A DNA stretch of 61,503 nt from Candidatus Thorarchaeota archaeon. Its GTDB lineage: Archaea > Asgardarchaeota > Thorarchaeia > Thorarchaeales > Thorarchaeaceae. The stretch's first letter is position 1; every line of letters starts with the position of its first letter. Below are positions 1-61,503 of the stretch, piece after piece. Under the pieces are notes generated by a model that saw only the letters and a list, made by a program, of their open reading frames with translations, made no database searches and was not told the origin of the DNA. The DNA is taken from assembly GCA_020348985.1 (NCBI GenBank), contig CP070761.1, forward strand, positions 1,459,646-1,521,148. The letters are read 5' to 3'. The translations under genes were made by a program, and so were the position numbers.

Positions 1-936
1 TATGGAGGGTCTTCGGCCGTTATTCCGCCATATGAAATCACACCATTCCGAGGGATCAAAGAAATATGTGGTGATAAGGCGGAGATTGTTAACGATCCTT
101 CCAAGGCAGATTGTGCGATAGTTTTCGCAGGTCTTAATCACAGCAGAGGAATGGACTCTGAGTCCCGTGATAGGTCAACCTTACATCTACCTGAGACACA
201 AGTGGATCAAATAATCCGGACAGCAGAGGAGAATCCAAACACGATTGTTGTTCTAATCTCTGGCAGCCCCGTAGTTATGGACAACTGGATGGAGAATGTT
301 CCTGCCATTCTTGAGGCATGGTACGCTGGTATGCAGGGAGGCCAAGCAATAGCCAACGTCTTGTTCGGAAAGGTCAATCCGTCGGGCAAGCTGCCCATCA
401 CTTTTCCACGTAGATTGGAAGATTCGCCTCCACACTCATCCGGAGACTGCCGAACATATCCTGGTGATGAGCTCAAGAGAGTGTATTATGATGAAGGCAT
501 CTTCGTTGGTTATCGCTGGTTTGAGCACAGGATGGTTGTGCCTCTATTTCCATTTGGATATGGTCTGTCGTACACTGATTTCGAGCTAGAGAATTTGTGT
601 CTCGAAAAGGAGTCAGTTGCGGCCTCCAGTGAAAGCGTGTCTTTGAGTATTGATGTCACAAACACGGGGGAGTATGAGGGTTTCGAGACCGTCCAAGTGT
701 ACTCTCATGATATCGCATCCACTGTCGAGCGGCCCCCCAAGGAATTGGTTGGTTTTGAGAAGGTGTGGTTGAATCCCGGAGAAACAAAGGAAGCCTCAAT
801 AGGAATCAGGATTGCCGATCTTGCCTTCTACGATGTCATTTCAGCGGATTGGCTTGTCGAGAAGGGAGACTTTGAGCTTCTTGTTGGACCTTCCAGCAAT
901 GACATCAAGTGCAAGACTACATTCACGTATGGTTGA
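1..936 (+). CDS. Glycoside hydrolase family 3 beta-glucosidase-like protein, 5' partial
   Basis: The reading frame is open from base 1, so the gene begins before the window; the ATG at 151 is internal. The visible 311 residues match the C-terminal half of GH3 enzymes: an alpha/beta sandwich segment (GGSSAVIPPYEIT near the left edge, then DRSTLHLP and GKLPITFP), followed by a fibronectin type III-like domain (about the last 110 residues, with NTGEYEGFETVQVY and PKELVGFEKV). Family members release sugars from the non-reducing ends of beta-glucosides or xylosides. The nucleophile Asp lies in the missing N-terminal domain, so substrate cannot be judged. No signal peptide can be assessed. The next gene starts 180 bp downstream on the same strand. 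Confidence 0.9.
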   Translation, partial: YGGSSAVIPPYEITPFRGIKEICGDKAEIVNDPSKADCAIVFAGLNHSRGMDSESRDRSTLHLPETQVDQIIRTAEENPNTIVVLISGSPVVMDNWMENVPAILEAWYAGMQGGQAIANVLFGKVNPSGKLPITFPRRLEDSPPHSSGDCRTYPGDELKRVYYDEGIFVGYRWFEHRMVVPLFPFGYGLSYTDFELENLCLEKESVAASSESVSLSIDVTNTGEYEGFETVQVYSHDIASTVERPPKELVGFEKVWLNPGETKEASIGIRIADLAFYDVISADWLVEKGDFELLVGPSSNDIKCKTTFTYG

Positions 937-1116
937 CTTATAGAAAGAAGTTATGATATCAACCCGGAGCAGTCACAGGATTCACGGCATTCAGGTTTTG
1001 AGAGCTATCGTGCAGCCTGCATTGAGCCAGAAACTTAAGTGTCTGCCGCATCAGTTTCTAGACATGGTGGGAAATAGCTTTCTTCCCAGCGATTGAAAGT
1101 GTGCGATGGTGGATGG

Positions 1117-2019
1117 ATGATACGCTCTTCTAGGACCCTGGCATATGTCATTCCTATTGCAATCCTTTTTGGCTGTACATTGGGTCCCTTGAATTGTCTC
1201 TTCTTTGAAGACGAAATCTGCTCATCATGTGTTGAAAAGAGGACCGACGATCTGAACCTTGCATCGTCACCATCGGAATTCCAGCCGGCTCCTGACATGC
1301 ATAGGTGGATTGAACAGCCAACAAACCAGACTTTGGAGTACGGAGAGCGACTTCACTACAAAGTGAACATTTCTGAGTTTGCATTTGAATGGCGTGTGAG
1401 TGATGAGATTCATTTCAGCATCGGTGATGGATTAATAGTTGACAATTTCGTTTTGCCTATTGGGGAATACCTTCTTGGGATAATGGTGTGGGATATATCC
1501 TACGACCTGCTCCAGGCATGGATCTACATTATCGTGAGGGATTCTGTGATTCCTGTTCTGTCATCTCCGAGTGATGTGGAGATGACTCAAGGGGAACAGG
1601 GGAAAGCGTTATTGTGGACTGCATCGGACTCGAATCCGAGCAATTATCGGATTGTCAAGAACGGCTTTATTATTGAACAGGGCGATTGGACTGAACCCTT
1701 CAGGGAATTCGAGATAAGCCTGAACTACATTTCAGTGGGAACTCACACCTATACTCTGACAGTTGTTGACTTCGGCGGTAATTCTGTGTCTGATACTGCA
1801 AGGGTCTATGTCAATGCGAATGCAAGCTATGTAGAGAATACATCAACCACTGCATCATCAGGAGAGAACATTGGGGATTCCAAAGACGTCATATTCATGA
1901 GAGGGGGGGCGAGGATGGTGATGGAACTATATGCTGTGATTTCGATTAGCGGCCTCATAGTATTGGTCTCCATATCGATATTACTTGGAACACCTCAGGA
2001 ATTCACAGAGCCTGGCTAA
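1117..2019 (+). CDS. Membrane-anchored extracellular protein, unrecognised
   Basis: I do not recognise this 300-residue protein. ATG at 1117 gives a signal-peptide-like N-terminus (basic MIRSSR followed by hydrophobic AYVIPIAILFGCTLG); a TTG at 1093 would add eight polar residues and is less likely. The middle 200 residues are rich in beta-prone, aromatic sequence with alternating polar residues, resembling PKD/Ig-like folds (for example SVGTHTYTLTVVDFGGNSVSDTARVYV). A C-terminal transmembrane helix (VISISGLIVLVSISILLG) leaves a short acidic tail. Several N-x-S/T sequons fit a surface location. It probably sits outside the membrane as a single-pass protein. No catalytic motif is visible. Confidence 0.6.
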   Translation: MIRSSRTLAYVIPIAILFGCTLGPLNCLFFEDEICSSCVEKRTDDLNLASSPSEFQPAPDMHRWIEQPTNQTLEYGERLHYKVNISEFAFEWRVSDEIHFSIGDGLIVDNFVLPIGEYLLGIMVWDISYDLLQAWIYIIVRDSVIPVLSSPSDVEMTQGEQGKALLWTASDSNPSNYRIVKNGFIIEQGDWTEPFREFEISLNYISVGTHTYTLTVVDFGGNSVSDTARVYVNANASYVENTSTTASSGENIGDSKDVIFMRGGARMVMELYAVISISGLIVLVSISILLGTPQEFTEPG

Positions 2020-2073
2020 ATAGTACCATAGAGGAACAGCCTTATCACCCAGACAGGCACCGAATATCCAGCG

Positions 2074-2367
2074 ATGCCAGTCAGAATCAAAGCAGTTCTT
2101 AGAGATCAAGCAATTCTCCAAATGCAACCGGGATCTCAGGATAGAATCATCTCTGTCTTTGAAAAGAACAGAGATAGACTAGTGAATCTCTCAAGCCTTT
2201 TGAAAGTAATGGGACTCCCCTTCGAAGACAGACTGAAAATGCTTCAAACCATGTCAGAACGAAATGAGCACATTTGGTTGGGAAACGAATCCGGTCAACA
2301 TGTGGTCTACATAAGCAACGCAGAACTCCCGCCAGAGATTGAACTACCCATGTACAAGTGGCAGTAG
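2074..2367 (+). CDS. Small hypothetical protein
   Basis: This 97-residue soluble protein starts with ATG. A TATA-like cttatcac near 2042 lies about 30 bp upstream, which would give a very short leader. The sequence is mainly helical (EDRLKMLQTMSERNEHIWL) and ends in a proline- and acid-rich strand (ELPPEIELPMYKW). The arrangement is vaguely like a small winged-helix or DNA-binding fold, but no motif supports a function. It is convergent with the TPR gene, with a 20 bp gap. Codon use resembles the neighbours, which supports it being real. Confidence 0.5.
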   Translation: MPVRIKAVLRDQAILQMQPGSQDRIISVFEKNRDRLVNLSSLLKVMGLPFEDRLKMLQTMSERNEHIWLGNESGQHVVYISNAELPPEIELPMYKWQ

Positions 2368-2387
2368 CTGACAGAGCTGAGTTTCTT

Positions 2388-3152
2388 CTACACTATTTCG
2401 AGTTCCCTGCGTCGTCTCATGCCTTCTTCTACTGCCTCTCGGCATCTCTTGCTAAGCTTCTTCGGAAGCTTCACTCTTGTGCTCTTGGCTCTGTCTAATA
2501 GATGCATTATTTCACCAGTGACTCTCAGCAAGGATTCAGTGACGTCATCGGATTTGGAGGCCTCTTCGGAATCAGCACATCGCTCCTTGTCCAAAAGAAG
2601 GTCGAATTGCAGCAGATGAATTTCGAGAAGACGTCTAAGACTCGATGACTTGTAATTGGAGTCTATGGCGACTTCCTCAATCTCTTCCTCTTTGTGAGAA
2701 AGAACCATCAGAATGGGTTCATATGCCATGTGCTTGGAAGAATGTGTCTCGAGATGATTCTGGGCCACCATTTCTGCATCCTCGATTCGCTCACTCTCCA
2801 ACAATATTCTGCAAAGTTCGTATACAATCAAGTGCCCTGCCGGGTTCCTCTTTAGGTAGAATCTGTATTCACGTTCAGCTTCGGATGAGCGGTCCGAATT
2901 ATCCAGAAGGCGACCAAGGAAGAGCGTGGCCGGCTCGTGAGTAGGATCCGACTGGAGGATTGATCTAAGCAGAGATTCCGATTCGTCCTCCCTGTGAATC
3001 ACAGAAAGACACCTGGCGAGCTGTAGCTTAAGTTCCGAGTTTTTCGGATGTCTGTCAATGGCATCTAACAGTGCCTCAATAGTCTCAAAGATTTGCTCTT
3101 CTTCAAGCAGACAGGCATCTAGCTCAAGAAGATCATCAATGTTATTCTCCAA
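2388..3152 (-). CDS. TPR-repeat protein
   Basis: This 254-residue acidic protein has tandem helix-turn-helix units typical of tetratricopeptide repeats: a unit around residues 25-55 (AIDRHPKNSELKLQLARCLS), a second around 60-90 (ILQSDPTHEPATLFLGRLL) and a third around 95-125 (YLKRNPAGHLIVYELCRIL). The C-terminal 90 residues are helical and charged, ending in a basic cluster (KLPKKLSKRCREAVEEGMRRRR). Such repeats act as protein-protein scaffolds; the partner is unknown. Translation must begin at TTG 3152, because TGA codons lie just upstream in frame and no ATG is suitably placed. It diverges from cysS. Confidence 0.6.
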   Translation of the reverse strand: MENNIDDLLELDACLLEEEQIFETIEALLDAIDRHPKNSELKLQLARCLSVIHREDESESLLRSILQSDPTHEPATLFLGRLLDNSDRSSEAEREYRFYLKRNPAGHLIVYELCRILLESERIEDAEMVAQNHLETHSSKHMAYEPILMVLSHKEEEIEEVAIDSNYKSSSLRRLLEIHLLQFDLLLDKERCADSEEASKSDDVTESLLRVTGEIMHLLDRAKSTRVKLPKKLSKRCREAVEEGMRRRRELEIV

Positions 3153-3291
3153 GGCACTTCATCACTCAAGACCCAATGCAGACTTGTGTTTTTCTCGAGG
3201 AATCAGTATATTACAATTTCCAGCGGTAGCATGAAAGTCAGGATTGCCTGTGATGTGCTAGATGAAGGACGTGCGCAAACTTTGCAGACGT

Positions 3292-3300
3292 CTTTTTATG
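3292..3300 (+). promoter_or_regulatory. Candidate TATA box for cysS
   Basis: CTTTTTATG sits 33 bp before the preferred cysS start at 3333. That spacing would give a leader of only a few bases, typical of archaeal transcripts. It also argues against the longer reading frame that begins at 3186 upstream of this box. Confidence 0.4.
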
Positions 3301-3332
3301 CACATCATCAACCAGCTCAATGGGTACAGATT

Positions 3333-4772
3333 ATGTTGAGAGTCTATAACACGCTCTCTCGATCAAAGGAAGCGTTTGTGCCACTTGAAGGAAACACAGT
3401 CCGAATGTACGTATGTGGTCCCACAGTGTACGACTATCCACACATTGGCAATGCAAGGTCCTTTGCAGTCTTTGACACGATTCGACGGTATCTCGAATAC
3501 AAGGGATTCCGAGTATTCTACATTACTAACGTCACTGACATTGACGACAAGATGATCAATCGTGCTGGTGAGGAAGGAGTTTCAGTGGCTGAACTTGCGG
3601 CGAAGTTTATAGCTGAGTATCTCCTGATTGCTGAACAGCTGAACCTTCTGCCAGCAAACATCAATCCAAGAGCTACAGAACACATCGATGGAATTATTGA
3701 GATGGTTGAGCTAATCGTCAAGAACGGAAAGGGATACGTTGTTGATGGCGATGTCTACTTCGATGTCAGTGAATGGTCTGACTACGGCGTTCTGTCCAAG
3801 ATTCCCTTGGAAGAATTGAATGCTCGTGCGAGAGTGGATGTAGACGAGAAGAAACAGGATCCTCGTGACTTCGCGCTCTGGAAGGCTGAGAAGCCCGGAG
3901 AGCCTTCATGGGACAGCCCGTGGGGCAAGGGAAGACCCGGCTGGCATGCTGAATGTTCGGTGATGGGTGCGCACTATCTTGGCATCCCCTTTGACATTCA
4001 CGGAGGGGGACAGGACCTAATATTCCCTCACCATGAGAACGAGATAGCTCAGTCGGCTGCTGCCTATAGTGAGAAGACCCCTGTCAAGTATTGGCTCCAC
4101 AACGGATTCCTAACTATCAACGCGGAGAAAATGTCCAAGTCTGAAGGGAATTTCTTTACCGCCAGAGAGGTGCTCGACAACTATGACCACCAAGCTGTGA
4201 GATTCTATCTTGTCACAGGTCAGTACCGTCAGCCCTTAGACTACAATGCCGATGCATTACAGCAGGCCATTCAGTCCCTCGAGAGAATAAAGAACGCCGC
4301 AGACTTGTTACGCGGCAGAGTGTCGATCCTGGAGAAGCGTGGAAGTAGAGAAACCGATGCTGACAAGAAGTTAGCATCAGCAAAGGGTGTTGTCAAACAA
4401 GAATTCGAGAATGAAATGGATGACGACTTCAACACTCCGGGAGCGCTTGCTGCAATCTTCACATTTGTGAAGGAGATCAATACCTATGCTGGCGAGGTTG
4501 GAGGTGCAGCTGTTCTTCGCGAAGCTCTTGCCATTCTCACTGAGCTTGTCGGGATTCTAGGTGTTGACCTCGACAAGGCGTCTGGAGACCTGTCTGAAGG
4601 TGGTGAAGCGGCAGAAACCCTGAAGGGTGTTGTGAATTTCTTGCTGGAACTCCGAGAGAGTGCACGAGCCTCCAAAGACTATGCTACTTCTGACAAGATC
4701 AGGGATAGGCTTGCTGAACTGGGGATAGAAGTGACTGATACCAAAGATGGCCCCACGTGGAAGATCAGCTAG
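3333..4772 (+). CDS. cysS: Cysteinyl-tRNA synthetase
   Basis: CysS charges tRNA-Cys with cysteine (class Ia synthetase, cytoplasmic). The 479-residue product from ATG 3333 starts exactly as family members do (MLRVYNTLSR). It carries the zinc ligand Cys28 in MYVCGPTVYD, the HIGH-type motif PHIGN (36-40), WHAECS with a further zinc Cys, DIHGGGQDLIFPHHENE with His/Glu ligands, and KMSKS within EKMSKSEGN. The C-terminal DALR-like helical domain is complete. The frame stays open upstream to 3186, but those 49 residues have no counterpart in CysS and contain the likely promoter. The gene is convergent with the larA-like gene. Confidence 0.95.
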   Translation: MLRVYNTLSRSKEAFVPLEGNTVRMYVCGPTVYDYPHIGNARSFAVFDTIRRYLEYKGFRVFYITNVTDIDDKMINRAGEEGVSVAELAAKFIAEYLLIAEQLNLLPANINPRATEHIDGIIEMVELIVKNGKGYVVDGDVYFDVSEWSDYGVLSKIPLEELNARARVDVDEKKQDPRDFALWKAEKPGEPSWDSPWGKGRPGWHAECSVMGAHYLGIPFDIHGGGQDLIFPHHENEIAQSAAAYSEKTPVKYWLHNGFLTINAEKMSKSEGNFFTAREVLDNYDHQAVRFYLVTGQYRQPLDYNADALQQAIQSLERIKNAADLLRGRVSILEKRGSRETDADKKLASAKGVVKQEFENEMDDDFNTPGALAAIFTFVKEINTYAGEVGGAAVLREALAILTELVGILGVDLDKASGDLSEGGEAAETLKGVVNFLLELRESARASKDYATSDKIRDRLAELGIEVTDTKDGPTWKIS

Positions 4773-4789
4773 CCATGCAAAACCACGCT

Positions 4790-4795
4790 AAAAAA
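4790..4795 (-). terminator. T-run, possible terminator of the larA-like gene
   Basis: On the minus strand a run of six T lies about 58 bp after the larA-like stop codon. Archaeal termination often needs only a U-tract; no hairpin is seen. The spacer at 4773-4852 holds nothing else I can recognise. Confidence 0.25.
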
Positions 4796-4852
4796 TCACA
4801 ATTCCAAACGTAGAGGTGGGCAGTCTATCTGCTCCCTCTCTTAAACCTTGGA

Positions 4853-6235
4853 CTATTCTATCTGATTCTTGACATTAACCAGGAGACCTGGGTCGCCCAG
4901 AACGTAGACCTTCGGGTTGGGATTCTCCTCGATGAATCTGTCTACAAGTTCACGAAGGACTCTTTGACTCTCTTCGGGTGAATGTGGATTACATGCCTCC
5001 ATGCGGTAGGTCTCTCTCATCATAGCGGAATCAAGCTCTGTAACGATCTTGATGTTCCCCTCGGCAACGTCCAAGAGAATTCTGAACAAATCTGGAGGTT
5101 TCTGGTTGCCGATCTTGAAGACTTCTTCATTGCAGTACTTCTCGATAACATACCTAAGTGCATCGCTGACTTCTAGATCCTTTGCCGATTCCATGGCTTC
5201 AGCGTATCCATCACTGCCTATGCCCTCTTGACATGGAGCAAGAAGAACAATCCACCCCTTCTTGTCATGACGAATAGCATTCCAGGCGGCATGGATACCC
5301 TTTCCGGCCTGATAGAGGTTCAGACCTAATTCACCTACGGACACAAACACAAGATCAGCCGGCACGTCGACATCCACAACTCTTAGCTTGTATAGAGGTT
5401 CGTGTGCAGCCTTGTGGCATTCGATGAGGTCTCCAGCTTGAAGGTAGACGATCTCCCCGTGATTCACAATGGTGTCTATGCAAAACATTGGAAGGAATTC
5501 TTTCACCTTCGTAGCGATCTCAATCATATCCTGGATTACGGGGTTACCATCGCAATTTCCAAGCCTGCACCCTTCAACGAATCCCTTCTCAAGGTCAAAC
5601 ATACGCGGATGATTGATTCTGATTGTCTCTCTCCCAGCAACTCCTGGACAGAAAAGCTTCACAGTCCCTGCCTGTCCGGCGAAGTAGTGGTATTCAGAGT
5701 CGCTCAGCACTATGAGCATACATGAATCGAGAACACGTTCATCGATGTATATCGGTGATCCCGCAGATGAGTCTCCAACAAAACGATTCCCCGAATCGCA
5801 ATCATGAGTCAACACATTGTCCTTCCACTCATCGAAGAGCTCGGTGTTTAGAATCATATTCCCAACCTGTTCCATGGTTGGTTGCTTATGTGAACCTGTG
5901 GCAATCATGATACCAATGTCTACCTTTGCAACACCACCATCGAGCAAACGCTTCGTTACGTGCGGCAACAAAGCGCGAGTATGATGATTGGGGCGAGTAT
6001 TGTCATCAACAATAATCATTACTCGTTTTCCCGCCACGTAGGATTCCTTGACAAGTTCATCGAACGGTTTTGATCCTAACGGGTCTCGGAGTACCGCATC
6101 TAGCTTAGCTTCAAAGTCTGTGAAGTCTGGAACGTATTTCTCAACGTCCAGAATCGTAACATCAGTCACACTGGAGGGGATGAACTCATCAACAACAACG
6201 TGACCATACTTGAGTGGAGTTTTGTGCCAAGTCAT
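4853..6235 (-). CDS. larA: LarA-type nickel-dependent racemase/epimerase family protein
   Basis: LarA isomerises D- and L-lactate with a nickel-pincer cofactor; paralogues act on other 2-hydroxyacids. The 460-residue product from ATG 6235 (a GTG at 6250 is the alternative) retains the residues known to matter in LarA: Arg81 in DDNTRP, His116 in IATGSHK, His183 in SEYHYFAG, Lys193 in GTVKLFCPG and His209 in IRINHP. Both lobes are present and the length is slightly above the usual 420-430. No larB, larC or larE cofactor genes occur in the window, so they must be elsewhere if it is active. It is transcribed divergently from feo across a 196 bp spacer with a TATA element that reads both ways. A substrate other than lactate is possible. 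Confidence 0.8.
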   Translation of the reverse strand: MTWHKTPLKYGHVVVDEFIPSSVTDVTILDVEKYVPDFTDFEAKLDAVLRDPLGSKPFDELVKESYVAGKRVMIIVDDNTRPNHHTRALLPHVTKRLLDGGVAKVDIGIMIATGSHKQPTMEQVGNMILNTELFDEWKDNVLTHDCDSGNRFVGDSSAGSPIYIDERVLDSCMLIVLSDSEYHYFAGQAGTVKLFCPGVAGRETIRINHPRMFDLEKGFVEGCRLGNCDGNPVIQDMIEIATKVKEFLPMFCIDTIVNHGEIVYLQAGDLIECHKAAHEPLYKLRVVDVDVPADLVFVSVGELGLNLYQAGKGIHAAWNAIRHDKKGWIVLLAPCQEGIGSDGYAEAMESAKDLEVSDALRYVIEKYCNEEVFKIGNQKPPDLFRILLDVAEGNIKIVTELDSAMMRETYRMEACNPHSPEESQRVLRELVDRFIEENPNPKVYVLGDPGLLVNVKNQIE

Positions 6236-6331
6236 ACGAAATCCTAACACCGGATGTCGATGAAACTGCTTGTAACGATTGTGGTTCTGGCCCTAGCCCC
6301 GCCTCCAATTCAGATTGTGCTTTTGACAATG

Positions 6332-6339
6332 CTTATAAG
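6332..6339. promoter_or_regulatory. Palindromic TATA box between larA-like gene and feoA
   Basis: CTTATAAG is its own reverse complement, so TBP could direct transcription either way: toward feoA (start 6432) or toward the larA-like gene (start 6235). The same octamer appears at 11397 upstream of the TFB gene. Confidence 0.45.
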
Positions 6340-6354
6340 TTAGACACGTCTAAC
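6339..6354. promoter_or_regulatory. Inverted repeat, candidate DtxR/MntR-family metal operator for feo
   Basis: Arms GTTAGAC and GTCTAAC are perfect and separated by AC. The site abuts the TATA box and would lie between it and the predicted feo start site near 6362, where a bound dimer would block initiation. Its TTAGAC...GTCTAA pattern resembles sites of DtxR-family metal-dependent repressors, which commonly control feo genes. Confidence 0.5.
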
Positions 6355-6431
6355 TTTGTTTGTTTGAATGTGACGTGGTTTTGGCGTCAGTCACACGCCA
6401 GTCCAACTTCTTCTGAAGAGGCAATATAACG

Positions 6432-6758
6432 ATGGACGATAAAGGGACAGAATCTGAGGAAGTAAGCACATCACACGTGATGCTGTCTTCAGTCCGTCCT
6501 GGAACTACTGTGAAGCTAATTGGGATAGCGACTTGGTATGGTCATGGCCGTAACCGCCACGGTCATCATCACCATGGTCGGTTTGGCCGACACCGTGGCA
6601 TATGGAGAAGGCTGCTGGAGTTGGGTCTAACTAAAGGTTGTACTTTCGAGGTTGTCCAAGCAGGTAGTCATGGCCCAATTCTTGTTCAGGTCAGAGGAAC
6701 CCGGATAGCACTAGGTAGGGGCATCGTCGATCGAATCATCGTAGAGGTTGTGTCCTGA
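6432..6758 (+). CDS. feoA: FeoA, ferrous iron transport accessory protein with a His-rich insert
   Basis: This 108-residue cytoplasmic SH3-like protein supports FeoB-driven Fe(II) uptake. The core is visible as LSSVRPGTTVKLIGI, then RRLLELGLTKGCTFEVV, GPILVQVRGTRIALGRGI and a final beta strand. Unlike typical 75-residue FeoA, it has about 15 polar N-terminal residues. It also has an insert after the first strand with seven histidines (YGHGRNRHGHHHHGRFGRHR), which could bind metal. Its stop overlaps the feoB start (TGATG at 6756-6760), implying coupled translation. The operator at 6339-6354 suggests metal-dependent repression. Confidence 0.9.
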   Translation: MDDKGTESEEVSTSHVMLSSVRPGTTVKLIGIATWYGHGRNRHGHHHHGRFGRHRGIWRRLLELGLTKGCTFEVVQAGSHGPILVQVRGTRIALGRGIVDRIIVEVVS

Positions 6759-7555
6759 TGTCATCGTCTATCAAGGTTGCACTGATTGGCAATCCAAATG
6801 TGGGCAAGTCAGTTATCTTCAACAATCTGACTGGGTCAAAGCAGCATACTGGAAATTGGCCTGGAAAGACAGTCGAGAAAAAGGAGGGCTTCTTCGATTT
6901 CGAAGGTTACAAATTCGAAGTTGTGGATCTTCCAGGAGTCTACAGTCTGAGCGCATTATCAGAGGATGAAAGAGTTGCTCGTCAATACCTCATTGACCAT
7001 CGTCCAGACGTTGTCGTAGACATACTGAATGCGTCACAGCTGGAAAGGAATCTGTATCTGACGCTGTTGCTCATAGAGCTCCAAGTGAACCTAGTCATTG
7101 TACTGAATATGCAAGATGTGGTCGAATCCAAAGGAGACAGAATCGACGCTGAGGCGTTGGCACGACGCTTGAAGACGCCCCTTGTGACCACAACAGCGAC
7201 AAAGAAGGAAGGAATGGACGACCTCAAGAGAGCGATTCTCGACGCGATTCCCGAATGCAGACATGATAGAGAACACATGCCTGGAGACCTCAACGGAGGA
7301 GACGACCAGCATTACCATCCTAGATATCATCACCATGGAGAGTATGAACGACTCCGGCCTGCAACAGTGAGATACAGTAGGGAAATAGAGGTTGCACTCG
7401 GCAAGATTGTGAGGATAATCAGTAAAGACCGAGAGCTTTCTGAAAGATACCCCCCTAGATGGATAGCTCTTAGGATTCTCGAGAATGATCCAGAAATCCT
7501 GTCCCTCATCACGGATGAGGAAATGAGGTTCTTAGTCTCGGAGGTCAGGCTATGA
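6758..7555 (+). CDS. feoB: FeoB N-terminal half: cytoplasmic G domain
   Basis: This 265-residue protein is the GTPase part of the ferrous iron transporter, encoded separately. Motifs: G1 GNPNVGKS (11-18), G2 in HTGNWPGKTVE, G3 DLPG, G4 NMQD and G5 near TTATKKEG. The helical GDI-like region follows, interrupted by a His-rich stretch (HYHPRYHHHGEYERL). The protein ends where intact FeoB would enter its membrane part. The stop overlaps the next start as ATGA (7552-7555), so the split looks like a natural, translationally coupled gene break rather than a random frameshift. It probably docks on the membrane half. Confidence 0.9.
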   Translation: MSSSIKVALIGNPNVGKSVIFNNLTGSKQHTGNWPGKTVEKKEGFFDFEGYKFEVVDLPGVYSLSALSEDERVARQYLIDHRPDVVVDILNASQLERNLYLTLLLIELQVNLVIVLNMQDVVESKGDRIDAEALARRLKTPLVTTTATKKEGMDDLKRAILDAIPECRHDREHMPGDLNGGDDQHYHPRYHHHGEYERLRPATVRYSREIEVALGKIVRIISKDRELSERYPPRWIALRILENDPEILSLITDEEMRFLVSEVRL

Positions 7556-8853
7556 TTGAGCAGGACCTCTCAATAGAGGATGAGCTGGATGCTGAGATAA
7601 TCTTGGCTGACCAGAGGTACGAAATCATAGGCGACATCCTTTGTGAGGTGTATCAAGAGGGTTCTGAAAAGTGGACACTCAGTGATATGCTTGACAAGGT
7701 ATTCTTGCACAATTACCTCGGGATTCCCGTTTTCCTGGTCATTGTATGGACCATGTTTCATTTCACATTTCAGGTCTCTTTGGTATTCATGGCAATGATT
7801 GAGGCGGCCTTTTCGCTCTTGGGAGGCCTAACAGCGCAGATCCCCGTCCCCTGGCTTGCATCCCTTCTGACTGATGGCATCATAGGAGGCGTCGGATTCA
7901 TTCTCGTCTTCGTTCCACCTATCTTCTTCATGTACTTCGCAATCTCAATCCTTGAAGACAGTGGATACTTGGCCAGAGCCGCGTTTGTGATGGACAGGGT
8001 CATGGTCAAGATGGGGCTACATGGCAGGTCTTTCATACCCTTGCTGATTGGCTTTGGATGTAATGTCCCAGCGGTTATGGCAGCCAGGACAGTGGATGGA
8101 GATGCAAACAGGCTAACCACAATTCTTGTGAGTCCGCTAATGTCCTGCGCAGCGAGGTTGCCGGTTTACGTTCTGATTGCAGGAGTATTCTTCCCGGCAT
8201 ACGCAGGAACTGTCATTTTCCTTCTCTATCTGCTTGGAATAGTCTTTGCAGTCGTAATGGCACTTGTATTCAAGAAGACTCTGTTTAGAGAAGAGTCTGC
8301 GCCCTTTCTAATGGAGCTCCCGATGTATCAGAGACCTACATTCCATGGATCCGTTGTGCACATGTGGGAGCGCGGCGTGTTGTTTCTGAAGAAAGCCGGA
8401 ACATTCCTGATGCTAGGGGCAATCACCTTATGGTTCATGTCGTATGTGGGACCTGGAGGTATCGGTGTCTCGGTGGAGGATTCGTTTGTTTCAATCCTCG
8501 GGAAGGCGGCAGAACCCATCTTTGCGCCGCTTGGATTCGATTGGCAGATCATCACGGGGTTAATCTTTGGGCTGCTCGCCAAGGAGTTTGTCGTGGAGTC
8601 TCTTGGAATCATCTATTCTGTTGAAGGCAACCTGGCTATAGGAGCGGCACTCGCAAGCAGTCTTTCAACTGTTTCAGCTTTTGCCTTACTCGTCTTTGTG
8701 CTATTGTACACGCCTTGCATAGCGACTGTCGGTGTGATAAGACGAGAAACTGGCTCATCCAAGTGGGCACTGTTCTCTGTAGTGTATCAACTAATACTCG
8801 CGTATGCAGTAGCTCTTCTGGTCATCACTGTAGGAGGTCTCGTCTTTGTCTGA
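7552..8853 (+). CDS. feoB: FeoB C-terminal half: membrane permease domain
   Basis: This 433-residue polytopic protein carries the Fe(II) permeation part of FeoB. It begins with the cytoplasmic linker normally found between G domain and membrane (ADQRYEIIGDILCEVYQE). It contains the Gate/core signatures GFGCNVPAVMAART, MSCAARLPVYVLIAG, GLLAKEFVVESLG and YTPCIATVGVIRRETGSS. About eight to nine hydrophobic helices are evident. The conserved cysteines of the core are present. It overlaps the G-domain gene by 4 bp and the next gene by 8 bp. Confidence 0.92.
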   Translation: MIEQDLSIEDELDAEIILADQRYEIIGDILCEVYQEGSEKWTLSDMLDKVFLHNYLGIPVFLVIVWTMFHFTFQVSLVFMAMIEAAFSLLGGLTAQIPVPWLASLLTDGIIGGVGFILVFVPPIFFMYFAISILEDSGYLARAAFVMDRVMVKMGLHGRSFIPLLIGFGCNVPAVMAARTVDGDANRLTTILVSPLMSCAARLPVYVLIAGVFFPAYAGTVIFLLYLLGIVFAVVMALVFKKTLFREESAPFLMELPMYQRPTFHGSVVHMWERGVLFLKKAGTFLMLGAITLWFMSYVGPGGIGVSVEDSFVSILGKAAEPIFAPLGFDWQIITGLIFGLLAKEFVVESLGIIYSVEGNLAIGAALASSLSTVSAFALLVFVLLYTPCIATVGVIRRETGSSKWALFSVVYQLILAYAVALLVITVGGLVFV

Positions 8854-9307
8854 CGAATACAATGAGAGGGTGCTCGCACTATATGCCATCACAGTAGCAA
8901 TTGCCTACGGTGCTGCGGGTGTACTTCAAATCCTTTCTGGAGTCGGACTTGTGCAAATCAGTTATGTTGGATCCGATATGATTGCAGGGCTAATGGTACT
9001 AGTAGTTGCCCTTGTGTTTTCTGCAGGTGTCAAACCCCTTCTCGCCTCAAACCGGGAAGGAATTGCATTCTTCGTGGTAGGCAGTGTTCTTGCCTCGATT
9101 CTCTTCATCCTTCAAGTCTTGATTGTCGGAACGAATCTCATAGGCTGGGTGCTGAGGTTTGAGGATTGGCTCTCTTGGAGTGTCTTGAATGACCTCACTC
9201 CATCGATCTGGTTGTATCCGATAGCATCGATTGCGCTGGTTGGGGAAAGGACTGGAAAACTGACTATTACGTCCTTAGGGCCTGATTCTAGCGAGGTGAC
9301 AGAATGA
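8846..9307 (+). CDS. Four-helix membrane protein of the feo operon
   Basis: This 153-residue protein has four predicted transmembrane helices (around 10-32, 41-62, 72-101 and 118-140) with few charged residues between them. I do not recognise the family. The start is TTG 8846, overlapping the feoB stop, as no ATG occurs in frame near the N-terminus. Its stop overlaps the following feoC-like start (ATGA at 9304-9307). This tight coupling argues for a role in Fe(II) transport, such as a small FeoB partner, but nothing in the sequence proves it. Confidence 0.6.
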   Translation: MSDEYNERVLALYAITVAIAYGAAGVLQILSGVGLVQISYVGSDMIAGLMVLVVALVFSAGVKPLLASNREGIAFFVVGSVLASILFILQVLIVGTNLIGWVLRFEDWLSWSVLNDLTPSIWLYPIASIALVGERTGKLTITSLGPDSSEVTE

Positions 9308-9573
9308 TAAAGGAGATACTCGCTCTCATAGCTAGCGCCGAGCACACACTTCACCGGGATATCGCCAAAGAGATGGGGATATCAACCGAGACGCTGGAGG
9401 ATATCCTGAAACTGCTGCTCAGGAAAGGATTCCTTGAATCCCCTGACTGTACTCCTAGTGAACGGAGTTCTTGTGTCCACTGTCCATCAGCGGAGAGTTG
9501 TGCATCTCTAGATGATGTTGGCACTGTCTACTACATAACTCCTAAAGGTCTGAGACATGCGGGTTTGAATTGA
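9304..9573 (+). CDS. feoC: FeoC-like winged-helix protein with a cysteine cluster
   Basis: This 89-residue protein has an N-terminal helix-turn-helix (LHRDIAKEMGISTETLEDILKL) and a wing bearing four cysteines, spaced C-X7-C-X2-C-X5-C (DCTPSERSSCVHCPSAESC). FeoC proteins have this layout and bind an oxygen-sensitive [4Fe-4S] cluster; they modulate FeoB stability or feo transcription. It is the last gene of the operon and ends 19 bp from the convergent serine hydrolase gene. A general winged-helix regulator is the alternative. Confidence 0.7.
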   Translation: MIKEILALIASAEHTLHRDIAKEMGISTETLEDILKLLLRKGFLESPDCTPSERSSCVHCPSAESCASLDDVGTVYYITPKGLRHAGLN

Positions 9574-9592
9574 ATCTTGGGCGGCCTCTGAT

Positions 9593-10873
9593 CTAGGTTC
9601 TAGAGCTTATCTTTCTGGAGAAGTAGATTGCTGCAGCGACAATGGGAACTGCAATCACACCTACTAGAACACCAATCATGACCATTGAATCTGTTAACGG
9701 ATTAGGTTCGAATGTTCCTATGGACTCAATGATGTAGTCGAAGTATAGGTCAAACTCAGGATCGTATGCGTTGTCAGGAACAGACGCAGTGAAAACAGTG
9801 ATCATGTCGTGCTCTCTTGACACGATGATCTTCTGACCAGCTCTTCCTAGAGCGGCGAATGTCTCCAAGTCTCTAAGAAGCCACCATTGCCAGCCATATC
9901 CAGTGAAATCTGGTGGAAATGGTAGATTGGTAAAGTGAGGATAAGTGGCATTCTGTACGTAGTCTGCAGGAAGTATCTGCGTATCGTTCCAGGTGCCATT
10001 GTTCAGATAGAGATACCCAAGTTTTGCCATATCTCTGGGCCTGACTCTAAGCGCACCACCGTATGTATTCAACCATCCGCCAGGCATAGCAAACCAGCTC
10101 ACACTATCAATCCCCAGAGGGTCGAACAAGAAGTCGTCAGCAAAGCGCCGTGTTCCACGGTCATAGATTTGCTCTATTATCGCACCCAACAGAAGCGACA
10201 CCCCTCCACTGTAATGCCAATGCTCACCAGGAGTGTAAAGCATGGGCTTGTCCAGAACAAACTGGACTGCATCATCACTTGCAATCATGCCACCAATATC
10301 ATTGACGTTGGGATCGGTGTAAGGAAGAGTTGATTCGTCCCATTCAAATCCCGCACTCATTGTCAGCAGATGTTCAATGGTTATTTCATTCCACCTTGGA
10401 TCTGGATTCTGTTGAGTATACTCGGGAAAGAAGTCAAGCAACAGCTGACTTACGTTATCAAGTAACCCCTGTTGGAGAGCGATGCCTATCAGAGTAGATG
10501 CAAAGCTCTTCGTAACGGAGTGCATTTCATGTCTACTATCTGGACCATAGTAGCCTGTGGGATGCTCTTCGAAAACGACGTAGCCATTCTTGACGATGAA
10601 GACGGAATCAATTGGATAATCCTCGGCATCTATGAAGTCGAGCATGTCGTTCAAAACGCTTGGATTCATACCTTCAGCTTCTGGTGTGCTGTTTCTCCAG
10701 TCGTCAGTTGGCCAATAATCGCCAGTAACATTGTTGCTTGGTAGGAACTTACCTTGGACAGTGACAAAAGGAAGATGCAAGGATGCCGTTTGCTCTGTAA
10801 TGACCACTATCGAAGAAACGAATAGGAGGAGAACAAGAAATGAGCTACTGAATTTCTGAGAACCTGAGTACAT
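9593..10873 (-). CDS. Membrane-anchored serine hydrolase, class C beta-lactamase/CubicO-like
   Basis: This 426-residue beta-lactamase superfamily enzyme probably cleaves an ester or amide outside the cell. ATG 10873 gives a clear signal peptide (MYSGSQKFSSSFLVLLLFVSS); the frame continues upstream to 10936, but that part lacks this logic. The catalytic S-x-x-K is SVTK in HSVTKSFASTLIG, and the Tyr motif is YSGG in HWHYSGGVSLLLG. The C-terminus has one hydrophobic helix (MVMIGVLVGVIAVPIVAAAIYF) followed by a basic end, so the domain is tethered to the outer face. The natural substrate is unknown and it need not act on antibiotics. Confidence 0.85.
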   Translation of the reverse strand: MYSGSQKFSSSFLVLLLFVSSIVVITEQTASLHLPFVTVQGKFLPSNNVTGDYWPTDDWRNSTPEAEGMNPSVLNDMLDFIDAEDYPIDSVFIVKNGYVVFEEHPTGYYGPDSRHEMHSVTKSFASTLIGIALQQGLLDNVSQLLLDFFPEYTQQNPDPRWNEITIEHLLTMSAGFEWDESTLPYTDPNVNDIGGMIASDDAVQFVLDKPMLYTPGEHWHYSGGVSLLLGAIIEQIYDRGTRRFADDFLFDPLGIDSVSWFAMPGGWLNTYGGALRVRPRDMAKLGYLYLNNGTWNDTQILPADYVQNATYPHFTNLPFPPDFTGYGWQWWLLRDLETFAALGRAGQKIIVSREHDMITVFTASVPDNAYDPEFDLYFDYIIESIGTFEPNPLTDSMVMIGVLVGVIAVPIVAAAIYFSRKISSRT

Positions 10874-10920
10874 GTGGTGACACCAAGATTGCTGAGCTGA
10901 CTTTGACGCACCTACCTGTA

Positions 10921-10928
10921 CTATAAGG
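10921..10928 (-). promoter_or_regulatory. Candidate TATA box for the serine hydrolase gene
   Basis: On the minus strand CCTTATAG lies about 50 bp before the ATG at 10873. This supports the shorter start, since the longer frame would place the box next to its initiation codon. Confidence 0.35.
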
Positions 10929-10980
10929 CATAGCAACAGGGCAATGCCGCTTTTGTCGTTTGGTTGCAGGCCGGAAGACG

Positions 10981-11151
10981 ATGTTTCATTCGCTTGGTTC
11001 TCTGACGGATATCCCTGCGATTCCTCCGCATCAATCCTTTCTTCATGGCGCGGTGTTGCGATTGGACTTGGCCGACAAGAGGATTCTCCTAGAGTTGACA
11101 GAGATTGTAGAGCCAGCTATTAGAATCCTGATTCTCGAATGCTTCGCATAG
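10981..11151 (+). CDS. Possible small protein, doubtful
   Basis: This 56-residue frame (from ATG 10981; TTG 10960 also possible) has protein-like composition in its second half (LDLADKRILLELTEIVEPAIRILI). No homologue or convincing ribosome-binding site is recognised. It sits alone between divergent promoters and may be chance. Confidence 0.2.
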   Translation: MFHSLGSLTDIPAIPPHQSFLHGAVLRLDLADKRILLELTEIVEPAIRILILECFA

Positions 11152-11351
11152 TGAGTCAGCTCTTGTGTTGATTCATCTTGGTGACTCGTATACTATTGAC
11201 CCTCACCAACGTGTACGGTTATGTTCTTTCACGAATGTTTCATGATTCTCCAACGTTTACCACATCACAGATCATCGAAGAATTGTCCCATATTGGACAT
11301 CCAATGCCATGACGATAGCTTTAAATCAAAATGCGGCATAGCATTTGTTGT

Positions 11352-11372
11352 GTGTTCTAGTAGCTAGAACAC
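11352..11372. promoter_or_regulatory. Inverted repeat upstream of the TFB gene
   Basis: Perfect 9 bp arms GTGTTCTAG and CTAGAACAC are separated by TAG. The repeat lies in a 408 bp gene-free stretch (11152-11559), between a TATA-like CTTTAAATC at 11319 and TATA boxes at 11397 and 11417. A dimeric regulator site is the simplest reading. Confidence 0.4.
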
Positions 11373-11416
11373 CAAATGACTAGTTTTTGCGAAAGACTTA
11401 TAAGAAGGTTTGCGTT

Positions 11417-11426
11417 CTTATATAAA
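11417..11426 (+). promoter_or_regulatory. TATA box of the TFB gene
   Basis: CTTATATAAA is the best TATA match in this spacer. It would start transcription near 11445 and leave a leader of about 115 bases before ATG 11560, long for an archaeal mRNA. A palindromic CTTATAAG at 11397-11404 may be a second promoter element. The rest of 11152-11559 contains no gene I can support. Confidence 0.5.
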
Positions 11427-11559
11427 TGTAGCGGAATCCGAAGGGGCTTTGGTCAGAGTAGTGTCGAAGTAGCGCCAGCTCGACAGCGATTTTCTAGGCA
11501 AAACTACTCCAGTTAGAGCTATCTGAAGAACCGTCTGCACCGAACGGGAGATGATAAGA

Positions 11560-12519
11560 ATGGCATCAAGATCAGGAACAGGAAGGAAGCAGACGAGAGG
11601 ATCACGTGAAGGGGAGTACACGTGTCCCGACTGTGGAGGTACTGACATCATCCAGGACATTGAGAAAGGGGAGAGCATATGCGCCAACTGTGGTCTTGTT
11701 GTAAGTGACCACAGAATCGACACCGGTCCTGAATGGAGAGCGTTTACCTCCGATGAGAAAGATGCACGCTCAAGAGCAGGGGCTCCCACAAACTACGCAA
11801 TACACGATAAAGGTCTCAGCACGATGATTGACTGGCGAGACCATGACTCACAAGGAAAGAGATTCAGCGCGAAGAAGCGTTCCGAGATCTACAGGCTCCG
11901 AAAATGGCAGATTCGTACCAGAGTCCACAGCTCAGTCGACAGGAATCTAGCCCAGGCGATGTCGGAGCTTGACAGACTCTCATCGCAGCTTGGCCTCACA
12001 AAGGCAATCAAAGAACTTGCCGCCCTGCTTTACAGGAAGCTGATTGTACGAAGACTGGCAAGAAGCAGGTCAATCGATGCTATGGTCGGTGCGTCTATCT
12101 ATGCTGCATGCAGACTAAGAGCGGCACCACGATCACTTGAAGAAATCTCACGCCACTCAAGAGTTAGCAAGAAGAAGATTGGCCAGCATTATAGACTCCT
12201 TGTAGAGAAACTAAAGCTGAAGATGCCAATTTCGGACCCAGCGAACTACGTTCCGAGATTCATCACACAGCTCAAGCTGCCAGGAAAGGTCCAACAGAAG
12301 GTCCTTGAAATCCTTGAGATGGCCAAAGAGCAAAGAAGCCTTGTCACGGGCAGAGACCCGAGAGGCCTCGCAGCTGCGGCAATCTACATAGCCTCAATCC
12401 TGCTTGACCACAGAGTCACTCAGCGTGACATTGCGATTGCTGCAGGAGTGACAGAGGTTACTGTGAGAAACAGGTACAAGGAGCTAGTACAGAAGCTTAA
12501 CATCACTATGGCACCATAG
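11560..12519 (+). CDS. tfb: Transcription initiation factor IIB (TFB)
   Basis: TFB bridges TBP-bound promoters and RNA polymerase. The 319-residue product has an N-terminal zinc ribbon with Cys22, Cys25, Cys41 and Cys44 (TCPDCGG ... ICANCGLV), a B-reader segment (GPEWRAFTSDEK), and two cyclin-like repeats (starting near SELDRLSSQLGL and VPRFITQLKL), the second ending in a recognition helix (GVTEVTVRNRYKEL). ATG 11560 is preferred over ATG 11551 because GGGAG at 11546-11550 has proper spacing only to the former. The gene stands alone, with an unusually elaborate upstream region and a hairpin/T-run terminator. Confidence 0.95.
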   Translation: MASRSGTGRKQTRGSREGEYTCPDCGGTDIIQDIEKGESICANCGLVVSDHRIDTGPEWRAFTSDEKDARSRAGAPTNYAIHDKGLSTMIDWRDHDSQGKRFSAKKRSEIYRLRKWQIRTRVHSSVDRNLAQAMSELDRLSSQLGLTKAIKELAALLYRKLIVRRLARSRSIDAMVGASIYAACRLRAAPRSLEEISRHSRVSKKKIGQHYRLLVEKLKLKMPISDPANYVPRFITQLKLPGKVQQKVLEILEMAKEQRSLVTGRDPRGLAAAAIYIASILLDHRVTQRDIAIAAGVTEVTVRNRYKELVQKLNITMAP

Positions 12520-12528
12520 TGAGACGGA

Positions 12529-12561
12529 GCCGCCCTAGAGGCGGCCACTTTCTCTTTTTCT
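12529..12561 (+). terminator. Hairpin plus T-rich tract after TFB
   Basis: GCCGCC (12529-12534) pairs with GGCGGC (12540-12545) around a five-base loop. A pyrimidine tract with five consecutive T follows. The position just after the TFB stop and before the convergent Nudix gene fits a terminator. Confidence 0.6.
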
Positions 12562-12567
12562 GAGTAA

Positions 12568-13161
12568 TTAGAAGAGTTCCAGTCTATCGAGCTCCTCGAA
12601 GAATGAGCGAGTCAAGAATGATCTATATGAGAATCCACCCCATCCAGAGTTCTTCATGAGTTCATCGACGTCACCAAGCAATTCTTCACGAGTCATCAGC
12701 CGGACTTTGTAGACTTCGTGAGTGTCGATCTCTTGCATTTCCCCGCCGATTGTGTCGGCCAGAAAGACCAATGACCTCCAAGGAATAACAGTACCATCAA
12801 GACACTTGACGTCTAGACTAAGATCAAGAATGAATCGCGTCAGTTTGATTTCCAGGCCTGTCTCTTCGTACATCTCGCGAAGGGCGGCTTCCTCAAGGGA
12901 TTCACCAGTATGTGCGCCACCTGATGGAGCTCTAAAAATCCCAGTTTCTGCGTAATTGTGCTTCTGAATCACTACCCACTGATCGTCGCATCGAATGAAA
13001 CAAGTTATGTCGTGATGCCTACCCTTTGCTGTACTCTGCTTGACCAAGTCACACTCATAGTCCAAGAACTCTGCAGCAAAATGCAGGTCTTTCGGCTTGC
13101 CGAACTTCTCGCAAAGCGCGTCTAACTGTCCTGGATCAATGTCGTTCAGGGGTCTCGCCAA
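12568..13161 (-). CDS. Nudix hydrolase
   Basis: This 197-residue cytoplasmic enzyme hydrolyses a nucleoside-diphosphate-linked compound. The complete Nudix box spans residues 81-103: Gly, five residues, Glu (GGAHTGE), seven residues (SLEEAAL), then REMYEETGL. It thus keeps all metal-binding glutamates. An 80-residue N-terminal extension with Cys47-free charged sequence precedes the fold and is longer than in minimal Nudix enzymes. The start is TTG 13161; no ATG lies in frame nearby. It converges on TFB and lies 43 bp downstream of the protease gene on the same strand, so the two may be co-transcribed. Confidence 0.85.
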   Translation of the reverse strand: MARPLNDIDPGQLDALCEKFGKPKDLHFAAEFLDYECDLVKQSTAKGRHHDITCFIRCDDQWVVIQKHNYAETGIFRAPSGGAHTGESLEEAALREMYEETGLEIKLTRFILDLSLDVKCLDGTVIPWRSLVFLADTIGGEMQEIDTHEVYKVRLMTREELLGDVDELMKNSGWGGFSYRSFLTRSFFEELDRLELF

Positions 13162-13204
13162 GTTACAGTCACTCTGAGTGAGCCAAAAGTGTTTGGGTAT
13201 AATG

Positions 13205-15259
13205 CTATTCCAAAGGCAGTCCCAAGGTCTCGATGACGAATGAATAGATGAAAGCCCAGTCCTTCATGAAATCATATCGTCCGCTTGACATGCCATGTCC
13301 GCTAGACATCTCAGTCTTCAAAAAGAGCGGGTTCTTGTCAGTTTTGAGGGCTCGTAGTTTGGCGGTCCATTTAGCTGGCTCCCAAAACTGGACACGCGGA
13401 TCGTTAATGCCTGCCGTGATAAGGATTGGGGGGTACTCCTTTGCTTCAACGTTGTCATAGGGCGAATACTCCATAATCCACTCGAACTCCTCCTTGATCT
13501 TGGGGTTCCCCCACTCCTTGAACTCGAATGTTGTCAGTGGAATCGTCTCGTCCAGCATTGTGTTGATTACGTCTACAAAGGGAACTGCTGCAACTGCACA
13601 GCCAAAGAGATTGGGGCGAAGATTGAGTACTGAGCCAATCAATAGCCCGCCTGCGCTTCCTCCGATTGCACACAACTTCCCGTTGGAAGTGTATCCTTCT
13701 CCGATGAGAAACTCGGCACATGCGATGAAGTCCGTGAAAGTGTTCATCTTGTGAGCAAGCTTGCCTGCGTGATACCATGGCTTGCCATATTCGCCACCGC
13801 CACGGATGTGTGCTATTGCGAATATAACACCCCGCTCAATGAGGCTCAATCTCTTGAAGTCAAAGTGTGGATCGGCCGGAGACCCGTATGATCCATAGCC
13901 GTAAAGTAGGAGCGGATTCTTTCCGTCGGGCCTAACGCCCTTCTTGTAAGCAATTGATATCGGAATCCTAGTTCCATCTTCGGAAAGAGCGTACCTCCTC
14001 TCAGTTATGAATTTGGCAGCATCGTGACCTTTGATCTCATCGATCTTCTTCAACTCAAGCTTGCGAGCAGACATATCGTAGTCGTAGACACACTTCGGAG
14101 TGACGGGGGAGCTGAAGGCAAAACGGAGGGTGTTTGTATCATAAACCGGATTCTCAATGGGTTGAAGTCCATAGATCTCTTCAGGGAGCGATATGTCATA
14201 GGTACCGCCAGAGCTAGGGTCATATATCATGATGTTTTCGTATCCACCCTCACGTTTCCAAATCACAATGAAGTTCAGAAACGCGGAGAGCGAAGTCAAT
14301 CGAACGTCAATGTCATGTCCAATTAGCTGTTCCCAATTCTCACGTTCGGTGCTTGACACTTTGGTTCTCATCATCTTGAAGTTGATTGCGTCGTCAACGT
14401 TTGTTATGAAATAGAAGTACCCATCATGATGGTCCAAATAGAATTCAATACCTTCCTTTCTTGTCATAAATAGCTCCACCTGTCGGGGAGTCTTGAGAAG
14501 GTCCATGAAATGGATTTCAGTGGTCTCTTCGCTGGTGAAGATTATGTAGAAGAATATGAACCGCATATCTCTCGATTTCGTGAAGAACGTGATGAACGAC
14601 TTATCTCCTTCTTCAATCAAGCGCTCATCAACTTCTTGATCAGTTCCAATTACATGGCGGGAGACCGCAAATTGTCGATGAATATCATCCAGCTCAGGAT
14701 AGAATACCGCAGTACTATCGACATCCCACTGAACTGAGCTCCATCCTGCTACTTTAGAGATTGTGTCAATTGTGTCTCTTGTGTCTAGGTCTACTACGTG
14801 GATGTCGAATGTTTCTCCGCCTGTAAAATCAACAGAATATGCGACAAGTTTGTGATCAGGACTCACTTTCATGCTACTGACTTTCATATACTCCCTACCT
14901 TCTGCAAGGAGATTCTCGTCAAGTATGATCTCTTCAGGAGCATCCATGGATTCATGTCTACGACAGTGAATCTGGTAGTTCTTCCCTTCTTCCGTTCGAT
15001 GGTAGTAATAGTAATCGTCAATCCTCATGGGGACGCTTTCATCGGTCTCTTTAATCCGGCCCTTCATCTCCTCAAACAGCTTGTGCTGGAAGTCTGCAGT
15101 GTGAGAGGTCATTGAGATTACATATGCGTTCTCGGCCTCCAAATAGCCTACAACTTCCTCAGATTCCTTCTCTCTCAGCCAGAAATAGTCGTCCCGAAAT
15201 TTCACGCCATGAATCTCGAATTCACGTGGCTTCTTCTTGGCAACCGGGGGTTCAGTCAT
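13205..15259 (-). CDS. Prolyl oligopeptidase family (S9A) peptidase, oligopeptidase B-like
   Basis: This 684-residue cytoplasmic serine peptidase cleaves short peptides. It has an N-terminal leader (KFRDDYFWLREKESEEVVGY), a seven-bladed beta-propeller region (about residues 80-400) and a C-terminal alpha/beta-hydrolase domain. The triad is visible as Ser in AIGGSAGGLL, Asp in AGINDPRVQFWEP and His in SSGHGMSSGRYD. The segment RGGGEYGKPWYHAGKLAHK followed by NTFTDF is typical of oligopeptidase B, which prefers basic residues at P1; an acidic substrate pocket cannot be verified here. The start is ATG 15259. Length matches the family (680-710). Confidence 0.9.
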   Translation of the reverse strand: MTEPPVAKKKPREFEIHGVKFRDDYFWLREKESEEVVGYLEAENAYVISMTSHTADFQHKLFEEMKGRIKETDESVPMRIDDYYYYHRTEEGKNYQIHCRRHESMDAPEEIILDENLLAEGREYMKVSSMKVSPDHKLVAYSVDFTGGETFDIHVVDLDTRDTIDTISKVAGWSSVQWDVDSTAVFYPELDDIHRQFAVSRHVIGTDQEVDERLIEEGDKSFITFFTKSRDMRFIFFYIIFTSEETTEIHFMDLLKTPRQVELFMTRKEGIEFYLDHHDGYFYFITNVDDAINFKMMRTKVSSTERENWEQLIGHDIDVRLTSLSAFLNFIVIWKREGGYENIMIYDPSSGGTYDISLPEEIYGLQPIENPVYDTNTLRFAFSSPVTPKCVYDYDMSARKLELKKIDEIKGHDAAKFITERRYALSEDGTRIPISIAYKKGVRPDGKNPLLLYGYGSYGSPADPHFDFKRLSLIERGVIFAIAHIRGGGEYGKPWYHAGKLAHKMNTFTDFIACAEFLIGEGYTSNGKLCAIGGSAGGLLIGSVLNLRPNLFGCAVAAVPFVDVINTMLDETIPLTTFEFKEWGNPKIKEEFEWIMEYSPYDNVEAKEYPPILITAGINDPRVQFWEPAKWTAKLRALKTDKNPLFLKTEMSSGHGMSSGRYDFMKDWAFIYSFVIETLGLPLE

Positions 15260-15325
15260 AAAGCGGTCTCGCTAATGCAGATGATAAACTTTCGGAGGAG
15301 TCAGGAGACTTGGGCGAAGAACTAC

Positions 15326-16678
15326 CTATCTCTTCAGCCTCCGACGAGCAGCATCTGCAGAGGTCACAATTGGATCCCATGTGTCACATATGGCGGGGGC
15401 GTAGCAATTCTCGAAGTCAAAGAGATCTGCTACATCAATGTCATGTTGGATGCCAAGAGTGATTACGTTGATTCTCATGGCCGCGTCTTCTAGACCAATA
15501 ATCTGCCCACCAACCAATTTTGCAGTCGCCTTATCGAAGTATGTTTTGACCTTCAGATCCTTTCCTCCGACATAGTAGGGAGGTTTTGAGCTGCCCTTGA
15601 TGGATCCTTTGGTAACTTCTACTCCATATCCATCAGCTGTTGCTCCGGTAAGGCCAGTGCTGGCTATCTCCATTCCAAATAGCTTGGTGACTTTCGCTCC
15701 GACGATTCCGGGAAAAGTGACATCTCCACCTGCAGCATTCATCCCAGCCACACGAGCCTGGCGAACGGCTATCGTTCCAAGTCCACTGACAGAAGGCATG
15801 CGGGTTATGAACTCTGGATTCTCTGCACAATCACCACAAGCGTAGATATCAGGCACACTAGTCATCATTCGATTATCAGTGACTATTCCACGGGTTCTTC
15901 CTATTTCTGCGCCTGCTTTCTCTGCCAAGTCAGTGACGGGGCGCACTCCAGTTGCGACGACTACGAAGTCTACCGGTATGTCAGTCACGTTGTTGGTCTC
16001 ACGATTCTGGACTCTTACAGCTTCGGGGGAAGAATCTCCTAGAATCTCTTGTGCGGCAGTGTTTGTCACTATCTCCAATCCATGTTCTTTGCAATGCTCT
16101 TCGACCAACGCCGCCATGTCGGGATCTATCATTGCAAGGAGAATGTTAGGCAGAAACTCGACAACGGTCACATCCAGCCCCTTTTCATGGAAGGCTTCGG
16201 CCGCCTCCATACCTATGAGACCTCCACCAATAACGACGGCCTTCTTTGATTTGCCGATCTCTGTCGCCAGAACCTTAGCGTCATCCATTGTACGCAGGCC
16301 ATAGACCCTTTCCTTGTCGAGACCCTTTATCGGCGGGTCTGCATTCTCTGCCCCCGTCGCAATGACTAAGGCATCGTACTCCATGGACTCAGAGTCGGAA
16401 TACGTCACAGTCTTTGCCTTACTGTCAACATCATTCACAGTGGTGGCAAGTTTAGCGTCTATCTTCAGTCCCGCCCAGTTCTCAGGAGGAGTCAGGACCA
16501 AGTCATCGAACTCCCTCACCTTTCCCGATATTGTGTAGGGCAATCCACATCTGGAATACTGTGAATATGGTTCTGTATTGAAGACGGTAATCTCGACCTT
16601 GCGATTAAGTTTCCTTGCTTGCATTGCTGCAGTAGCCCCTGCGGCTCCGCATCCAACTACGACTATCTGTTCAACCAT
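15326..16678 (-). CDS. FAD/NAD(P)-dependent disulfide reductase family protein, CoA-disulfide reductase/NADH oxidase-like
   Basis: This 450-residue flavoprotein has an FAD dinucleotide fold at the N-terminus (VVVGCGAAGATAA, residues 7-19), a redox Cys44 in YSRCGLPYTISG, an NAD(P)-binding fold near the middle (VVIGGGLIGMEAAEAF), a second FAD motif (DIYACGDCAE) and the dimerisation domain. The single active-site cysteine marks the CoA-disulfide reductase, NADH oxidase and persulfide reductase branch. No C-terminal rhodanese domain is present. ATG 16678 has GGTGAG just upstream; the frame extends to 16732 but without family similarity. Exact substrate (CoA disulfide, O2, polysulfide) cannot be told. 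Confidence 0.88.
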   Translation of the reverse strand: MVEQIVVVGCGAAGATAAMQARKLNRKVEITVFNTEPYSQYSRCGLPYTISGKVREFDDLVLTPPENWAGLKIDAKLATTVNDVDSKAKTVTYSDSESMEYDALVIATGAENADPPIKGLDKERVYGLRTMDDAKVLATEIGKSKKAVVIGGGLIGMEAAEAFHEKGLDVTVVEFLPNILLAMIDPDMAALVEEHCKEHGLEIVTNTAAQEILGDSSPEAVRVQNRETNNVTDIPVDFVVVATGVRPVTDLAEKAGAEIGRTRGIVTDNRMMTSVPDIYACGDCAENPEFITRMPSVSGLGTIAVRQARVAGMNAAGGDVTFPGIVGAKVTKLFGMEIASTGLTGATADGYGVEVTKGSIKGSSKPPYYVGGKDLKVKTYFDKATAKLVGGQIIGLEDAAMRINVITLGIQHDIDVADLFDFENCYAPAICDTWDPIVTSADAARRRLKR

Positions 16679-16858
16679 TCTCACCAACTCGGGAGTACTA
16701 CCTACTCGAGGTGCCTGGTGGGAAAAAACCACAACTTCAATGTTTAGGAACTAATCTGAAACCTGATGCATTTCTTTCGCTAAAGAATTGAGTGAACGGG
16801 AGATGGACTAGGATTCCATCTTCCGTCTCTGTGGTAATCTCAATTCAAGTCGGTCGGA

Positions 16859-18442
16859 CTAGAAGGCTTCGGAATCGTCGAAGTCCTCATCTCCCGATGA
16901 TTCGTCGACGTCAGCGAGTTCGACTTCCTCGTTTTCTTCCGGCTTTTCTACTTCGTCAGCCCATTCAGATGAGAAGTCTGGAGACTCCTCTTCTTCAGTT
17001 TCTTCGTCAACAGCATATCCGACAGTAGGAGCCTCTTTCTCCTCTGAAACAAGAGATTCCATTTTCGCAGGAGGCTCTTCGACCACCTCTGGCTCTTCGG
17101 GAGCTGCAGGAGTGACAGAAATCTGTGCTTCAAGCTTCGCAATCTGGCTCTTTCTTGTGAAGTACAATGCAACTATCACAGCCAGGGATAGAGCAGCACC
17201 GACCACTGTCAATGTAGTCTGCCATTGGCTGTGGGCGCCACCTAGCAATTGCTGCCATGTCAAAACCACAAAGGCAAGACCTCCAATATTCATCACGAAG
17301 CTTTTGAGCGGCGTAGCAATCTTTTGGATCTCAGTCAACTCGGTGTCAACCATGGCGGCGCCAATAACACCTGCGTTGTAGTCAGTGGATTTGGTCTTCT
17401 TTGCCAGTTTCCTAACAGACAAGGATTTGCTCTTGTTGAAGACCCTTAATGCACGTGTCGTCTTGCCAACCAAAAGCTCGGCGTACTGTCTCCTAGCCTC
17501 GGATTCGTCTATGTTACATTTCTTGCACTCATTCCGCTTCTTGTTCCACTTCTTCGTGCACTTGGGACATCTGTCCATAGGCCATGCGTCAGGAGCCGCT
17601 TCTCGGAGCCTCTGGCGAAGCCTATACTCCGTAATCATGTCCGCGTCTTCCTCACTCTCCTCATCCTTCTTCTTCCGTTTTATTTTCGTCATGCCTGCTA
17701 CAAGAGCAAAGAGTGCAGGCAATGCCCCAAGGACAGTGAGATTAGGCAGCGAACGGATTTCGGATGCCTTCTTCTGGATGCTCCTCACCTTGTGCGCGGT
17801 CTGAATGCCATCGAAGAGCTGATAGATGCCAGTTCCAGCACCGTAGACTGCAGTTACTGTAGCCCCTGCAGTGATTATTCCTGTCACTGATGTTATGACC
17901 GATACTGGGTCAGCCGGTATAATCAGGAAGAACTCTTGTCCAAGTGTGTGGTATTCGGTCTCTCCGACAACGTGATATGTGAAATTGAGGGATGCCTGGA
18001 ATTTCCCAGTGAGGAGGTCCACAACCCCAAGAGAAAGAATAGAAGAGAAGTCCAGTGGAGCGACAACTGGCGGGATGTTCACGCCGTCAGGTATTTCCAC
18101 CCAAGTTGAGTTGGATGCCGGGTCTCTAACCTCTATTGGAAAGAGAGCAATCCCCTGATAGTAGAACCAGATGACACCGCTCAGATTCAAGGGCGCCGTG
18201 TGAGTGTTATTGACCTGTAAATAGAGATCCATAGGTTCCTCCATATCAACTATGATTGGATCTCCTTCAGGTGCCTGTGCTACAGTCCGGCCATTAAGCT
18301 CCAACTTGATGGCCAACCGAGTGTCATAAATGAACGTCCCATCATCAAATTGGGCAGACGCAGTGTTTGTTCCAATAAGCAACACAGCAACGAAAAGCGC
18401 GCTGTATGTGTAGAGAAGCATGCGAGACCTAGAGCGTGCCAT
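16859..18442 (-). CDS. Zinc-ribbon membrane protein with acidic tail, unrecognised
   Basis: This 527-residue protein has no family I know. From ATG 18442 it shows a signal/anchor helix (MLLYTYSALFVAVLLIGTNT), an extracellular beta-rich domain (about 30-170), two membrane helices (about 180-265), then a cytoplasmic segment with a CX2C...CX2C zinc ribbon (MDRCPKCTKKW ... ECKKCNIDE). Two more helices follow (FVMNIGGLAFVVLTW and LTVVGAALSLAVIVALYF). The last 100 residues are strongly acidic and low in complexity (EEEESP, EENEEVELADVD). The layout suggests a scaffold linking an external domain to cytoplasmic partners. It is 72 bp upstream of nothing obvious and is followed by the flavoprotein gene after 180 bp. 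Confidence 0.6.
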   Translation of the reverse strand: MARSRSRMLLYTYSALFVAVLLIGTNTASAQFDDGTFIYDTRLAIKLELNGRTVAQAPEGDPIIVDMEEPMDLYLQVNNTHTAPLNLSGVIWFYYQGIALFPIEVRDPASNSTWVEIPDGVNIPPVVAPLDFSSILSLGVVDLLTGKFQASLNFTYHVVGETEYHTLGQEFFLIIPADPVSVITSVTGIITAGATVTAVYGAGTGIYQLFDGIQTAHKVRSIQKKASEIRSLPNLTVLGALPALFALVAGMTKIKRKKKDEESEEDADMITEYRLRQRLREAAPDAWPMDRCPKCTKKWNKKRNECKKCNIDESEARRQYAELLVGKTTRALRVFNKSKSLSVRKLAKKTKSTDYNAGVIGAAMVDTELTEIQKIATPLKSFVMNIGGLAFVVLTWQQLLGGAHSQWQTTLTVVGAALSLAVIVALYFTRKSQIAKLEAQISVTPAAPEEPEVVEEPPAKMESLVSEEKEAPTVGYAVDEETEEEESPDFSSEWADEVEKPEENEEVELADVDESSGDEDFDDSEAF

Positions 18443-18514
18443 CTTCAATCATCTCTAAGGGTGAACAAATTCAAGTTGATACTGGACTGAAAAGCATTTT
18501 GTGGGTGAATGAGT

Positions 18515-18922
18515 TCAATCCATGATGTCACTTGTCGGGAGTCTACTTCTTATCATTCCGACAAGCCTCTTGGCAATGGCTTCGTACCCTTCACTCTTCT
18601 TTATGATACCCTTGGCACCTGCGGCCTCGGCTTTTGCAATGAGGTCTGGGTCAACGTGCGCCGTGAGAACATATACCTCATCTATACCCAATTCGATGAG
18701 TTGGCTTGTGCACTCAATTCCATCCATCACAGGCATGAGCAAATCAATCAGTGTAATATCGGGTCGGTTGCCCTGATTCAAAAGGTCCTGTGCCTTTGCG
18801 ATTGCCTCCTTGCCATTTAGTGCGGATATCACTTCGAAATCATCAATGGAGCGTTGCAGAAACGTTGTGAGAATCTGAGATACAGCCGGCTCATCATCGG
18901 CAAGAAGAATCCTTACGACCAT
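18515..18922 (-). CDS. Single-domain response regulator (CheY-like receiver)
   Basis: This 135-residue receiver domain would be phosphorylated by a histidine kinase. The acidic pocket is Asp9, Asp10 and Glu11 (LLADDEP), the phosphoacceptor is Asp60 (DITLIDLLMPVMDG), the switch Thr is Thr87 (YVLTAHVDP) and the conserved Lys is in GIIKKSEGYE. There is no output domain, so it acts through protein contacts. No kinase gene is in the window. A TATA-like GTGTAAAAAGC on the minus strand at 18943-18953 lies about 25 bp before ATG 18922, implying a nearly leaderless transcript. Confidence 0.9.
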   Translation of the reverse strand: MVVRILLADDEPAVSQILTTFLQRSIDDFEVISALNGKEAIAKAQDLLNQGNRPDITLIDLLMPVMDGIECTSQLIELGIDEVYVLTAHVDPDLIAKAEAAGAKGIIKKSEGYEAIAKRLVGMIRSRLPTSDIMD

Positions 18923-19045
18923 TATCCATCGCCCCAGTGCGAGCTTTTTACACGTTACTTCATGACCTTCTGTGCTTTAAGAATGGTGTCGTCTATCTTG
19001 TTCTTGATTGTAGGTGTTCATTAAGCATACAGTGAGGACTAATAT

Positions 19046-19555
19046 GTGAGAGAGTTGCCGCTTCAAAGAAATGACGAGAATTGCCAATCTGAGGAGGTCG
19101 AATTCACAAGCATTGCTCAGTTAAGAACCACCTCTAGAGCTGTGACGACTCGCTTTACTGTATTGAGCGTGGAAGAACCTCGCGTGATTTCCTCCAAGAA
19201 CTCGAGAAGGCAGCATCTGGTGACAAAAGCAATAGTCGCAGACGAATCTGGCCGAATAGACATGATACTCTGGAATAAAGATGTTGATGAGCTACGGCCA
19301 GAGAAGACTTACATCCTTAGAGGAGGTTATGTGAGCGTATACGAAGAGTGCATGCAGCTGAATAAGGGGAGATCTGGTAGTCTTAAGTTGATTCCAAAGA
19401 ATCTTCAGGGTATCAGTCGGACTCCAAACATGAGCAAGCCGTTCATGGGAAGACAAAGACGAACAAAGAAACGCTCCAGATCTAGGTCAGGTAGGACCCT
19501 TGGAGGCATACCGGGTAGAGAGAAGAAGGGATACTGCTCGAGTAAGGGATTCTAG
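19046..19555 (+). CDS. OB-fold single-stranded DNA-binding protein, SOSS-B-like
   Basis: This 169-residue protein has one OB fold (about 25-115) with the pattern of archaeal and eukaryotic SOSS-B/RPA-type single-stranded DNA-binding proteins: AIVADESGRIDMILWNKD, then YILRGGYVSVYEECMQLN, GRSGSLKLIP. The tail (about 125-169) is Arg/Lys/Ser rich (RRTKKRSRSRSGRTLG) and could bind nucleic acid or partners. The start is GTG 19046; an overlapping ATG is immediately followed by a stop. Likely roles are DNA repair or replication. RNA binding cannot be excluded. Confidence 0.75.
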   Translation: MRELPLQRNDENCQSEEVEFTSIAQLRTTSRAVTTRFTVLSVEEPRVISSKNSRRQHLVTKAIVADESGRIDMILWNKDVDELRPEKTYILRGGYVSVYEECMQLNKGRSGSLKLIPKNLQGISRTPNMSKPFMGRQRRTKKRSRSRSGRTLGGIPGREKKGYCSSKGF

Positions 19556-19665
19556 ATAGACTCCTATCTCAAACCTCTGGAAACGTCATACGCTGACATC
19601 GAGAAAGAGGTCGAACAAGTCTTTTATCAGACCTTGTGAAGAATTCTAGGATAGAGGGTTGGCAA

Positions 19666-20169
19666 ATGCCAGAGAGACTAGAGTGCCTATTCTGTGGATA
19701 CCTCCATGATCTGGATTTAACTGAATGTACCAATTGTGGAGCCAGTCTTTCAGATGCCACAAGGAAGATAGCATGTGACAAATGTGGTAGCCCTTTACTC
19801 GAAGGAGCGGAGAAGGCCGGGGCATGCGTCACTTGTGGCAAGCCAGTACATCTCTGTGAGAAGCACAGAAGGAAAGTCGCAGAGGATGAGATATACTGCA
19901 AAGAGCACGAGTCTGAATGCTTCATAGTTACTGCCGTCTTTGGCACAACGCTTGATCCGCGTCTAGATATCCTACGAAGGTTCAGGGATGAGTGGTTGAG
20001 CAGCAATCTGCTTGGAAGGTCCGCGATCTCAATCTACTATTTTCTTTCTCCGCCTATCGCAAAAAGAACGCGCGGAAATGAAACACTCAGACGAATATTG
20101 AGAGCAACTGTTGTTGAGCCCGGTCTTGGTTTTGCAGAGGTTATGCTTGCAAAGGAAGATGAATCGTGA
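19666..20169 (+). CDS. Zinc-ribbon protein with C-terminal CFI-box domain
   Basis: This 167-residue soluble protein contains several CX2C pairs in its first 80 residues (LECLFCGYLH, CTNCGASL, CDKCGSPL, CVTCGKPV, CEKH), consistent with two or three zinc ribbons. The C-terminal half begins CFIVTAVFGTTLDPRL and continues DILRRFRDEWLSSNLLGRS and YYFLSPPIAKR. This is the CFI-box domain, whose function is unknown. ATG 19666 with GAGGGT upstream is preferred to GTG 19636. The stop lies within the next gene (11 bp overlap), so the two are probably co-translated. Confidence 0.7.
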   Translation: MPERLECLFCGYLHDLDLTECTNCGASLSDATRKIACDKCGSPLLEGAEKAGACVTCGKPVHLCEKHRRKVAEDEIYCKEHESECFIVTAVFGTTLDPRLDILRRFRDEWLSSNLLGRSAISIYYFLSPPIAKRTRGNETLRRILRATVVEPGLGFAEVMLAKEDES

Positions 20170-21085
20170 GAAGGTGGAGTATGAAATGAGAATTGGTCCC
20201 AAGGATTCTGCTATTCCGTATCCTCAAGCCATGATTCGGGGGAAGCTACGGCTGTGTGGTCTAGGTTCTGAAGATGCCAGCCATATATCCCAAGACGTGT
20301 TTTGGCAAGTGACTAGGTCCAACAGTGTTGAACTAGATATACTGAATGAAGCAACGCGAAATGTCATTGAGAGGAGACACACTTCACACGCCGAGGACTT
20401 TGACCTACTGGTTCAATACGATCGGCTTAGAAGAGAGACTGATATTGTCTCACCAGTAGTCCTCGTGCTAGAGGGCGCCTCTGCTACCGGGAAATCGCTG
20501 TTGGCCATGTCGATGATTGTGAATCTTGGAGCAACGAGATTCGTCAGTACTGACACGGTGAGACAAGTTCTTAGAAGTACTCTCAATGAAGACGATTACC
20601 CAGAGTTGTTCTGTCACACATATCAAGCCCATCACTACAAACAAGCAGGCGACAAGAAGCTAAGCCCTGTTGTAAGAGGATTCCTAGCACAAAATGATCT
20701 TATCCAGCCAACCTTGAACAGCACAATCAGCAGAGTCCTCCATGAGGGAGCCGAGGCTGTTATTGAAGGAGTTCACATAATACCAGGAACTCTGCAGCAG
20801 CTGGGACGCGGAGTCATAGAGGTTCTAATCAATCCAAGTGAAGGGGACCACTTTCGAATGTTCAGCACCAAACATGACGCTAGCGGCTTGAAATCCGTGA
20901 GTGCCGACGATAGACAAAGGAAGGACGAGTTTCAAAGCACCAGAATTATCCAGGAGTACTTGCTTGAACAAGCAGAAAGGAACCATGTTCCGGTCGTCCA
21001 CCTTGCCGACTACGAGACTTCAGAAACTGAGATCTGTCGTATTGTGATGGACCGGATTAGTGAACTTGTTGATTCTTTGCGCTGA
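20159..21085 (+). CDS. 2-phosphoglycerate kinase-like P-loop kinase
   Basis: This 308-residue protein resembles archaeal 2-phosphoglycerate kinase, which makes 2,3-bisphosphoglycerate for cyclic 2,3-diphosphoglycerate in some methanogens. It has an N-terminal ATP-cone-like region (IRGKLRLCGLGSEDASHI), a Walker A loop GASATGKS, STDTVRQVLRST after the first core strand, and EGVHIIPG, typical of this family. ATG 20159 overlaps the preceding stop by 11 bp; the frame extends to 20111 inside the upstream gene and that extension is rejected. Whether the product is 2-PGK or a related small-molecule kinase is not decidable from sequence. A GTPase gene follows after about 75 bp. Confidence 0.75.
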   Translation: MNREKVEYEMRIGPKDSAIPYPQAMIRGKLRLCGLGSEDASHISQDVFWQVTRSNSVELDILNEATRNVIERRHTSHAEDFDLLVQYDRLRRETDIVSPVVLVLEGASATGKSLLAMSMIVNLGATRFVSTDTVRQVLRSTLNEDDYPELFCHTYQAHHYKQAGDKKLSPVVRGFLAQNDLIQPTLNSTISRVLHEGAEAVIEGVHIIPGTLQQLGRGVIEVLINPSEGDHFRMFSTKHDASGLKSVSADDRQRKDEFQSTRIIQEYLLEQAERNHVPVVHLADYETSETEICRIVMDRISELVDSLR

Positions 21086-21159
21086 AAGGAGGAAGAGCTC
21101 GAAGAACTGCTGGTGACGGTTCCCTTTTGCGCGAAAGGACCTCTGAAATAACCATTAAT

Positions 21160-21735
21160 ATGCCGGGGATAAGTGAGAACCCGAGTGAGGCGGTTACATC
21201 CATGAGACCTTATCTGTTCAAGCTCATTGCTCTAGGCGATGGCACTACAGGTAAGACCAGTCTCGTGAAGAGGTATACCGAGGGCACTTTCCAGCATGAC
21301 TACAAGGCCACCATTGGGGCAACATTCGCACTGAAGCACTTGGACTTCGAAATGGATAACGGTTCATCAGCCAAAGCCAAAGTTGTCGTATGGGACATAG
21401 CTGGACAACCATCATTTCGGGAAATGAGATCTAGATATATGGAGGGTGCTTCAATGGCGTTCATAGTCTTTGATGTGACTCGTCCTGATACATTCCTGAA
21501 TGTTGCGAATTGGTATGGAGCGCTTATGAAGAAATCCCCTGACTGTATTGTTGCGGCAGTGGCGAACAAGATTGATCTCACTGAAAGAGCTGTGCCTTCT
21601 GAGGTTGGTGGCGTTCTAGAGAACTGGATTGATGTGATCTATGTGGAGACGTCGGCTCTCACTGGAGAGAATGTCGATCATATGTTCTCTGAACTGGTCA
21701 AGAGAGCCGTCCAGAGATTCGGCCCTGAGAACTGA
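21160..21735 (+). CDS. Ras/Rab-like small GTPase
   Basis: This 191-residue GTPase has all G motifs: G1 GDGTTGKTS (26-34), G2 Thr in KATIGATF, G3 WDIAGQ (tryptophan-aspartate before the Gly, and Gln at the catalytic position), G4 NKID and G5 ETSALTGEN. The helix after G3 (REMRSRYMEGASMAFIVFDV) is typical of the Rab/Ras branch. There is no C-terminal cysteine for prenylation (ends GPEN). Start could be ATG 21160 or ATG 21202, which has GAGG at 21187. Such eukaryote-like GTPases are plentiful in Asgard archaea. Regulators and partners are unknown; no longin or roadblock gene lies adjacent. Confidence 0.9.
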   Translation: MPGISENPSEAVTSMRPYLFKLIALGDGTTGKTSLVKRYTEGTFQHDYKATIGATFALKHLDFEMDNGSSAKAKVVVWDIAGQPSFREMRSRYMEGASMAFIVFDVTRPDTFLNVANWYGALMKKSPDCIVAAVANKIDLTERAVPSEVGGVLENWIDVIYVETSALTGENVDHMFSELVKRAVQRFGPEN

Positions 21736-21786
21736 CACTTGATGTCTTCTCTTTCTGCGCATTCGACCTGTGCATATGTAGGGCGT

Positions 21787-23304
21787 CTATAGTCCCAGCA
21801 GTGCTGCAGCCGCTTCAAATGCGTAGTCGAGAACTGCACCGGGCAGGATGAACAGCGCGATGACTGCTACGACGCAGAAGATCACTGCTAGCAGTGGCAC
21901 ACGAGCCAGCCTTAGCTGCGAGCTGTCAATAGGCTCCACCATATAGCAGTACCTAAGCACTCTCAGATAGTAGCCGAGTGAGAAGACTGAATTTAGGAGG
22001 CCTATGAATGCGAGCCACCACATTCCCACTTCCACAGCGCTCTGAAACAGTATAAGCTTGGACCAGAATCCCGCAGTGAGTGGCATTCCAGCAAGAGCTA
22101 GCATGAGTAGTGAAAGCATCGCCGCAATGGCAGGTGCTCTCTTGGATAGCCCAGCGAGGTCATCATAGGTTATCGACTTGGCAAGCTTTAGCGACATAGC
22201 CCAGATGAGAATGAACGCACCAGTCTTCATCAGAGCGTGAGTGAACGCATGGAACATGGCGGCTGCAGCCCCTAATTGTGTGGCGGCGGCGACGCCGATG
22301 AACAGATACCCCATCATGGCAATCGAGGAGTAAGCGAACATCCTCATGATGTCACGTTGAGCTAGTGCCAGGACGTTTCCGATGATCATTGTCAGGATAG
22401 ACACGACGACAATCATCATCGACCAAACCGGCAGTCCTTCTCCAACCTTCGCTAGGATGAAGCCTACCATCAGTATTCTCACTAGAGCGCTTATGCCTGT
22501 CTTCTTCGTTGCTCCTGCAAGATATGCCACAACACTTCCGTCTGCTGTGGCGTAGGTGTCTGGTACCCACATCCAGCCTGGGAAGATACCAATCTTGAAA
22601 CCAAATGCAATTACAAACAGTATCATGGCCAATGTCAGCGGAAATGCAGCCTCACCAAGAGGAGCGACGTAGACTGTTCCAACAGTGCTTGCTAGTTGAG
22701 CAAGGGAGGTCTCTCCGGTCACTCCGTAGACAAGCGAAATACCAAAGACCATCAACATAGTCGAGAGGAGCCCCATTACGAAGTACTTGACTGCACCATC
22801 GACTGCACCCTTGTGCTTTCCAAGCGCTGCAAGCACGTAAGTTGGCGTTGACATGAGCTCCCACGCTATGAACAGTGCAACAAGGTCTGTTGCCATTACT
22901 ACCCATATTGCGCCTGCAAATGACATCAGGAGCAAGAAGTTGTATGTCCCTTCTGATCCTCCGTAAATCGTCGCCGACATGAGGACTAGGACAGCAACCA
23001 TCAGAATGATGTAGATGAAGAAGTCCGCAAAGGCACCTCTGACGAACAGACCCCCAAACGAGGTCCCATACACAGATGGATCAAATATCAACATCTCAAG
23101 TGTAGCAAGAATAACGCCAATGAAGCTCAGCCCGAGCGGATTGAACCTCAATCCCACAACCACCGCGATTAGTGAGAATACAACAAGTGTGATTGCCGGC
23201 AGGGATGCTATCCATTCCATGGGCACTACTGCAAGTATCAGGTCTCTCAAGGGTGTAAGTAGGAGTCGAAGCGAGTCGAGGATACTACTGAATAGCTGAA
23301 TCAT
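21787..23304 (-). CDS. nuoN: Complex I-like subunit NuoN
   Basis: This 505-residue polytopic antiporter-like subunit is the last gene of the minus-strand nuo operon. It has about 14 membrane helices. The helix-5 region is DLVALFIAWELMSTPTYVLAAL (charged Glu), helix 7 carries the Lys in GFKIGIFPGWMWVPDTY, and a broken helix follows (AGATKKTGISALVRIL). NuoN sits in the membrane arm next to NuoK and takes part in proton pumping. Its ATG overlaps the nuoM stop as TAATG. Length matches the family. Confidence 0.93.
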   Translation of the reverse strand: MIQLFSSILDSLRLLLTPLRDLILAVVPMEWIASLPAITLVVFSLIAVVVGLRFNPLGLSFIGVILATLEMLIFDPSVYGTSFGGLFVRGAFADFFIYIILMVAVLVLMSATIYGGSEGTYNFLLLMSFAGAIWVVMATDLVALFIAWELMSTPTYVLAALGKHKGAVDGAVKYFVMGLLSTMLMVFGISLVYGVTGETSLAQLASTVGTVYVAPLGEAAFPLTLAMILFVIAFGFKIGIFPGWMWVPDTYATADGSVVAYLAGATKKTGISALVRILMVGFILAKVGEGLPVWSMMIVVVSILTMIIGNVLALAQRDIMRMFAYSSIAMMGYLFIGVAAATQLGAAAAMFHAFTHALMKTGAFILIWAMSLKLAKSITYDDLAGLSKRAPAIAAMLSLLMLALAGMPLTAGFWSKLILFQSAVEVGMWWLAFIGLLNSVFSLGYYLRVLRYCYMVEPIDSSQLRLARVPLLAVIFCVVAVIALFILPGAVLDYAFEAAAALLGL

Positions 23305-24848
23305 TATGGAACCACCCCTAGAATGACATTGACGATTGGTTCGATGTAGTCGAGTATCAGATCAGGCCAGAAGCCCAGCAATAGAACTGGAAGCATCATC
23401 AGGATTGGAGCAATCAGGTCACTCCACGGAGCCTCAGTCACTGGCCTTTCTTCCACAGGGTCGCTGAACACGATTCTGTTCAATGTCCATAGAAGGTACC
23501 CTACTGTCAGGAAGACTCCCAGTGCGATTAGAGATGCCCAGATGTATATCCTGACAGAGCCGAACAAGACGAGTGCCTCAGCAATGAAGCCGCTGAAGCC
23601 TGGCAGTCCGAAAGCGGCAAATGACGCAAGTATCAGAACCATTGACATCCTAGGCGCCCCTGCCATGAGACCCTTGACGTCTGGAATCTCTCGAGTTCCA
23701 GCGGCGTACTTGAGCTGGCCGGCCATGATGAACATCACTGATATTATCGTTCCATGTGAGAACATCATGAAGACAGCACCCATGATAGCAAAGCTAGCAA
23801 CACCCGCAAACTCAGGACTGCCGATTGCACCTGCAGCGACTGCAACTCCTAGCAAGACCCAAGCCATGTGGTTTATCGATGTGTACGCCACCATGCTCTT
23901 GAGATCAGTCTGGGCGAGTGCCGTGAATGCTGCGTAGATGCAAGTGAAGATGGCAAGGAGTGCAAATGGAATAGCAAGCCGAGCCATAGCTGCCGGGACA
24001 AGCCAAAGACCGAGTCTTATGAACGTGTAGCCGCCCATCTTCAGCAAGATGCCTGCCAGGATGACAGAGCCGGGGGTTGGTGCCTTCACATGCGCCCACG
24101 GTAGCCAGTTGTGTAGTGGCCAGACGGGGAGTTTGACACCGGCTCCCATGAAGACTGCGAGTGCGAATCCAATCTGGACCAGTGGTGCTAGGCTCAGCCC
24201 CTTCAGAACAACCATGTTGAAGGTGTTGCCTCCTAGGAAGAACAGTGCGAAGAAACCAACGAGCATTGCTGCCGAGCCCAGGTGAGTGTAAATGAAGAAC
24301 TTGACCGCTGCGTGTTCGCAACCTTCCTCACCCCATTGTCCAATTATGAAGAACATGGGTATGAGGACAAGCTCCCAGAACACGAAGAAGCTGATCAAGT
24401 CAAAAGACAGGAAGACTCCAAGGAGTCCGGTCTCCAGTAGAAGGAATAGTGCATAGTACGATCCCTGCTCCTTGTTGATGTGGTTTGAGCTTAGAGCTGC
24501 GATGAACACAACCAGGTTCGACAGGATGGCCATGACGATCGAGAGACCATCGACACCCAACAGGATCTGCAGAACCGGGGCACTCTCTCCGACGCCAAGG
24601 CGCCCCATCTCGAAGCCCCACCCGAAAACACCACCATTGGCGTCAACCTGTGCAGCCGGATCCATGGCCAGGGCAAGGATTATGGAATACAGAAGCTCGA
24701 AACCAGTTACAAGCAACGCGATGATTCTCGCACCTCTGCCCCGCACGATGGCGGCCAAGACTGCGCCTACTAGGGGGAGCACTATCAGTAGGAATAGCGG
24801 ATTGATTCCGAGCGCATCAATGAAATTCACTGCAAAGTCAAGTTGCAC
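23304..24848 (-). CDS. nuoM: Complex I-like subunit NuoM
   Basis: This 514-residue antiporter-like proton channel subunit has canonical features: Glu in FFVFWELVLIPMFFIIGQWG, Lys in GAGVKLPVWPLHNWLPWAH, Lys in ILLKMGGYTFIRLG, and the helix-11 broken region GTIISVMFIMAGQL. The start is GTG 24848, preceded by GGGGGTGAT overlapping the nuoL stop. It is the more conventional of the two NuoM-type proteins in the operon. Confidence 0.93.
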   Translation of the reverse strand: MQLDFAVNFIDALGINPLFLLIVLPLVGAVLAAIVRGRGARIIALLVTGFELLYSIILALAMDPAAQVDANGGVFGWGFEMGRLGVGESAPVLQILLGVDGLSIVMAILSNLVVFIAALSSNHINKEQGSYYALFLLLETGLLGVFLSFDLISFFVFWELVLIPMFFIIGQWGEEGCEHAAVKFFIYTHLGSAAMLVGFFALFFLGGNTFNMVVLKGLSLAPLVQIGFALAVFMGAGVKLPVWPLHNWLPWAHVKAPTPGSVILAGILLKMGGYTFIRLGLWLVPAAMARLAIPFALLAIFTCIYAAFTALAQTDLKSMVAYTSINHMAWVLLGVAVAAGAIGSPEFAGVASFAIMGAVFMMFSHGTIISVMFIMAGQLKYAAGTREIPDVKGLMAGAPRMSMVLILASFAAFGLPGFSGFIAEALVLFGSVRIYIWASLIALGVFLTVGYLLWTLNRIVFSDPVEERPVTEAPWSDLIAPILMMLPVLLLGFWPDLILDYIEPIVNVILGVVP

Positions 24849-24849
24849 T

Positions 24850-27111
24850 TCAGATCACCCCCAAGCTGATAAGAATGACAATGGCCAGCAACCCGATCCC
24901 GAAGATGAGCATCCCGACGTAGTCATTAATCATGCCAGTCTGAGCAGTCTGGCTAGACTCAGAGGCACTAACACTCTGAGTTGAGACACCCTCAGCGAAG
25001 CCGTCAACAACGTTGTCGTCGAACCATCTAACCTTCGTGGATATCGTGATGGCAGCACTTGCTGATCTGAAGTCGATTCCATCAATGATTCTATTGTCTA
25101 TCTTGACTCTATACCATTCTGCGAACCTAAGGAACTTGCCGAGAACCCAGTAGTAGAACTCGTTGATGTACCACCGGTGCTTCAGGAAGCTGTAGAGCTT
25201 GCGCCTGGCTCCTCCCTCTGGAATGACTGTGTTTGGAGCGTCTGCCCCTCTGACATAGATGATGTATCCAGGGATTCCGCCAAGTGCCAGTGCACCAAGT
25301 GTAATCACAAACGGTACTAGGCCAGGCATGGTCAGCTTAACCTCGACCATGTGAGACAACGTGTCAATCCACGCCGCTTCAGTTTGAAGTACAATGTTCT
25401 GAATGAACGGAAAGACGATGAATGCGATGATTGTGAAAGCAGCCAGGATGTACAGTGGAATCATCATCGCCGGACCGGGGTCGTGCGGAGTCGAACCATG
25501 AGAATCCTCAGAGTGGTCGCTCTCATGTTCTTCATTGTGTACGGCTGGTTCGTGGTCGTGATCATCGTGTCCTTCGTGGGGCTTGCCGTAGAACACAATA
25601 CCCATGAGTCTGATGCTGTAGAAGATTGTACAGGCAGCAGCCATCACAGCAAAGAAGAATAACAGTGATCCCATCTGATTGAGAAACACTCCTGCTTCGC
25701 CTGCTGCAGCAAGTTCGTAGGTGTACTCAATTATCGAATCCTTCGACCAGAAACCAGAGAATGGTGGTATGCCAGCCAGAGCCAAGACGCCTATCCACAT
25801 TACAGCGAAAGTCTTGGGCATGTGTTTCTTGAGACCGCCCATCTTTGTCATGTACTTCGTATGGACTGCATGTATGACTCCTCCTGCGGATAAGAACAAG
25901 AGTGCCTTGAATGCACCATGACTCACAACGTGTAAGACGCTCGACAAGTATGCTTCTTCACCCGCATGTAACAGATGAGAATCTGCGCCAATTAGAAGAC
26001 CTCCCACACCGATTGCTAGCATCATATAGCCAAGCTGACTCAGTGTCGAGAAGGCCAGTACCTGCTTCAGCTCATTTGATGTCATTCCCATCGTGGCGGT
26101 CATGAAGGCTGTAATCGCTCCAATGACTGCAATTACCAAGAAGAAGGTCTGTGCATCAGCGAGCGAGATGACTTGCAGTGCAGAGATTCCATGGTCTCCG
26201 TTGCCGCTCTCTGCAGTGGCCTCGACCATTGTTATCAAGAAACGGGCGCTGATGTAGACTCCTGCCTTGACCATTGTCGCGGCATGAATCAGAGCCGACA
26301 CTGAGGTCGGACCTGCCATAGCTTCAGGCAGCCATACCTGCAGCGGAGCCTGTCCGGACTTTCCGATTGCGCCCATGAAGATCAGCAGGAAGGTCGGAAT
26401 GAGCATCCCAGCCCCCACCATTGCCTGCCACCAGTGCTGAGCATTGTGTGCCATGTCGGTGAACGAGAATGTCCCTGTAAACATGAACAGAATGAGTATC
26501 CCTCCCAGCATGAAAGCGTCACCGATTCTGGTAACAACGAATGCCTTAGTTCCACAATGAGTGTTGTACTGGCCCTCAGTCTCGAACTGAAGCAGCGGGT
26601 TCTTGGCCTCGTAGCCCGTGGGATCAATCTCCGGTGGGTTCCTCTTGTCGTTCCAGAAGCCGATTAGACCATAGGAACAGAAGCCCATGATTTCCCAGCC
26701 GATGAATCCGATCAACAGGTTGTCACTCAATACGAGTGTGAGCATTCCGCCTCCGAAAGCAAGCATCAGGAAGAAGAAGCGGTTCCTGTCATCCTCATGC
26801 GCCATGTACTCGGTCGAGTAGACGTAGATGAGGAAACAGAGTGTGCTCGCAAGAACAGCCATCACAACTGACAGCGGGTCGAGAAGAACGCCGAACTCTA
26901 GATTCAGTGCCTCAACCCAGACCCAGCTTGTCTGTTGGGCAGTACTGCCTATGTCTGATAGCAGCGACCAACAAAGTATCATTGCGATACCCATGAAGAT
27001 TGCAGGAGTCCAATCCCTCACCTTCTCACTGTATCTACCAACCAACGGTACTAGTAGCGAACCTCCAAGGGGGAGCACAAGGATGAGCCAATAGGGTAGT
27101 CCGAACAGCAT
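24850..27111 (-). CDS. nuoL: Complex I-like subunit NuoL, with a His-rich insert
   Basis: This 753-residue protein is the distal antiporter-like subunit; E. coli NuoL is about 613 residues. Key segments are present: GFIGWEIMGFCSYGLIGFW with Glu, GKSGQAPLQVWLPEAMAGPT with Lys, SALIHAATMVKAGVYI, and the long C-terminal lateral part ending in a final hydrophobic helix (MLIFGIGLLAIVILISLG). The extra length includes a loop at roughly 25480-25590 very rich in His, Asp and Glu (EGHDDHDHEPAVHNEEHESD). ATG 27111 has GAGGTGA five bases upstream and is preferred to GTG 27120. Confidence 0.93.
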   Translation of the reverse strand: MLFGLPYWLILVLPLGGSLLVPLVGRYSEKVRDWTPAIFMGIAMILCWSLLSDIGSTAQQTSWVWVEALNLEFGVLLDPLSVVMAVLASTLCFLIYVYSTEYMAHEDDRNRFFFLMLAFGGGMLTLVLSDNLLIGFIGWEIMGFCSYGLIGFWNDKRNPPEIDPTGYEAKNPLLQFETEGQYNTHCGTKAFVVTRIGDAFMLGGILILFMFTGTFSFTDMAHNAQHWWQAMVGAGMLIPTFLLIFMGAIGKSGQAPLQVWLPEAMAGPTSVSALIHAATMVKAGVYISARFLITMVEATAESGNGDHGISALQVISLADAQTFFLVIAVIGAITAFMTATMGMTSNELKQVLAFSTLSQLGYMMLAIGVGGLLIGADSHLLHAGEEAYLSSVLHVVSHGAFKALLFLSAGGVIHAVHTKYMTKMGGLKKHMPKTFAVMWIGVLALAGIPPFSGFWSKDSIIEYTYELAAAGEAGVFLNQMGSLLFFFAVMAAACTIFYSIRLMGIVFYGKPHEGHDDHDHEPAVHNEEHESDHSEDSHGSTPHDPGPAMMIPLYILAAFTIIAFIVFPFIQNIVLQTEAAWIDTLSHMVEVKLTMPGLVPFVITLGALALGGIPGYIIYVRGADAPNTVIPEGGARRKLYSFLKHRWYINEFYYWVLGKFLRFAEWYRVKIDNRIIDGIDFRSASAAITISTKVRWFDDNVVDGFAEGVSTQSVSASESSQTAQTGMINDYVGMLIFGIGLLAIVILISLGVI

Positions 27112-27121
27112 CTGATTCACC

Positions 27122-28657
27122 TCATGGAGTTGGAATTATGTTAGTCACTGCCTCCACTGCTGGCATGATTATGTCGACTGCCAGACCTGGGAAGATTCCG
27201 AAGATTACGATTAGTACACCCAGAATGATCTGGGGGATTGTCATAGAATTCGGACCCTCCTTCGCGTCCTCCAGGGAGTCTGGATGAGGGCCAAGGAACA
27301 CCTTCCAAAGATAACGCAGCATGTATCCTGCACTGACAATCGAGCTTGATACGGCAAGCACGGTCAGGATCAGGAATGGAAGGTCGCCTGTAGCCTGCCA
27401 TGTCTGGAATCCTCCTAGGAACATCATCCATTCGCTGGCGAAACCAGACAATGGAGGACTCCCAGCAATGCTCATTGCACCTATTGCAGCAGCAAAAGCT
27501 GTAATCGGCATCTTGTTTGAGAGACCTCCCATCAGGTTGATGTCCCTCAGGCCGGTTTGATGTATAACCGTTCCAGCCGTCATGAACAACAGGCCCTTTG
27601 AGAAGGCGTGATTGATGAGATGGAACATACCTCCTGCGGCGCCGTAGGTTGAGAAAACGCCTAGCGCAAACAGGACATAGCCCATCTGTGAAACTGATGA
27701 GTAAGCGAGAAGTCGCTTTATGTCAATCTGAGCAAGCGCCATGAAGCCACCATAGAACATGGTGATTACTCCCAGCGCGCTAATCAGGAAAGCGAGGTCT
27801 CTGGCTGCAGAGAAAAGCATGATATTGCCAAACCGCATCAAGGCGTAGGCACCGGTCTCAATCATTGCGCCTGAAAGGAGTACTGAGATTGGTGTTGGGG
27901 CTTCAGCGTGAACTGGTGGGAGCCACCAATGAATCGGGAAAACGGCCATCTTGACCAAGAAGCCTGCGGCCATCAGAATGAAGATGACTTTGATGAGTCC
28001 TGATGCTATGAGCTCCTGAATGAGAGGCCCTCCAGCAAACAGAATTGATTGAATGTCCGCGATAACGAAGCTCCCGGTGTAGAAGAACAGAAGACCGAAT
28101 CCAACCAGAATGGCTAGAGCTCCCGATTGTGTGTAGAGCCAGAACTTCATCGCCGTACGTCTCTTGGTCTCAGGCAATCCCCAGAATAGAATCAGGAAGT
28201 AGCTGGGTACAAGCATGAGCTCCCATGCGATGAAGAATTCGATGAGGTTCGTTGCCAACGTTACCCATTGCATGCCCATCAGGAAGAACAGCGTGTTGGC
28301 GAAGAACGTGGGCTTGTTGTGAGCGTGATCGGTATACCCTACCGCATAGACCACCGACAGAAATCCCAGAACAACAACAGCAAATGTGATCGGAAACGCT
28401 ATTCCGTCTAGGAAAAGACCAAACCCACCAAGAACCTCAGACCATTCTGCTTCTTCCAGGGCAACTCCACCTTCAACCATAACACGGTAGAATGGAGGCG
28501 CCATAAGCAGGGCTGCAAACCCAGAGATTCCCACTGAAATCTTTCCAGCACTGTTTCCCTCGGCAAATCGTCCTCTAAGAACATAGATGGCAAGTCCACC
28601 TAGGAATAGCACTGCCAGTGACAGGGTCATGAATGGGAACTCGAAAGTCTGCATCAT
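27122..28657 (-). CDS. nuoM: Second NuoM-type antiporter subunit of the complex I-like operon
   Basis: This 511-residue polytopic protein belongs to the NuoM/MrpD antiporter family. It contains FFIAWELMLVPSYFLILFWG with the helix-5 Glu and FLVKMAVFPIHWWLPPVHAE with the helix-7 Lys. Where canonical NuoM has a helix-8 Lys (LLKMGGY type), it reads AMIETGAYALMRFG, with Glu instead. It lies between nuoI and nuoL, giving the order I-M'-L-M-N and four antiporter-like subunits in total. ATG 28657 overlaps the nuoI stop (ATGA). It may form an extra pumping unit or replace one in a variant arm. Confidence 0.88.
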   Translation of the reverse strand: MMQTFEFPFMTLSLAVLFLGGLAIYVLRGRFAEGNSAGKISVGISGFAALLMAPPFYRVMVEGGVALEEAEWSEVLGGFGLFLDGIAFPITFAVVVLGFLSVVYAVGYTDHAHNKPTFFANTLFFLMGMQWVTLATNLIEFFIAWELMLVPSYFLILFWGLPETKRRTAMKFWLYTQSGALAILVGFGLLFFYTGSFVIADIQSILFAGGPLIQELIASGLIKVIFILMAAGFLVKMAVFPIHWWLPPVHAEAPTPISVLLSGAMIETGAYALMRFGNIMLFSAARDLAFLISALGVITMFYGGFMALAQIDIKRLLAYSSVSQMGYVLFALGVFSTYGAAGGMFHLINHAFSKGLLFMTAGTVIHQTGLRDINLMGGLSNKMPITAFAAAIGAMSIAGSPPLSGFASEWMMFLGGFQTWQATGDLPFLILTVLAVSSSIVSAGYMLRYLWKVFLGPHPDSLEDAKEGPNSMTIPQIILGVLIVIFGIFPGLAVDIIMPAVEAVTNIIPTP

Positions 28658-29085
28658 CGGAATCTTCTCCCTCGCCACTCAAGTGGGTCACGTTCAAGAG
28701 TCTCAATTTTGTCGGGGCCATAGAGGAGGTCGTCTCTTTCACCCTCGCTGAGGTCGACTATCGGTGTGTGGAATAGTGAATCGAAGCGACATGCTTCGAC
28801 ACATAGACCGCAGAAAATGCACCTTGAGTAGTCGAAGTATAGCGCTGCGTCCTTCTCGTACATCTTGTCCTCTTTGTCGATTCGAATTGCCACTACTGGA
28901 CAAGCACGTACACACTGTGAGCAAGCTGTACACTTCTCACGAATGTGGATGTGCCGACCCCTGGTTCGCTCAGGATAGTACCTGTCCTCGAAGGGGTAGA
29001 GGCTAGTGAAGGGTCTCACGAACACTTGTCTGAAGACATGTTTGAAGATTCTGAACATGTCGCCTAGTACGCTAAAGAACCCCAT
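28654..29085 (-). CDS. nuoI: Complex I-like subunit NuoI (two [4Fe-4S] clusters)
   Basis: This 143-residue protein carries clusters N6a and N6b, relaying electrons toward NuoB. Two ferredoxin motifs are complete: CTACSQCVRACP and CIFCGLCVEAC; in the second the usual proline after the last Cys is Arg. The N-terminal amphipathic helix (VLGDMFRIFKHVFRQVFV) matches membrane-facing NuoI. ATG 29085 has AGGAGGAT eight bases upstream, within the end of nuoH. The acidic C-terminal tail is of normal length. Confidence 0.95.
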   Translation of the reverse strand: MGFFSVLGDMFRIFKHVFRQVFVRPFTSLYPFEDRYYPERTRGRHIHIREKCTACSQCVRACPVVAIRIDKEDKMYEKDAALYFDYSRCIFCGLCVEACRFDSLFHTPIVDLSEGERDDLLYGPDKIETLERDPLEWRGRRFR

Positions 29086-29089
29086 CTTT

Positions 29090-30220
29090 CTATCCTCCTA
29101 TGACAAGAAGCGCCAGTCCTGGGAAGTAGGCAATCGCCAGGAGGGCAACGACGACGTTCAACACTGACAGTGGAAGTAAGTACTTCCAGCAGTAGCGCAC
29201 AATTTGATCCTGCCTGAGTCTGTAGAACGATGATGTCACTATTACAAAGAAGAAGAACACAACCAGGAACTTGATAATGAAATTGACAACTGCGGGAATG
29301 AACGGTAGTCCCCAGAAGCCTCCAAAGAATAGTGTCACCAGTAGTGCGCTGTAAAGCAACTGCTCGGCAAATTCAGCGAAGTAGGTCATTGTGAAGTAAA
29401 TGCCTGAGAACTCAGTCCTCCACCCGAAGATGATCTCCGAGTCTGCCACCGGTGCGTCGAACGGAAATGTTCCAACCGAGGCAATCGCAGCCACCAAGAA
29501 TGTGACCATGTTCACTGGCAGAAGAACCACGTACCAGATGCCTGCTTGAGCCTGTGCGATTCCCATCACACTCAACGATCCAGCTAGTAGTGCTGGGCCC
29601 ACCGATGAGATAATCATCGGAATCTCGCATGCAAACTGATTGTTTGCTGCTCTGAATCCGCCTATCAATGAGTACTTCGAACCAGAAATCCATCCCGATA
29701 GAAGCGCTATCACGGGCACTGCTGTTAGGAAGGCAAAGACAAGGACTAGGCTGACTGAAAGGTCTGCAATGAACCAAGAGCTATCCCAGGGGATGAAGGC
29801 GAAAGGCAATAGAACTATGATAAGCAAGAATGATGGTAGGAACCTGTACATCCAGCGTCTGGCTTTCTCTGGGATGATGGTCTCCTTTGAGATGAGCTTT
29901 ATAGCGTCCGCAAACAATTGGAGTCCGCCGTACTTCCCAATGTGAAAAGGCCCTCTTCGCGCTTGTATTCGTCCCCACAACTTCCGCGTAGACCATACTG
30001 CAAATATAATCCCCATCACGATGAAGATTAGCCCAGGAAATATGACCGCCTTGAACAAGAAGCCGATGTTGTAGACAACAACACTCCAGACGTAAACGAA
30101 GATTGCCCAGATGCTGCTGAGCCACCAGAAGATGGCTCGGACCCACCACGAAATGACATCGTGAAGCCAGGTCGGTATTCCAAAGAGCCAGTCGACAATT
30201 CCATCAATCCATGTCTGCAT
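29090..30220 (-). CDS. nuoH: Complex I-like subunit NuoH
   Basis: This 376-residue membrane subunit forms the quinone-access channel at the base of the membrane arm. Motifs: RIQARRGPFHIGKYGGLQLFADAIKLISKE, here given by its key parts RRGP and GLQLFADAIKL; FPFDAPVADSEIIFG, the acidic loop in which the usual PEAESE reads PVADSE; and GWRTEFSGIYF. Two or three additional hydrophobic helices precede the conserved core. GGAGGTGA at the nuoD stop is ideally spaced for ATG 30220; ATG 30226 is possible. The frame reaches 30403, but that would overlap nuoD heavily. Confidence 0.93.
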   Translation of the reverse strand: MQTWIDGIVDWLFGIPTWLHDVISWWVRAIFWWLSSIWAIFVYVWSVVVYNIGFLFKAVIFPGLIFIVMGIIFAVWSTRKLWGRIQARRGPFHIGKYGGLQLFADAIKLISKETIIPEKARRWMYRFLPSFLLIIVLLPFAFIPWDSSWFIADLSVSLVLVFAFLTAVPVIALLSGWISGSKYSLIGGFRAANNQFACEIPMIISSVGPALLAGSLSVMGIAQAQAGIWYVVLLPVNMVTFLVAAIASVGTFPFDAPVADSEIIFGWRTEFSGIYFTMTYFAEFAEQLLYSALLVTLFFGGFWGLPFIPAVVNFIIKFLVVFFFFVIVTSSFYRLRQDQIVRYCWKYLLPLSVLNVVVALLAIAYFPGLALLVIGG

Positions 30221-30234
30221 TGTCATGTCACCTC

Positions 30235-31371
30235 CTAGCGATCCCACCATCCCGGATACGGGTCCAAGCTGCCGAATATTACGATGAAGTCCGCGAACTT
30301 CGAGCTGGGAACGAGATGTTTCAGAGAGTAGTATGAGGAGAAGCAAGGGCCCCGTATCTTGGCCCGCCAAGGAGTCTGCGCCTTGTCCTGTGTCTTCAGC
30401 CATAGTGTGGTAACTCCTCTTGTACCTTCTACTCGGCCGTAGGCTTCTCCTTCTGGAAGTCTGTTGGCCTTGGCTCTGTGCTTCGGGTCGATGATTGGGC
30501 CATCTGGAACCTGAGGCAAGAGCTGCTTGATAATGCCCAATGAGGTCTCGACTTCGAGAAACCTCTGAACCATTCTGTCATACGCGTCGCTTTCCCCAGG
30601 GTGGTCTTCATTGTGAACAGTCGGAACTTCCCAATCACACATATCATATGCAAGACTGGGATCTGGATCATCTTTGCGCAGGTCCATGGGGACACCACAA
30701 GCTTTGATGTTTGGACCTGAGAGACCCCACTTGAGACCCTGCTCTGCTGTAAACTGACCGATGCCCTGTGTTCTAACCCTGAATGTTGGCCCCCTTAGTA
30801 GCATATCTTTGAACTTGGGTAGACGATCCTCGATACGGTCCATTGCTCTCTCGAGCTTCGCGATAACACCTTCATTGAAGTCATACTTGACGCCGCCTGG
30901 GGTGTTGTAAGATACTGCATGACGAGAACCTGAAAGCTCTTCAAAAGCGTCAAGGAAGAATTCTCTATCAACCCATGGCCACAAGAGCATTGTGAAGAGA
31001 CCTAGCTCTGCGGCAAACTGACCCCACCAGAACTGCAAGCTGTGAATCCTACTTGCTTCCATCATTATTGTGCGCATGACCTTGGCACGCTCAGGAACTT
31101 CGAGTCCGGCAATCTTCTCAACTGCAGTCACGTACGGATATTCTGCCAAGAATGCCTCTAGCATGCAGAGCCGCTCCATTATGAGCGCGCCCTGTCTGAA
31201 GTTTCTGAACTCCATGACCTTCTCCGCAGACCTGTGGAAGTAGCCTGCGTTGGGATCACATTCCACGATGTAGTCGCCGACCAGAGTCAGTTTCGTCGCC
31301 CATCCGTGAGCGGAAACGTGCTGTGGACCGAACCAGATCTCGATTGCATCATCAACAATGTCGGTTTTCAT
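30235..31371 (-). CDS. nuoD: Complex I-like subunit NuoD (49 kDa type), with unusual active-site residues
   Basis: This 378-residue protein is homologous to NuoD and the large subunit of NiFe hydrogenases. The N-terminal strand GPQHVSAHG keeps the quinone-site His (His22), and AVEKIAGLEVPERAK is classical. Aligned without gaps between GYFHRSAEK and AVEK, the conserved quinone-site Tyr (Tyr87 in Thermus Nqo4, in an RMDYL context) falls on Met70 in ERLCMLE. The first hydrogenase CX2C aligns with Cys69 and Glu72, and the last CX2C with Tyr and Trp in SLDPYPGWWDR. So no NiFe centre is expected. Its ATG overlaps the nuoC stop. Confidence 0.92.
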   Translation of the reverse strand: MKTDIVDDAIEIWFGPQHVSAHGWATKLTLVGDYIVECDPNAGYFHRSAEKVMEFRNFRQGALIMERLCMLEAFLAEYPYVTAVEKIAGLEVPERAKVMRTIMMEASRIHSLQFWWGQFAAELGLFTMLLWPWVDREFFLDAFEELSGSRHAVSYNTPGGVKYDFNEGVIAKLERAMDRIEDRLPKFKDMLLRGPTFRVRTQGIGQFTAEQGLKWGLSGPNIKACGVPMDLRKDDPDPSLAYDMCDWEVPTVHNEDHPGESDAYDRMVQRFLEVETSLGIIKQLLPQVPDGPIIDPKHRAKANRLPEGEAYGRVEGTRGVTTLWLKTQDKAQTPWRAKIRGPCFSSYYSLKHLVPSSKFADFIVIFGSLDPYPGWWDR

Positions 31372-31937
31372 TCTGGCGACTCTCCTCCTTCCTTGGGCGT
31401 CGTCGATGGCGTAGGCCGCGCAGGCCTCTCTGCCGCTGGGGGTTTTGGTTTCGGTTGTGGGAGACCGGACTCCTCAAGTCGACTTCTATCGGTCTGGAAA
31501 CTCTTCCTTAGAGGATATTTGCCTTCGAGCTCTTCGGGCAGCAGCAGCAGTCTCAAGTCTGGATGTCCGCTGAACCCGATTCCAAACATCTCATGAGTCT
31601 CACGTTCGTGCCACTCGAATCCCGGATAGATGTCTGATACCGATTCTACTTCGGGTGCTTCACCTTCTATTGGAACTCTTAGCTGACATAGAAGCTTGTT
31701 CGAATGCGACCAGAATATGTAGATCAACTCGTACTGGTCATTCTCAAGATCAACAGCAAACATTGACTCGGGAAGAAAGTCGGAGACTGACTCATCAAGC
31801 AATGCGACGATGGCCCGTATCTTGTCGGCAGGCATGACAAGCTCGATTCTGTTTCCCTCTAGTGGATTGGCTTGAACCTCTGGGAACTTGTTCACAATAT
31901 CGCGCCCCAGAGTAGATGCCGAACCAGATGATTTCAT
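31368..31937 (-). CDS. nuoC: Complex I-like subunit NuoC (30 kDa type)
   Basis: This 189-residue peripheral-arm subunit packs against NuoD. The family signature is intact: DIYPGFEWHERETHEMFGIGF, visible as YPGFEWHERETHEMFG, followed by HPDLRLLLLPEELEGKYPLRK. The C-terminal 35 residues are Pro-rich (PKPKPPAAERPARPTPS) and are not part of the core. ATG 31937 lies four bases after the nuoK stop; a longer frame to 31982 would overlap nuoK. It lies after nuoK, an unusual position since nuoC normally follows nuoB. Confidence 0.92.
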   Translation of the reverse strand: MKSSGSASTLGRDIVNKFPEVQANPLEGNRIELVMPADKIRAIVALLDESVSDFLPESMFAVDLENDQYELIYIFWSHSNKLLCQLRVPIEGEAPEVESVSDIYPGFEWHERETHEMFGIGFSGHPDLRLLLLPEELEGKYPLRKSFQTDRSRLEESGLPQPKPKPPAAERPARPTPSTTPKEGGESPE

Positions 31938-31941
31938 GTGC

Positions 31942-32262
31942 TCACTCACTCTGCATCTCCTCCTGGATACCGGGGCGTCCAAGATCGACAGTGCCGTATC
32001 TGCTATTGTACATGAGCATCAAAACCATCGCGAGAGCTGTGTGAGCTGCCGCGACTGAAATCACTAGAATCACGAGAGCCTGCCCTGTAAACGTGAAAGT
32101 CTCCATGTAGAGGGAGAGGGCGACAAGCGCGACCGTTACACCATTGGCCATGATCTCTGCGCCAATTAGGACTCGAATCAGGTTACGTTTGACAGCCATG
32201 CCATATGCGCCGAGACCAATCATCATGAAGGAGAATGTTAGATACCAAGACAGGGGGATCAT
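31942..32262 (-). CDS. nuoK: Complex I-like subunit NuoK, missing one conserved Glu
   Basis: This 106-residue, three-helix subunit is related to MrpC. The first membrane Glu is present at position 36 (VLIGAEIMANGV). The second, which in E. coli is Glu72 in a LAAAEAS context, aligns with His74 in VISVAAAHTALAM. Both glutamates normally contribute to the central proton path. ATG 32262 overlaps the nuoJ stop (ATGA). Length and hydrophobicity are otherwise standard. Confidence 0.92.
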   Translation of the reverse strand: MIPLSWYLTFSFMMIGLGAYGMAVKRNLIRVLIGAEIMANGVTVALVALSLYMETFTFTGQALVILVISVAAAHTALAMVLMLMYNSRYGTVDLGRPGIQEEMQSE

Positions 32263-32930
32263 TCTGCCACCTCCTCCTGCTCATCTTCAGGTTCCTCTGG
32301 ACCATCTACCACCGGTGTTTCGTCCCCACCATCATTCGAGGAACCGATTCCATAGTCCTTGCTCTCTGGGTTCATCCGCTCCGCTTTCTCCATCTTCAGA
32401 ACGGCTATCGCTCCGACTAGCGCTGTAACCATAACAAGAGCAATCATCTGGACGTATATCCCGTGTTCACCCCAAAGCCACACTGCGAGTTGCTCTAGAC
32501 TTTGAGCAAGGTCCACTCGCTGTTGAGGAATACCGGTGTCCCAACCTGCTGGGGCAGGCCATTCATATAGAAGGGCCAGAGCGGCTGCAAATACAACTGC
32601 GAAGATTGAGACAAGAAGTCCCACCCTCCGTTTTGATGGCCCCTCAAATGCCTCCAAGGTCGTATCTTGCGCTCGTGGTAGCAATAGAACGCCGAATATG
32701 ATGAGAACGCTAATACCTCCCGTGTAGACCGCGATTTGCATACCGGCGATAAAGGGAGCTTCCAACAACAAGAAGAAGCCAGCTACAAGGGATGCCATGA
32801 TTCCAAAGGAGAACACTGCATAAACGATGTCCCTGTGTTCCAAAGCCAGATAGGCCAGGAAGAGGACTATGGCGGCAATCGCAATGAACTCAACTGGTTC
32901 GAGAAGATCTACTAGTTCGTTCCCTTGCAT
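32259..32930 (-). CDS. nuoJ: Complex I-like subunit NuoJ
   Basis: This 223-residue membrane subunit has five predicted helices. The helix-3 signature with the pi-bulge region is seen in GMQIAVYTGGISVLIIFGVLLL; the short form AVYTGGISVLIIFG is diagnostic. The acidic, Gly/Glu-rich C-terminal tail (about 40 residues, GGDETPVVDGPEEPEDEQEE) is unusual and resembles tails on the 33927-34541 product and NuoC. ATG 32930 follows the nuoA stop by one base; the frame continues to 33011 inside nuoA and is not used. Confidence 0.92.
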   Translation of the reverse strand: MQGNELVDLLEPVEFIAIAAIVLFLAYLALEHRDIVYAVFSFGIMASLVAGFFLLLEAPFIAGMQIAVYTGGISVLIIFGVLLLPRAQDTTLEAFEGPSKRRVGLLVSIFAVVFAAALALLYEWPAPAGWDTGIPQQRVDLAQSLEQLAVWLWGEHGIYVQMIALVMVTALVGAIAVLKMEKAERMNPESKDYGIGSSNDGGDETPVVDGPEEPEDEQEEVAE

Positions 32931-32931
32931 C

Positions 32932-33375
32932 TCAGTGACCTCCAGAATGTCCTGTGCTATGGGCACGGGCTTCCTTTCGCTCCTGGTAGAGTTCAAGGGT
33001 CTCCTTGCCATCCAATGTTGTTTGAGGCAGTGTCCTCATCACGAAGTTGATTCCAAGCATGATAATGACGACGAAAATCAGAGTCTGCCAGACAACAGGG
33101 ATGTCGAGCCTGAGTGACGATGACGCAAGCAGCCATAGGAATGCGCCCATGACGTCGACGACAACGAAGAGTATCGTGTAAATGAAGTAGTTGTACGGGT
33201 AGGCAATTCGAGCGGGACCGATAGGCTCCTCACCACATTCATACGAACTCAGTTTCTCACTGTTCTGCAAAACATGGGGGCGCAATACCCATGATGCAAG
33301 CAACATCACAACAACGAGGACAACACCAAGTAACGCCCAGATCAAGACTGGGATAAAGTCCATGAATAGTCTCAT
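32932..33375 (-). CDS. nuoA: Complex I-like subunit NuoA, missing one conserved Glu
   Basis: This 147-residue, three-helix subunit is the first gene of the long minus-strand operon. The loop signature SSYECGEEPIGPARIAY is present. In the next helix the usual FDVE motif reads VDVM: Asp74 is kept but the Glu (Glu81 in E. coli NuoA) is Met76. ATG 33375 is preferred, with ATG 33363 possible. The C-terminus is charged and His-containing (ARAHSTGHSGGH). The promoter and a hairpin-forming repeat lie directly upstream (33413-33476). Confidence 0.92.
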   Translation of the reverse strand: MRLFMDFIPVLIWALLGVVLVVVMLLASWVLRPHVLQNSEKLSSYECGEEPIGPARIAYPYNYFIYTILFVVVDVMGAFLWLLASSSLRLDIPVVWQTLIFVVIIMLGINFVMRTLPQTTLDGKETLELYQERKEARAHSTGHSGGH

Positions 33376-33412
33376 CTTCGGGAACCGTCCCAATGTTTTG
33401 CCAATGGTTGAG

Positions 33413-33440
33413 CCCTAGGTGGGCGGTCTACCCACTAGGG
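33413..33440. promoter_or_regulatory. Imperfect inverted repeat at the nuo operon start
   Basis: Arms CCCTAGGTGGG and CCCACTAGGG pair over 10 bp with one bulged G and a seven-base centre. On the minus strand the repeat would start right at the transcription start predicted from the TATA box at 33468-33476. It could therefore be an operator or a hairpin at the 5' end of the nuoA mRNA. Confidence 0.45.
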
Positions 33441-33467
33441 TTGAGAGGGCCGCGTACAAACAGCCTA

Positions 33468-33476
33468 GATAAAAAC
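33468..33476 (-). promoter_or_regulatory. Candidate TATA box of the nuoA-N operon
   Basis: GTTTTTATC on the minus strand predicts initiation near 33444 and a leader of about 70 bases that contains the inverted repeat. No other AT-rich element fits better in the 179 bp divergent spacer. Confidence 0.4.
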
Positions 33477-33500
33477 GCTTCGCCATTTTTCACAAAGGAG

Positions 33501-33508
33501 TTATATAG
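33501..33508 (+). promoter_or_regulatory. TATA box of the small membrane protein gene at 33555
   Basis: TTATATAG lies about 50 bp before the GTG start at 33555 and is a good TATA match on the plus strand, back to back with the nuo promoter. Confidence 0.45.
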
Positions 33509-33554
33509 AGCATCGAAATGAGAACGCCGCAGTACTGAGCTGGACTCAGGCTAG

Positions 33555-33914
33555 GTGATTATATTGGGATATAGAGAAGAGGGTTCATTCTTCTACTATC
33601 TTGCCCTCCTGATCGGCATGACTCTTGTAGGGGCATACTTCTGGTACATCTTGGACACCCCACTCACGAATACAGTATCTCATTTGATGTTGTTCTTGTC
33701 AGGAGTCCTTCTTGTCGTTTCGACGATGGGCCTTGGATACGCCAATACACGCTCTGGTCGAATAGGATTGACTGCCATGTCCGGCATTTTTGCCGGGGTC
33801 CATGGCTACCTTGACATAACCGTCTTCCCACTCCTTACAGGAATCATACTCTTTGCTTGGATTGCATTTGGCCTAATGTTGGCTTTTGCCGCCTTTGCCT
33901 GGCTAAAAGAGTAA
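33555..33914 (+). CDS. Small four-helix membrane protein between the nuo transcription units
   Basis: This 119-residue protein is almost entirely hydrophobic, with four predicted helices (about 14-31, 38-57, 68-90 and 93-116). I recognise no family. It starts at GTG 33555 (TTG 33564 possible) and is read against both neighbouring nuo units, converging on the 33927-34541 gene with a 12 bp gap. Location suggests a connection with the complex I-like enzyme, but its opposite strand means separate control. Confidence 0.5.
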   Translation: MIILGYREEGSFFYYLALLIGMTLVGAYFWYILDTPLTNTVSHLMLFLSGVLLVVSTMGLGYANTRSGRIGLTAMSGIFAGVHGYLDITVFPLLTGIILFAWIAFGLMLAFAAFAWLKE

Positions 33915-33926
33915 CTTCCGAGAAGT

Positions 33927-34541
33927 TCAGTCGCCTGAGGAAGGTTCCTCTTCTTCCTTAGGCTCTTCTTTCGTTTCTGGCATATCGACTTCTTCAGGCT
34001 CAATCTTCGACGGCTCACCCTGAACAGTTGCTGGTTCTTCTGGAGTACCCTCTTCTGAGACTTCCTCTTCGCCCTCTTCGGGTTCCTCTGGCTCTTCTGG
34101 CTCAGGGATGTACTTGGCCTGAATCGCCGCCACATCCATAATCCCTGGTGTGACTCTTTCCTCAGGGGAATGCTGGAGTGCAAAGCCACCAGCAAGAAGT
34201 AACGGAGCACCGACTCCCCAAGTCGCAAGGAACACTCCTCCACCAACTTGGAACGAGATCATGACGTAGATCAGAGCAGCGAAAACACTCAATCCCAGAG
34301 CCGGAGCCTTTCTCCTGCCCCGAGCTGGTCTTAGATAGCCCAAGAAGAAGAACGCCATGACTAATGGCAGAAGCAGAATAAGGGAAGTACCAGCAAAGGC
34401 CCCTGCTTCGGCGAGAATAGCGTTCACGTACGCTGGGTCCGTTATTGGCAGGTATAGCATGAAATGGAAGTAGTAGGCAGCGAGGAGCATGAAGCCTAGC
34501 CATGGCACGCAATACTGGTCTGTGTCTTCACGAAGAGTCAT
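33927..34541 (-). CDS. Unrecognised membrane protein with acidic tail, co-transcribed with the GlcD-NuoB fusion
   Basis: This 204-residue protein has four predicted helices (about 11-31, 39-64, 77-95 and 98-117) and a 70-residue low-complexity tail of Glu and Pro (PEPEEPEEPEEGEEEVSEEG). The tail is like those of NuoJ and the zinc-ribbon membrane protein. ATG 34541 has GGAGGAAA upstream, placed just after the fusion gene stop at 34553, so co-translation is likely. No known Nuo accessory subunit matches. I infer it anchors or accompanies the fusion protein at the membrane. Confidence 0.6.
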   Translation of the reverse strand: MTLREDTDQYCVPWLGFMLLAAYYFHFMLYLPITDPAYVNAILAEAGAFAGTSLILLLPLVMAFFFLGYLRPARGRRKAPALGLSVFAALIYVMISFQVGGGVFLATWGVGAPLLLAGGFALQHSPEERVTPGIMDVAAIQAKYIPEPEEPEEPEEGEEEVSEEGTPEEPATVQGEPSKIEPEEVDMPETKEEPKEEEEPSSGD

Positions 34542-34552
34542 CGCATTTCCTC

Positions 34553-36547
34553 CTACTGCATCATCCCCATGGCATCCTGGTTCTCGTACTTCATCTGCCA
34601 ATGTGTCGTGCCTGCACGAATCTTGTTCTGCAAGATGATATGTGCCCGCACAAAGTCAACTGGCTTGGGCGGACAACCGGGCAGGTAGACGTCAACCGGT
34701 ACAACCTTGTCAGGCGGCGTCATGAGCGAGTAGCCGTCCCAGAAGAGACCCCCACTTGCAGCACACTGACCGAACGACATGACGTACTTCGGCTCGGGCA
34801 TCTGCTCGTAGATTCGTCGAAGCCTTGGCGCCATCTTCTTCGTAAGAGATCCTGAGATCCACAGTACGTCGCATTGCCGAGGTCCGAATAGAGGCAGCAT
34901 TCCGAATCGCTCAATATCCCATCTTGACGCCACTGCGGCCGCACCGTCAACCATGCAACAGCCAAGTCCGTACTGGACCGGCCATGGGCTGTGAGCTCTC
35001 CCCCATCTAAGCATCCACTTCAGTGGCGGGACATTCTGCAGCCACTTGAGCAATATCGGTGCAATGCGGCCGAATCCGTTCCTGAAGAAGTCATAGAATA
35101 TCCAGAGGAAGTACTTGCCGATTCTGAGAATGAATGGAAGCCAATAGGCAAACACCTTGCCTGGGTTCGAGATTTCCTTCGGGTCCCACTTCAGCTTGGC
35201 GGCGCGGATCTTCGCAAGCCGTCGCTTACCAAAGTAGGTCGATGCGTAGTTGGCGAACCATATTCCCGTAGAGTGAGGATGTCCACCGTGACGCTGTGCA
35301 ATCTTGAAGATGACGAAGCTCTGTGCCCAGCTGAACATGAAGAAACGTCGACGCTCGTCTTCGAGGAAGTATCCCATCATCGTAACGCCGTTCTTGGACG
35401 TGACATAGCCATCGATTCCAGCGCGAGCTGAAGCCTGCTCAAACTGGAAATCACTTAGGATTGGTTCAAGGTTTTCAAGCGGAGCAAACGCCTGTCCTAC
35501 AACCAAAGTTGGGCCGCCTTTCTTAACACGCATAGGATAGTAGCGGTCATGCCATTCGTGTTCGGCTACATGCTTGTCATATACAACACCTTGGAACTCC
35601 TCTGCCACGTGCCGAACTAGGGCGTGGCCCTCTTCGACTTCTTCATCAGTTCCGTCATAGGCAACCAAGACCATCCCGTGATGAACAGGGAATGGGAACT
35701 TCTCTTCACTTTCCCAGTTTGCCTTCTTGAGGTCAGTGTACTTGCTCTCTTCGAACTTGATTGTATGAGGCGTCGGTCCTTCCTCAACGATCTTCTCAAT
35801 GGCGAAGACCATCAAGTAGTTCTCGGGAAAACTAGCCACAATCGGTTTTATCGGCGTCAACGGCTTAATCTTGAGTTTGACTTTGGTTATAATCCCAAGA
35901 ATCCCCTCGGTGTCGCACCAGAGGTCAGTATCCTTGCTTCTGATGATTCTACCTTTTGGCAGTACAGCCTCGACTTCAATCACGTTGTCGTTGATTGTGC
36001 CATACTTGAGTGAGCCGATACCGTCTCCGCCTTGTGAAACCCATCCGCCGACCGTGGCAGATAATCCAGATGATGGATAGGCTCTCAGATCCAAGTCGTG
36101 TCGGTTCAACTCGAACTGAAGATTGGCCCAAGAGATGCCAGGCTCAACAGTAACGGTCAGATTTTCTTTGTCGATTTCAACAACAGAGTCCATCCTGCGC
36201 ATGTCAACAACAATGCCGCCCTTTCTCGGAATTGCACCGCCATAACCCGAGGTCCCTGCGCCTCTTGGCACAAGCGGGATTTTGTGTTTGTTTGCGAATT
36301 CGTAGAGGGTCTTGATCTCCTGAGGGGTCTCTGGCTGAACGATAGCATCGGGGTTCGGGTTCATCAGCCACCCGACTTGCTTGGGCAACGACCCGACATC
36401 CATCCCTTGAATAACGAGTTCATGCTTCTCAGTGAGAAGCCGGTCACCGAAGGTCTCGGCGAGTTTAGAGGCAAGTTTCTTTTTCAGCGTCACGCAGGGA
36501 CTCTCCATACTGTCTGCTGATGGTCGGGGGGTGGATTCCTCCGACAT
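34553..36547 (-). CDS. GlcD-NuoB fusion: FAD-linked oxidoreductase joined to the complex I N2 subunit
   Basis: This 664-residue protein joins two modules normally in different enzymes. Residues about 60-240 are an FAD-binding PCMH-type domain with the pyrophosphate loop PRGAGTSGYGG (94-104), and 240-475 a GlcD-type C-terminal domain (EHEWHDRYYPMRVKK, EISNPGKVF). Residues 475-513 form a hydrophobic, aromatic linker. Residues 514-650 are a full NuoB with the four N2 ligands Cys530, Cys531, Cys595 and Cys625 (GLGCCMVDG, MSFGQCAASGG, VYLPGCPPKPV) and RWDIERFG. No separate nuoB exists in the window. ATG 36547 has little leader. I infer electrons pass from the flavin module into the N2 cluster. Confidence 0.93.
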   Translation of the reverse strand: MSEESTPRPSADSMESPCVTLKKKLASKLAETFGDRLLTEKHELVIQGMDVGSLPKQVGWLMNPNPDAIVQPETPQEIKTLYEFANKHKIPLVPRGAGTSGYGGAIPRKGGIVVDMRRMDSVVEIDKENLTVTVEPGISWANLQFELNRHDLDLRAYPSSGLSATVGGWVSQGGDGIGSLKYGTINDNVIEVEAVLPKGRIIRSKDTDLWCDTEGILGIITKVKLKIKPLTPIKPIVASFPENYLMVFAIEKIVEEGPTPHTIKFEESKYTDLKKANWESEEKFPFPVHHGMVLVAYDGTDEEVEEGHALVRHVAEEFQGVVYDKHVAEHEWHDRYYPMRVKKGGPTLVVGQAFAPLENLEPILSDFQFEQASARAGIDGYVTSKNGVTMMGYFLEDERRRFFMFSWAQSFVIFKIAQRHGGHPHSTGIWFANYASTYFGKRRLAKIRAAKLKWDPKEISNPGKVFAYWLPFILRIGKYFLWIFYDFFRNGFGRIAPILLKWLQNVPPLKWMLRWGRAHSPWPVQYGLGCCMVDGAAAVASRWDIERFGMLPLFGPRQCDVLWISGSLTKKMAPRLRRIYEQMPEPKYVMSFGQCAASGGLFWDGYSLMTPPDKVVPVDVYLPGCPPKPVDFVRAHIILQNKIRAGTTHWQMKYENQDAMGMMQ

Positions 36548-36685
36548 AAAAACCTAGCGAGATTCAGGCACCGGGTCGGACCACTCGACAGCGATTTTGG
36601 ACGTTTGTCATAGAGAAAAAGTATTAGTGCAGGTTTGTGGGGAACCCGACGACGGAAAGAAGTATGCTTCTGAGGTCTTGAAACA
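36548..36685. promoter_or_regulatory. Divergent promoter between the GlcD-NuoB fusion and its GlcF partner
   Basis: This 138 bp spacer drives the fusion leftward and glcF rightward. The only AT-rich element, AAAAAGTATTAG at about 36614-36625, is 60-70 bp from both starts and could serve either way. A Shine-Dalgarno-like GAGGTC lies before ATG 36686; none is visible before ATG 36547. Confidence 0.35.
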
Positions 36686-37912
36686 ATGAAGTTCCCTCTG
36701 CTTGAACAGTACGGTCTCCAGGACCAGCCTTTTACTTGTGCCCAATGCAGCTTCTGTCAAGTAGGAAATGGTGCATGCCCGACATACAAGGTCAAGCGTC
36801 GTGACAGTTATTCTGGAAAGGGCAAGATGATTTTGGCTAGGACACTCATCCAAGGCAGAATCAAACCCTCTGAAGGGCTCGAGGGTTTGAGAGATGCAAT
36901 CTTTGGGTGCACTCTTTGCGGAGGCTGTGAGGAAATCTGTCAGGTCGACATTCCTTTCGTCAAGATCTATCAGCTTCTTCGAGCAGACTTCCTCAGGAGA
37001 GGAATGTGGCCGGAAGAGCTTGTTCCAATGAAAGAGACCCTTGTCGATGACTTCAACGTTCAGGGTCAGGATAATGATGATAGAGTTGAAGGATGGTCAT
37101 ATTGGCATCCAGATGAAGATGCGCTTCTTGAGAAGGTTGGACAGAACGCGAAGACTGCCTTCTTCTTTGGGTGCAACTCATCATTTAGAGGAGTACCCAT
37201 CCAAGGAACAATTGCGACACTCCTAATAATGGACAAGATTGGCGAGGACTACACAGTTCTCGGAGATGAAGAGTGGTGTTGTGGTGCCCCGTTGATAATG
37301 ACAGGTGACTTCGATTCGGCGCGCAAGTTCGCTGAGCACAACATCAAGCAATACAAGGAGCTTGGTGTACAACGGATAGTAACCAATTGTCCTGGTTGTT
37401 ACAAGATGTGGGCACATGAGTATCATGAATTCCTAGACATTGACCATCCATTCGAGGTTGTCTATGGTGCTCAGTATTTCTCACGCCTCATTGATGAAGG
37501 AAAGCTCGCTGAATTCACCAACCCTCTTGATGTGACTGTTACATTCCACGATGGTTGTGACGCGGGTCGAAACTCAGGCATCTATGAGGAACCACGGAAA
37601 GTCCTCGAGCATCTGCCAGGTGTTACACTCGAAGAGCTACCTCACAACAAAGCCAACTGCTATTGTTGTGGATCCGGTGGAGTACTAAGGCCAGTTGACG
37701 CCGACTTTGCGCTGGAGATTAACAAGCTCAAAGTCGAAGACATCGAGCAGACAAGCGCAGACTGGGTTATTGCCGCTTGTCCATCGTGTGTTGACTTCAT
37801 GAATGATCAACTGCCCCAGACGGGGTCTCAGAAACGAGTAAAGGACCTCTCAGTGCTCGTTGCTGAAGCTTTGGGCCTAACGTGGGATGGGCTTGACGAG
37901 ATCTACGGCTAA
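36686..37912 (+). CDS. GlcF/HdrD-type iron-sulfur protein with two CCG domains (pair A)
   Basis: This 408-residue electron-transfer protein has two N-terminal [4Fe-4S] motifs (CAQCSFCQVGNGACP and CTLCGGCEEICQ). It also has two cysteine-rich CCG domains: FFFGCNSS ... WCCGAPLI ... NCPGCYKMW and FHDGCDAGR ... CYCCGSGG ... ACPSCVDF. Such proteins accompany GlcD-type flavoproteins in glycolate and D-lactate oxidases and resemble heterodisulfide reductase HdrD. It diverges from the GlcD-NuoB gene, and all other glcD genes here are adjacent to a glcF, so it is the natural partner of the fusion. It probably sits on the cytoplasmic side. Confidence 0.9.
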   Translation: MKFPLLEQYGLQDQPFTCAQCSFCQVGNGACPTYKVKRRDSYSGKGKMILARTLIQGRIKPSEGLEGLRDAIFGCTLCGGCEEICQVDIPFVKIYQLLRADFLRRGMWPEELVPMKETLVDDFNVQGQDNDDRVEGWSYWHPDEDALLEKVGQNAKTAFFFGCNSSFRGVPIQGTIATLLIMDKIGEDYTVLGDEEWCCGAPLIMTGDFDSARKFAEHNIKQYKELGVQRIVTNCPGCYKMWAHEYHEFLDIDHPFEVVYGAQYFSRLIDEGKLAEFTNPLDVTVTFHDGCDAGRNSGIYEEPRKVLEHLPGVTLEELPHNKANCYCCGSGGVLRPVDADFALEINKLKVEDIEQTSADWVIAACPSCVDFMNDQLPQTGSQKRVKDLSVLVAEALGLTWDGLDEIYG

Positions 37913-37933
37913 GAATCGATGCGCTTTCGACAT

Positions 37934-37942
37934 GTAAATATG
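37934..37942 (+). promoter_or_regulatory. Candidate TATA box for the gene at 37966
   Basis: GTAAATATG lies about 28 bp before ATG 37966, so the transcript would be nearly leaderless. A GGTTAC element, repeated in other spacers of this cluster, lies between the box and the ATG. Confidence 0.4.
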
Positions 37943-37965
37943 TAGCCGTTTACGGTTACAGTCTA

Positions 37966-39228
37966 ATGAGCGAGCTGTCAATCAGAGACCGTATCAAGAA
38001 GAAGAAATGGGTCTACGAAGAGATCGTCGAAAGAGTCCCGCCATTCAGATGGTTACCGCCAACTCTAGACGTCGTCGCTCAACTTCTACTTGTTGAGGCA
38101 GTGGGGATAATCGCATTCATCTACTTTCAGATGCCCCTTGAAGCTGTCATATTCGGTTCGCTCGCAATTGTCTACACAGTTGTCTGGTCTGCAGGATGCT
38201 TGAACATCATTCCTTGGGTCAGACGCCTGAGGGACCCAACAAATGAACAAGAATTGCGAGTTCTGCAAGCCTACAAGGAACGACTTCTTCTTAGTCGCCC
38301 AATCGAGCTAGCTGGAGGTCTCCTTTGTTTTGCCGGAGTGATTACGATTCTCTTCCTCAATCAGGATGTCTTGAGAGACTTCCTTGGTAGTGGCTTCGGG
38401 AATCCTTTACTGTTTGTTCTGGTGGGCGTGCTGGCATGGGATATCAGCTACAGACTGGGGCTTTCATTCGTCACAACTATGCTTGCGGCAAACAGATCCA
38501 TCCGACTGAGTAACGCTGCAAACAGAAGAAGAGGATTAGAATACACTGCCTATACCGAAGTCCAGACTTTGAAATCACTTGATCTGGTGAACCTATACTG
38601 GGGGGCATCAGCGGTTCTGCTCCTCCCAATAGCAAGCAGACTCCCTCTTCTGTTCTATGGCCTCCTCGCCTTTTTAGGAGCGATTCTGGGATTCTCGGTC
38701 CTAAGCTTGATGATGATGGAGACCGTTCCATGGCTTCCTCCTGATGTAGAGAGCATCCTGCATCACGAACGGTTTGCCTATGTTGCTTTGTGTTCCAAGA
38801 AGCAGACACACGTGACGCCAGTAGTGTTTGTCTATGATGGGAAGCACCTCTACTTCGCCATATCTGTGGCTTCCGCCAAGTACAGGATTCTCAAGAAGAA
38901 TGACAAGATAGCCGCGCTTGTGGATCTTCGAGACCGAAGGAATCCCATGAACAACCGGGCCGTTATGCTGCGAGGAAAAGGCATGATTCTCGGAGAGCTA
39001 ACGCCGCTGGGTACATTGAGACTCTTTATCTATGGATTGTGGATGCTCTGGGTACGATCTCTCTTCTGGAGGAAGTACCCACTCTACATGAACTACTATG
39101 AAGAACGTACTCATGAACTGCCCCTTGCTTGGCAGAACAAACCGTTCCTGTCAAGACTTATGGTTCGTATAGCGGTTGAGAAGATAACTTACTGGAGGGC
39201 GGCGAAACCGTTGCCACTCAGGGTGTGA
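37966..39228 (+). CDS. Membrane protein with a C-terminal pyridoxamine-phosphate-oxidase-like split barrel
   Basis: This 420-residue protein has an N-terminal half with about six membrane helices (roughly 35-75, 115-165 and 205-255). The split-barrel flavin-binding-type domain follows (about 265-355: ERFAYVALCSKKQTHVTPVVFVYDG, seen by its parts FAYVALCSK and HVTPVVFVYDGKHLYFA, then YRILKKNDKIAALVDL). PNPOx-like barrels bind FMN, F420 or heme. The last 70 residues include a further hydrophobic patch. It ends four bases before the next gene, which encodes a second split barrel, so both are in one operon. The role is unknown; a membrane flavin redox step is plausible. Confidence 0.65.
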   Translation: MSELSIRDRIKKKKWVYEEIVERVPPFRWLPPTLDVVAQLLLVEAVGIIAFIYFQMPLEAVIFGSLAIVYTVVWSAGCLNIIPWVRRLRDPTNEQELRVLQAYKERLLLSRPIELAGGLLCFAGVITILFLNQDVLRDFLGSGFGNPLLFVLVGVLAWDISYRLGLSFVTTMLAANRSIRLSNAANRRRGLEYTAYTEVQTLKSLDLVNLYWGASAVLLLPIASRLPLLFYGLLAFLGAILGFSVLSLMMMETVPWLPPDVESILHHERFAYVALCSKKQTHVTPVVFVYDGKHLYFAISVASAKYRILKKNDKIAALVDLRDRRNPMNNRAVMLRGKGMILGELTPLGTLRLFIYGLWMLWVRSLFWRKYPLYMNYYEERTHELPLAWQNKPFLSRLMVRIAVEKITYWRAAKPLPLRV

Positions 39229-39232
39229 TCGC

Positions 39233-39718
39233 ATGTTTCAGGCCAAACCAGCAAGGACCCAGTTGCGAAAGACCAGGAGCATTCCATTAGAGGCACTTCA
39301 TGTCCTCAAAGATGGATTCTTTGCATATCTTGCCACAGCCAAGATGGATTGCAACCCGCACCTTACGGCGATGTTCTACATATGGGACGAAGATTCTAGA
39401 TCCATCTACATGATTGCTTCGAAGAGAAGCCGCAAGCTGTATAACATCAGGAATAACACAAAGGTCTGCGTCACCATTGACGAGCGCGATCCATTTTCAC
39501 CTGGAAGAAACTGCGGTGTTATGATTAGGGGCAACGCCCACCTCGTTGAGATGGAAATCGCACCTCAAGACATCATGCTAAACTTTCTTGAGAAGTATAT
39601 GGATTTCCTCGGAGTCGGATATCCGCTCGGTACGAGAATCGCGATTCGTGTCGATCCAAAGTATCTCTCCTATTGGAAAGGAACCAACTTCTATCGTTGG
39701 AAGAACCCAGACATATAG
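39233..39718 (+). CDS. Pyridoxamine-phosphate-oxidase-like flavin/F420-binding protein
   Basis: This 161-residue soluble split-barrel protein contains FFAYLATAKMDCNPHLTAMFYIWD, visible as FAYLATAKM and NPHLTAMFYIWDED, then KRSRKLYNIRNNTKVCVTID and GVMIRGNAHLVE. This pattern is shared with FMN- or F420-dependent oxidoreductases of the PNPOx class. Its barrel resembles that at the end of the upstream membrane protein, and the two genes are only four bases apart, suggesting they act together. The cofactor cannot be decided by reading. Confidence 0.75.
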   Translation: MFQAKPARTQLRKTRSIPLEALHVLKDGFFAYLATAKMDCNPHLTAMFYIWDEDSRSIYMIASKRSRKLYNIRNNTKVCVTIDERDPFSPGRNCGVMIRGNAHLVEMEIAPQDIMLNFLEKYMDFLGVGYPLGTRIAIRVDPKYLSYWKGTNFYRWKNPDI

Positions 39719-39775
39719 AAGAAGGCTTGAATCACTCAATGGTCCATGGTGTGAATTCGTTCGTCAATAATATGA

Positions 39776-39829
39776 AATGGTTACGAGATGTAAAATAGCG
39801 CCCACAGATATCTGGATACCGTAACCATT
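39776..39829. repeat. Inverted repeat with nested palindrome between two operons
   Basis: AATGGTTACG (39776-39785) and CGTAACCATT (39820-39829) are perfect 10 bp arms. In the 34 bp between them lies the palindrome CAGATATCTG (39805-39814). It could form a branched RNA hairpin ending the upstream operon or bind a regulator of the cytochrome operon that starts at 39935. Confidence 0.45.
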
Positions 39830-39870
39830 CTGAAAACATTCGATAGCAGAATCTTGGAATTTCGGAAAGA

Positions 39871-39879
39871 GTTTAAAAG
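39871..39879 (+). promoter_or_regulatory. TATA-like box for the cytochrome gene at 39935
   Basis: GTTTAAAAG lies inside the region that a longer reading frame from 39854 would translate. It is a better promoter than coding sequence and supports ATG 39935 as the start. Confidence 0.4.
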
Positions 39880-39934
39880 TCGCCCATTGTGGGACCGACC
39901 TCGACTAGCGACGAGATGCACACCATATCTCTCG

Positions 39935-41155
39935 ATGGTGACTGATGTGAAGAAGCAGGTTCGTGTTGGTTTGGTTCTCGCGGCCGTGGGATTCGTAATA
40001 ATCTTGGCCGCAGGAAGTGTTGTTGGTTTCCCCAGTCAAAGTGGAAACTGTGCTTCGAGCGGCTGTCATGATGATCCTTCTGGGATAACAATCACGACTG
40101 ACACGACTGTCAATACAGAACCAGGAGCGACATTCGAGCTCACGGTAGATGTAGTTGGACGGTCAGGTCAGAATTCGTTGCTGCTCAAGTTTCCAAGTAA
40201 TCTTGAAGACAACAGCCTCTTCACCTATGTTGGCTTGAGCGCGGAAGGCGAGGTCAGCGATGGAGATCCAGCAGATTTGGATCCCGACACAGATGAGGTC
40301 AGTGTGCAGTACAGCATTACAGCTCCCGGGGGTGCTGGTTCCTATACTCTAACTCTTTTTGCAGCCCAACATACACCAAATGGAAACAGCATTGACATAC
40401 TAGTGAGCGTTGTTCCAACGGGCCCTGGACCACTAATCACGGATGTAAATCGTACACCGTCCATTCCGGAGGCGGAAGAAACCATCACTATTACTGCGAA
40501 TATCTCTTCGCAGTACGCTATAACTGAGGCTACACTTCAGTATAGCACTGATAACGGCACAAACTGGGCGAATGTATCGATGTTTCTTGTCGGAGACTTA
40601 TACGAGGCAGAGATACCTGGTTTTGCTGATGACACATATGTCACTTACCGTATAGTGGCGGTAGATGAGAATGGGATAGAGAGCATTTCGGAGGCTGCAG
40701 AGTATGCTTACAGGGTTGGTGACTTCCCGATACCTCCCCAAGAACCGCCGCCACAGTTACACTACGGCTATTATCTCGGCGCGCCTGCCATCTTTCTGGC
40801 ATATCTAGGGACTGCACTTGAGTACTATGACGAGGAGAAGTTCACAAGGCTACACGGATTGATGCTTACTGCCGCTTACATTCTTACCTCCATCAACATT
40901 CTTCTATTGTTCCAAGAAAGCCCCTCCGCATGGACCGCTTTGAACCCGATGTACATGCTTGACATGTCGAATATATTGCTCTTCGTTCACTCTTGGCATA
41001 TCTGGATTGGCATACTCAGCATGATTCTCGGTACTCTCGCTCTAATTACGCATCTCGCAGGTTGGAAGACCTGCAATCTTGGACTACCTGCAGTTCTGCT
41101 TTGGACGATACTTGGAATATCAGGAATCTATCTCAACATCGCTTTCAGGATGTGA
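39935..41155 (+). CDS. c-type cytochrome with CX4CH heme site and C-terminal four-helix membrane domain
   Basis: This 406-residue protein begins with a signal/anchor helix (VGLVLAAVGFVIILAAG). A heme-attachment motif CASSGCH follows (Cys39, Cys44, His45; four residues between the cysteines). Two beta-rich, Ig-like extracellular regions (about 50-160 and 165-265) and a Pro-rich linker (PIPPQEPPPQ) come next. The last 120 residues form four helices with histidines (RLHGLMLT, FVHSWHIWIG, ALITHLAGW) that could hold b-heme and resemble the separate 52764-53171 protein. It starts the operon with GlcD/GlcF pair B, four bases before glcD, so it is the likely electron acceptor of that pair. Confidence 0.75.
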   Translation: MVTDVKKQVRVGLVLAAVGFVIILAAGSVVGFPSQSGNCASSGCHDDPSGITITTDTTVNTEPGATFELTVDVVGRSGQNSLLLKFPSNLEDNSLFTYVGLSAEGEVSDGDPADLDPDTDEVSVQYSITAPGGAGSYTLTLFAAQHTPNGNSIDILVSVVPTGPGPLITDVNRTPSIPEAEETITITANISSQYAITEATLQYSTDNGTNWANVSMFLVGDLYEAEIPGFADDTYVTYRIVAVDENGIESISEAAEYAYRVGDFPIPPQEPPPQLHYGYYLGAPAIFLAYLGTALEYYDEEKFTRLHGLMLTAAYILTSINILLLFQESPSAWTALNPMYMLDMSNILLFVHSWHIWIGILSMILGTLALITHLAGWKTCNLGLPAVLLWTILGISGIYLNIAFRM

Positions 41156-41159
41156 TAAA

Positions 41160-42623
41160 ATGGCTGACGAACAAGAAACAGTAGTAGAGACTCTGACATC
41201 CGATGATCCAATCGTGGCCAAGATTGCCAGGATCGTTGGAGCAGAAAACGTGTCAGACACTGAGCTTGAGAGAATCGTCTACAGCGGTGACCCTTCATCA
41301 CTGCCTCAGTTCCACTATCGCTGGAAGTACAAGTATCTAGTTGATTATGTTGTAAGAGTCAAATCGATTGACCAAGTCCAGGCCATAGTCAAGATTGCTG
41401 GCGATGAGAATATTCCGATAATCCCGAGAGGCGGTGCGTCAAGCTGCCTTGGATCTTCAAGTCCAACACGCGGCGGGATTTCACTCGACACGAAACCAAT
41501 GAATCAGGTAATAGAAATCAACTCCTCGGAGATGTACGTTCGTGTGGAGGCAGGTGTCACGTTCAATCAACTTGAAAGAGAGTTATTCAAACATGGTGTG
41601 ACTCTGGGAATCCGACCAACAAGTGCGAGGTCTGCGGTAATCGGAGGCTGGATTGGGTGTGGGGGCGAGGCGGGCATAGGTACTCCCCTTCACGGATCGC
41701 TAGTCAGCAACATCCTCGAGCTGAAAGTAGTCAAGCCAAACGGCGAGTCTGTGAACGTAACTGGTGATGATATTGGTCTCTTCTGTGGCTCCTATGGAAT
41801 CTTAGGCGTCATCTGTGAGGCCAAGCTTCGCGTTGTCAAGTACCCCAGTGGACATACTACCTTCAGCTATGCGTTCGATCTTCTTGAACACACCTGCAAT
41901 GCAATGAGGCATCTGTCAATGCTGGAGCCACAGCCAGTGTATCTCAAGATTGCAGACAAGCAGTTTCAGTCATACAGCAATCCTCTGGAAAAGGGGAACT
42001 ATGTCTTGACGGCAACCTATCAGAACGAACCCGACCCCTGTCCTACGGACAAGATCGAGGCGATAATGGCAGATAATGGTGGCGAATATCTCGGTGCAGA
42101 CTATTCCCTCAAAGACTGGTATTTGGTTGAGGATTGTGAGTTCAATCCTAAGGAGCACTGCCAGACTCTAATGTTCCAGGAAATGCTTGTACAAGTTGAC
42201 AAGCTCTATGATCTGCTTAAGTCATACGAATCCTACAAGAAGTCACACAAGACACCAGCGATTTGGTTTGCGATGCTTGGGCATGATGGTTGGATTCGAG
42301 CAGAACTTATGGCGATGCTAGATCCTGAGAAGTATCTGAAGTTTATTGGTTCGAAGGGAATCTTGCACAAAATGGTGGGCAAGTCAGTCAAGCTGGGTGG
42401 GGGACCATATACGATTGGCCTTCAGAACTCAGTCTACATGAAACGGGCATTTCCAAATAGACAAGAGAAGATGATTGTTGCTAAGGACAAATGGGATCCT
42501 GGTGGTATCATGAATCCAGATAGAGTGACATCATGCTTAACATCGTACCTTAGAATGAATGTGTTGTTCCAGCTCGCTGCTGGGATAAGGCGCCTGTCTA
42601 AGATAATTGACCGAGGTGAATGA
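41160..42623 (+). CDS. GlcD-type FAD-linked oxidoreductase (pair B)
   Basis: This 487-residue flavoprotein of the vanillyl-alcohol-oxidase/PCMH superfamily has a pyrophosphate loop region IPRGGASSCLGSSSPTRGG, here noted as PRGGASSCLGSSSPT. It also has VEAGVTFNQLERELFKHG, IGGWIGCGGEAGIGTPLHGS, and the C-terminal GGIMNPDRV typical of the family. It shares with pair E an N-terminal FHYRWK element and the SPTRGG loop, unlike pairs A, C and D, so two subfamilies coexist. No membrane helix is seen. Substrate may be a 2-hydroxyacid such as lactate or glycolate, but the pocket cannot be read. ATG 41160 follows the cytochrome stop; glcF follows four bases later. Confidence 0.88.
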   Translation: MADEQETVVETLTSDDPIVAKIARIVGAENVSDTELERIVYSGDPSSLPQFHYRWKYKYLVDYVVRVKSIDQVQAIVKIAGDENIPIIPRGGASSCLGSSSPTRGGISLDTKPMNQVIEINSSEMYVRVEAGVTFNQLERELFKHGVTLGIRPTSARSAVIGGWIGCGGEAGIGTPLHGSLVSNILELKVVKPNGESVNVTGDDIGLFCGSYGILGVICEAKLRVVKYPSGHTTFSYAFDLLEHTCNAMRHLSMLEPQPVYLKIADKQFQSYSNPLEKGNYVLTATYQNEPDPCPTDKIEAIMADNGGEYLGADYSLKDWYLVEDCEFNPKEHCQTLMFQEMLVQVDKLYDLLKSYESYKKSHKTPAIWFAMLGHDGWIRAELMAMLDPEKYLKFIGSKGILHKMVGKSVKLGGGPYTIGLQNSVYMKRAFPNRQEKMIVAKDKWDPGGIMNPDRVTSCLTSYLRMNVLFQLAAGIRRLSKIIDRGE

Positions 42624-42627
42624 AACG

Positions 42628-43749
42628 ATGAGAGTTGATCTACAAAAGAAGATAATGCGTCATTGTGGTTCATGCAACTTCTGTCGTGATTTTTGCCCCA
42701 TGTATCAGCAACTTGGATCAGAACTGGATAGCCCCGGAGGGAAGTTGAGAGCCCTTAGGGCCTATGCTGAGAAGATGAGGAAACCACCCCAGGAGCTGCT
42801 TGACAGGCTATATTGTGCTGACTGCAGGAGATGTGAAGCAATCTGTCCGGCTGGCGTTCCTGTCACTACCATTTGGCATGATGCAAAGGCATCACTACTG
42901 GCGACAGGCGGTGAAATGTCCGAGAACCTGATGAAGGTTCTGGAATGGATTGACCAGGAGGGTACGGCTTTCATAGGTTACGAGGCAGACGACAGGACAG
43001 AATGGGCAGAAGACCTTGAGCTGCCGCCTGAGTCAAACACAGCCATATTCTCTGGTTGCATGGGTTCATACTACTATCCGGACCAACCTGAGATTGTCGT
43101 TGACATGCTTGACAAACTCAAGATATCTGCTGGCTATGTTCCGAGTGAGCAATGCTGCGGTCTCTTCAACTACTGGGCAGGCGACGATAAGGGATTCGAA
43201 GCCGTTGCCAGAAAGAACTATGAGATGTTCAAGAAGGCAGGAGTGGACCACATAGTAACTGGCTGTGGAGGTTGCTTCGGAACTCTTGCTGAACACTATC
43301 CGCACTTCATCCCAGAGTTCGACATCAAAATCCATCATACTGTAGAAGTGCTCGCCGATAGCGTGAGAAACGGTGTTCTCACATTCAGCGGAAAGGAGGG
43401 AACGTACACATTTCATGACAGCTGCCATCTAGGCCGCGCTCTCGGAATCTTCGAACCGCCTCGTGAGATAATCCGAGCTGTCCCAGGGCTTGAACTAGTC
43501 GAAATGGCCAATCACCATGAAGACTCCGCGTGCTGTGGAGGTTTTCTCACGGTGCTTGACCCGGATCTCGCTGACATGGTAGGCAAGTCTAGAGTGCAGG
43601 AAGCAGTGGACATCGGAGTAGATGGGATTATCACTGAATGTGTATCTTGTTACAAGAGCCTCGGATACAGTGCAAGAGAGACAAACTTGGAAGTGATTCA
43701 GCTTGACGAGCTGATTCTTGACCTTGCGATGTCATCAGTGAGGGAGTAA
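42628..43749 (+). CDS. GlcF/HdrD-type iron-sulfur protein (pair B)
   Basis: This 373-residue protein has two [4Fe-4S] motifs (CGSCNFCRDFCP and CADCRRCEAICP). Two CCG domains follow (FSGCMGSYY ... EQCCGLFNY ... GCGGCFG and FHDSCHLGR ... SACCGGFLT ... ECVSCYKS). It would pass electrons from the pair B flavoprotein to a membrane carrier. ATG 42628 is set by GAGGTGA at 42613-42619, which overlaps the end of glcD. The frame from 42607 is rejected. Confidence 0.9.
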   Translation: MRVDLQKKIMRHCGSCNFCRDFCPMYQQLGSELDSPGGKLRALRAYAEKMRKPPQELLDRLYCADCRRCEAICPAGVPVTTIWHDAKASLLATGGEMSENLMKVLEWIDQEGTAFIGYEADDRTEWAEDLELPPESNTAIFSGCMGSYYYPDQPEIVVDMLDKLKISAGYVPSEQCCGLFNYWAGDDKGFEAVARKNYEMFKKAGVDHIVTGCGGCFGTLAEHYPHFIPEFDIKIHHTVEVLADSVRNGVLTFSGKEGTYTFHDSCHLGRALGIFEPPREIIRAVPGLELVEMANHHEDSACCGGFLTVLDPDLADMVGKSRVQEAVDIGVDGIITECVSCYKSLGYSARETNLEVIQLDELILDLAMSSVRE

Positions 43750-43794
43750 AGACAACCCACAGAAATAAATGAGAGTAAATTTGGAAGTGTAACC

Positions 43795-45123
43795 ATGAGC
43801 AGTCCACGAGGTACGAAGGTAGTTATTGTTGGTGCTGGAATAGCTGGATTTAGTTGCGCTTTGGAACTAAAAGGCCTGAAGGCACGCTGCACAATTCTTG
43901 AGAAAGAGAGCACTGTTGGCGGACGTACCAGGTCCTATACAGAATCTGGTTATGTCTTCGACCAAGGTCTTCACTTCTTTGTCGGTGGTTTCAAGTCGCT
44001 CATTCCGATTCTAGAGAGAAGCGGCGTGAGGATGACTACTGTTGGAGAAGGTGCAGTCTGGATCAAGGACGGTGAGAAGCACATTGTCCGGAAGTCAGCA
44101 GTTGATCTTGCGAGATTCGGTCTGCTCCCAGTTCCGGACAGGGCGAGGCTTGGCTTGCTCGTGCAAGAGAACATAGGCAGAGAAGACAATGAATTCCTTG
44201 ACATTGACAATATGACCTTCACGCAATACGCAGAGGAGAAGGGTATTCCTGAGTCTATTCAGAATGATTTCTATGACCCACTCATTCGCACAGTCACATT
44301 CATGACTCCGGATGAGGTGTCTGCTGGTCAGTATCTGTACTCTGAGAAGCTCCGCTTTGCCTACGAAGAAGGCTTCAGGGCTATGTACCCAGAGAGAGGC
44401 GGTCTCGGTAGCGTGCCATATACACTCATGCTCCAGGCACGCAACTTCGCTGTCGAACCTCGGGTGAATTGTGCCGTGAAGCAGGTTGTGATTGAGGACG
44501 ATAAGGTTCAGGGTGTAGAGTATGAGACTGAAGGCAAAGCTGAATACCTAGAGGCTGACGCTGCAGTCATTACGACTCCTATTGATTTGCTCCCGAATCT
44601 CGTGAAAATGAACAAGCTTCCAAGCGATTTTGCAAAAGCAGTCGGCAAGTTCTCCTACACTCCGTCAACTGTTGCCTACTTTGGCCTTTCATCTCGAGTC
44701 CTTGATTTCAACGTCGGCGCGTTCGTCCCTGGAAGGAAGATAAACATCATTGCAGAAGCCAAGAGAGTCTCTGGTGTGCTTGCACCAATCGGAGAATCAC
44801 TTCTCACGGTTACTAGCATAGACAAAGATCTTCTGAAGATGAGCAATGGTGAAGCGACCGAAGCAATCCTGGATGAGCTTAAGGAGCTAATACCGGGCGT
44901 CGAGAAGAAGGTGACTTGGAAGAAGAGCTGGAAGATTTGGAGATCTGTTCTTGCTCAGCCCCCAGGAATCTTCGAGGACCGGCTAAAGACGAACCGCACC
45001 GGAGTGGAAGGGCTCTATGTCGCAGGGTCCCATGCCAATTGCGGGATGTACTATGCCTCAATGGAAGCTGCATCCAGGTCGGGCATAGCCTGTGCAGGCG
45101 AGATGGTCGCAGACCTCACGTGA
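43795..45123 (+). CDS. FAD-dependent amine-oxidase/phytoene-desaturase-like oxidoreductase
   Basis: This 442-residue flavoprotein has an N-terminal dinucleotide fold (VVIVGAGIAGFSCALEL), a substrate-loop signature GGRTRSYTESGYVFDQG, and the C-terminal FAD motif GLYVAGSHANCGMYYASMEA followed by a Gly/Ala helix. Relatives include protoporphyrinogen oxidase, carotene desaturases and prenyl-lipid-modifying oxidoreductases. Lipid or isoprenoid dehydrogenation is plausible, as a quinone/isoprenoid gene set lies at 55.9-58.2 kb. It starts 45 bp after glcF of pair B and may be in the same operon. Confidence 0.75.
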   Translation: MSSPRGTKVVIVGAGIAGFSCALELKGLKARCTILEKESTVGGRTRSYTESGYVFDQGLHFFVGGFKSLIPILERSGVRMTTVGEGAVWIKDGEKHIVRKSAVDLARFGLLPVPDRARLGLLVQENIGREDNEFLDIDNMTFTQYAEEKGIPESIQNDFYDPLIRTVTFMTPDEVSAGQYLYSEKLRFAYEEGFRAMYPERGGLGSVPYTLMLQARNFAVEPRVNCAVKQVVIEDDKVQGVEYETEGKAEYLEADAAVITTPIDLLPNLVKMNKLPSDFAKAVGKFSYTPSTVAYFGLSSRVLDFNVGAFVPGRKINIIAEAKRVSGVLAPIGESLLTVTSIDKDLLKMSNGEATEAILDELKELIPGVEKKVTWKKSWKIWRSVLAQPPGIFEDRLKTNRTGVEGLYVAGSHANCGMYYASMEAASRSGIACAGEMVADLT

Positions 45124-45145
45124 GAGTCAATCAGAAAGAATAGGT

Positions 45146-45166
45146 GTGTCCTGCAAAAAAGGACAC
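45146..45166. promoter_or_regulatory. Inverted repeat just upstream of the pair C promoter
   Basis: GTGTCCT and AGGACAC are perfect 7 bp arms around GCAAAAA. The TATA-like CTTTATAC follows at 45175-45182. The spacing fits an operator or activator site for the glcF-glcD operon that starts at 45228. As RNA it would be a hairpin without a T-run, so a terminator is less likely. Confidence 0.4.
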
Positions 45167-45174
45167 GTGCCATT

Positions 45175-45182
45175 CTTTATAC
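45175..45182 (+). promoter_or_regulatory. TATA-like box for the pair C operon
   Basis: CTTTATAC predicts initiation near 45204, leaving about 24 bases before TTG 45228. It lies inside the longer reading frame from GTG 45144, which argues against that start. Confidence 0.4.
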
Positions 45183-45227
45183 GCTCGTTTCGTACCGGCT
45201 GAACATGACTTCCACGGGTGTGCCATC

Positions 45228-46421
45228 TTGACAAAGTTTGATGTGTCAAAGCAAGGAGCTCTCAGCACCGAACCGTATGTCTGTGCATCCTGTGGAAACT
45301 GTACTCTAGTATGTCCAGTGTTCAGGCAGATGAAATGGGAACCGTACGGATCAAGGGGAAAACTGCACGTCATCAAATCCATTGTTGAAGGAAGGGAAGA
45401 GTTCGATGAAGACATCGTGCAGAAGATTTTCATGTGTGCGCTCTGTGAGCATTGCACAGAGGTCTGCACAACAAGCATCAATCTTGATAGGTTCTGGGAA
45501 GCAGCTAGAAGGTATGCACTCGAAGAAGGTCTCCTACCTCCTCCTGCGGCGTATGCTAGGGAGTCAGTTTTGTCCTTCGGGGATCCCTTTTCAATGGGGC
45601 CCTCCAACAGAATGATCTGGAGTGAAGGTTTGGAAGAAATCATTCAAGATAGAATAAACAAACCTGCTGAAGTTGCATACTTCCTGGGGTGTCATGTTGG
45701 CCTCAATGCGCAGGTGCATGATATTGCACGCTCAATGGTTAGGATACTCGATTATGCTGGAGTTGATTTCACTCTCCTCGGGGACCTCGAAACATGCTGT
45801 GGTGCTCCTCTGGTCTGGGCAGGGGATCCTGACAGTGCACCACCGGTCAACGGGAAGAATATCGAAGCAATGCGGAAGCTTGGTGTGCGCAAGATTATCT
45901 TCAGTTGTCCTTCCTGTATAACTGCATGGCAGAGCACTTACTATCAGATTCACGGAAAACCCGTGCGTGATGAATTCGAACTTCTGACCCCATCACAGTT
46001 CATTGCACGACTCAACGACAAGGGCCTATTGGATTATGAAGAGCAGCCGATGGTAACAGTGACTTTCCACGACCCATGCATATCGGCACGAAGACTAAAG
46101 ACAACAAAAGAGCCACGTGATGTCATTGAAAGGATACCTGGTGTATACAAAGTTGAAACAGTGCCTTCGGAGCAAGAAACTAGATGCTGTGGATCACATG
46201 CACTGCTTAACAGGATCGACCCGCTGCTCGCGTCCCAAATTGCTGAAATGCGCCTTCGAGATGTCTCTGTTACTCCAGCAACAATGGTAATTACCGAGTG
46301 CCCGAGATGTATTAGAGCCTTTGACCTTGCTAGAATGACGTTGGGGTACAATGTAGAATTGAAGGACATCACACAGATTGTCGCTGGCTCTCTGAAACCA
46401 AAAGACTCTGGAGGTCAGTGA
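45228..46421 (+). CDS. GlcF/HdrD-type iron-sulfur protein (pair C)
   Basis: This 397-residue protein has two [4Fe-4S] motifs (CASCGNCTLVCP and CALCEHCTEVC, the latter followed by Thr instead of Pro). Two CCG domains follow (FLGCHVGLN ... TCCGAPLVW ... SCPSCITAW and FHDPCISAR ... RCCGSHALL ... ECPRCIRAF). Start choice: GTG 45144 would run through an inverted repeat and TATA-like box, so TTG 45228 (GGGTG upstream) or GTG 45243 is more likely. Here glcF precedes glcD, the reverse of pairs B and E. Confidence 0.85.
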   Translation: MTKFDVSKQGALSTEPYVCASCGNCTLVCPVFRQMKWEPYGSRGKLHVIKSIVEGREEFDEDIVQKIFMCALCEHCTEVCTTSINLDRFWEAARRYALEEGLLPPPAAYARESVLSFGDPFSMGPSNRMIWSEGLEEIIQDRINKPAEVAYFLGCHVGLNAQVHDIARSMVRILDYAGVDFTLLGDLETCCGAPLVWAGDPDSAPPVNGKNIEAMRKLGVRKIIFSCPSCITAWQSTYYQIHGKPVRDEFELLTPSQFIARLNDKGLLDYEEQPMVTVTFHDPCISARRLKTTKEPRDVIERIPGVYKVETVPSEQETRCCGSHALLNRIDPLLASQIAEMRLRDVSVTPATMVITECPRCIRAFDLARMTLGYNVELKDITQIVAGSLKPKDSGGQ

Positions 46422-46425
46422 TGCC

Positions 46426-48144
46426 GTGGAAATCAATATCCAACACCTCGAAGACATTGTAGGTGCGGATAATGTTACTGACGATAGCGAGACGTGCAAG
46501 GCCTACTCCAGGGATGTGTCAAGCCTACCGAAGCTGGCCGGCCAGATTCTTGACGATCAATTTGATGCCGTAGCTCAGCCAGTGACCGTCGAATCATTAC
46601 AGAAACTTGTGACGTATTCAGGTAGGCGGAAGATTCCCTTGACGATCCGCGGAAACGGGACTTCAGGGTGGGGAGGGTCCATTCCGACACGAGGCGGAAT
46701 ATGTGTAAGTCTCACACACATGTCGAGAGTACTGAATCTCGATGACTTTGGCCTGACCGTTACCGTAGAGGCGGGAATAACTTGGCGTGAGCTGTTGATA
46801 TTCCTGAATCGTCTGGGATCAACTCTTCCGGTCTACCCATCAAGTGCGACAGCAGCTACTGTTGGAGGATTTGTTGCCAGCGGCGGCTTTGGCATTGGTT
46901 CCGCTCGATATGGAGACATAAGCTCTCAGATTGTTGGTGTCGAAGCTGTACTGTTGAATGGTAAGCTCGTACGCGTGGGCAACATGGTTTTGACTGAGCC
47001 AGATCAAGATGCCGCTCGAGCAAAGTCTGGTACAAAGTGGTTCATGAATTGGCTTGAGAGACGTGGGGGGACTGAGGAACCGGACCCTATGTCATATCTC
47101 ATTGGCACTTACGGCGTGTTTGGCATAATAACCAAAGTTACAATGAAGATAATCCCGAGACTACAGTTGCTGCCGTTTGCGGTCTCGTTCGAAACGATAG
47201 ACGATCTTGTGAGAGCTTCGATCCAGATTATCTCGGAGGCTGAGCCCTATCATCTTAGGTTTCTCGCTGACAACTACACCTCAAAACTTCGTGCTCTCAC
47301 TGGCCTCATTTTCGAGGACGGGAAGTTCATCCTATCAGGGGCGTTACTCGACACTATCTTCCAGAACGAGGAGAGTATCGAGACAATCAAGGGAATCACA
47401 GAAACCAACGGCGGAGTGGTTCTTGACATTGAGCGGGCGCAATACCACTGGGATGAACGATTGTTCCCATTGAGAATCAAACGTTTGGGACCCAGTCTTG
47501 TACCCGCAGAAGTGTTAGTACCTACTGCAGAGATTCCGTCCTTGTTGCACGATGTCCGAAGGAAGCTTGGAAGCTCTAGGTTTGCCGTGGAAGGTACAAT
47601 GGATAAATCAGGATTGTCATCTTTCTTGGTTTGGATTCTCGATGATGAGCGCAAGACCGTGTCATATACGATAGGATGGCACAGGTCGTTTGATATCGCG
47701 GCCCTCGCTAAGAAGCATGGAGGCAGTCCGTACGCAATTGCGCTTTGGAACTCAATGCACGCGAAGGAGTTCTATGGGGAACAGCTCTATGAGGAGTTCC
47801 GAGCACTGAAGAAAGAAATCGACCCTCAGAACCTTACGAACACTATGAAAGTGTTTGGAGGCCGAGTCGCTGCGGCGTGGCCATCTCTGATACTCGGGTT
47901 TCTCGGAGGGTTTATTGGACTTTCTCTCGCTTTGTGGATAGGACCCGAGATTCTGGGAGCCTCGTGGCTTAGGGACGCCTTGTTAGCACAGCCGGTTCCG
48001 TTCATGCCATTGCCACTGATAATCTTCATTGCACTCCTAGGGGGCTTGCTGGGATTCTCTGTGATCAAATTCATGTCTCTGAAGCAGGCCATGACACTTG
48101 TGTTGCCGTTGCTCAAAACGCTTGGAAGAGTGATTGGCAAGTAG
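46426..48144 (+). CDS. GlcD-type FAD-linked oxidoreductase with membrane tail (pair C)
   Basis: This 572-residue flavoprotein has FAD loop IRGNGTSGWGGSIPTRGG, noted as RGNGTSGWGG, plus VEAGITWREL, YPSSATAATVGGFVASGG and the YHWDERLFPLRIKRLG segment that marks the subfamily shared with pairs A and D. The final 80 residues contain two hydrophobic helices (LILGFLGGFIGLSLALWIG and MPLPLIIFIALLGGLLGFS), so it is membrane-attached. In the pair A protein the same position is occupied by NuoB. The start is GTG 46426, five bases after glcF. Substrate is unknown. Confidence 0.88.
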   Translation: MEINIQHLEDIVGADNVTDDSETCKAYSRDVSSLPKLAGQILDDQFDAVAQPVTVESLQKLVTYSGRRKIPLTIRGNGTSGWGGSIPTRGGICVSLTHMSRVLNLDDFGLTVTVEAGITWRELLIFLNRLGSTLPVYPSSATAATVGGFVASGGFGIGSARYGDISSQIVGVEAVLLNGKLVRVGNMVLTEPDQDAARAKSGTKWFMNWLERRGGTEEPDPMSYLIGTYGVFGIITKVTMKIIPRLQLLPFAVSFETIDDLVRASIQIISEAEPYHLRFLADNYTSKLRALTGLIFEDGKFILSGALLDTIFQNEESIETIKGITETNGGVVLDIERAQYHWDERLFPLRIKRLGPSLVPAEVLVPTAEIPSLLHDVRRKLGSSRFAVEGTMDKSGLSSFLVWILDDERKTVSYTIGWHRSFDIAALAKKHGGSPYAIALWNSMHAKEFYGEQLYEEFRALKKEIDPQNLTNTMKVFGGRVAAAWPSLILGFLGGFIGLSLALWIGPEILGASWLRDALLAQPVPFMPLPLIIFIALLGGLLGFSVIKFMSLKQAMTLVLPLLKTLGRVIGK

Positions 48145-48406
48145 ATTCTTATTGAAGTCGATTTCTTGGCTTTTCGATTCGCAGATTCCTGCATTTGTCT
48201 CCAAGCAAGGCGGATGAGTCTGTTGTGATACAATCCGTAACCATCATCCATAATGGATTATGCGATTGTAAAAATCAGAGTCGTCGTACTTACAATGAAG
48301 ATTCCGATACCCTCAAATACCCGTCACTAAGTTTCAGAGGGAAACTCCGTAGACGATTACTCAAAGAGGAGTTTGGCGAAACGAGCCCTCAGGTCAGGAG
48401 ATCACC
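48145..48406. other. Spacer between pair C and the cytochrome/pair D genes
   Basis: I support no gene in these 262 bp. A 71-codon open frame at 48195-48410 has no family features. The spacer contains the palindrome ATCCAT-A-ATGGAT (48246-48258). Just before it is CCGTAACCAT (48235-48244), nearly the same as the right arm of the repeat at 39820. A promoter for the next genes is likely here. Confidence 0.4.
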
Positions 48407-49018
48407 ATGAAGAGGAAACAAAGAGCCAATCTCATTGGCGTATTCCTGTTTGTTGGAATTGTCATGGGTCTTGTACCCTTTGCTTTTACGTTCCCTGGAA
48501 ATACCAACGAGTGTAACCAATGCCACACGGATTTGGCATCACTCGGTCTATCTACAAATGCTACAGAGACGGTAGATATCGAAGTTGGTGTTCCCTTTGT
48601 TGTGGAGTTTACAGCAGATAACGGAGCAGAGGCGTTGGCAATAGGCACGGATTGGGAGGACAATGAGCAGTTCCTCATCTCAGACAACTTGGTTGAAGAC
48701 GGAGATGGAGAAGATACGGATGCAACTGAGGGAGTGATTACTACATCAGTGACCTTCACTCCAATTGCCGTGGGCGAGTTTACTATCAGGGCTTGGGCGG
48801 CTGCGAACTTGGGCAGGGCAGTTTCAATTGATGTGACAGTCAATGTCACCGAGGGAGCCACGACATTCACAACACCGCCACCGACCACAACAACCACACC
48901 TCCACCCGATCCCCTGATTGAAATATGGACAATGATGATGTACACACTGATTCCGGCCACGGCAGTAATCTTGGTCATCCTCAGTGTGATAATGTTGAGG
49001 AAAGCCCCCAAGGACTAG
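48407..49018 (+). CDS. Membrane-anchored single-heme c-type cytochrome (CXXCH)
   Basis: This 203-residue protein has an N-terminal signal helix (LIGVFLFVGIVMGLVPFAF), heme motif CNQCH (Cys36, Cys39, His40), and a beta-rich domain of about 100 residues. A Thr/Pro linker (TTFTTPPPTTTTTPPP) and a C-terminal membrane helix (TLIPATAVILVILSVIML) follow. The heme domain would face outside. The sixth heme ligand is not obvious. It is four bases upstream of a membrane protein gene and precedes GlcF/GlcD pair D, so it may receive electrons from that pair. Maturation would need the Ccm genes at 58-61 kb. Confidence 0.75.
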   Translation: MKRKQRANLIGVFLFVGIVMGLVPFAFTFPGNTNECNQCHTDLASLGLSTNATETVDIEVGVPFVVEFTADNGAEALAIGTDWEDNEQFLISDNLVEDGDGEDTDATEGVITTSVTFTPIAVGEFTIRAWAAANLGRAVSIDVTVNVTEGATTFTTPPPTTTTTPPPDPLIEIWTMMMYTLIPATAVILVILSVIMLRKAPKD

Positions 49019-49021
49019 GTG

Positions 49022-49525
49022 ATGACTATGGCTATACATCCAGTTTTCGTACACTTCCATACAGGAATCCTAACAGCGAATGCAGCAATTGCGCTTCTCA
49101 ACCTCATAATGAGGACCGTTTTCAGAGACAGAATCCGCACTCCCGGGACAACAATGGCGAGGTTATTTCACGAGTTCGACACATTCATACTCTGGGGGAA
49201 CATCATAGGATTACTGGGTTTGGTGGCTGGAGTAGTCACTGGATTCATGGATTGGCCGATGCAGGCACTTATTGATGACCCATATATGAGATTCAAGATA
49301 CTCTGGTCCGCAATTGCTCTAGAGATCTTTGTATTCCTCGTTGTCATGCGCCTCAAGCTCGGCGACAGGGTCTGGGCCAGCACATCTAGTTACCTCATCT
49401 ACGGAATTCTCGTCGTGGTGGGCGGAGTTCTGATGATAATTCTGGGTGCTATGGGAGGCATTGCGGTGTATAGCGACTCAATTCTGAAGCCGGTCCTTGA
49501 TTGGCTTGGTCTACCATGGCCGTGA
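49022..49525 (+). CDS. Four-helix membrane protein, DUF2231-like, possible b-heme carrier
   Basis: This protein of about 167 residues begins HPVFVHFHTGILTANAAIALL, given by its key part HPVFVHFHTGIL, a pattern typical of DUF2231 proteins that resemble cytochrome b membrane domains. Three further helices follow (LGLVAGVVTGF, LEIFVFLVVM and GILVVVGGVLMIILGAMGG). Histidines at the start of helix 1 and in LFHEFDTF could be heme ligands. ATG 49022 (or 49028) follows the cytochrome stop directly. It probably forms a membrane unit with the preceding c-type cytochrome. Confidence 0.65.
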   Translation: MTMAIHPVFVHFHTGILTANAAIALLNLIMRTVFRDRIRTPGTTMARLFHEFDTFILWGNIIGLLGLVAGVVTGFMDWPMQALIDDPYMRFKILWSAIALEIFVFLVVMRLKLGDRVWASTSSYLIYGILVVVGGVLMIILGAMGGIAVYSDSILKPVLDWLGLPWP

Positions 49526-49538
49526 GGTGCTGAAGCAG

Positions 49539-50723
49539 ATGGTATCAGAACTCTTCAAGGGGCTTAGAGAAGAGGAGCTGGATATCGAACCCACGATATG
49601 TGCTAGATGCGGGTTCTGTACTTTCGTCTGCCCCGCATATCTTGACACGCTGTGGGACTCTCAGTCGCCAAGGGGCAAGCTTTTCCAGCTGAAAGATCTC
49701 ATCACAAAGAACAAGGCAATTCCTGCCGACTTTGCAGAGCGTATTTTCAAGTGCACTCTATGCGGAGCATGTGAAGAAATCTGTCAAGTCAACATCCCTC
49801 TTCTGAGATTCTGGCAACTAGCCCGAGGCGAGATTGCCACACTCGGTGAATGGCCGGAGATAATCAACTTCATCGACAACGCGATTCAGAACAGTCAGAA
49901 TATCATGGACATTGACCAAGATGACCGTTTGATTTGGACGGACATGGTCGATGATCTGGTGGAAGGCAGAGTACAGAAACAAGCTGAAGTGGCATATTTC
50001 GCAGGCTGCAACATATCCTATAAAGGAACTCTCGCTCACATGGGCGAGAACACAGTGAAGCTGTTCTCTCATTTGGGAATAGACTTCACGCTGCTTGGCG
50101 AGAATGAGTTCTGCTGTGGGAATCCTTACTTCGTCGCAGGAGACTTTGAGAGCGGAACGAAGCTGGCTGACCACAACTTGTCAGAGCTCAAACGGCTGGG
50201 AGTGAAGACAGTTGTTTTCAACTGCCCGGGGTGCCATCGAGCATTCTCGCATGAGTACCCACATCTTCTTGGCAAAGAGGCAATCGAAGGATTGGAGTTT
50301 CTGAGCTTCTCACAGTTTGTGTTGCGAATGATCAAAGAGGGGAAGCTTTCTTTCACGAATCAGTACCCGCACGTTGTAACATGGCACGACCCATGTGAAC
50401 TCGGCAGACACCAAGACATCTACGAGCCCGCCCGTGAAGTACTCCGTGCGATTCCCGGTCTTGAGCTTCGTGAGATGAAGCACAACAGAAACAGAGCACG
50501 ATGTTGCGGCGGTGGAGGCATTCTCAAAGGCACGAACCCAGTAATGTCCGTGCGAGTATCTGGTCGTAGAATTGAGATGGCGGAAGCGACTGGCGCAGAA
50601 ATCATGGCAAGCGAATGTCCGTCGTGCACAATGTCATTCAACGATGGAATGGAGGGCAGGGAGACGAGCATCGTCTTCAAGGATCTCTCACAGATTGTTG
50701 TGGAGGCCCTGGACATAGAGTAG
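49539..50723 (+). CDS. GlcF/HdrD-type iron-sulfur protein (pair D)
   Basis: This 394-residue protein has [4Fe-4S] motifs CARCGFCTFVCP and CTLCGACEEICQ. Two CCG domains follow (FAGCNISYK ... FCCGNPYF ... NCPGCHRAF and WHDPCELGR ... RCCGGGGILK ... ECPSCTMSF). Its second ferredoxin motif and flanks (CEEICQVNIPLLRFWQ) are the closest in the window to those of pair A. ATG 49539 has GAGGTG at 49524-49529. The 14 residues upstream in frame overlap the preceding gene and are excluded. Confidence 0.9.
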   Translation: MVSELFKGLREEELDIEPTICARCGFCTFVCPAYLDTLWDSQSPRGKLFQLKDLITKNKAIPADFAERIFKCTLCGACEEICQVNIPLLRFWQLARGEIATLGEWPEIINFIDNAIQNSQNIMDIDQDDRLIWTDMVDDLVEGRVQKQAEVAYFAGCNISYKGTLAHMGENTVKLFSHLGIDFTLLGENEFCCGNPYFVAGDFESGTKLADHNLSELKRLGVKTVVFNCPGCHRAFSHEYPHLLGKEAIEGLEFLSFSQFVLRMIKEGKLSFTNQYPHVVTWHDPCELGRHQDIYEPAREVLRAIPGLELREMKHNRNRARCCGGGGILKGTNPVMSVRVSGRRIEMAEATGAEIMASECPSCTMSFNDGMEGRETSIVFKDLSQIVVEALDIE

Positions 50724-50732
50724 GTGATCATC

Positions 50733-52469
50733 ATGTTGAAGGAAAGACAGTTGACCGAACTTGCAGACATAGTGGGTGAAGACTACTTTTCCTCAGAAGA
50801 GTACATGAGAAAGCTCTACTCACAGGACATTGCTGCGCTACCGGGTCTTGTACATGATCTGCTAGACACGAGCGTAAGTGCTGTTGCTCAGCCGACGACA
50901 AGTGAGGTAGTAGCGAACCTCCTCCAGTATTGCCTCAAGGAGCGTATCCCTGTTGTCCCAAGAGGACATGGGACCAGCGGATATGGAGGTGTGCTCGCGA
51001 CCAAGGGTGGCATCGTTGTTGAAATGACAAGGATGAATGAGATCTACAACATTGATAGAGAGAACATGACCGTTGAAGTTGGGGCCGGGATAATTTGGGG
51101 CAAGCTGATTGAGGAGCTAGAGGATGAAGGACTAACAGTTGCTGCCTATCCGTCAAGTGCGCCTTCAAGCACTGTCGGAGGATGGGTGGCGGCAGGTGGA
51201 ACAGGAATCGGAAGCACCAAATACGGAGGCATTAGAGAGCAAGTTGTTGACCTTGAGGTGGTACTGCCCGATGGTCAAATCATCAAGACTACAAAGGCGG
51301 GTATTGGCCTCTTTCAGGGATACAAGGGGCTCGACTATATGTATCACCCAGGTACTGACAAGTACCAGTGGGGACCTTCCGGACATGACAAACCGGGAGA
51401 CGATGTCACAGGATTATTTGTGGATAGCAATGGCACTCTCGGTATTATCACGAAAGTAAAGCTCAAGATAATCCCACTTAGAACGATTCAACCTATGGTG
51501 GCCTCGTTCCGAAGTAGGAAGCTAATGATTGGAGCATTGAAGGATATTCTTGAAGCAACGCGTCCATTCTATCTGCACTTCATTACGAACGACTTCTACC
51601 GAATGCTAGGTGAAGTTGACAAAGCTCCCGAAACAATAGGAGAATGGATAGTCCTTAGCACGTATGAAGGTTCAGATGCTGAGGTAGCAGGAGAGGTGGA
51701 GAAGTTCCATCACTTCGTGAGCAGATATGGTGGTACTGTGGAATCCGACGAAATTGCAAATCATGAGTGGGCCGAACGGTTCTATCCATTGAGGATAAAG
51801 AGACTTGGTCCTAGTCTGGCGCCTTCAGAAGTCTATGTTCCACTCGAACACCTTGAGGAGTATCTGGAGCATCTTGACAGACACTTCAAAGGAGAGAAGT
51901 ATGCGGTTGAGGGTGCGATTGATGACCTCGGAGAAGTAGCCGCGCTTGCGTGGTTCCTTGATGATGAAAGAAGGAAGATATCGTTCCTCATGGGATGGTA
52001 CAGGTCGCTCGATTTCATAAAGTTAGGACTTCAGCACGGTGGCCGAGCATACTCCATTGGAATGTGGAATGCGGGACACTCACTCTCGTTCTTTGGACGA
52101 AAGAACTACGGACTGATGGAGAGAATGAAGAGCCAGACTGATCCGAAGAATCGTCTCAATCCAGGGAAGGTCTTTCCAGCGTCATTGAATTTGTCGATAC
52201 GATTCAATCTCTTGATCCTGCTAGTCGCGACGATTGCGGTTCCAGTCGTTTTATGGTTCGCTGGACTTCTAGTACCAGACTTGATCATGGCGTATGTTCC
52301 TTGGCTGATGCTCCAAGACGTGATGTCTGTGTTCATTGCAATGGTCATCGGATTACTCATAGGCGTAGTGGTTGTTGAGATAGCCAATATTGTGCCTATC
52401 ACATTCCTCCTCGCCATCGGCGCCCATTTCATGCGGCTTGGAAGGAGAATCTTCAAGGGTTCCAAGTAG
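50733..52469 (+). CDS. GlcD-type FAD-linked oxidoreductase with membrane tail (pair D)
   Basis: This 578-residue flavoprotein has PRGHGTSGYGG, VEVGAGIIWGKL, YPSSAPSSTVGGWVAAGG, and HEWAERFYPLRIKRLG, matching the pair A flavin domain closely. A stretch after residue 175 (YKGLDYMYHPGTDKYQWG) is an insert absent from pair A. The C-terminal 90 residues contain two hydrophobic helices (LLILLVATIAVPVVLWFAG and DVMSVFIAMVIGLLIGVVVV). ATG 50733 follows the glcF stop with GGTGATC before it. It is probably the nearest standalone relative of the fusion's N-terminal module. Confidence 0.9.
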   Translation: MLKERQLTELADIVGEDYFSSEEYMRKLYSQDIAALPGLVHDLLDTSVSAVAQPTTSEVVANLLQYCLKERIPVVPRGHGTSGYGGVLATKGGIVVEMTRMNEIYNIDRENMTVEVGAGIIWGKLIEELEDEGLTVAAYPSSAPSSTVGGWVAAGGTGIGSTKYGGIREQVVDLEVVLPDGQIIKTTKAGIGLFQGYKGLDYMYHPGTDKYQWGPSGHDKPGDDVTGLFVDSNGTLGIITKVKLKIIPLRTIQPMVASFRSRKLMIGALKDILEATRPFYLHFITNDFYRMLGEVDKAPETIGEWIVLSTYEGSDAEVAGEVEKFHHFVSRYGGTVESDEIANHEWAERFYPLRIKRLGPSLAPSEVYVPLEHLEEYLEHLDRHFKGEKYAVEGAIDDLGEVAALAWFLDDERRKISFLMGWYRSLDFIKLGLQHGGRAYSIGMWNAGHSLSFFGRKNYGLMERMKSQTDPKNRLNPGKVFPASLNLSIRFNLLILLVATIAVPVVLWFAGLLVPDLIMAYVPWLMLQDVMSVFIAMVIGLLIGVVVVEIANIVPITFLLAIGAHFMRLGRRIFKGSK

Positions 52470-52479
52470 AATCTGACAT

Positions 52480-52517
52480 GGGCCCTCCTTCAGTGGGAAG
52501 GGGCGCCCTGCATTTTT
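52480..52517 (+). terminator. Hairpin and T-run after pair D
   Basis: GGGC (52480-52483) pairs with GCCC (52505-52508), and CTCCTTC (52485-52491) with GAAGGGG (52497-52503). A run of five T follows at about 52513-52517. It lies 10 bases after the glcD stop, ending the operon. Confidence 0.55.
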
Positions 52518-52583
52518 GCCAGCACAACACGATGTTACTTTGTGAAAGAAAATCGGTGGTTTCAATTTCGTTTCAAAACAACC

Positions 52584-52591
52584 CTTATATG
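52584..52591 (+). promoter_or_regulatory. TATA box for the pair E operon
   Basis: CTTATATG predicts a start near 52612, exactly where the nested inverted repeats begin, giving a leader of about 150 bases before ATG 52764. Confidence 0.5.
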
Positions 52592-52610
52592 CCACAAGGG
52601 ATTGGCCTGT

Positions 52611-52681
52611 CGCTAGCACAGAGCCATTCACATCCCGTCGGTACGCTCTCGGGATGTGGCAGGAGCTCGTTTGTGCTAGCG
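52611..52681 (+). promoter_or_regulatory. Nested inverted repeats in the pair E leader, possible structured RNA
   Basis: Outer arms CGCTAGCACA (52611-52620) and TGTGCTAGCG (52672-52681) are perfect over 10 bp. Inner arms CACATCCCG (52629-52637) and CGGGATGTG (52650-52658) are perfect over 9 bp with a 12-base loop. GAGC (52621-52624) can also pair with GCTC (52665-52668). As RNA this is one long stem with internal loops at the 5' end of the transcript. As DNA, each repeat could be a protein site. It matches no riboswitch class I know. Confidence 0.5.
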
Positions 52682-52763
52682 GACCCGATGAGTATGGCAT
52701 CTCATGAGAATGGTTCACACGGAAAGACGCGACTCTTGATTCATGCAGTAGAGGGTTTGTAAG

Positions 52764-53171
52764 ATGAACGAAGTTGTGAGTATGCTGACGCCGCAACAGG
52801 CGGGTTCCAATTTACATATGACGATAATCCTGGGCTTGCCGGCAATAGTTCTGCTTGGCGTGGGTACGCTTCTCTATTTCATCTCACATGAGAAGTATAC
52901 GTTTGCTCACGGAGTCTTGGCAGGTCTGTCATTGCTTTTGACAACGATTAACATTCTGACAATCCTTCCCATGACTAGTGTTGTACTCAGTGTTCCGGGG
53001 ATTGACCTATTCCACCTCATCCACATAATTGTAGGGGCGGTGGGGTACATCTTTGGGTTGGCGGCTTTCGTCACAGGTATCTCTGGTGTTAGAACAAAAG
53101 TACCCGGTCTGATTGCGTTTGTGTGCTGGACTACAGTCTTTGTCATGGGATATGTCCAGTTCTTGATGTGA
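52764..53171 (+). CDS. Four-helix membrane protein, related to the C-terminal domain of the 39935 cytochrome
   Basis: This 135-residue protein has four predicted helices (about 19-40, 46-69, 79-105 and 110-132). Helix 2 reads LSLLLTTINILTIL and helix 3 FHLIHIIVGAVGYIFGLAAF. These match LTAAYILTSINILLLF and FVHSWHIWIGILSMILG in the cytochrome at 39935-41155 in order and spacing, including two His before helix 3. They may be b-heme ligands or a quinone site. It starts the operon with GlcD/GlcF pair E, 11 bases before glcD, and is probably that pair's membrane partner. Confidence 0.65.
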   Translation: MNEVVSMLTPQQAGSNLHMTIILGLPAIVLLGVGTLLYFISHEKYTFAHGVLAGLSLLLTTINILTILPMTSVVLSVPGIDLFHLIHIIVGAVGYIFGLAAFVTGISGVRTKVPGLIAFVCWTTVFVMGYVQFLM

Positions 53172-53182
53172 GGGAAGTAGAC

Positions 53183-54667
53183 ATGGAGAATCCTACACAG
53201 CTTGTTGAAGAAATCCAAGATCTATCCGAACTGCCATGGGCGAGCTCGAGCATGGTGGAGCGTCTGTCAGCGAGCGGAGACACCACAGGAATTCCTTACT
53301 ACCACTTCCGATGGAAGAAGAAATGGCTTGCTGATTATGTCACGTGGCCCACCTCAAATGAACAAGTAGCCATGGTCCTAAAGTACGCATCAAGGCAAAA
53401 TATCCCAGTTATTCCCAGAGGCGGAGGCAGCTGTTACTATGGATCTGCCAGTCCGACCAGAGGAGGAATAATCATCGACACAAAGAGAATGGACAAGATC
53501 GTTGAAGTCAACAAAGAGGAGAAATGGATTCGAGTACAGGCGGGCGCGGTCTGGGAGATACTTGGCAGGGAGCTGGCCAAACAGGGTCTTGCGCTCACGG
53601 TCTCTCCGCAGAGTGCTACAGCTTCGACGCTTGCAGGTTGGTTGGCGATAGGTGGTAAGGTCGGAATAGGAACTCCGAAGTTTGGCTCGATGCTAGACAA
53701 CGTATACGAAATGACAGTTGTAAGGCCAAGTGGACAGGTCGAGAATGTCTCCGGCGATGAGATGAAGATCTTCTTTGGCACTTCGGGGATTGCTGGTGTA
53801 GTGACGGAGATCAAGATGAAGATCCGAGATCTCCCAGAAGTAGTCGACGGGGCGATGTTTGGATTTGATGAATTGGACAACGCCATTACTGCTGTTAGGC
53901 GTTTGGCCCAACGGGACATAAGGCCAGTCTACCTTAGGCTTACTGACTTGGAGTACGAATGGCGAGTACAGGGAGGACTTCCGTACGGTGTGACCAGTCG
54001 CTTCTTCGTTATGGTGACCTACGACGGCGACGCCTCAGATGTTGCAGATGGTGTTCGTTCCGCAAGAGGCATCCTTGAAGTCTCTGGAGGTAGGGATGTC
54101 GGAAGAGACTACTATGAACTGAACTGGCGTGATCGATTCATCGCTGAAATGAAGATTAAGCTCGAAGTTCCGACCCTTTCTATGCAGAACTTCTGGATTC
54201 CAGTCGAAAACATAGATCCTCTTGTCAGAAGGATGTACAAAATCGCTAATAGTTACCGAATCAATTCCTGCTTCTATTTGGTCATGGGTGAGAGAACCAT
54301 GACCCGCTTCTGTATATTTGCTCCTTCAGATCACAGACATTGGATGCACTTCATGGCAGGAAAGTCAATGCTTCACAGAATGGTGAAGTGGGTCTACAAG
54401 TATGGAGGAGAGCTCTACACATTGGGACTCCAGAACACGGTGTATCTGAAGAAGTTCCAACCCAAGGATTACGAGTATTTCCAAGAAATCAGGAGTAGAT
54501 GGGACGAGAAAGGAATCATGAATCCTGACAAGTTGACGCACTCAAACATCACCTATTCCAGAATGAACATGATGTTCACAATGAATGGACATCTCAGAAG
54601 GCTGCAGGCACTGCTTGGAAGGGCGAAAAGAATCCTGGAAACTCCGGTTTCCTTGAGGGAGGGATAG
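53183..54667 (+). CDS. GlcD-type FAD-linked oxidoreductase (pair E)
   Basis: This 494-residue flavoprotein is the closest paralogue of the pair B enzyme. It has YYHFRWKKKWLADYVTWP near the N-terminus, FAD loop PRGGGSCYYGSASPTRGG (noted as PRGGGSCYYGSASPT), VQAGAVWEILGRELAKQG, LAIGGKVGIGTPKFGS, and a C-terminal KGIMNPDKL. It has no membrane tail, so it probably docks through glcF and the four-helix protein. ATG 53183 follows the upstream stop; the longer frame from 53123 overlaps it and is rejected. Substrate unknown; the variable loop GGGSCYYGS differs from pair B, implying another donor. Confidence 0.88.
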   Translation: MENPTQLVEEIQDLSELPWASSSMVERLSASGDTTGIPYYHFRWKKKWLADYVTWPTSNEQVAMVLKYASRQNIPVIPRGGGSCYYGSASPTRGGIIIDTKRMDKIVEVNKEEKWIRVQAGAVWEILGRELAKQGLALTVSPQSATASTLAGWLAIGGKVGIGTPKFGSMLDNVYEMTVVRPSGQVENVSGDEMKIFFGTSGIAGVVTEIKMKIRDLPEVVDGAMFGFDELDNAITAVRRLAQRDIRPVYLRLTDLEYEWRVQGGLPYGVTSRFFVMVTYDGDASDVADGVRSARGILEVSGGRDVGRDYYELNWRDRFIAEMKIKLEVPTLSMQNFWIPVENIDPLVRRMYKIANSYRINSCFYLVMGERTMTRFCIFAPSDHRHWMHFMAGKSMLHRMVKWVYKYGGELYTLGLQNTVYLKKFQPKDYEYFQEIRSRWDEKGIMNPDKLTHSNITYSRMNMMFTMNGHLRRLQALLGRAKRILETPVSLREG

Positions 54668-54672
54668 AGGAA

Positions 54673-55899
54673 ATGAGACGATTCTTCACTAAGGAATTCG
54701 ACTTCGACCCTGACAAGATCGTTCTATGCAGCAATTGCTCCACATGTAGATGGACTTGTACAAGCTATGAGGAGTTTGGCAGCGAGGCCTATTTTGCTGG
54801 AGGAAGACTCCGTCTACTTCGATCATATGTGGAGAGGAATCTTCCTGTTGATGACGACTTCGTGCGAGCTGTCTATGCGTGTTCCACTTGCGAGCAATGT
54901 GTTGAAAGATGTCCAATCAAGGTCCCCTATGTCGATATTGTGGAGGATATTCGTCACAAACTCGTCGAATCTGGCAAGGGCCCTTACGGCCGTCTTCATC
55001 TAATGGGTGATATGGTCTTGAAGCGCCACAATCCATACGGTGAGAAGCCAGAGGAGAGGGCTGACTGGGTTAAGAGTGATACTCGAGTTTCGAACGACTC
55101 AGAGTGGGGATACTTTGTTGGCTGCACGGCCTCTTTCAAGAGAAAAGAGATTGGGGATGCAACACTTCGAATGTTGAACTACTTCGGAATTGAGCCACAG
55201 ATACTTGGTGAAGAAGAATTTTGTTGTTGCAGCCCGTTGATAAGAACCGGACAGATTGAACGAGACGTCTATGATGAGGCAGAAGATGGGACCAAGACAT
55301 ATGTTGGAAGGCTCAATGTGGGCGAGAAGATCAACCACAACATGGAGAAAATCATAGAGAGAGGGATCAAGCACATCATCTTTTCATGTTCAGGTTGCTT
55401 CAGAACTGTCACACTCGACTGGCCTAACTACTACAGGGCAAGAGGAGGAATCCTGCCATTCACAACACAACACCTTAGCCAATTCCTGGCACTCAAAATC
55501 AAACAAGGAGAGCTTGAGTGGAAATCATCGTATCCTGAAAGAGTAACCTATCACGACCCATGCCATCTTGGCCGCCATGTTGGCATCTTTGATGCGCCAA
55601 GGGTAGTCTTGGAGAGCATTCCTGGGATTGAGTTCATTGAGATGGATCGCGCGAGAGAAGATGCGAAGTGTTGTGGTGCAGGAGGAGGTTTCAAAGCCGG
55701 ATTCGGCGATAATGCTATCAACACTGCAGAGAGGAGACTTGAGATGGCTATCGATACTGGAGCATCTACACTCGTGTCATCGTGCGTGTTCTGCAAACTG
55801 AACTTCATGGACGCAATCAAGAAGAGAGGCGTTGAAATGAAGGTGCTCAATCTTGAAGATCTCTTCATTGACTTGATGGGTCTCCAAGGGCCAGGCTAG
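54673..55899 (+). CDS. GlcF/HdrD-type iron-sulfur protein (pair E), variant first CCG motif
   Basis: This 408-residue protein has two [4Fe-4S] motifs (CSNCSTCRWTC and CSTCEQCVERCP). Its first CCG domain is unusual: residues 184-186 read CCC in EEFCCCSPLIR, where CCG is expected; the rest (FVGCTASFK, SCSGCFRTV) is standard. The second domain is canonical (YHDPCHLGR ... KCCGAGGGF ... SCVFCKLNF). A loop of about 20 residues (RDVYDEAEDGTKTYVGRLN) follows the first CC site. ATG 54673 comes five bases after glcD. It converges on the prenyltransferase gene, one base apart. Confidence 0.88.
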   Translation: MRRFFTKEFDFDPDKIVLCSNCSTCRWTCTSYEEFGSEAYFAGGRLRLLRSYVERNLPVDDDFVRAVYACSTCEQCVERCPIKVPYVDIVEDIRHKLVESGKGPYGRLHLMGDMVLKRHNPYGEKPEERADWVKSDTRVSNDSEWGYFVGCTASFKRKEIGDATLRMLNYFGIEPQILGEEEFCCCSPLIRTGQIERDVYDEAEDGTKTYVGRLNVGEKINHNMEKIIERGIKHIIFSCSGCFRTVTLDWPNYYRARGGILPFTTQHLSQFLALKIKQGELEWKSSYPERVTYHDPCHLGRHVGIFDAPRVVLESIPGIEFIEMDRAREDAKCCGAGGGFKAGFGDNAINTAERRLEMAIDTGASTLVSSCVFCKLNFMDAIKKRGVEMKVLNLEDLFIDLMGLQGPG

Positions 55900-55900
55900 A

Positions 55901-56983
55901 TCACATATTTTGGCCGCCTGTTTCAGGCGGCGGAGCTGTGACATTCCTATAGGCAAGCCAAACCAGGACGAAACACAGCACCGTAACGATGAGCACGTAT
56001 TCAAGTGGTACCGAGAAGCCGTACAAGACGTAAGAAATGATCTGGAATATACCTGTCAACAAGTGAATCATGATAGTAGCTGCATTGGCTGGGACCAGCT
56101 CGAAAGGACGATCAAACACCTTTAATGTGTGCCTCACTGAGAATGCACTGAGTGGCAGGGTTGCGAAAACGATGAAATTCATCCACCTAATCAAGTCGAA
56201 GAAGACCCCAAAACCAATCACTATATAGACGGCCGCAATGAAGAGTGCGTATCCGTAAGATGCTCTTCTAAGACCTAGCCGGACGACGAGTGTGCGCTTT
56301 CCGGCTGCTTCATCAGCCCGTAGATCTGGAAACTCGTTGATGTACAGAATCGCGGAAATGAGCAATGCTAATGGCAATGATGCCACAAGCGATTCCAGAT
56401 CGAAAGCTTGGACTTGGACGAAATATGCGCCCATAACTAATAGAACTCCGAAGTTCAGCCCGATGAAGAACTCGCCAATACCTCGATGCACAAACCTGAA
56501 TGGAGGCGCAGTATAGAAGAATCCAGAGAAAGCTCCGATGATTCCAAGAACAAGAAGAATGAGTCCTCGGCTTAGGGCCAAGTACAGTCCGATGATACCA
56601 GCGATACCGAAGAAGACGAAGGACCCAAACAGAACCTCTCTCGGTGAAAGATACCCAAGCTGTATCATCCTGCTTCCGCCGCTGAAAGGTCTGATGAATT
56701 CAATATTGATGTCATCTGAACCAGTATCATCACTAGCATGGTCAAAGTAATCGTTCGACACGTTGGCACCAAGATGTAGACAACATCCAGCAATTACCGT
56801 AAGTAGAAACATATCCCACAGGATAACCCCGTGCAAGCCCCAAGCCATTGCAGTACCGAGAATGACTGGAACTATGGACCCTGTCAGAAACGGAAGCCTA
56901 AGCTCTATGAGCCAGGCGCGAGCTTTGCTCGGTTTTCTGGGGAGTTGGCTTTCTTCGAACTCCACGCTATCCGTTGGGACCAT
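55901..56983 (-). CDS. UbiA-family prenyltransferase, MenA-like
   Basis: This 360-residue polytopic enzyme attaches a polyprenyl chain to an acceptor ring in the membrane. The first Asp-rich motif is NDYFDHASDD (77-86) and the second NEFPDLRADEAAGKRT with two Asp. The RPFSGGSRMIQLG segment between them is typical of 1,4-dihydroxy-2-naphthoate (menaquinone) prenyltransferases. About nine helices are visible. ATG 56983 is preferred over TTG 57040. It is divergent from a polyprenyl diphosphate synthase gene, so the two could supply one quinone. Heme O or archaeal lipid synthesis are alternatives, but NDYFD and RPFSGG fit MenA better. Confidence 0.8.
   Translation of the reverse strand: MVPTDSVEFEESQLPRKPSKARAWLIELRLPFLTGSIVPVILGTAMAWGLHGVILWDMFLLTVIAGCCLHLGANVSNDYFDHASDDTGSDDINIEFIRPFSGGSRMIQLGYLSPREVLFGSFVFFGIAGIIGLYLALSRGLILLVLGIIGAFSGFFYTAPPFRFVHRGIGEFFIGLNFGVLLVMGAYFVQVQAFDLESLVASLPLALLISAILYINEFPDLRADEAAGKRTLVVRLGLRRASYGYALFIAAVYIVIGFGVFFDLIRWMNFIVFATLPLSAFSVRHTLKVFDRPFELVPANAATIMIHLLTGIFQIISYVLYGFSVPLEYVLIVTVLCFVLVWLAYRNVTAPPPETGGQNM
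55913..55931. other. GC-rich hairpin in the glcF/ubiA convergence point
   Basis: GCCGCCTG and CAGGCGGC are perfect 8 bp arms around TTT. It lies 14 bases past the glcF stop and inside the last codons of the prenyltransferase gene (encoding PPETGG). No T-run follows on either strand, so it is only a possible bidirectional terminator. Confidence 0.35.
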
Positions 56984-57127
56984 CTTGATTCGATGCGAGA
57001 AATCCGACTTCGATTCAAAAGGGTTTCTCCAGTTCCGCAATTAGCTCTTCTCGAAACGTTTAAGGAAGGCGTTTGTACGGTTGAGATGTACGGCGAACAG
57101 CCAGGTAATATCTTGGAGACTCATTTA

Positions 57128-58222
57128 ATGACTGGAAGGGACTCTGCAACCCAAGGTTCAAGGCCTCAAACGGATGAGTCCCCTATTGAAGAGAAGAATG
57201 ATTCAAGCAAGGTTGAATCAGACACTCCCGAAATACAGATACGTTCTTCACTCATTGAACTTCTTGACAACGATGAGCTAAAGACGCGAATGAAAAGCAT
57301 CGATAATGCAATTATGAGCTGCCTCATGGAAGAAGAAGGTAAACCGGCACAGCTCTATGAGACTGCAGCATACCTGATACGTGCCGGAGGAAAGCGATTG
57401 CGGTCATTGCTTGTAGTATTAAGCTGTGAGGCTGTAGAAGGGAAGATAGAGGATGCACTGCCATTCGCCATTGCGACAGAATTCGTTCAGACTGCAAGCC
57501 TCATCCACGATGACATTATCGATGATGATGCAGTTCGACGAGGAGTTGAAAGCGTTCACAGGCGCTTTGGACTTAGGTTCGCAATCCTTGCTGGAGACTT
57601 GTTGGTAGCCCAAGCACTCAAGCTTGTTGGTGGAAACGCCACTCCGGACTTGATGGTTCACATAGCCAACGGCGGTATCAGAATGTGCGAGGGACAAGCG
57701 GCAGACATTCTCATGACCGTTGATGACGGAGATACACTCAGTGAAGAAGACTACCTCCATATGATTGAAAGGAAGACTGTCTCGTTCATGAGAGAAGCTG
57801 CAAGAATGGGAGCGGCTGTTGGAGAAGCTTCAGACGAGAAGCGAGATGCTCTCATTCGATACGCAGAGAATCTCGGCTATGGGTTCCAGATAAGAGACGA
57901 CATTCTTGACATTCTAGGTACGCAGAGAACAACTGGCAAATCGGTTCAAACAGACATTAAACTGAAGAGATACAACTTCCCACTTGTTCATGCGCTCAAG
58001 ACCTGTTCAAATCTGGAACGTGAATTGTGCCTTCGCGGGATTGCAGATGGAGACTTTGATCGCACACTAAAAATGATCGAAGACACCGGCGCAGTCGGAT
58101 ACGCCATCGATATTGCCCAACACTACATAGAGAAGGCGAAAGCCGCATTAATTGGTCATGACTTCAAAAACCAAAATCTGCTTCAGGCCCTTGCTGATTT
58201 CGTTCTATCTCGAATTCACTGA
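57128..58222 (+). CDS. Polyprenyl diphosphate synthase, probably long chain
   Basis: This 364-residue trans-prenyltransferase condenses isopentenyl diphosphate units. Motifs: GGKRLRSLL, first Asp-rich DDIIDDD (128-134) followed by RRG, GDLLVAQ, and second Asp-rich RDDILDI with KSVQTDIK. The residue five before the first Asp is Ala123 (ASLIHDD); long-chain synthases have a small residue there, while archaeal GGPP synthases have a bulky aromatic one. An acidic N-terminal extension of about 45 residues is unusual. ATG 57128 has GGAG at 57115; ATG 57086 is the alternative. The prenyltransferase gene lies divergently upstream. Confidence 0.85.
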   Translation: MTGRDSATQGSRPQTDESPIEEKNDSSKVESDTPEIQIRSSLIELLDNDELKTRMKSIDNAIMSCLMEEEGKPAQLYETAAYLIRAGGKRLRSLLVVLSCEAVEGKIEDALPFAIATEFVQTASLIHDDIIDDDAVRRGVESVHRRFGLRFAILAGDLLVAQALKLVGGNATPDLMVHIANGGIRMCEGQAADILMTVDDGDTLSEEDYLHMIERKTVSFMREAARMGAAVGEASDEKRDALIRYAENLGYGFQIRDDILDILGTQRTTGKSVQTDIKLKRYNFPLVHALKTCSNLERELCLRGIADGDFDRTLKMIEDTGAVGYAIDIAQHYIEKAKAALIGHDFKNQNLLQALADFVLSRIH

Positions 58223-58289
58223 GTTTTCCGCCTGTCCGTCAGACTAAAAAGAAGGACAGAGATGATTCGCAAAATCCTGTTGTGACGCG

Positions 58290-58970
58290 ATGCCATTGAA
58301 TGCTGTCGAAGTCAATGACCTGACAAGAAGATACGGATACCGAACTGCCCTAAGGAAGATATCGTTTAGTCTGGAAGAGGGCGGCATTCATGGACTCTTC
58401 GGGGCCAATGGAGCGGGCAAGACAACTCTGATGCGAATTCTCTCAACAATACTTCGGCCGCATAAGGGTGAGGTAAGAGTTCTAGGCCTAGATCCTGAAG
58501 AGGACACGCTCGAGCTTAGGGCACGCTTGGGTATCGTGGGAGATAAACCCCTTCTCTATGCAGAGCTCACAGGAAGGGAGAATCTTCGATTCTATGGCAG
58601 ACTATATGGAATGGAAAAAGAGTCAATAGAGAAGAGAATCGAAGATCTATCACAAAGATTCGATGTGTTCGAGTGGCTTGATGAGCCGACGAAGATCTTG
58701 TCGACTGGATTGAGAAAGAGATTCGATGTTGCCAGAAGCCTTATACATGACCCTGAGCTCTACTTGCTTGACGAGCCGTTTTCCGGATTGGACCAAGATT
58801 CTTCGGCGGTATTTCTTGAGTATCTAGACGACCACCGGAATGATCGAACTGTGCTGCTAACAACACACAATCTGGCTCTGGGAGCTAGGATTTGCGATGA
58901 CTACCTGACCTTGAAGAAGGGAGAAGTCACTGGCCAGGGCCCGATATCTGAATTCGAAGGGAAGTTGTGA
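58290..58970 (+). CDS. ccmA: Cytochrome c maturation ABC ATPase CcmA
   Basis: This 226-residue ABC ATPase has Walker A GANGAGKTT, signature LSTGLRKR, Walker B LYLLDEPF and the switch His in LLTTHN. With CcmB and CcmC it releases heme-loaded CcmE for cytochrome c assembly. Its ccm context, not the sequence alone, identifies it as CcmA. A TATA-like ACTAAAAAG lies at 58243-58251. It starts the ccm operon A-B-C-unknown-E, which fits the c-type cytochromes at 39935 and 48407. Confidence 0.88.
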   Translation: MPLNAVEVNDLTRRYGYRTALRKISFSLEEGGIHGLFGANGAGKTTLMRILSTILRPHKGEVRVLGLDPEEDTLELRARLGIVGDKPLLYAELTGRENLRFYGRLYGMEKESIEKRIEDLSQRFDVFEWLDEPTKILSTGLRKRFDVARSLIHDPELYLLDEPFSGLDQDSSAVFLEYLDDHRNDRTVLLTTHNLALGARICDDYLTLKKGEVTGQGPISEFEGKL

Positions 58971-58979
58971 GGTGAAGTA

Positions 58980-59654
58980 GTGTCGTCGGGTGCCAGAGCC
59001 GCAGCAGCAATAGCAAGGAAAGACATTGTCAGTCAAGCAAGGAAGCGGTTCGAAGTCTTCTCTATGTTCCTTTTTGCACTAATATCAGTGCTGGCATTCT
59101 CTTTTGCAGTGGCAGGTCAGGTTGAGGCAGACACTGCGAGCGCACTTGTGTGGGTCATAATCTTTCTCACCGGCATGTTTGGCTTTGCACCTGTTTTCAT
59201 TTCAGAGGCTGAAACCGGTACTCTCCGAGGACTTTCGGTAGCACCAGTCCCATCTTGGTCTGTTTACATCGGCAAGGTGGTCTACGGTTTTGTTATCATG
59301 GGAATAGTTGAAGTCTTCCTCATTCCCATATGCATGGCAATGCTGAACTTCTCTTTCACAGCAGACCCGACTTTCGTTCTCTTCACTTTCGCAATTGGGA
59401 CACTTGACCTCGCAGCTGTGGGTGCGATGGCCTCAGCTCTGACGATGCCGGCTGAATCAAAATCGACCGTCTATCCCCTCGTTTACTTCCCTACTGCGAC
59501 ATCAGCTTTGATTCTTCTTGTGGAGATAACGAGAATCCTTGTTTCAGGGCCAGGACTTATACCAGTTGCTCTCCTTCTGCAGTTTCTCGTTGCACATCTC
59601 TTGGCAATGACGAGCCTTTCAGGTGCTGTATTTCACTTCACACTGACGGGATGA
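58980..59654 (+). CDS. ccmB: Cytochrome c maturation membrane protein CcmB
   Basis: This 224-residue protein has six hydrophobic helices, an N-terminal amphipathic lead-in (AAAAIARKDIVSQARKRFEV), and the segment FISEAETGTLRGLSVAPVP with the family's ExxxGTLRGL-like motif. It is the permease partner of CcmA. The start is GTG 58980, with GGTGA just before it. A 65 bp gap follows before ccmC and contains a possible second TATA element (CTCTATATC near 59664). Confidence 0.85.
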   Translation: MSSGARAAAAIARKDIVSQARKRFEVFSMFLFALISVLAFSFAVAGQVEADTASALVWVIIFLTGMFGFAPVFISEAETGTLRGLSVAPVPSWSVYIGKVVYGFVIMGIVEVFLIPICMAMLNFSFTADPTFVLFTFAIGTLDLAAVGAMASALTMPAESKSTVYPLVYFPTATSALILLVEITRILVSGPGLIPVALLLQFLVAHLLAMTSLSGAVFHFTLTG

Positions 59655-59719
59655 ATGGACCCTCTATATCGTAATGTTCATATCGAACGTTGTTGGCGGA
59701 ACCAGCCTAGCAAGGACGT

Positions 59720-60394
59720 GTGCTCTTGAATATACTACGTATGGTTCTCTACTTGGTTACTGCAGTGATTACCTTTGTTTACGTCTGGATGACTTGGCTG
59801 TTTGCACCCCCCGAGGCAACTCTTGGAGAGCTCATCCGGATTCTCTTCCAACACACATCTCCAGCCCTTGTTGCATACTTGGCCTTTGGAACCACTCTTG
59901 TAGGCTCAGTTCTCTACATCTGGAAGCAAGACCTGAAATTCGATGTTATCGGGGCGGCTTCAATCAAGATTGGTCTTCTGTTTACTAAAATTACTCTGAT
60001 TAGCGGAATGATTTGGGCTAATGCATATTGGGGAGTTGCATGGAACTGGGATCCTCGGGAGACCACGACACTTGTTCTTTGGATAGCCTATGCATGTATT
60101 CTGGGCTATCGAGCGTCAGTGAATGACCGAGACGTGAGAGCTCAATTCGGTTCAATCTTCGGAATAATATCCTTCCCCGCGGTTTTTCTCAGCTACATTT
60201 CGATTCACATCTGGAACACTCTTCATCCAATAGTCATCACTCCCGGAGGGCTCAATATGGGTGTGGAGCATGGGATGACACTGATGATGAGTCTGATAGC
60301 AATAGGTTTGGTCTACGCTGTGTTGCTGGACCTCACGTACAGGATAGATTCAGCCTCAGAGCGATTGATGGAGATAAGAATGTCAAGGAGTTGA
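59720..60394 (+). CDS. ccmC: Heme-handling protein CcmC
   Basis: This 224-residue membrane protein has six helices and a tryptophan-rich WWD-type loop, ANAYWGVAWNWDPRETT, which presents heme at the outer face to CcmE. Histidines in FQHTSP and IHIWNTLHP flank the loop as the usual axial ligands. The start is GTG 59720 (or TTG 59726), with AAGGA before it. It lacks the extra domains of CcmF, which is not found in the window. Confidence 0.9.
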   Translation: MLLNILRMVLYLVTAVITFVYVWMTWLFAPPEATLGELIRILFQHTSPALVAYLAFGTTLVGSVLYIWKQDLKFDVIGAASIKIGLLFTKITLISGMIWANAYWGVAWNWDPRETTTLVLWIAYACILGYRASVNDRDVRAQFGSIFGIISFPAVFLSYISIHIWNTLHPIVITPGGLNMGVEHGMTLMMSLIAIGLVYAVLLDLTYRIDSASERLMEIRMSRS

Positions 60395-60398
60395 TTTG

Positions 60399-60752
60399 AT
60401 GCAGTTTGCTGAACTATTCTCGGTTGCAGGGCTTCTTTGGGGCGGCATCTTCGTCTTCCTCTTATGGCTCTTCTGGCGTGTGTTGAGCTTGGGCAGACTT
60501 TCGCAGAGATATGTTGATGCTCCTGATGACGGCCGAGCCAATCCGATCTTGCTCTTCATCGCGGTCATATTGGAAGCCAGTGGTTTTGGATTTGCGGCTA
60601 TTTCGTGGGCAACCCTTGACCTGTACTCACTCTTCATCATGGCTTGCCTTCTCCTCTCTGGAGTACTGGTATTCGTTCTTTGGCTCATGTTGTCAATGAC
60701 CAAGATTGAAAAGCCCTTGAATGCATATGACACAAGTTCGGGATCGGTGTAG
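60399..60752 (+). CDS. Small membrane protein of the ccm operon
   Basis: This 117-residue protein has three predicted helices (about 8-29, 49-70 and 75-97) with a basic loop LGRLSQRYV after the first. It occupies the ccmD position, but CcmD is normally about 60 residues with a single helix. I cannot assign it. ATG 60399 has AGGAG at 60386-60390. It is three bases after ccmC and six before ccmE, so it is likely a component of the same heme-delivery complex. Confidence 0.6.
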   Translation: MQFAELFSVAGLLWGGIFVFLLWLFWRVLSLGRLSQRYVDAPDDGRANPILLFIAVILEASGFGFAAISWATLDLYSLFIMACLLLSGVLVFVLWLMLSMTKIEKPLNAYDTSSGSV

Positions 60753-60757
60753 CTCGA

Positions 60758-61153
60758 ATGGCGAAAAAGAAGACCAAGGTTTTAGTAATCGCGGCGATTC
60801 TCCTAGTCACTGTTAGCTTTGTCGCATATGGCATGCTTACGCTATTTGTGGACCCGTACCTCGGTGTGGATTTGGTGGTTGAGAATCCGGAGAATTACAT
60901 GGGAAGGACCATTCAGGTTAAAGGAAAGCTTCAGGCTGGCTCCATTAACATTGGGGCTGAGAACACAACCCTGGTGATGTATGGCGACACGCACACAATC
61001 ACAGTCCTAGTAGAGGGACAGCTACCTAACTTGGTAGACGACCAGGATATGGTTGCTGTTGGTGTTTTGGAGGTCGGGAACATAATTCGGGCATCCCAGC
61101 TACTTGCTCAGTGTCCAAGCAAGTATGAGGCAACCACTACGACTACTCCCTAG
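60758..61153 (+). CDS. ccmE: Heme chaperone CcmE, CX3Y variant
   Basis: This 131-residue protein has an N-terminal membrane anchor (VLVIAAILLVTVSFVAYGML) and an OB-fold-like heme chaperone domain (GRTIQVKGKLQAGSI, VLVEGQLPNLVDDQDMVAVGVLE). Near the C-terminus, at the place of the usual heme-binding HxxxY, it reads CPSKY (Cys119, Tyr123). The CxxxY form of CcmE is known from archaea and some bacteria that lack CcmH. A Thr-rich tail ends the protein. It carries heme from CcmC to the cytochrome c ligase. Confidence 0.9.
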   Translation: MAKKKTKVLVIAAILLVTVSFVAYGMLTLFVDPYLGVDLVVENPENYMGRTIQVKGKLQAGSINIGAENTTLVMYGDTHTITVLVEGQLPNLVDDQDMVAVGVLEVGNIIRASQLLAQCPSKYEATTTTTP

Positions 61154-61188
61154 AGTTACAAAAGGGAATTGGGATGAGTGACAGACAG

Positions 61189-61503
61189 CTACTCTGGCTG
61201 CTTCCACTCATCTCCAAATCTAGACTTCCTGTCCCCAGGACGCTGCGCATCCTTCCATGAGACTGGTTTCTCCGCCAGAGTGACTGCTAGTTCTGCAACA
61301 CGTTGTCCCATTTGACGCGCAACGTCAAGACCCTCTGCGTCGGACCTAACATCTCCAACATTCATGGCATAGGCCATTGGCCAGGAGATGCCACCAGGTA
61401 CAATCATCTCTTTCACTAGCATGAAGAAAAGCATGTGAGAGATTGTCAAATCGAGCCCAGACCTACGTCCAACTGTCAGACTGCAGCCAACTTTCCCTTC
61501 CAA
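61189..61503 (-). CDS. NADPH-dependent FMN reductase/flavodoxin-like protein, 5' partial
   Basis: The gene begins beyond the right edge, so only the C-terminal 104 residues are visible. The segment GKVGCSLTVGRRSGLDLT then FFMLVKEMIVPGG matches the later half of the flavodoxin-like fold in NADPH-dependent FMN reductases and iron-sulfur flavoproteins. The remainder is helical (DVARQMGQRVAELAVTLAEK) with a charged tail. It converges on ccmE, 35 bp away. The cofactor-binding P-loop and any cysteine cluster are outside the window. Confidence 0.7.
   Translation of the reverse strand: MEGKVGCSLTVGRRSGLDLTISHMLFFMLVKEMIVPGGISWPMAYAMNVGDVRSDAEGLDVARQMGQRVAELAVTLAEKPVSWKDAQRPGDRKSRFGDEWKQPE

Follow-up and report, generated by a model that had tools for sequence, protein, structure and literature searches.

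The window analysed here, a stretch of 61,503 nucleotides from the genome of a Candidatus Thorarchaeota archaeon, carries a gene in which a flavoprotein of the GlcD type is continued, in the same reading frame, by NuoB, the complex I subunit that is predicted to carry N2, the last iron-sulfur cluster of the pump. It is accompanied on one side by a run of genes for complex I subunits, in the order NuoA, J, K, C, D, H, I, M, L, M', N, and on the other by a gene for an iron-sulfur protein that we call GlcF1 (Table 1).

Table 1. Features of the fusion locus; positions refer to the window unless another locus is named, and residues to the 664-codon protein where they concern the fusion.
Feature	Position	Strand	Remarks
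NuoN-like	21787..23304	-	TIGR01770 284.7, below cut-off 332.6; PF00361
NuoM, second copy (M')	23304..24848	-	TIGR01972 405.1, cut-off 263.8
NuoL	24850..27120	-	TIGR01974 454.8, cut-off 407.5
NuoM, first copy	27122..28678	-	TIGR01972 292.5, cut-off 263.8
NuoI	28654..29085	-	two [4Fe-4S] motifs
NuoH	29090..30403	-	PRK06076 279 bits, below cut-off 305
NuoD	30235..31371	-	GPQH-loop His kept; Met70 at Tyr87 position
NuoC	31368..31982	-	PF00329 100.4 bits
NuoK	31942..32262	-	PF00420 62.1 bits
NuoJ	32259..33011	-	PF00499 79.6 bits
NuoA	32932..33393	-	PF00507 69.7 bits
Small membrane protein between fusion unit and nuoA	33555..33914	+	conserved in most of the fusion loci that were fetched; no Pfam family
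Small membrane protein with acidic tail	33927..34541	-	directly after the fusion; no Pfam family
GlcD-NuoB fusion gene	34553..36547	-	664 codons from ATG; 646 from GTG at codon 19
NuoB module	34556..35017	-	residues 511-664; N2 ligands C530, C531, C595, C625
Flavoprotein module (GlcD/D-lactate dehydrogenase fold)	35018..36493	-	residues 19-510; FAD motif PRGAGTSGYGG at 94-104
Basic amphipathic linker helices	35018..35143	-	residues 469-510, end of flavoprotein module
GlcF1, GlcF/HdrD-like Fe-S protein	36686..37912	+	Fer4_8 and two CCG; 138 bp from fusion, divergent
FrhB-like protein	L049 10101-11171 (own genome, ~10 kb past the window)		two 4Fe-4S motifs; sole PF04432 match in the genome

The preliminary description of this DNA had reported an uninterrupted frame of 664 codons, with the FAD motif and the four N2 cysteines at the residues given in Table 1. 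Indeed, the frame, which lies on the minus strand and runs from 36547 to 34553, is free of internal stops, the plus strand being stop-broken there, and both the motif and the cysteines are found at the positions claimed. Most database relatives have 646 amino acids, the length expected for a start at the GTG of codon 19. Pfam searches identify FAD_binding_4 at residues 66-203, FAD-oxidase_C at 237-465 and Oxidored_q6 at 531-635. The NuoB half exceeds the NCBIfam cut-offs for NuoB (178.3 vs 116 bits for PRK06411; 170.1 vs 142.7 for TIGR01957) and matches a solved NuoB-type chain with an E value of 5.5e-42, and all four N2 ligands, including the CC pair, are cysteines in 46 of 46 fused clusters. 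The right edge of the flavoprotein module was set at the C-terminal ends of two unfused relatives, P0100 and P0101. The linker helices that close this module were taken from the predicted structure and are also found in unfused relatives; per 18-residue window, residues 469-510 have a hydrophobic moment of 0.27-0.67 and a net charge of +1 to +3, and hydropathy predicts no membrane helix there. A single AlphaFold run gave a mean pLDDT of 83.2 and a pTM of 0.74, with a good flavoprotein half and a poor NuoB half, and the structural neighbours listed for this model cover residues 16-469 only.

An artefact of assembly or frame, which would reduce the fusion to two ordinary genes, has a negligible probability and was rejected, the same joint being present in clusters from many independent assemblies. 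The fusion was found in 24 fetched loci, 15 of them distinct in sequence, and the complete unfused GlcDs P0100 and P0101 are sister to the fused clade; the possibility of an assembly error, raised in the preliminary description, was thus checked directly against related genomes. In-frame stops are reported for some of the surveyed genomes, and both cases that were checked (G192 and G204) have them upstream of the start. Nine comparisons with the window gave a pN/pS of 0.135-0.214 for the flavoprotein half and of 0.058-0.128 for the NuoB half, values to be read with synonymous sites that are mostly saturated; on sequence grounds, the flavoprotein half is under purifying constraint.

The two-domain architecture was sought in protein databases with the NuoB part, only proteins of similar total length being admitted. 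Among the 99 proteins returned, 46 clusters, the window's own included, contain both FAD_binding_4 and Oxidored_q6, and where the source name gives the organism the fused proteins are called Thorarchaeota, with the exception of one called Hodarchaeota; many are unnamed. A species-level genome collection, in a search that reaches close relatives only, provided 11 loci for the fusion gene, all bearing the name Thorarchaeota. Furthermore, we surveyed a phylum sample of 227 genomes, 47 from the family of the window and 180 from other families. The fusion is present in 31 of the 47, nearly complete in 29 and cut on one side in two (G189 and G202), and a fragment of it occurs in one more member of the family (G199). 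It was detected in none of the 180, where the matches, among those listed, cover one half only. Since it is found in 31 of 47 family genomes as against 0 of 180 others, the fusion is old, stable and, within this genome sample, confined to one family.

The origin of the joint can be followed in unfused relatives. P0100 (from genome G216) and P0101 are complete GlcDs, 57 and 58% identical to the flavoprotein of the window, which carry a basic amphipathic tail of the same type and terminate a few residues past the motif PPLKW; where they end, the fused proteins continue into NuoB. The unfused NuoB of a neighbouring family (G001, 59% identity), in turn, starts slightly before the place that matches the joint. 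In a tree built on 39 of 121 collected rows, the pair P0100/P0101 is sister to the fused clade, with support values of 100/100 for the two together and 99/97 for the fused clade. The latter includes two truncated rows, P0103 and P0104, which break off within the flavoprotein and which their source labels as partial. They were therefore not counted as splits, and a later splitting of the fusion was rejected, though the tree needed three label changes. In two paralogous GlcDs of the window, hydropathy predicts C-terminal membrane helices at the position of the joint, and none in the fusion, so that complex I seems, from this comparison, to serve as the anchor instead.

The genome is a single contig of 3.157 Mb, estimated to be 86% complete. 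As the preliminary description had observed, nuoE, nuoF and nuoG are missing from the nuo operon: NuoE and NuoG are absent from the gene run, and NuoF (PF01512) has no match in the whole of this 86% complete genome. Its further claim that the window contains no other nuoB can be extended to the genome, in which PF01058 has two matches besides the fusion. Both are read as small subunits of [NiFe]-hydrogenases because hydrogenase large-subunit-like frames lie alongside them, and a second NuoB was rejected. FpoF as electron donor was not supported by score, the only PF04432 protein of the genome scoring 130 against the FpoF cut-off of 475; this protein also falls below the cut-off for FrhB (201 vs 269 bits) and is encoded away from the nuo genes. 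All 24 of the fetched fusion loci have a match to the membrane protein with the acidic tail, at 28.9-43.5% identity when the window itself is set aside, and this protein is a possible accessory subunit. A Ras-family small GTPase is encoded beside the end of the nuo run (21127-21735). A separate, complex-I-related [NiFe] hydrogenase with CGIC-type motifs occurs in members of the family, as seen in loci L052 (G185), L053 (G215) and L051 (G216), even in genomes devoid of the fusion.

GlcF1 has a Fer4_8 domain at residues 17-89, with two [4Fe-4S] sites, and CCG motifs that start at residues 163 and 291; the first [4Fe-4S] motif shows a wider spacing ahead of its last cysteine, and no membrane helix is predicted in the protein. 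Of the 15 distinct fusion loci, 12 have the gene no more than 400 bp from the fusion, two have it farther away, at 4.6 and 9.5 kb, and in the last it is on another contig. Co-occurrence was counted in the 47 family genomes with GlcF1 accepted at an identity of at least 64% and GlcD accepted as fused, fragment or unfused: both are present in 32, GlcD alone in one (G202), GlcF1 alone in one (G182), and the remaining 13, among them several incomplete genomes, have neither (Fisher p 1.4e-9, with the relatedness of the genomes ignored). In G216, the unfused GlcD and GlcF1 are encoded side by side in the same orientation, with a UbiA-family gene next to them, and the sole NuoD-family match belongs to a hydrogenase with CxxC motifs; hence, GlcD and GlcF1 were likely paired before the link to NuoB arose. 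Including the fused one, there are five GlcD-type modules in the window, and next to every one of them is a GlcF/HdrD-type gene that encodes CCG domains. The four further adjacent pairs lie between 41079 and 55899, and their GlcDs are devoid of the HxGDGNxH metal motif.

By structural comparison, the flavoprotein has the fold of D-lactate dehydrogenase, with 22-24% identity to LDHD and LctD, and it scores below the NCBIfam cut-off for GlcD (TIGR00387, 144 vs 567.9 bits). It shares fold and FAD motif with the D-2-hydroxyacid dehydrogenases of the VAO/PCMH group (mouse LDHD, LctD, GlcD), from which it differs in being joined to NuoB and in its metal site: the ligands H398, H405 and E442 of mouse LDHD are kept in none of the 44 fused rows, where all three are replaced, and in none of the 76 scorable unfused ones. 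The residues of the FAD site are conserved (e.g., P94, R95, G101, Y102 and G104), and the catalytic-base histidine, H443 in LDHD, corresponds to H425, present in all 44 fused rows. R335, in a WxxR motif, is also found in 44 of 44 and is a possible equivalent of LDHD R347 in a region where the alignment is gapped; a carboxylate-binding arginine is thus probably retained. With the metal ligands lost and the base histidine and the probable arginine kept, we assign no substrate to the flavoprotein. The earlier designation 'organic acid-type' therefore agrees with the fold but not with the metal site.

The acceptor side is equally unusual. In Thermus, Tyr87 of Nqo4 binds quinone and is a putative proton donor, according to an excerpt of PMC7434922. 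NuoD was compared with the best 120 of 380 matches, among which two close rows are gapped at this position and hence not scorable. In these 120, none of the 59 scorable close rows (73-100% identity) has tyrosine, nor does any of the 5 rows at 49-50% identity, as against 54 of 54 others. Residues 69-70 are Cys-Met in the window and in all 59 close rows, the distant relatives have Asp/Glu-Tyr at this place and the five rows at 49-50% have Ser followed by Met or Leu, while the loop histidine (His38) is kept in 59 of 59, all within the same best 120 of 380. The close rows were taken as NuoD matches, whether or not their genomes carry the fusion, and a few of them are named Lokiarchaeota, Hermodarchaeota or Sifarchaeia. 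As the rows at 49-50% also lack the tyrosine, its loss may predate the fusion. NuoD has no nickel-binding CxxC motifs, RLCMLEA and SLDPYPG replacing the CGIC and CxxC that the hydrogenase rows L038, L052 and L053 both have. Its best solved match is chain 6u8y_L (E 8.4e-58) of the MBX/MBS of Pyrococcus, which is likewise without the tyrosine. The function of this Pyrococcus system is sulfane sulfur reduction. The fused NuoB differs in being a complex-I-type protein with the CC pair, and its scores against chains of complex I exceed that against chain 6u8y_J. Due to the absence of Tyr87, quinone is uncertain as acceptor. The cysteines of the N2 cluster are all in place, and the lost tyrosine is the strongest finding against the earlier idea that this cluster reduces the quinone.

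The window also contains, in one stretch (55901-61153), genes for a MenA-like prenyltransferase, a polyprenyl synthase and CcmA/B/C/E-like proteins of haem attachment. The prenyltransferase is of the MenA type by score (106.8 vs a cut-off of 102.15), and CcmA, CcmC and CcmE score below their NCBIfam cut-offs. Judging by gene content, this resembles a respiratory island that uses a quinone-type carrier and haem of the c type; for the futalosine route to menaquinone, no PF02621 match was found.

How these parts work together can be read in different ways. The explanation that we prefer, with chances that we regard as evenly balanced, is a complex-I-like pump in which the NADH module has been replaced by a tethered flavin/Fe-S dehydrogenase composed of the flavoprotein and GlcF1; with a flavin module fused to NuoB, the pump would likely be fed by an organic fuel and not by NADH. 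In this scheme, the FAD would be reduced by a carboxylate-type substrate and would pass its electrons along the CCG and [4Fe-4S] sites of GlcF1 to both clusters of NuoI; N2 in the fused NuoB would then hand them to an acceptor bound in the cavity of NuoD, and ion pumping would be the task of the membrane arm, made up of L, M, M' and N. Through the fusion, the dehydrogenase would be anchored to the membrane edge of the pump, which would substitute for the C-terminal membrane helices seen in two paralogous GlcDs of the window. The preliminary description had proposed that electrons enter directly from the flavin dehydrogenase. The conserved fusion and the absence of NuoF favour such a donor, but 'directly' is at odds with the co-occurring GlcF1. 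Because this CCG partner adjoins the fusion and co-occurs with it, and given the precedent of EtfD, where, from an excerpt of PMC13083937, electrons of a flavoprotein reach menaquinone through CCG domains and two [4Fe-4S] clusters, the order FAD → GlcF1 → NuoI → N2 would be likelier than a single step from FAD to N2. The acceptor is probably a quinone-like carrier, and this is the weakest step of the explanation because the NuoD tyrosine is lost. Other findings that argue against the tethered dehydrogenase are the missing metal site of the characterised relatives, the intact NuoI, at which ferredoxin could supply electrons, and the divergent position of GlcF1 outside the nuo run, together with the two genomes, G182 and G202, that break the pairing.

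Energetics bear on the direction of the reaction. The potential of lactate/pyruvate is about -190 mV and that of menaquinone about -75 mV, so that a lactate-like donor would leave little energy to drive a pump that has an additional NuoM; these values suggest a donor lower than lactate, an acceptor higher than menaquinone or a reversed direction. In the last case, an ion gradient and/or low-potential electrons would reduce an acceptor, e.g., a 2-oxoacid or another carboxylate, at the GlcD flavin. The small energy gap, the loss of Tyr87 from NuoD and the two NuoM, the extra one being speculated to raise the protons per turnover in a passage of PMC8004040, are all in line with such a reverse enzyme, but the MenA-type prenyltransferase and the cytochrome-c-maturation-like genes of the window suggest oxidative electron transport, and we consider it improbable. 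Somewhat better placed, and still on the unlikely side, is a core fed through NuoI by ferredoxin, or by reduced F420, with the fused flavoprotein as a side entrance or docking unit. NuoI carries the two [4Fe-4S] motifs that this would use, and ferredoxin input is a published hypothesis for the complex I of Sifarchaeia and Jordarchaeia, as given in part of PMC9723677; it leaves the joint retention of fusion, GlcF1 and core unexplained. For the F420 variant there is one FrhB-like protein close to the window, which misses, as seen above, the cut-offs for both FpoF and FrhB and is not encoded with the nuo genes. The slimmest chance, among readings that accept the gene as real, goes to a flavoprotein half that is a structural or regulatory appendage with no redox role in the complex: the known catalytic site has lost its metal ligands, but the FAD-site residues, H425 and R335 are conserved and the partner GlcF1 is retained. 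In a bolder form, which we put forward tentatively and with more doubt than confidence, the tethered dehydrogenase would be a complex I whose NADH module has been exchanged for a fuel enzyme welded to the N2 subunit, i.e., an FAD dehydrogenase, a CCG wire and a two-NuoM pump, and whose remodelled cavity without Tyr87 may not reduce ordinary quinone at all.

Comparison with known systems places the locus among the complexes I without NuoEFG (11-subunit or Fpo-type), with which it shares the core A, B, C, D, H, I, J, K, L, M and N and the lack of NuoF; here, however, NuoB has an N-terminal flavoprotein and NuoD is devoid of Tyr87. It departs from the 14-subunit NADH dehydrogenase in that NuoF has no match in the genome, and from the F420H2 dehydrogenase (Fpo) in that the input subunit FpoF was not found there. 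A second NuoM is common to its nuo run and to the 12-gene 2M cluster of Chloroflexus aggregans, described in an excerpt of PMC8004040. The plan of a flavoprotein with a [4Fe-4S]/CCG protein is shared with GlcD/GlcF pairs and with EtfD/HdrD-like proteins; GlcF1 differs in having no predicted membrane helix, and the membrane part would here be complex I. NuoB takes part in fusions elsewhere too, namely NuoBC and NuoBCD of archaea and bacteria (from part of PMC11237513), and several proteins of our own database search are of this kind, but these join core subunits together, whereas a flavin donor module was seen only in the 46 among the 99 proteins returned.

The preliminary description knew of no enzyme with this architecture, and our search of openly licensed PMC literature found no description of it; the available text of PMC6737245 makes no mention of complex I, NADH or nuo. 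The sequences themselves are publicly available, and most of those that bear a name are annotated as NuoB or hypothetical protein. The electron donor of the 11-subunit complex I is called an open question in a passage of PMC11238625, and a candidate donor fused to the N2 subunit names the donor side for one archaeal family in the form of a single testable polypeptide. Furthermore, intact N2 ligands without the quinone tyrosine of NuoD separate two features that usually occur together, and the fused enzyme could reveal what the acceptor cavity does without Tyr87. If the bolder form of the explanation is true, the enzyme would be the first complex I to have a non-nucleotide donor built in covalently, and Asgard archaea would show how a bare pump can be connected to a new fuel.

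Some minor observations concern related proteins. In another Asgard family, a frame of locus L032 (1679-4225, genome G006), open over 1070 residues, includes both GlcD and GlcF-like matches and represents a GlcD-GlcF fusion. In the window, two membrane proteins, at 39854-41155 and 48407-49018, contain a haem-c-like CNQCH and an odd CASSGCH motif, respectively, and relatives of the latter lie near or adjoining the fusion, upstream of it, in loci L008, L011 and L012, with three copies in L011.
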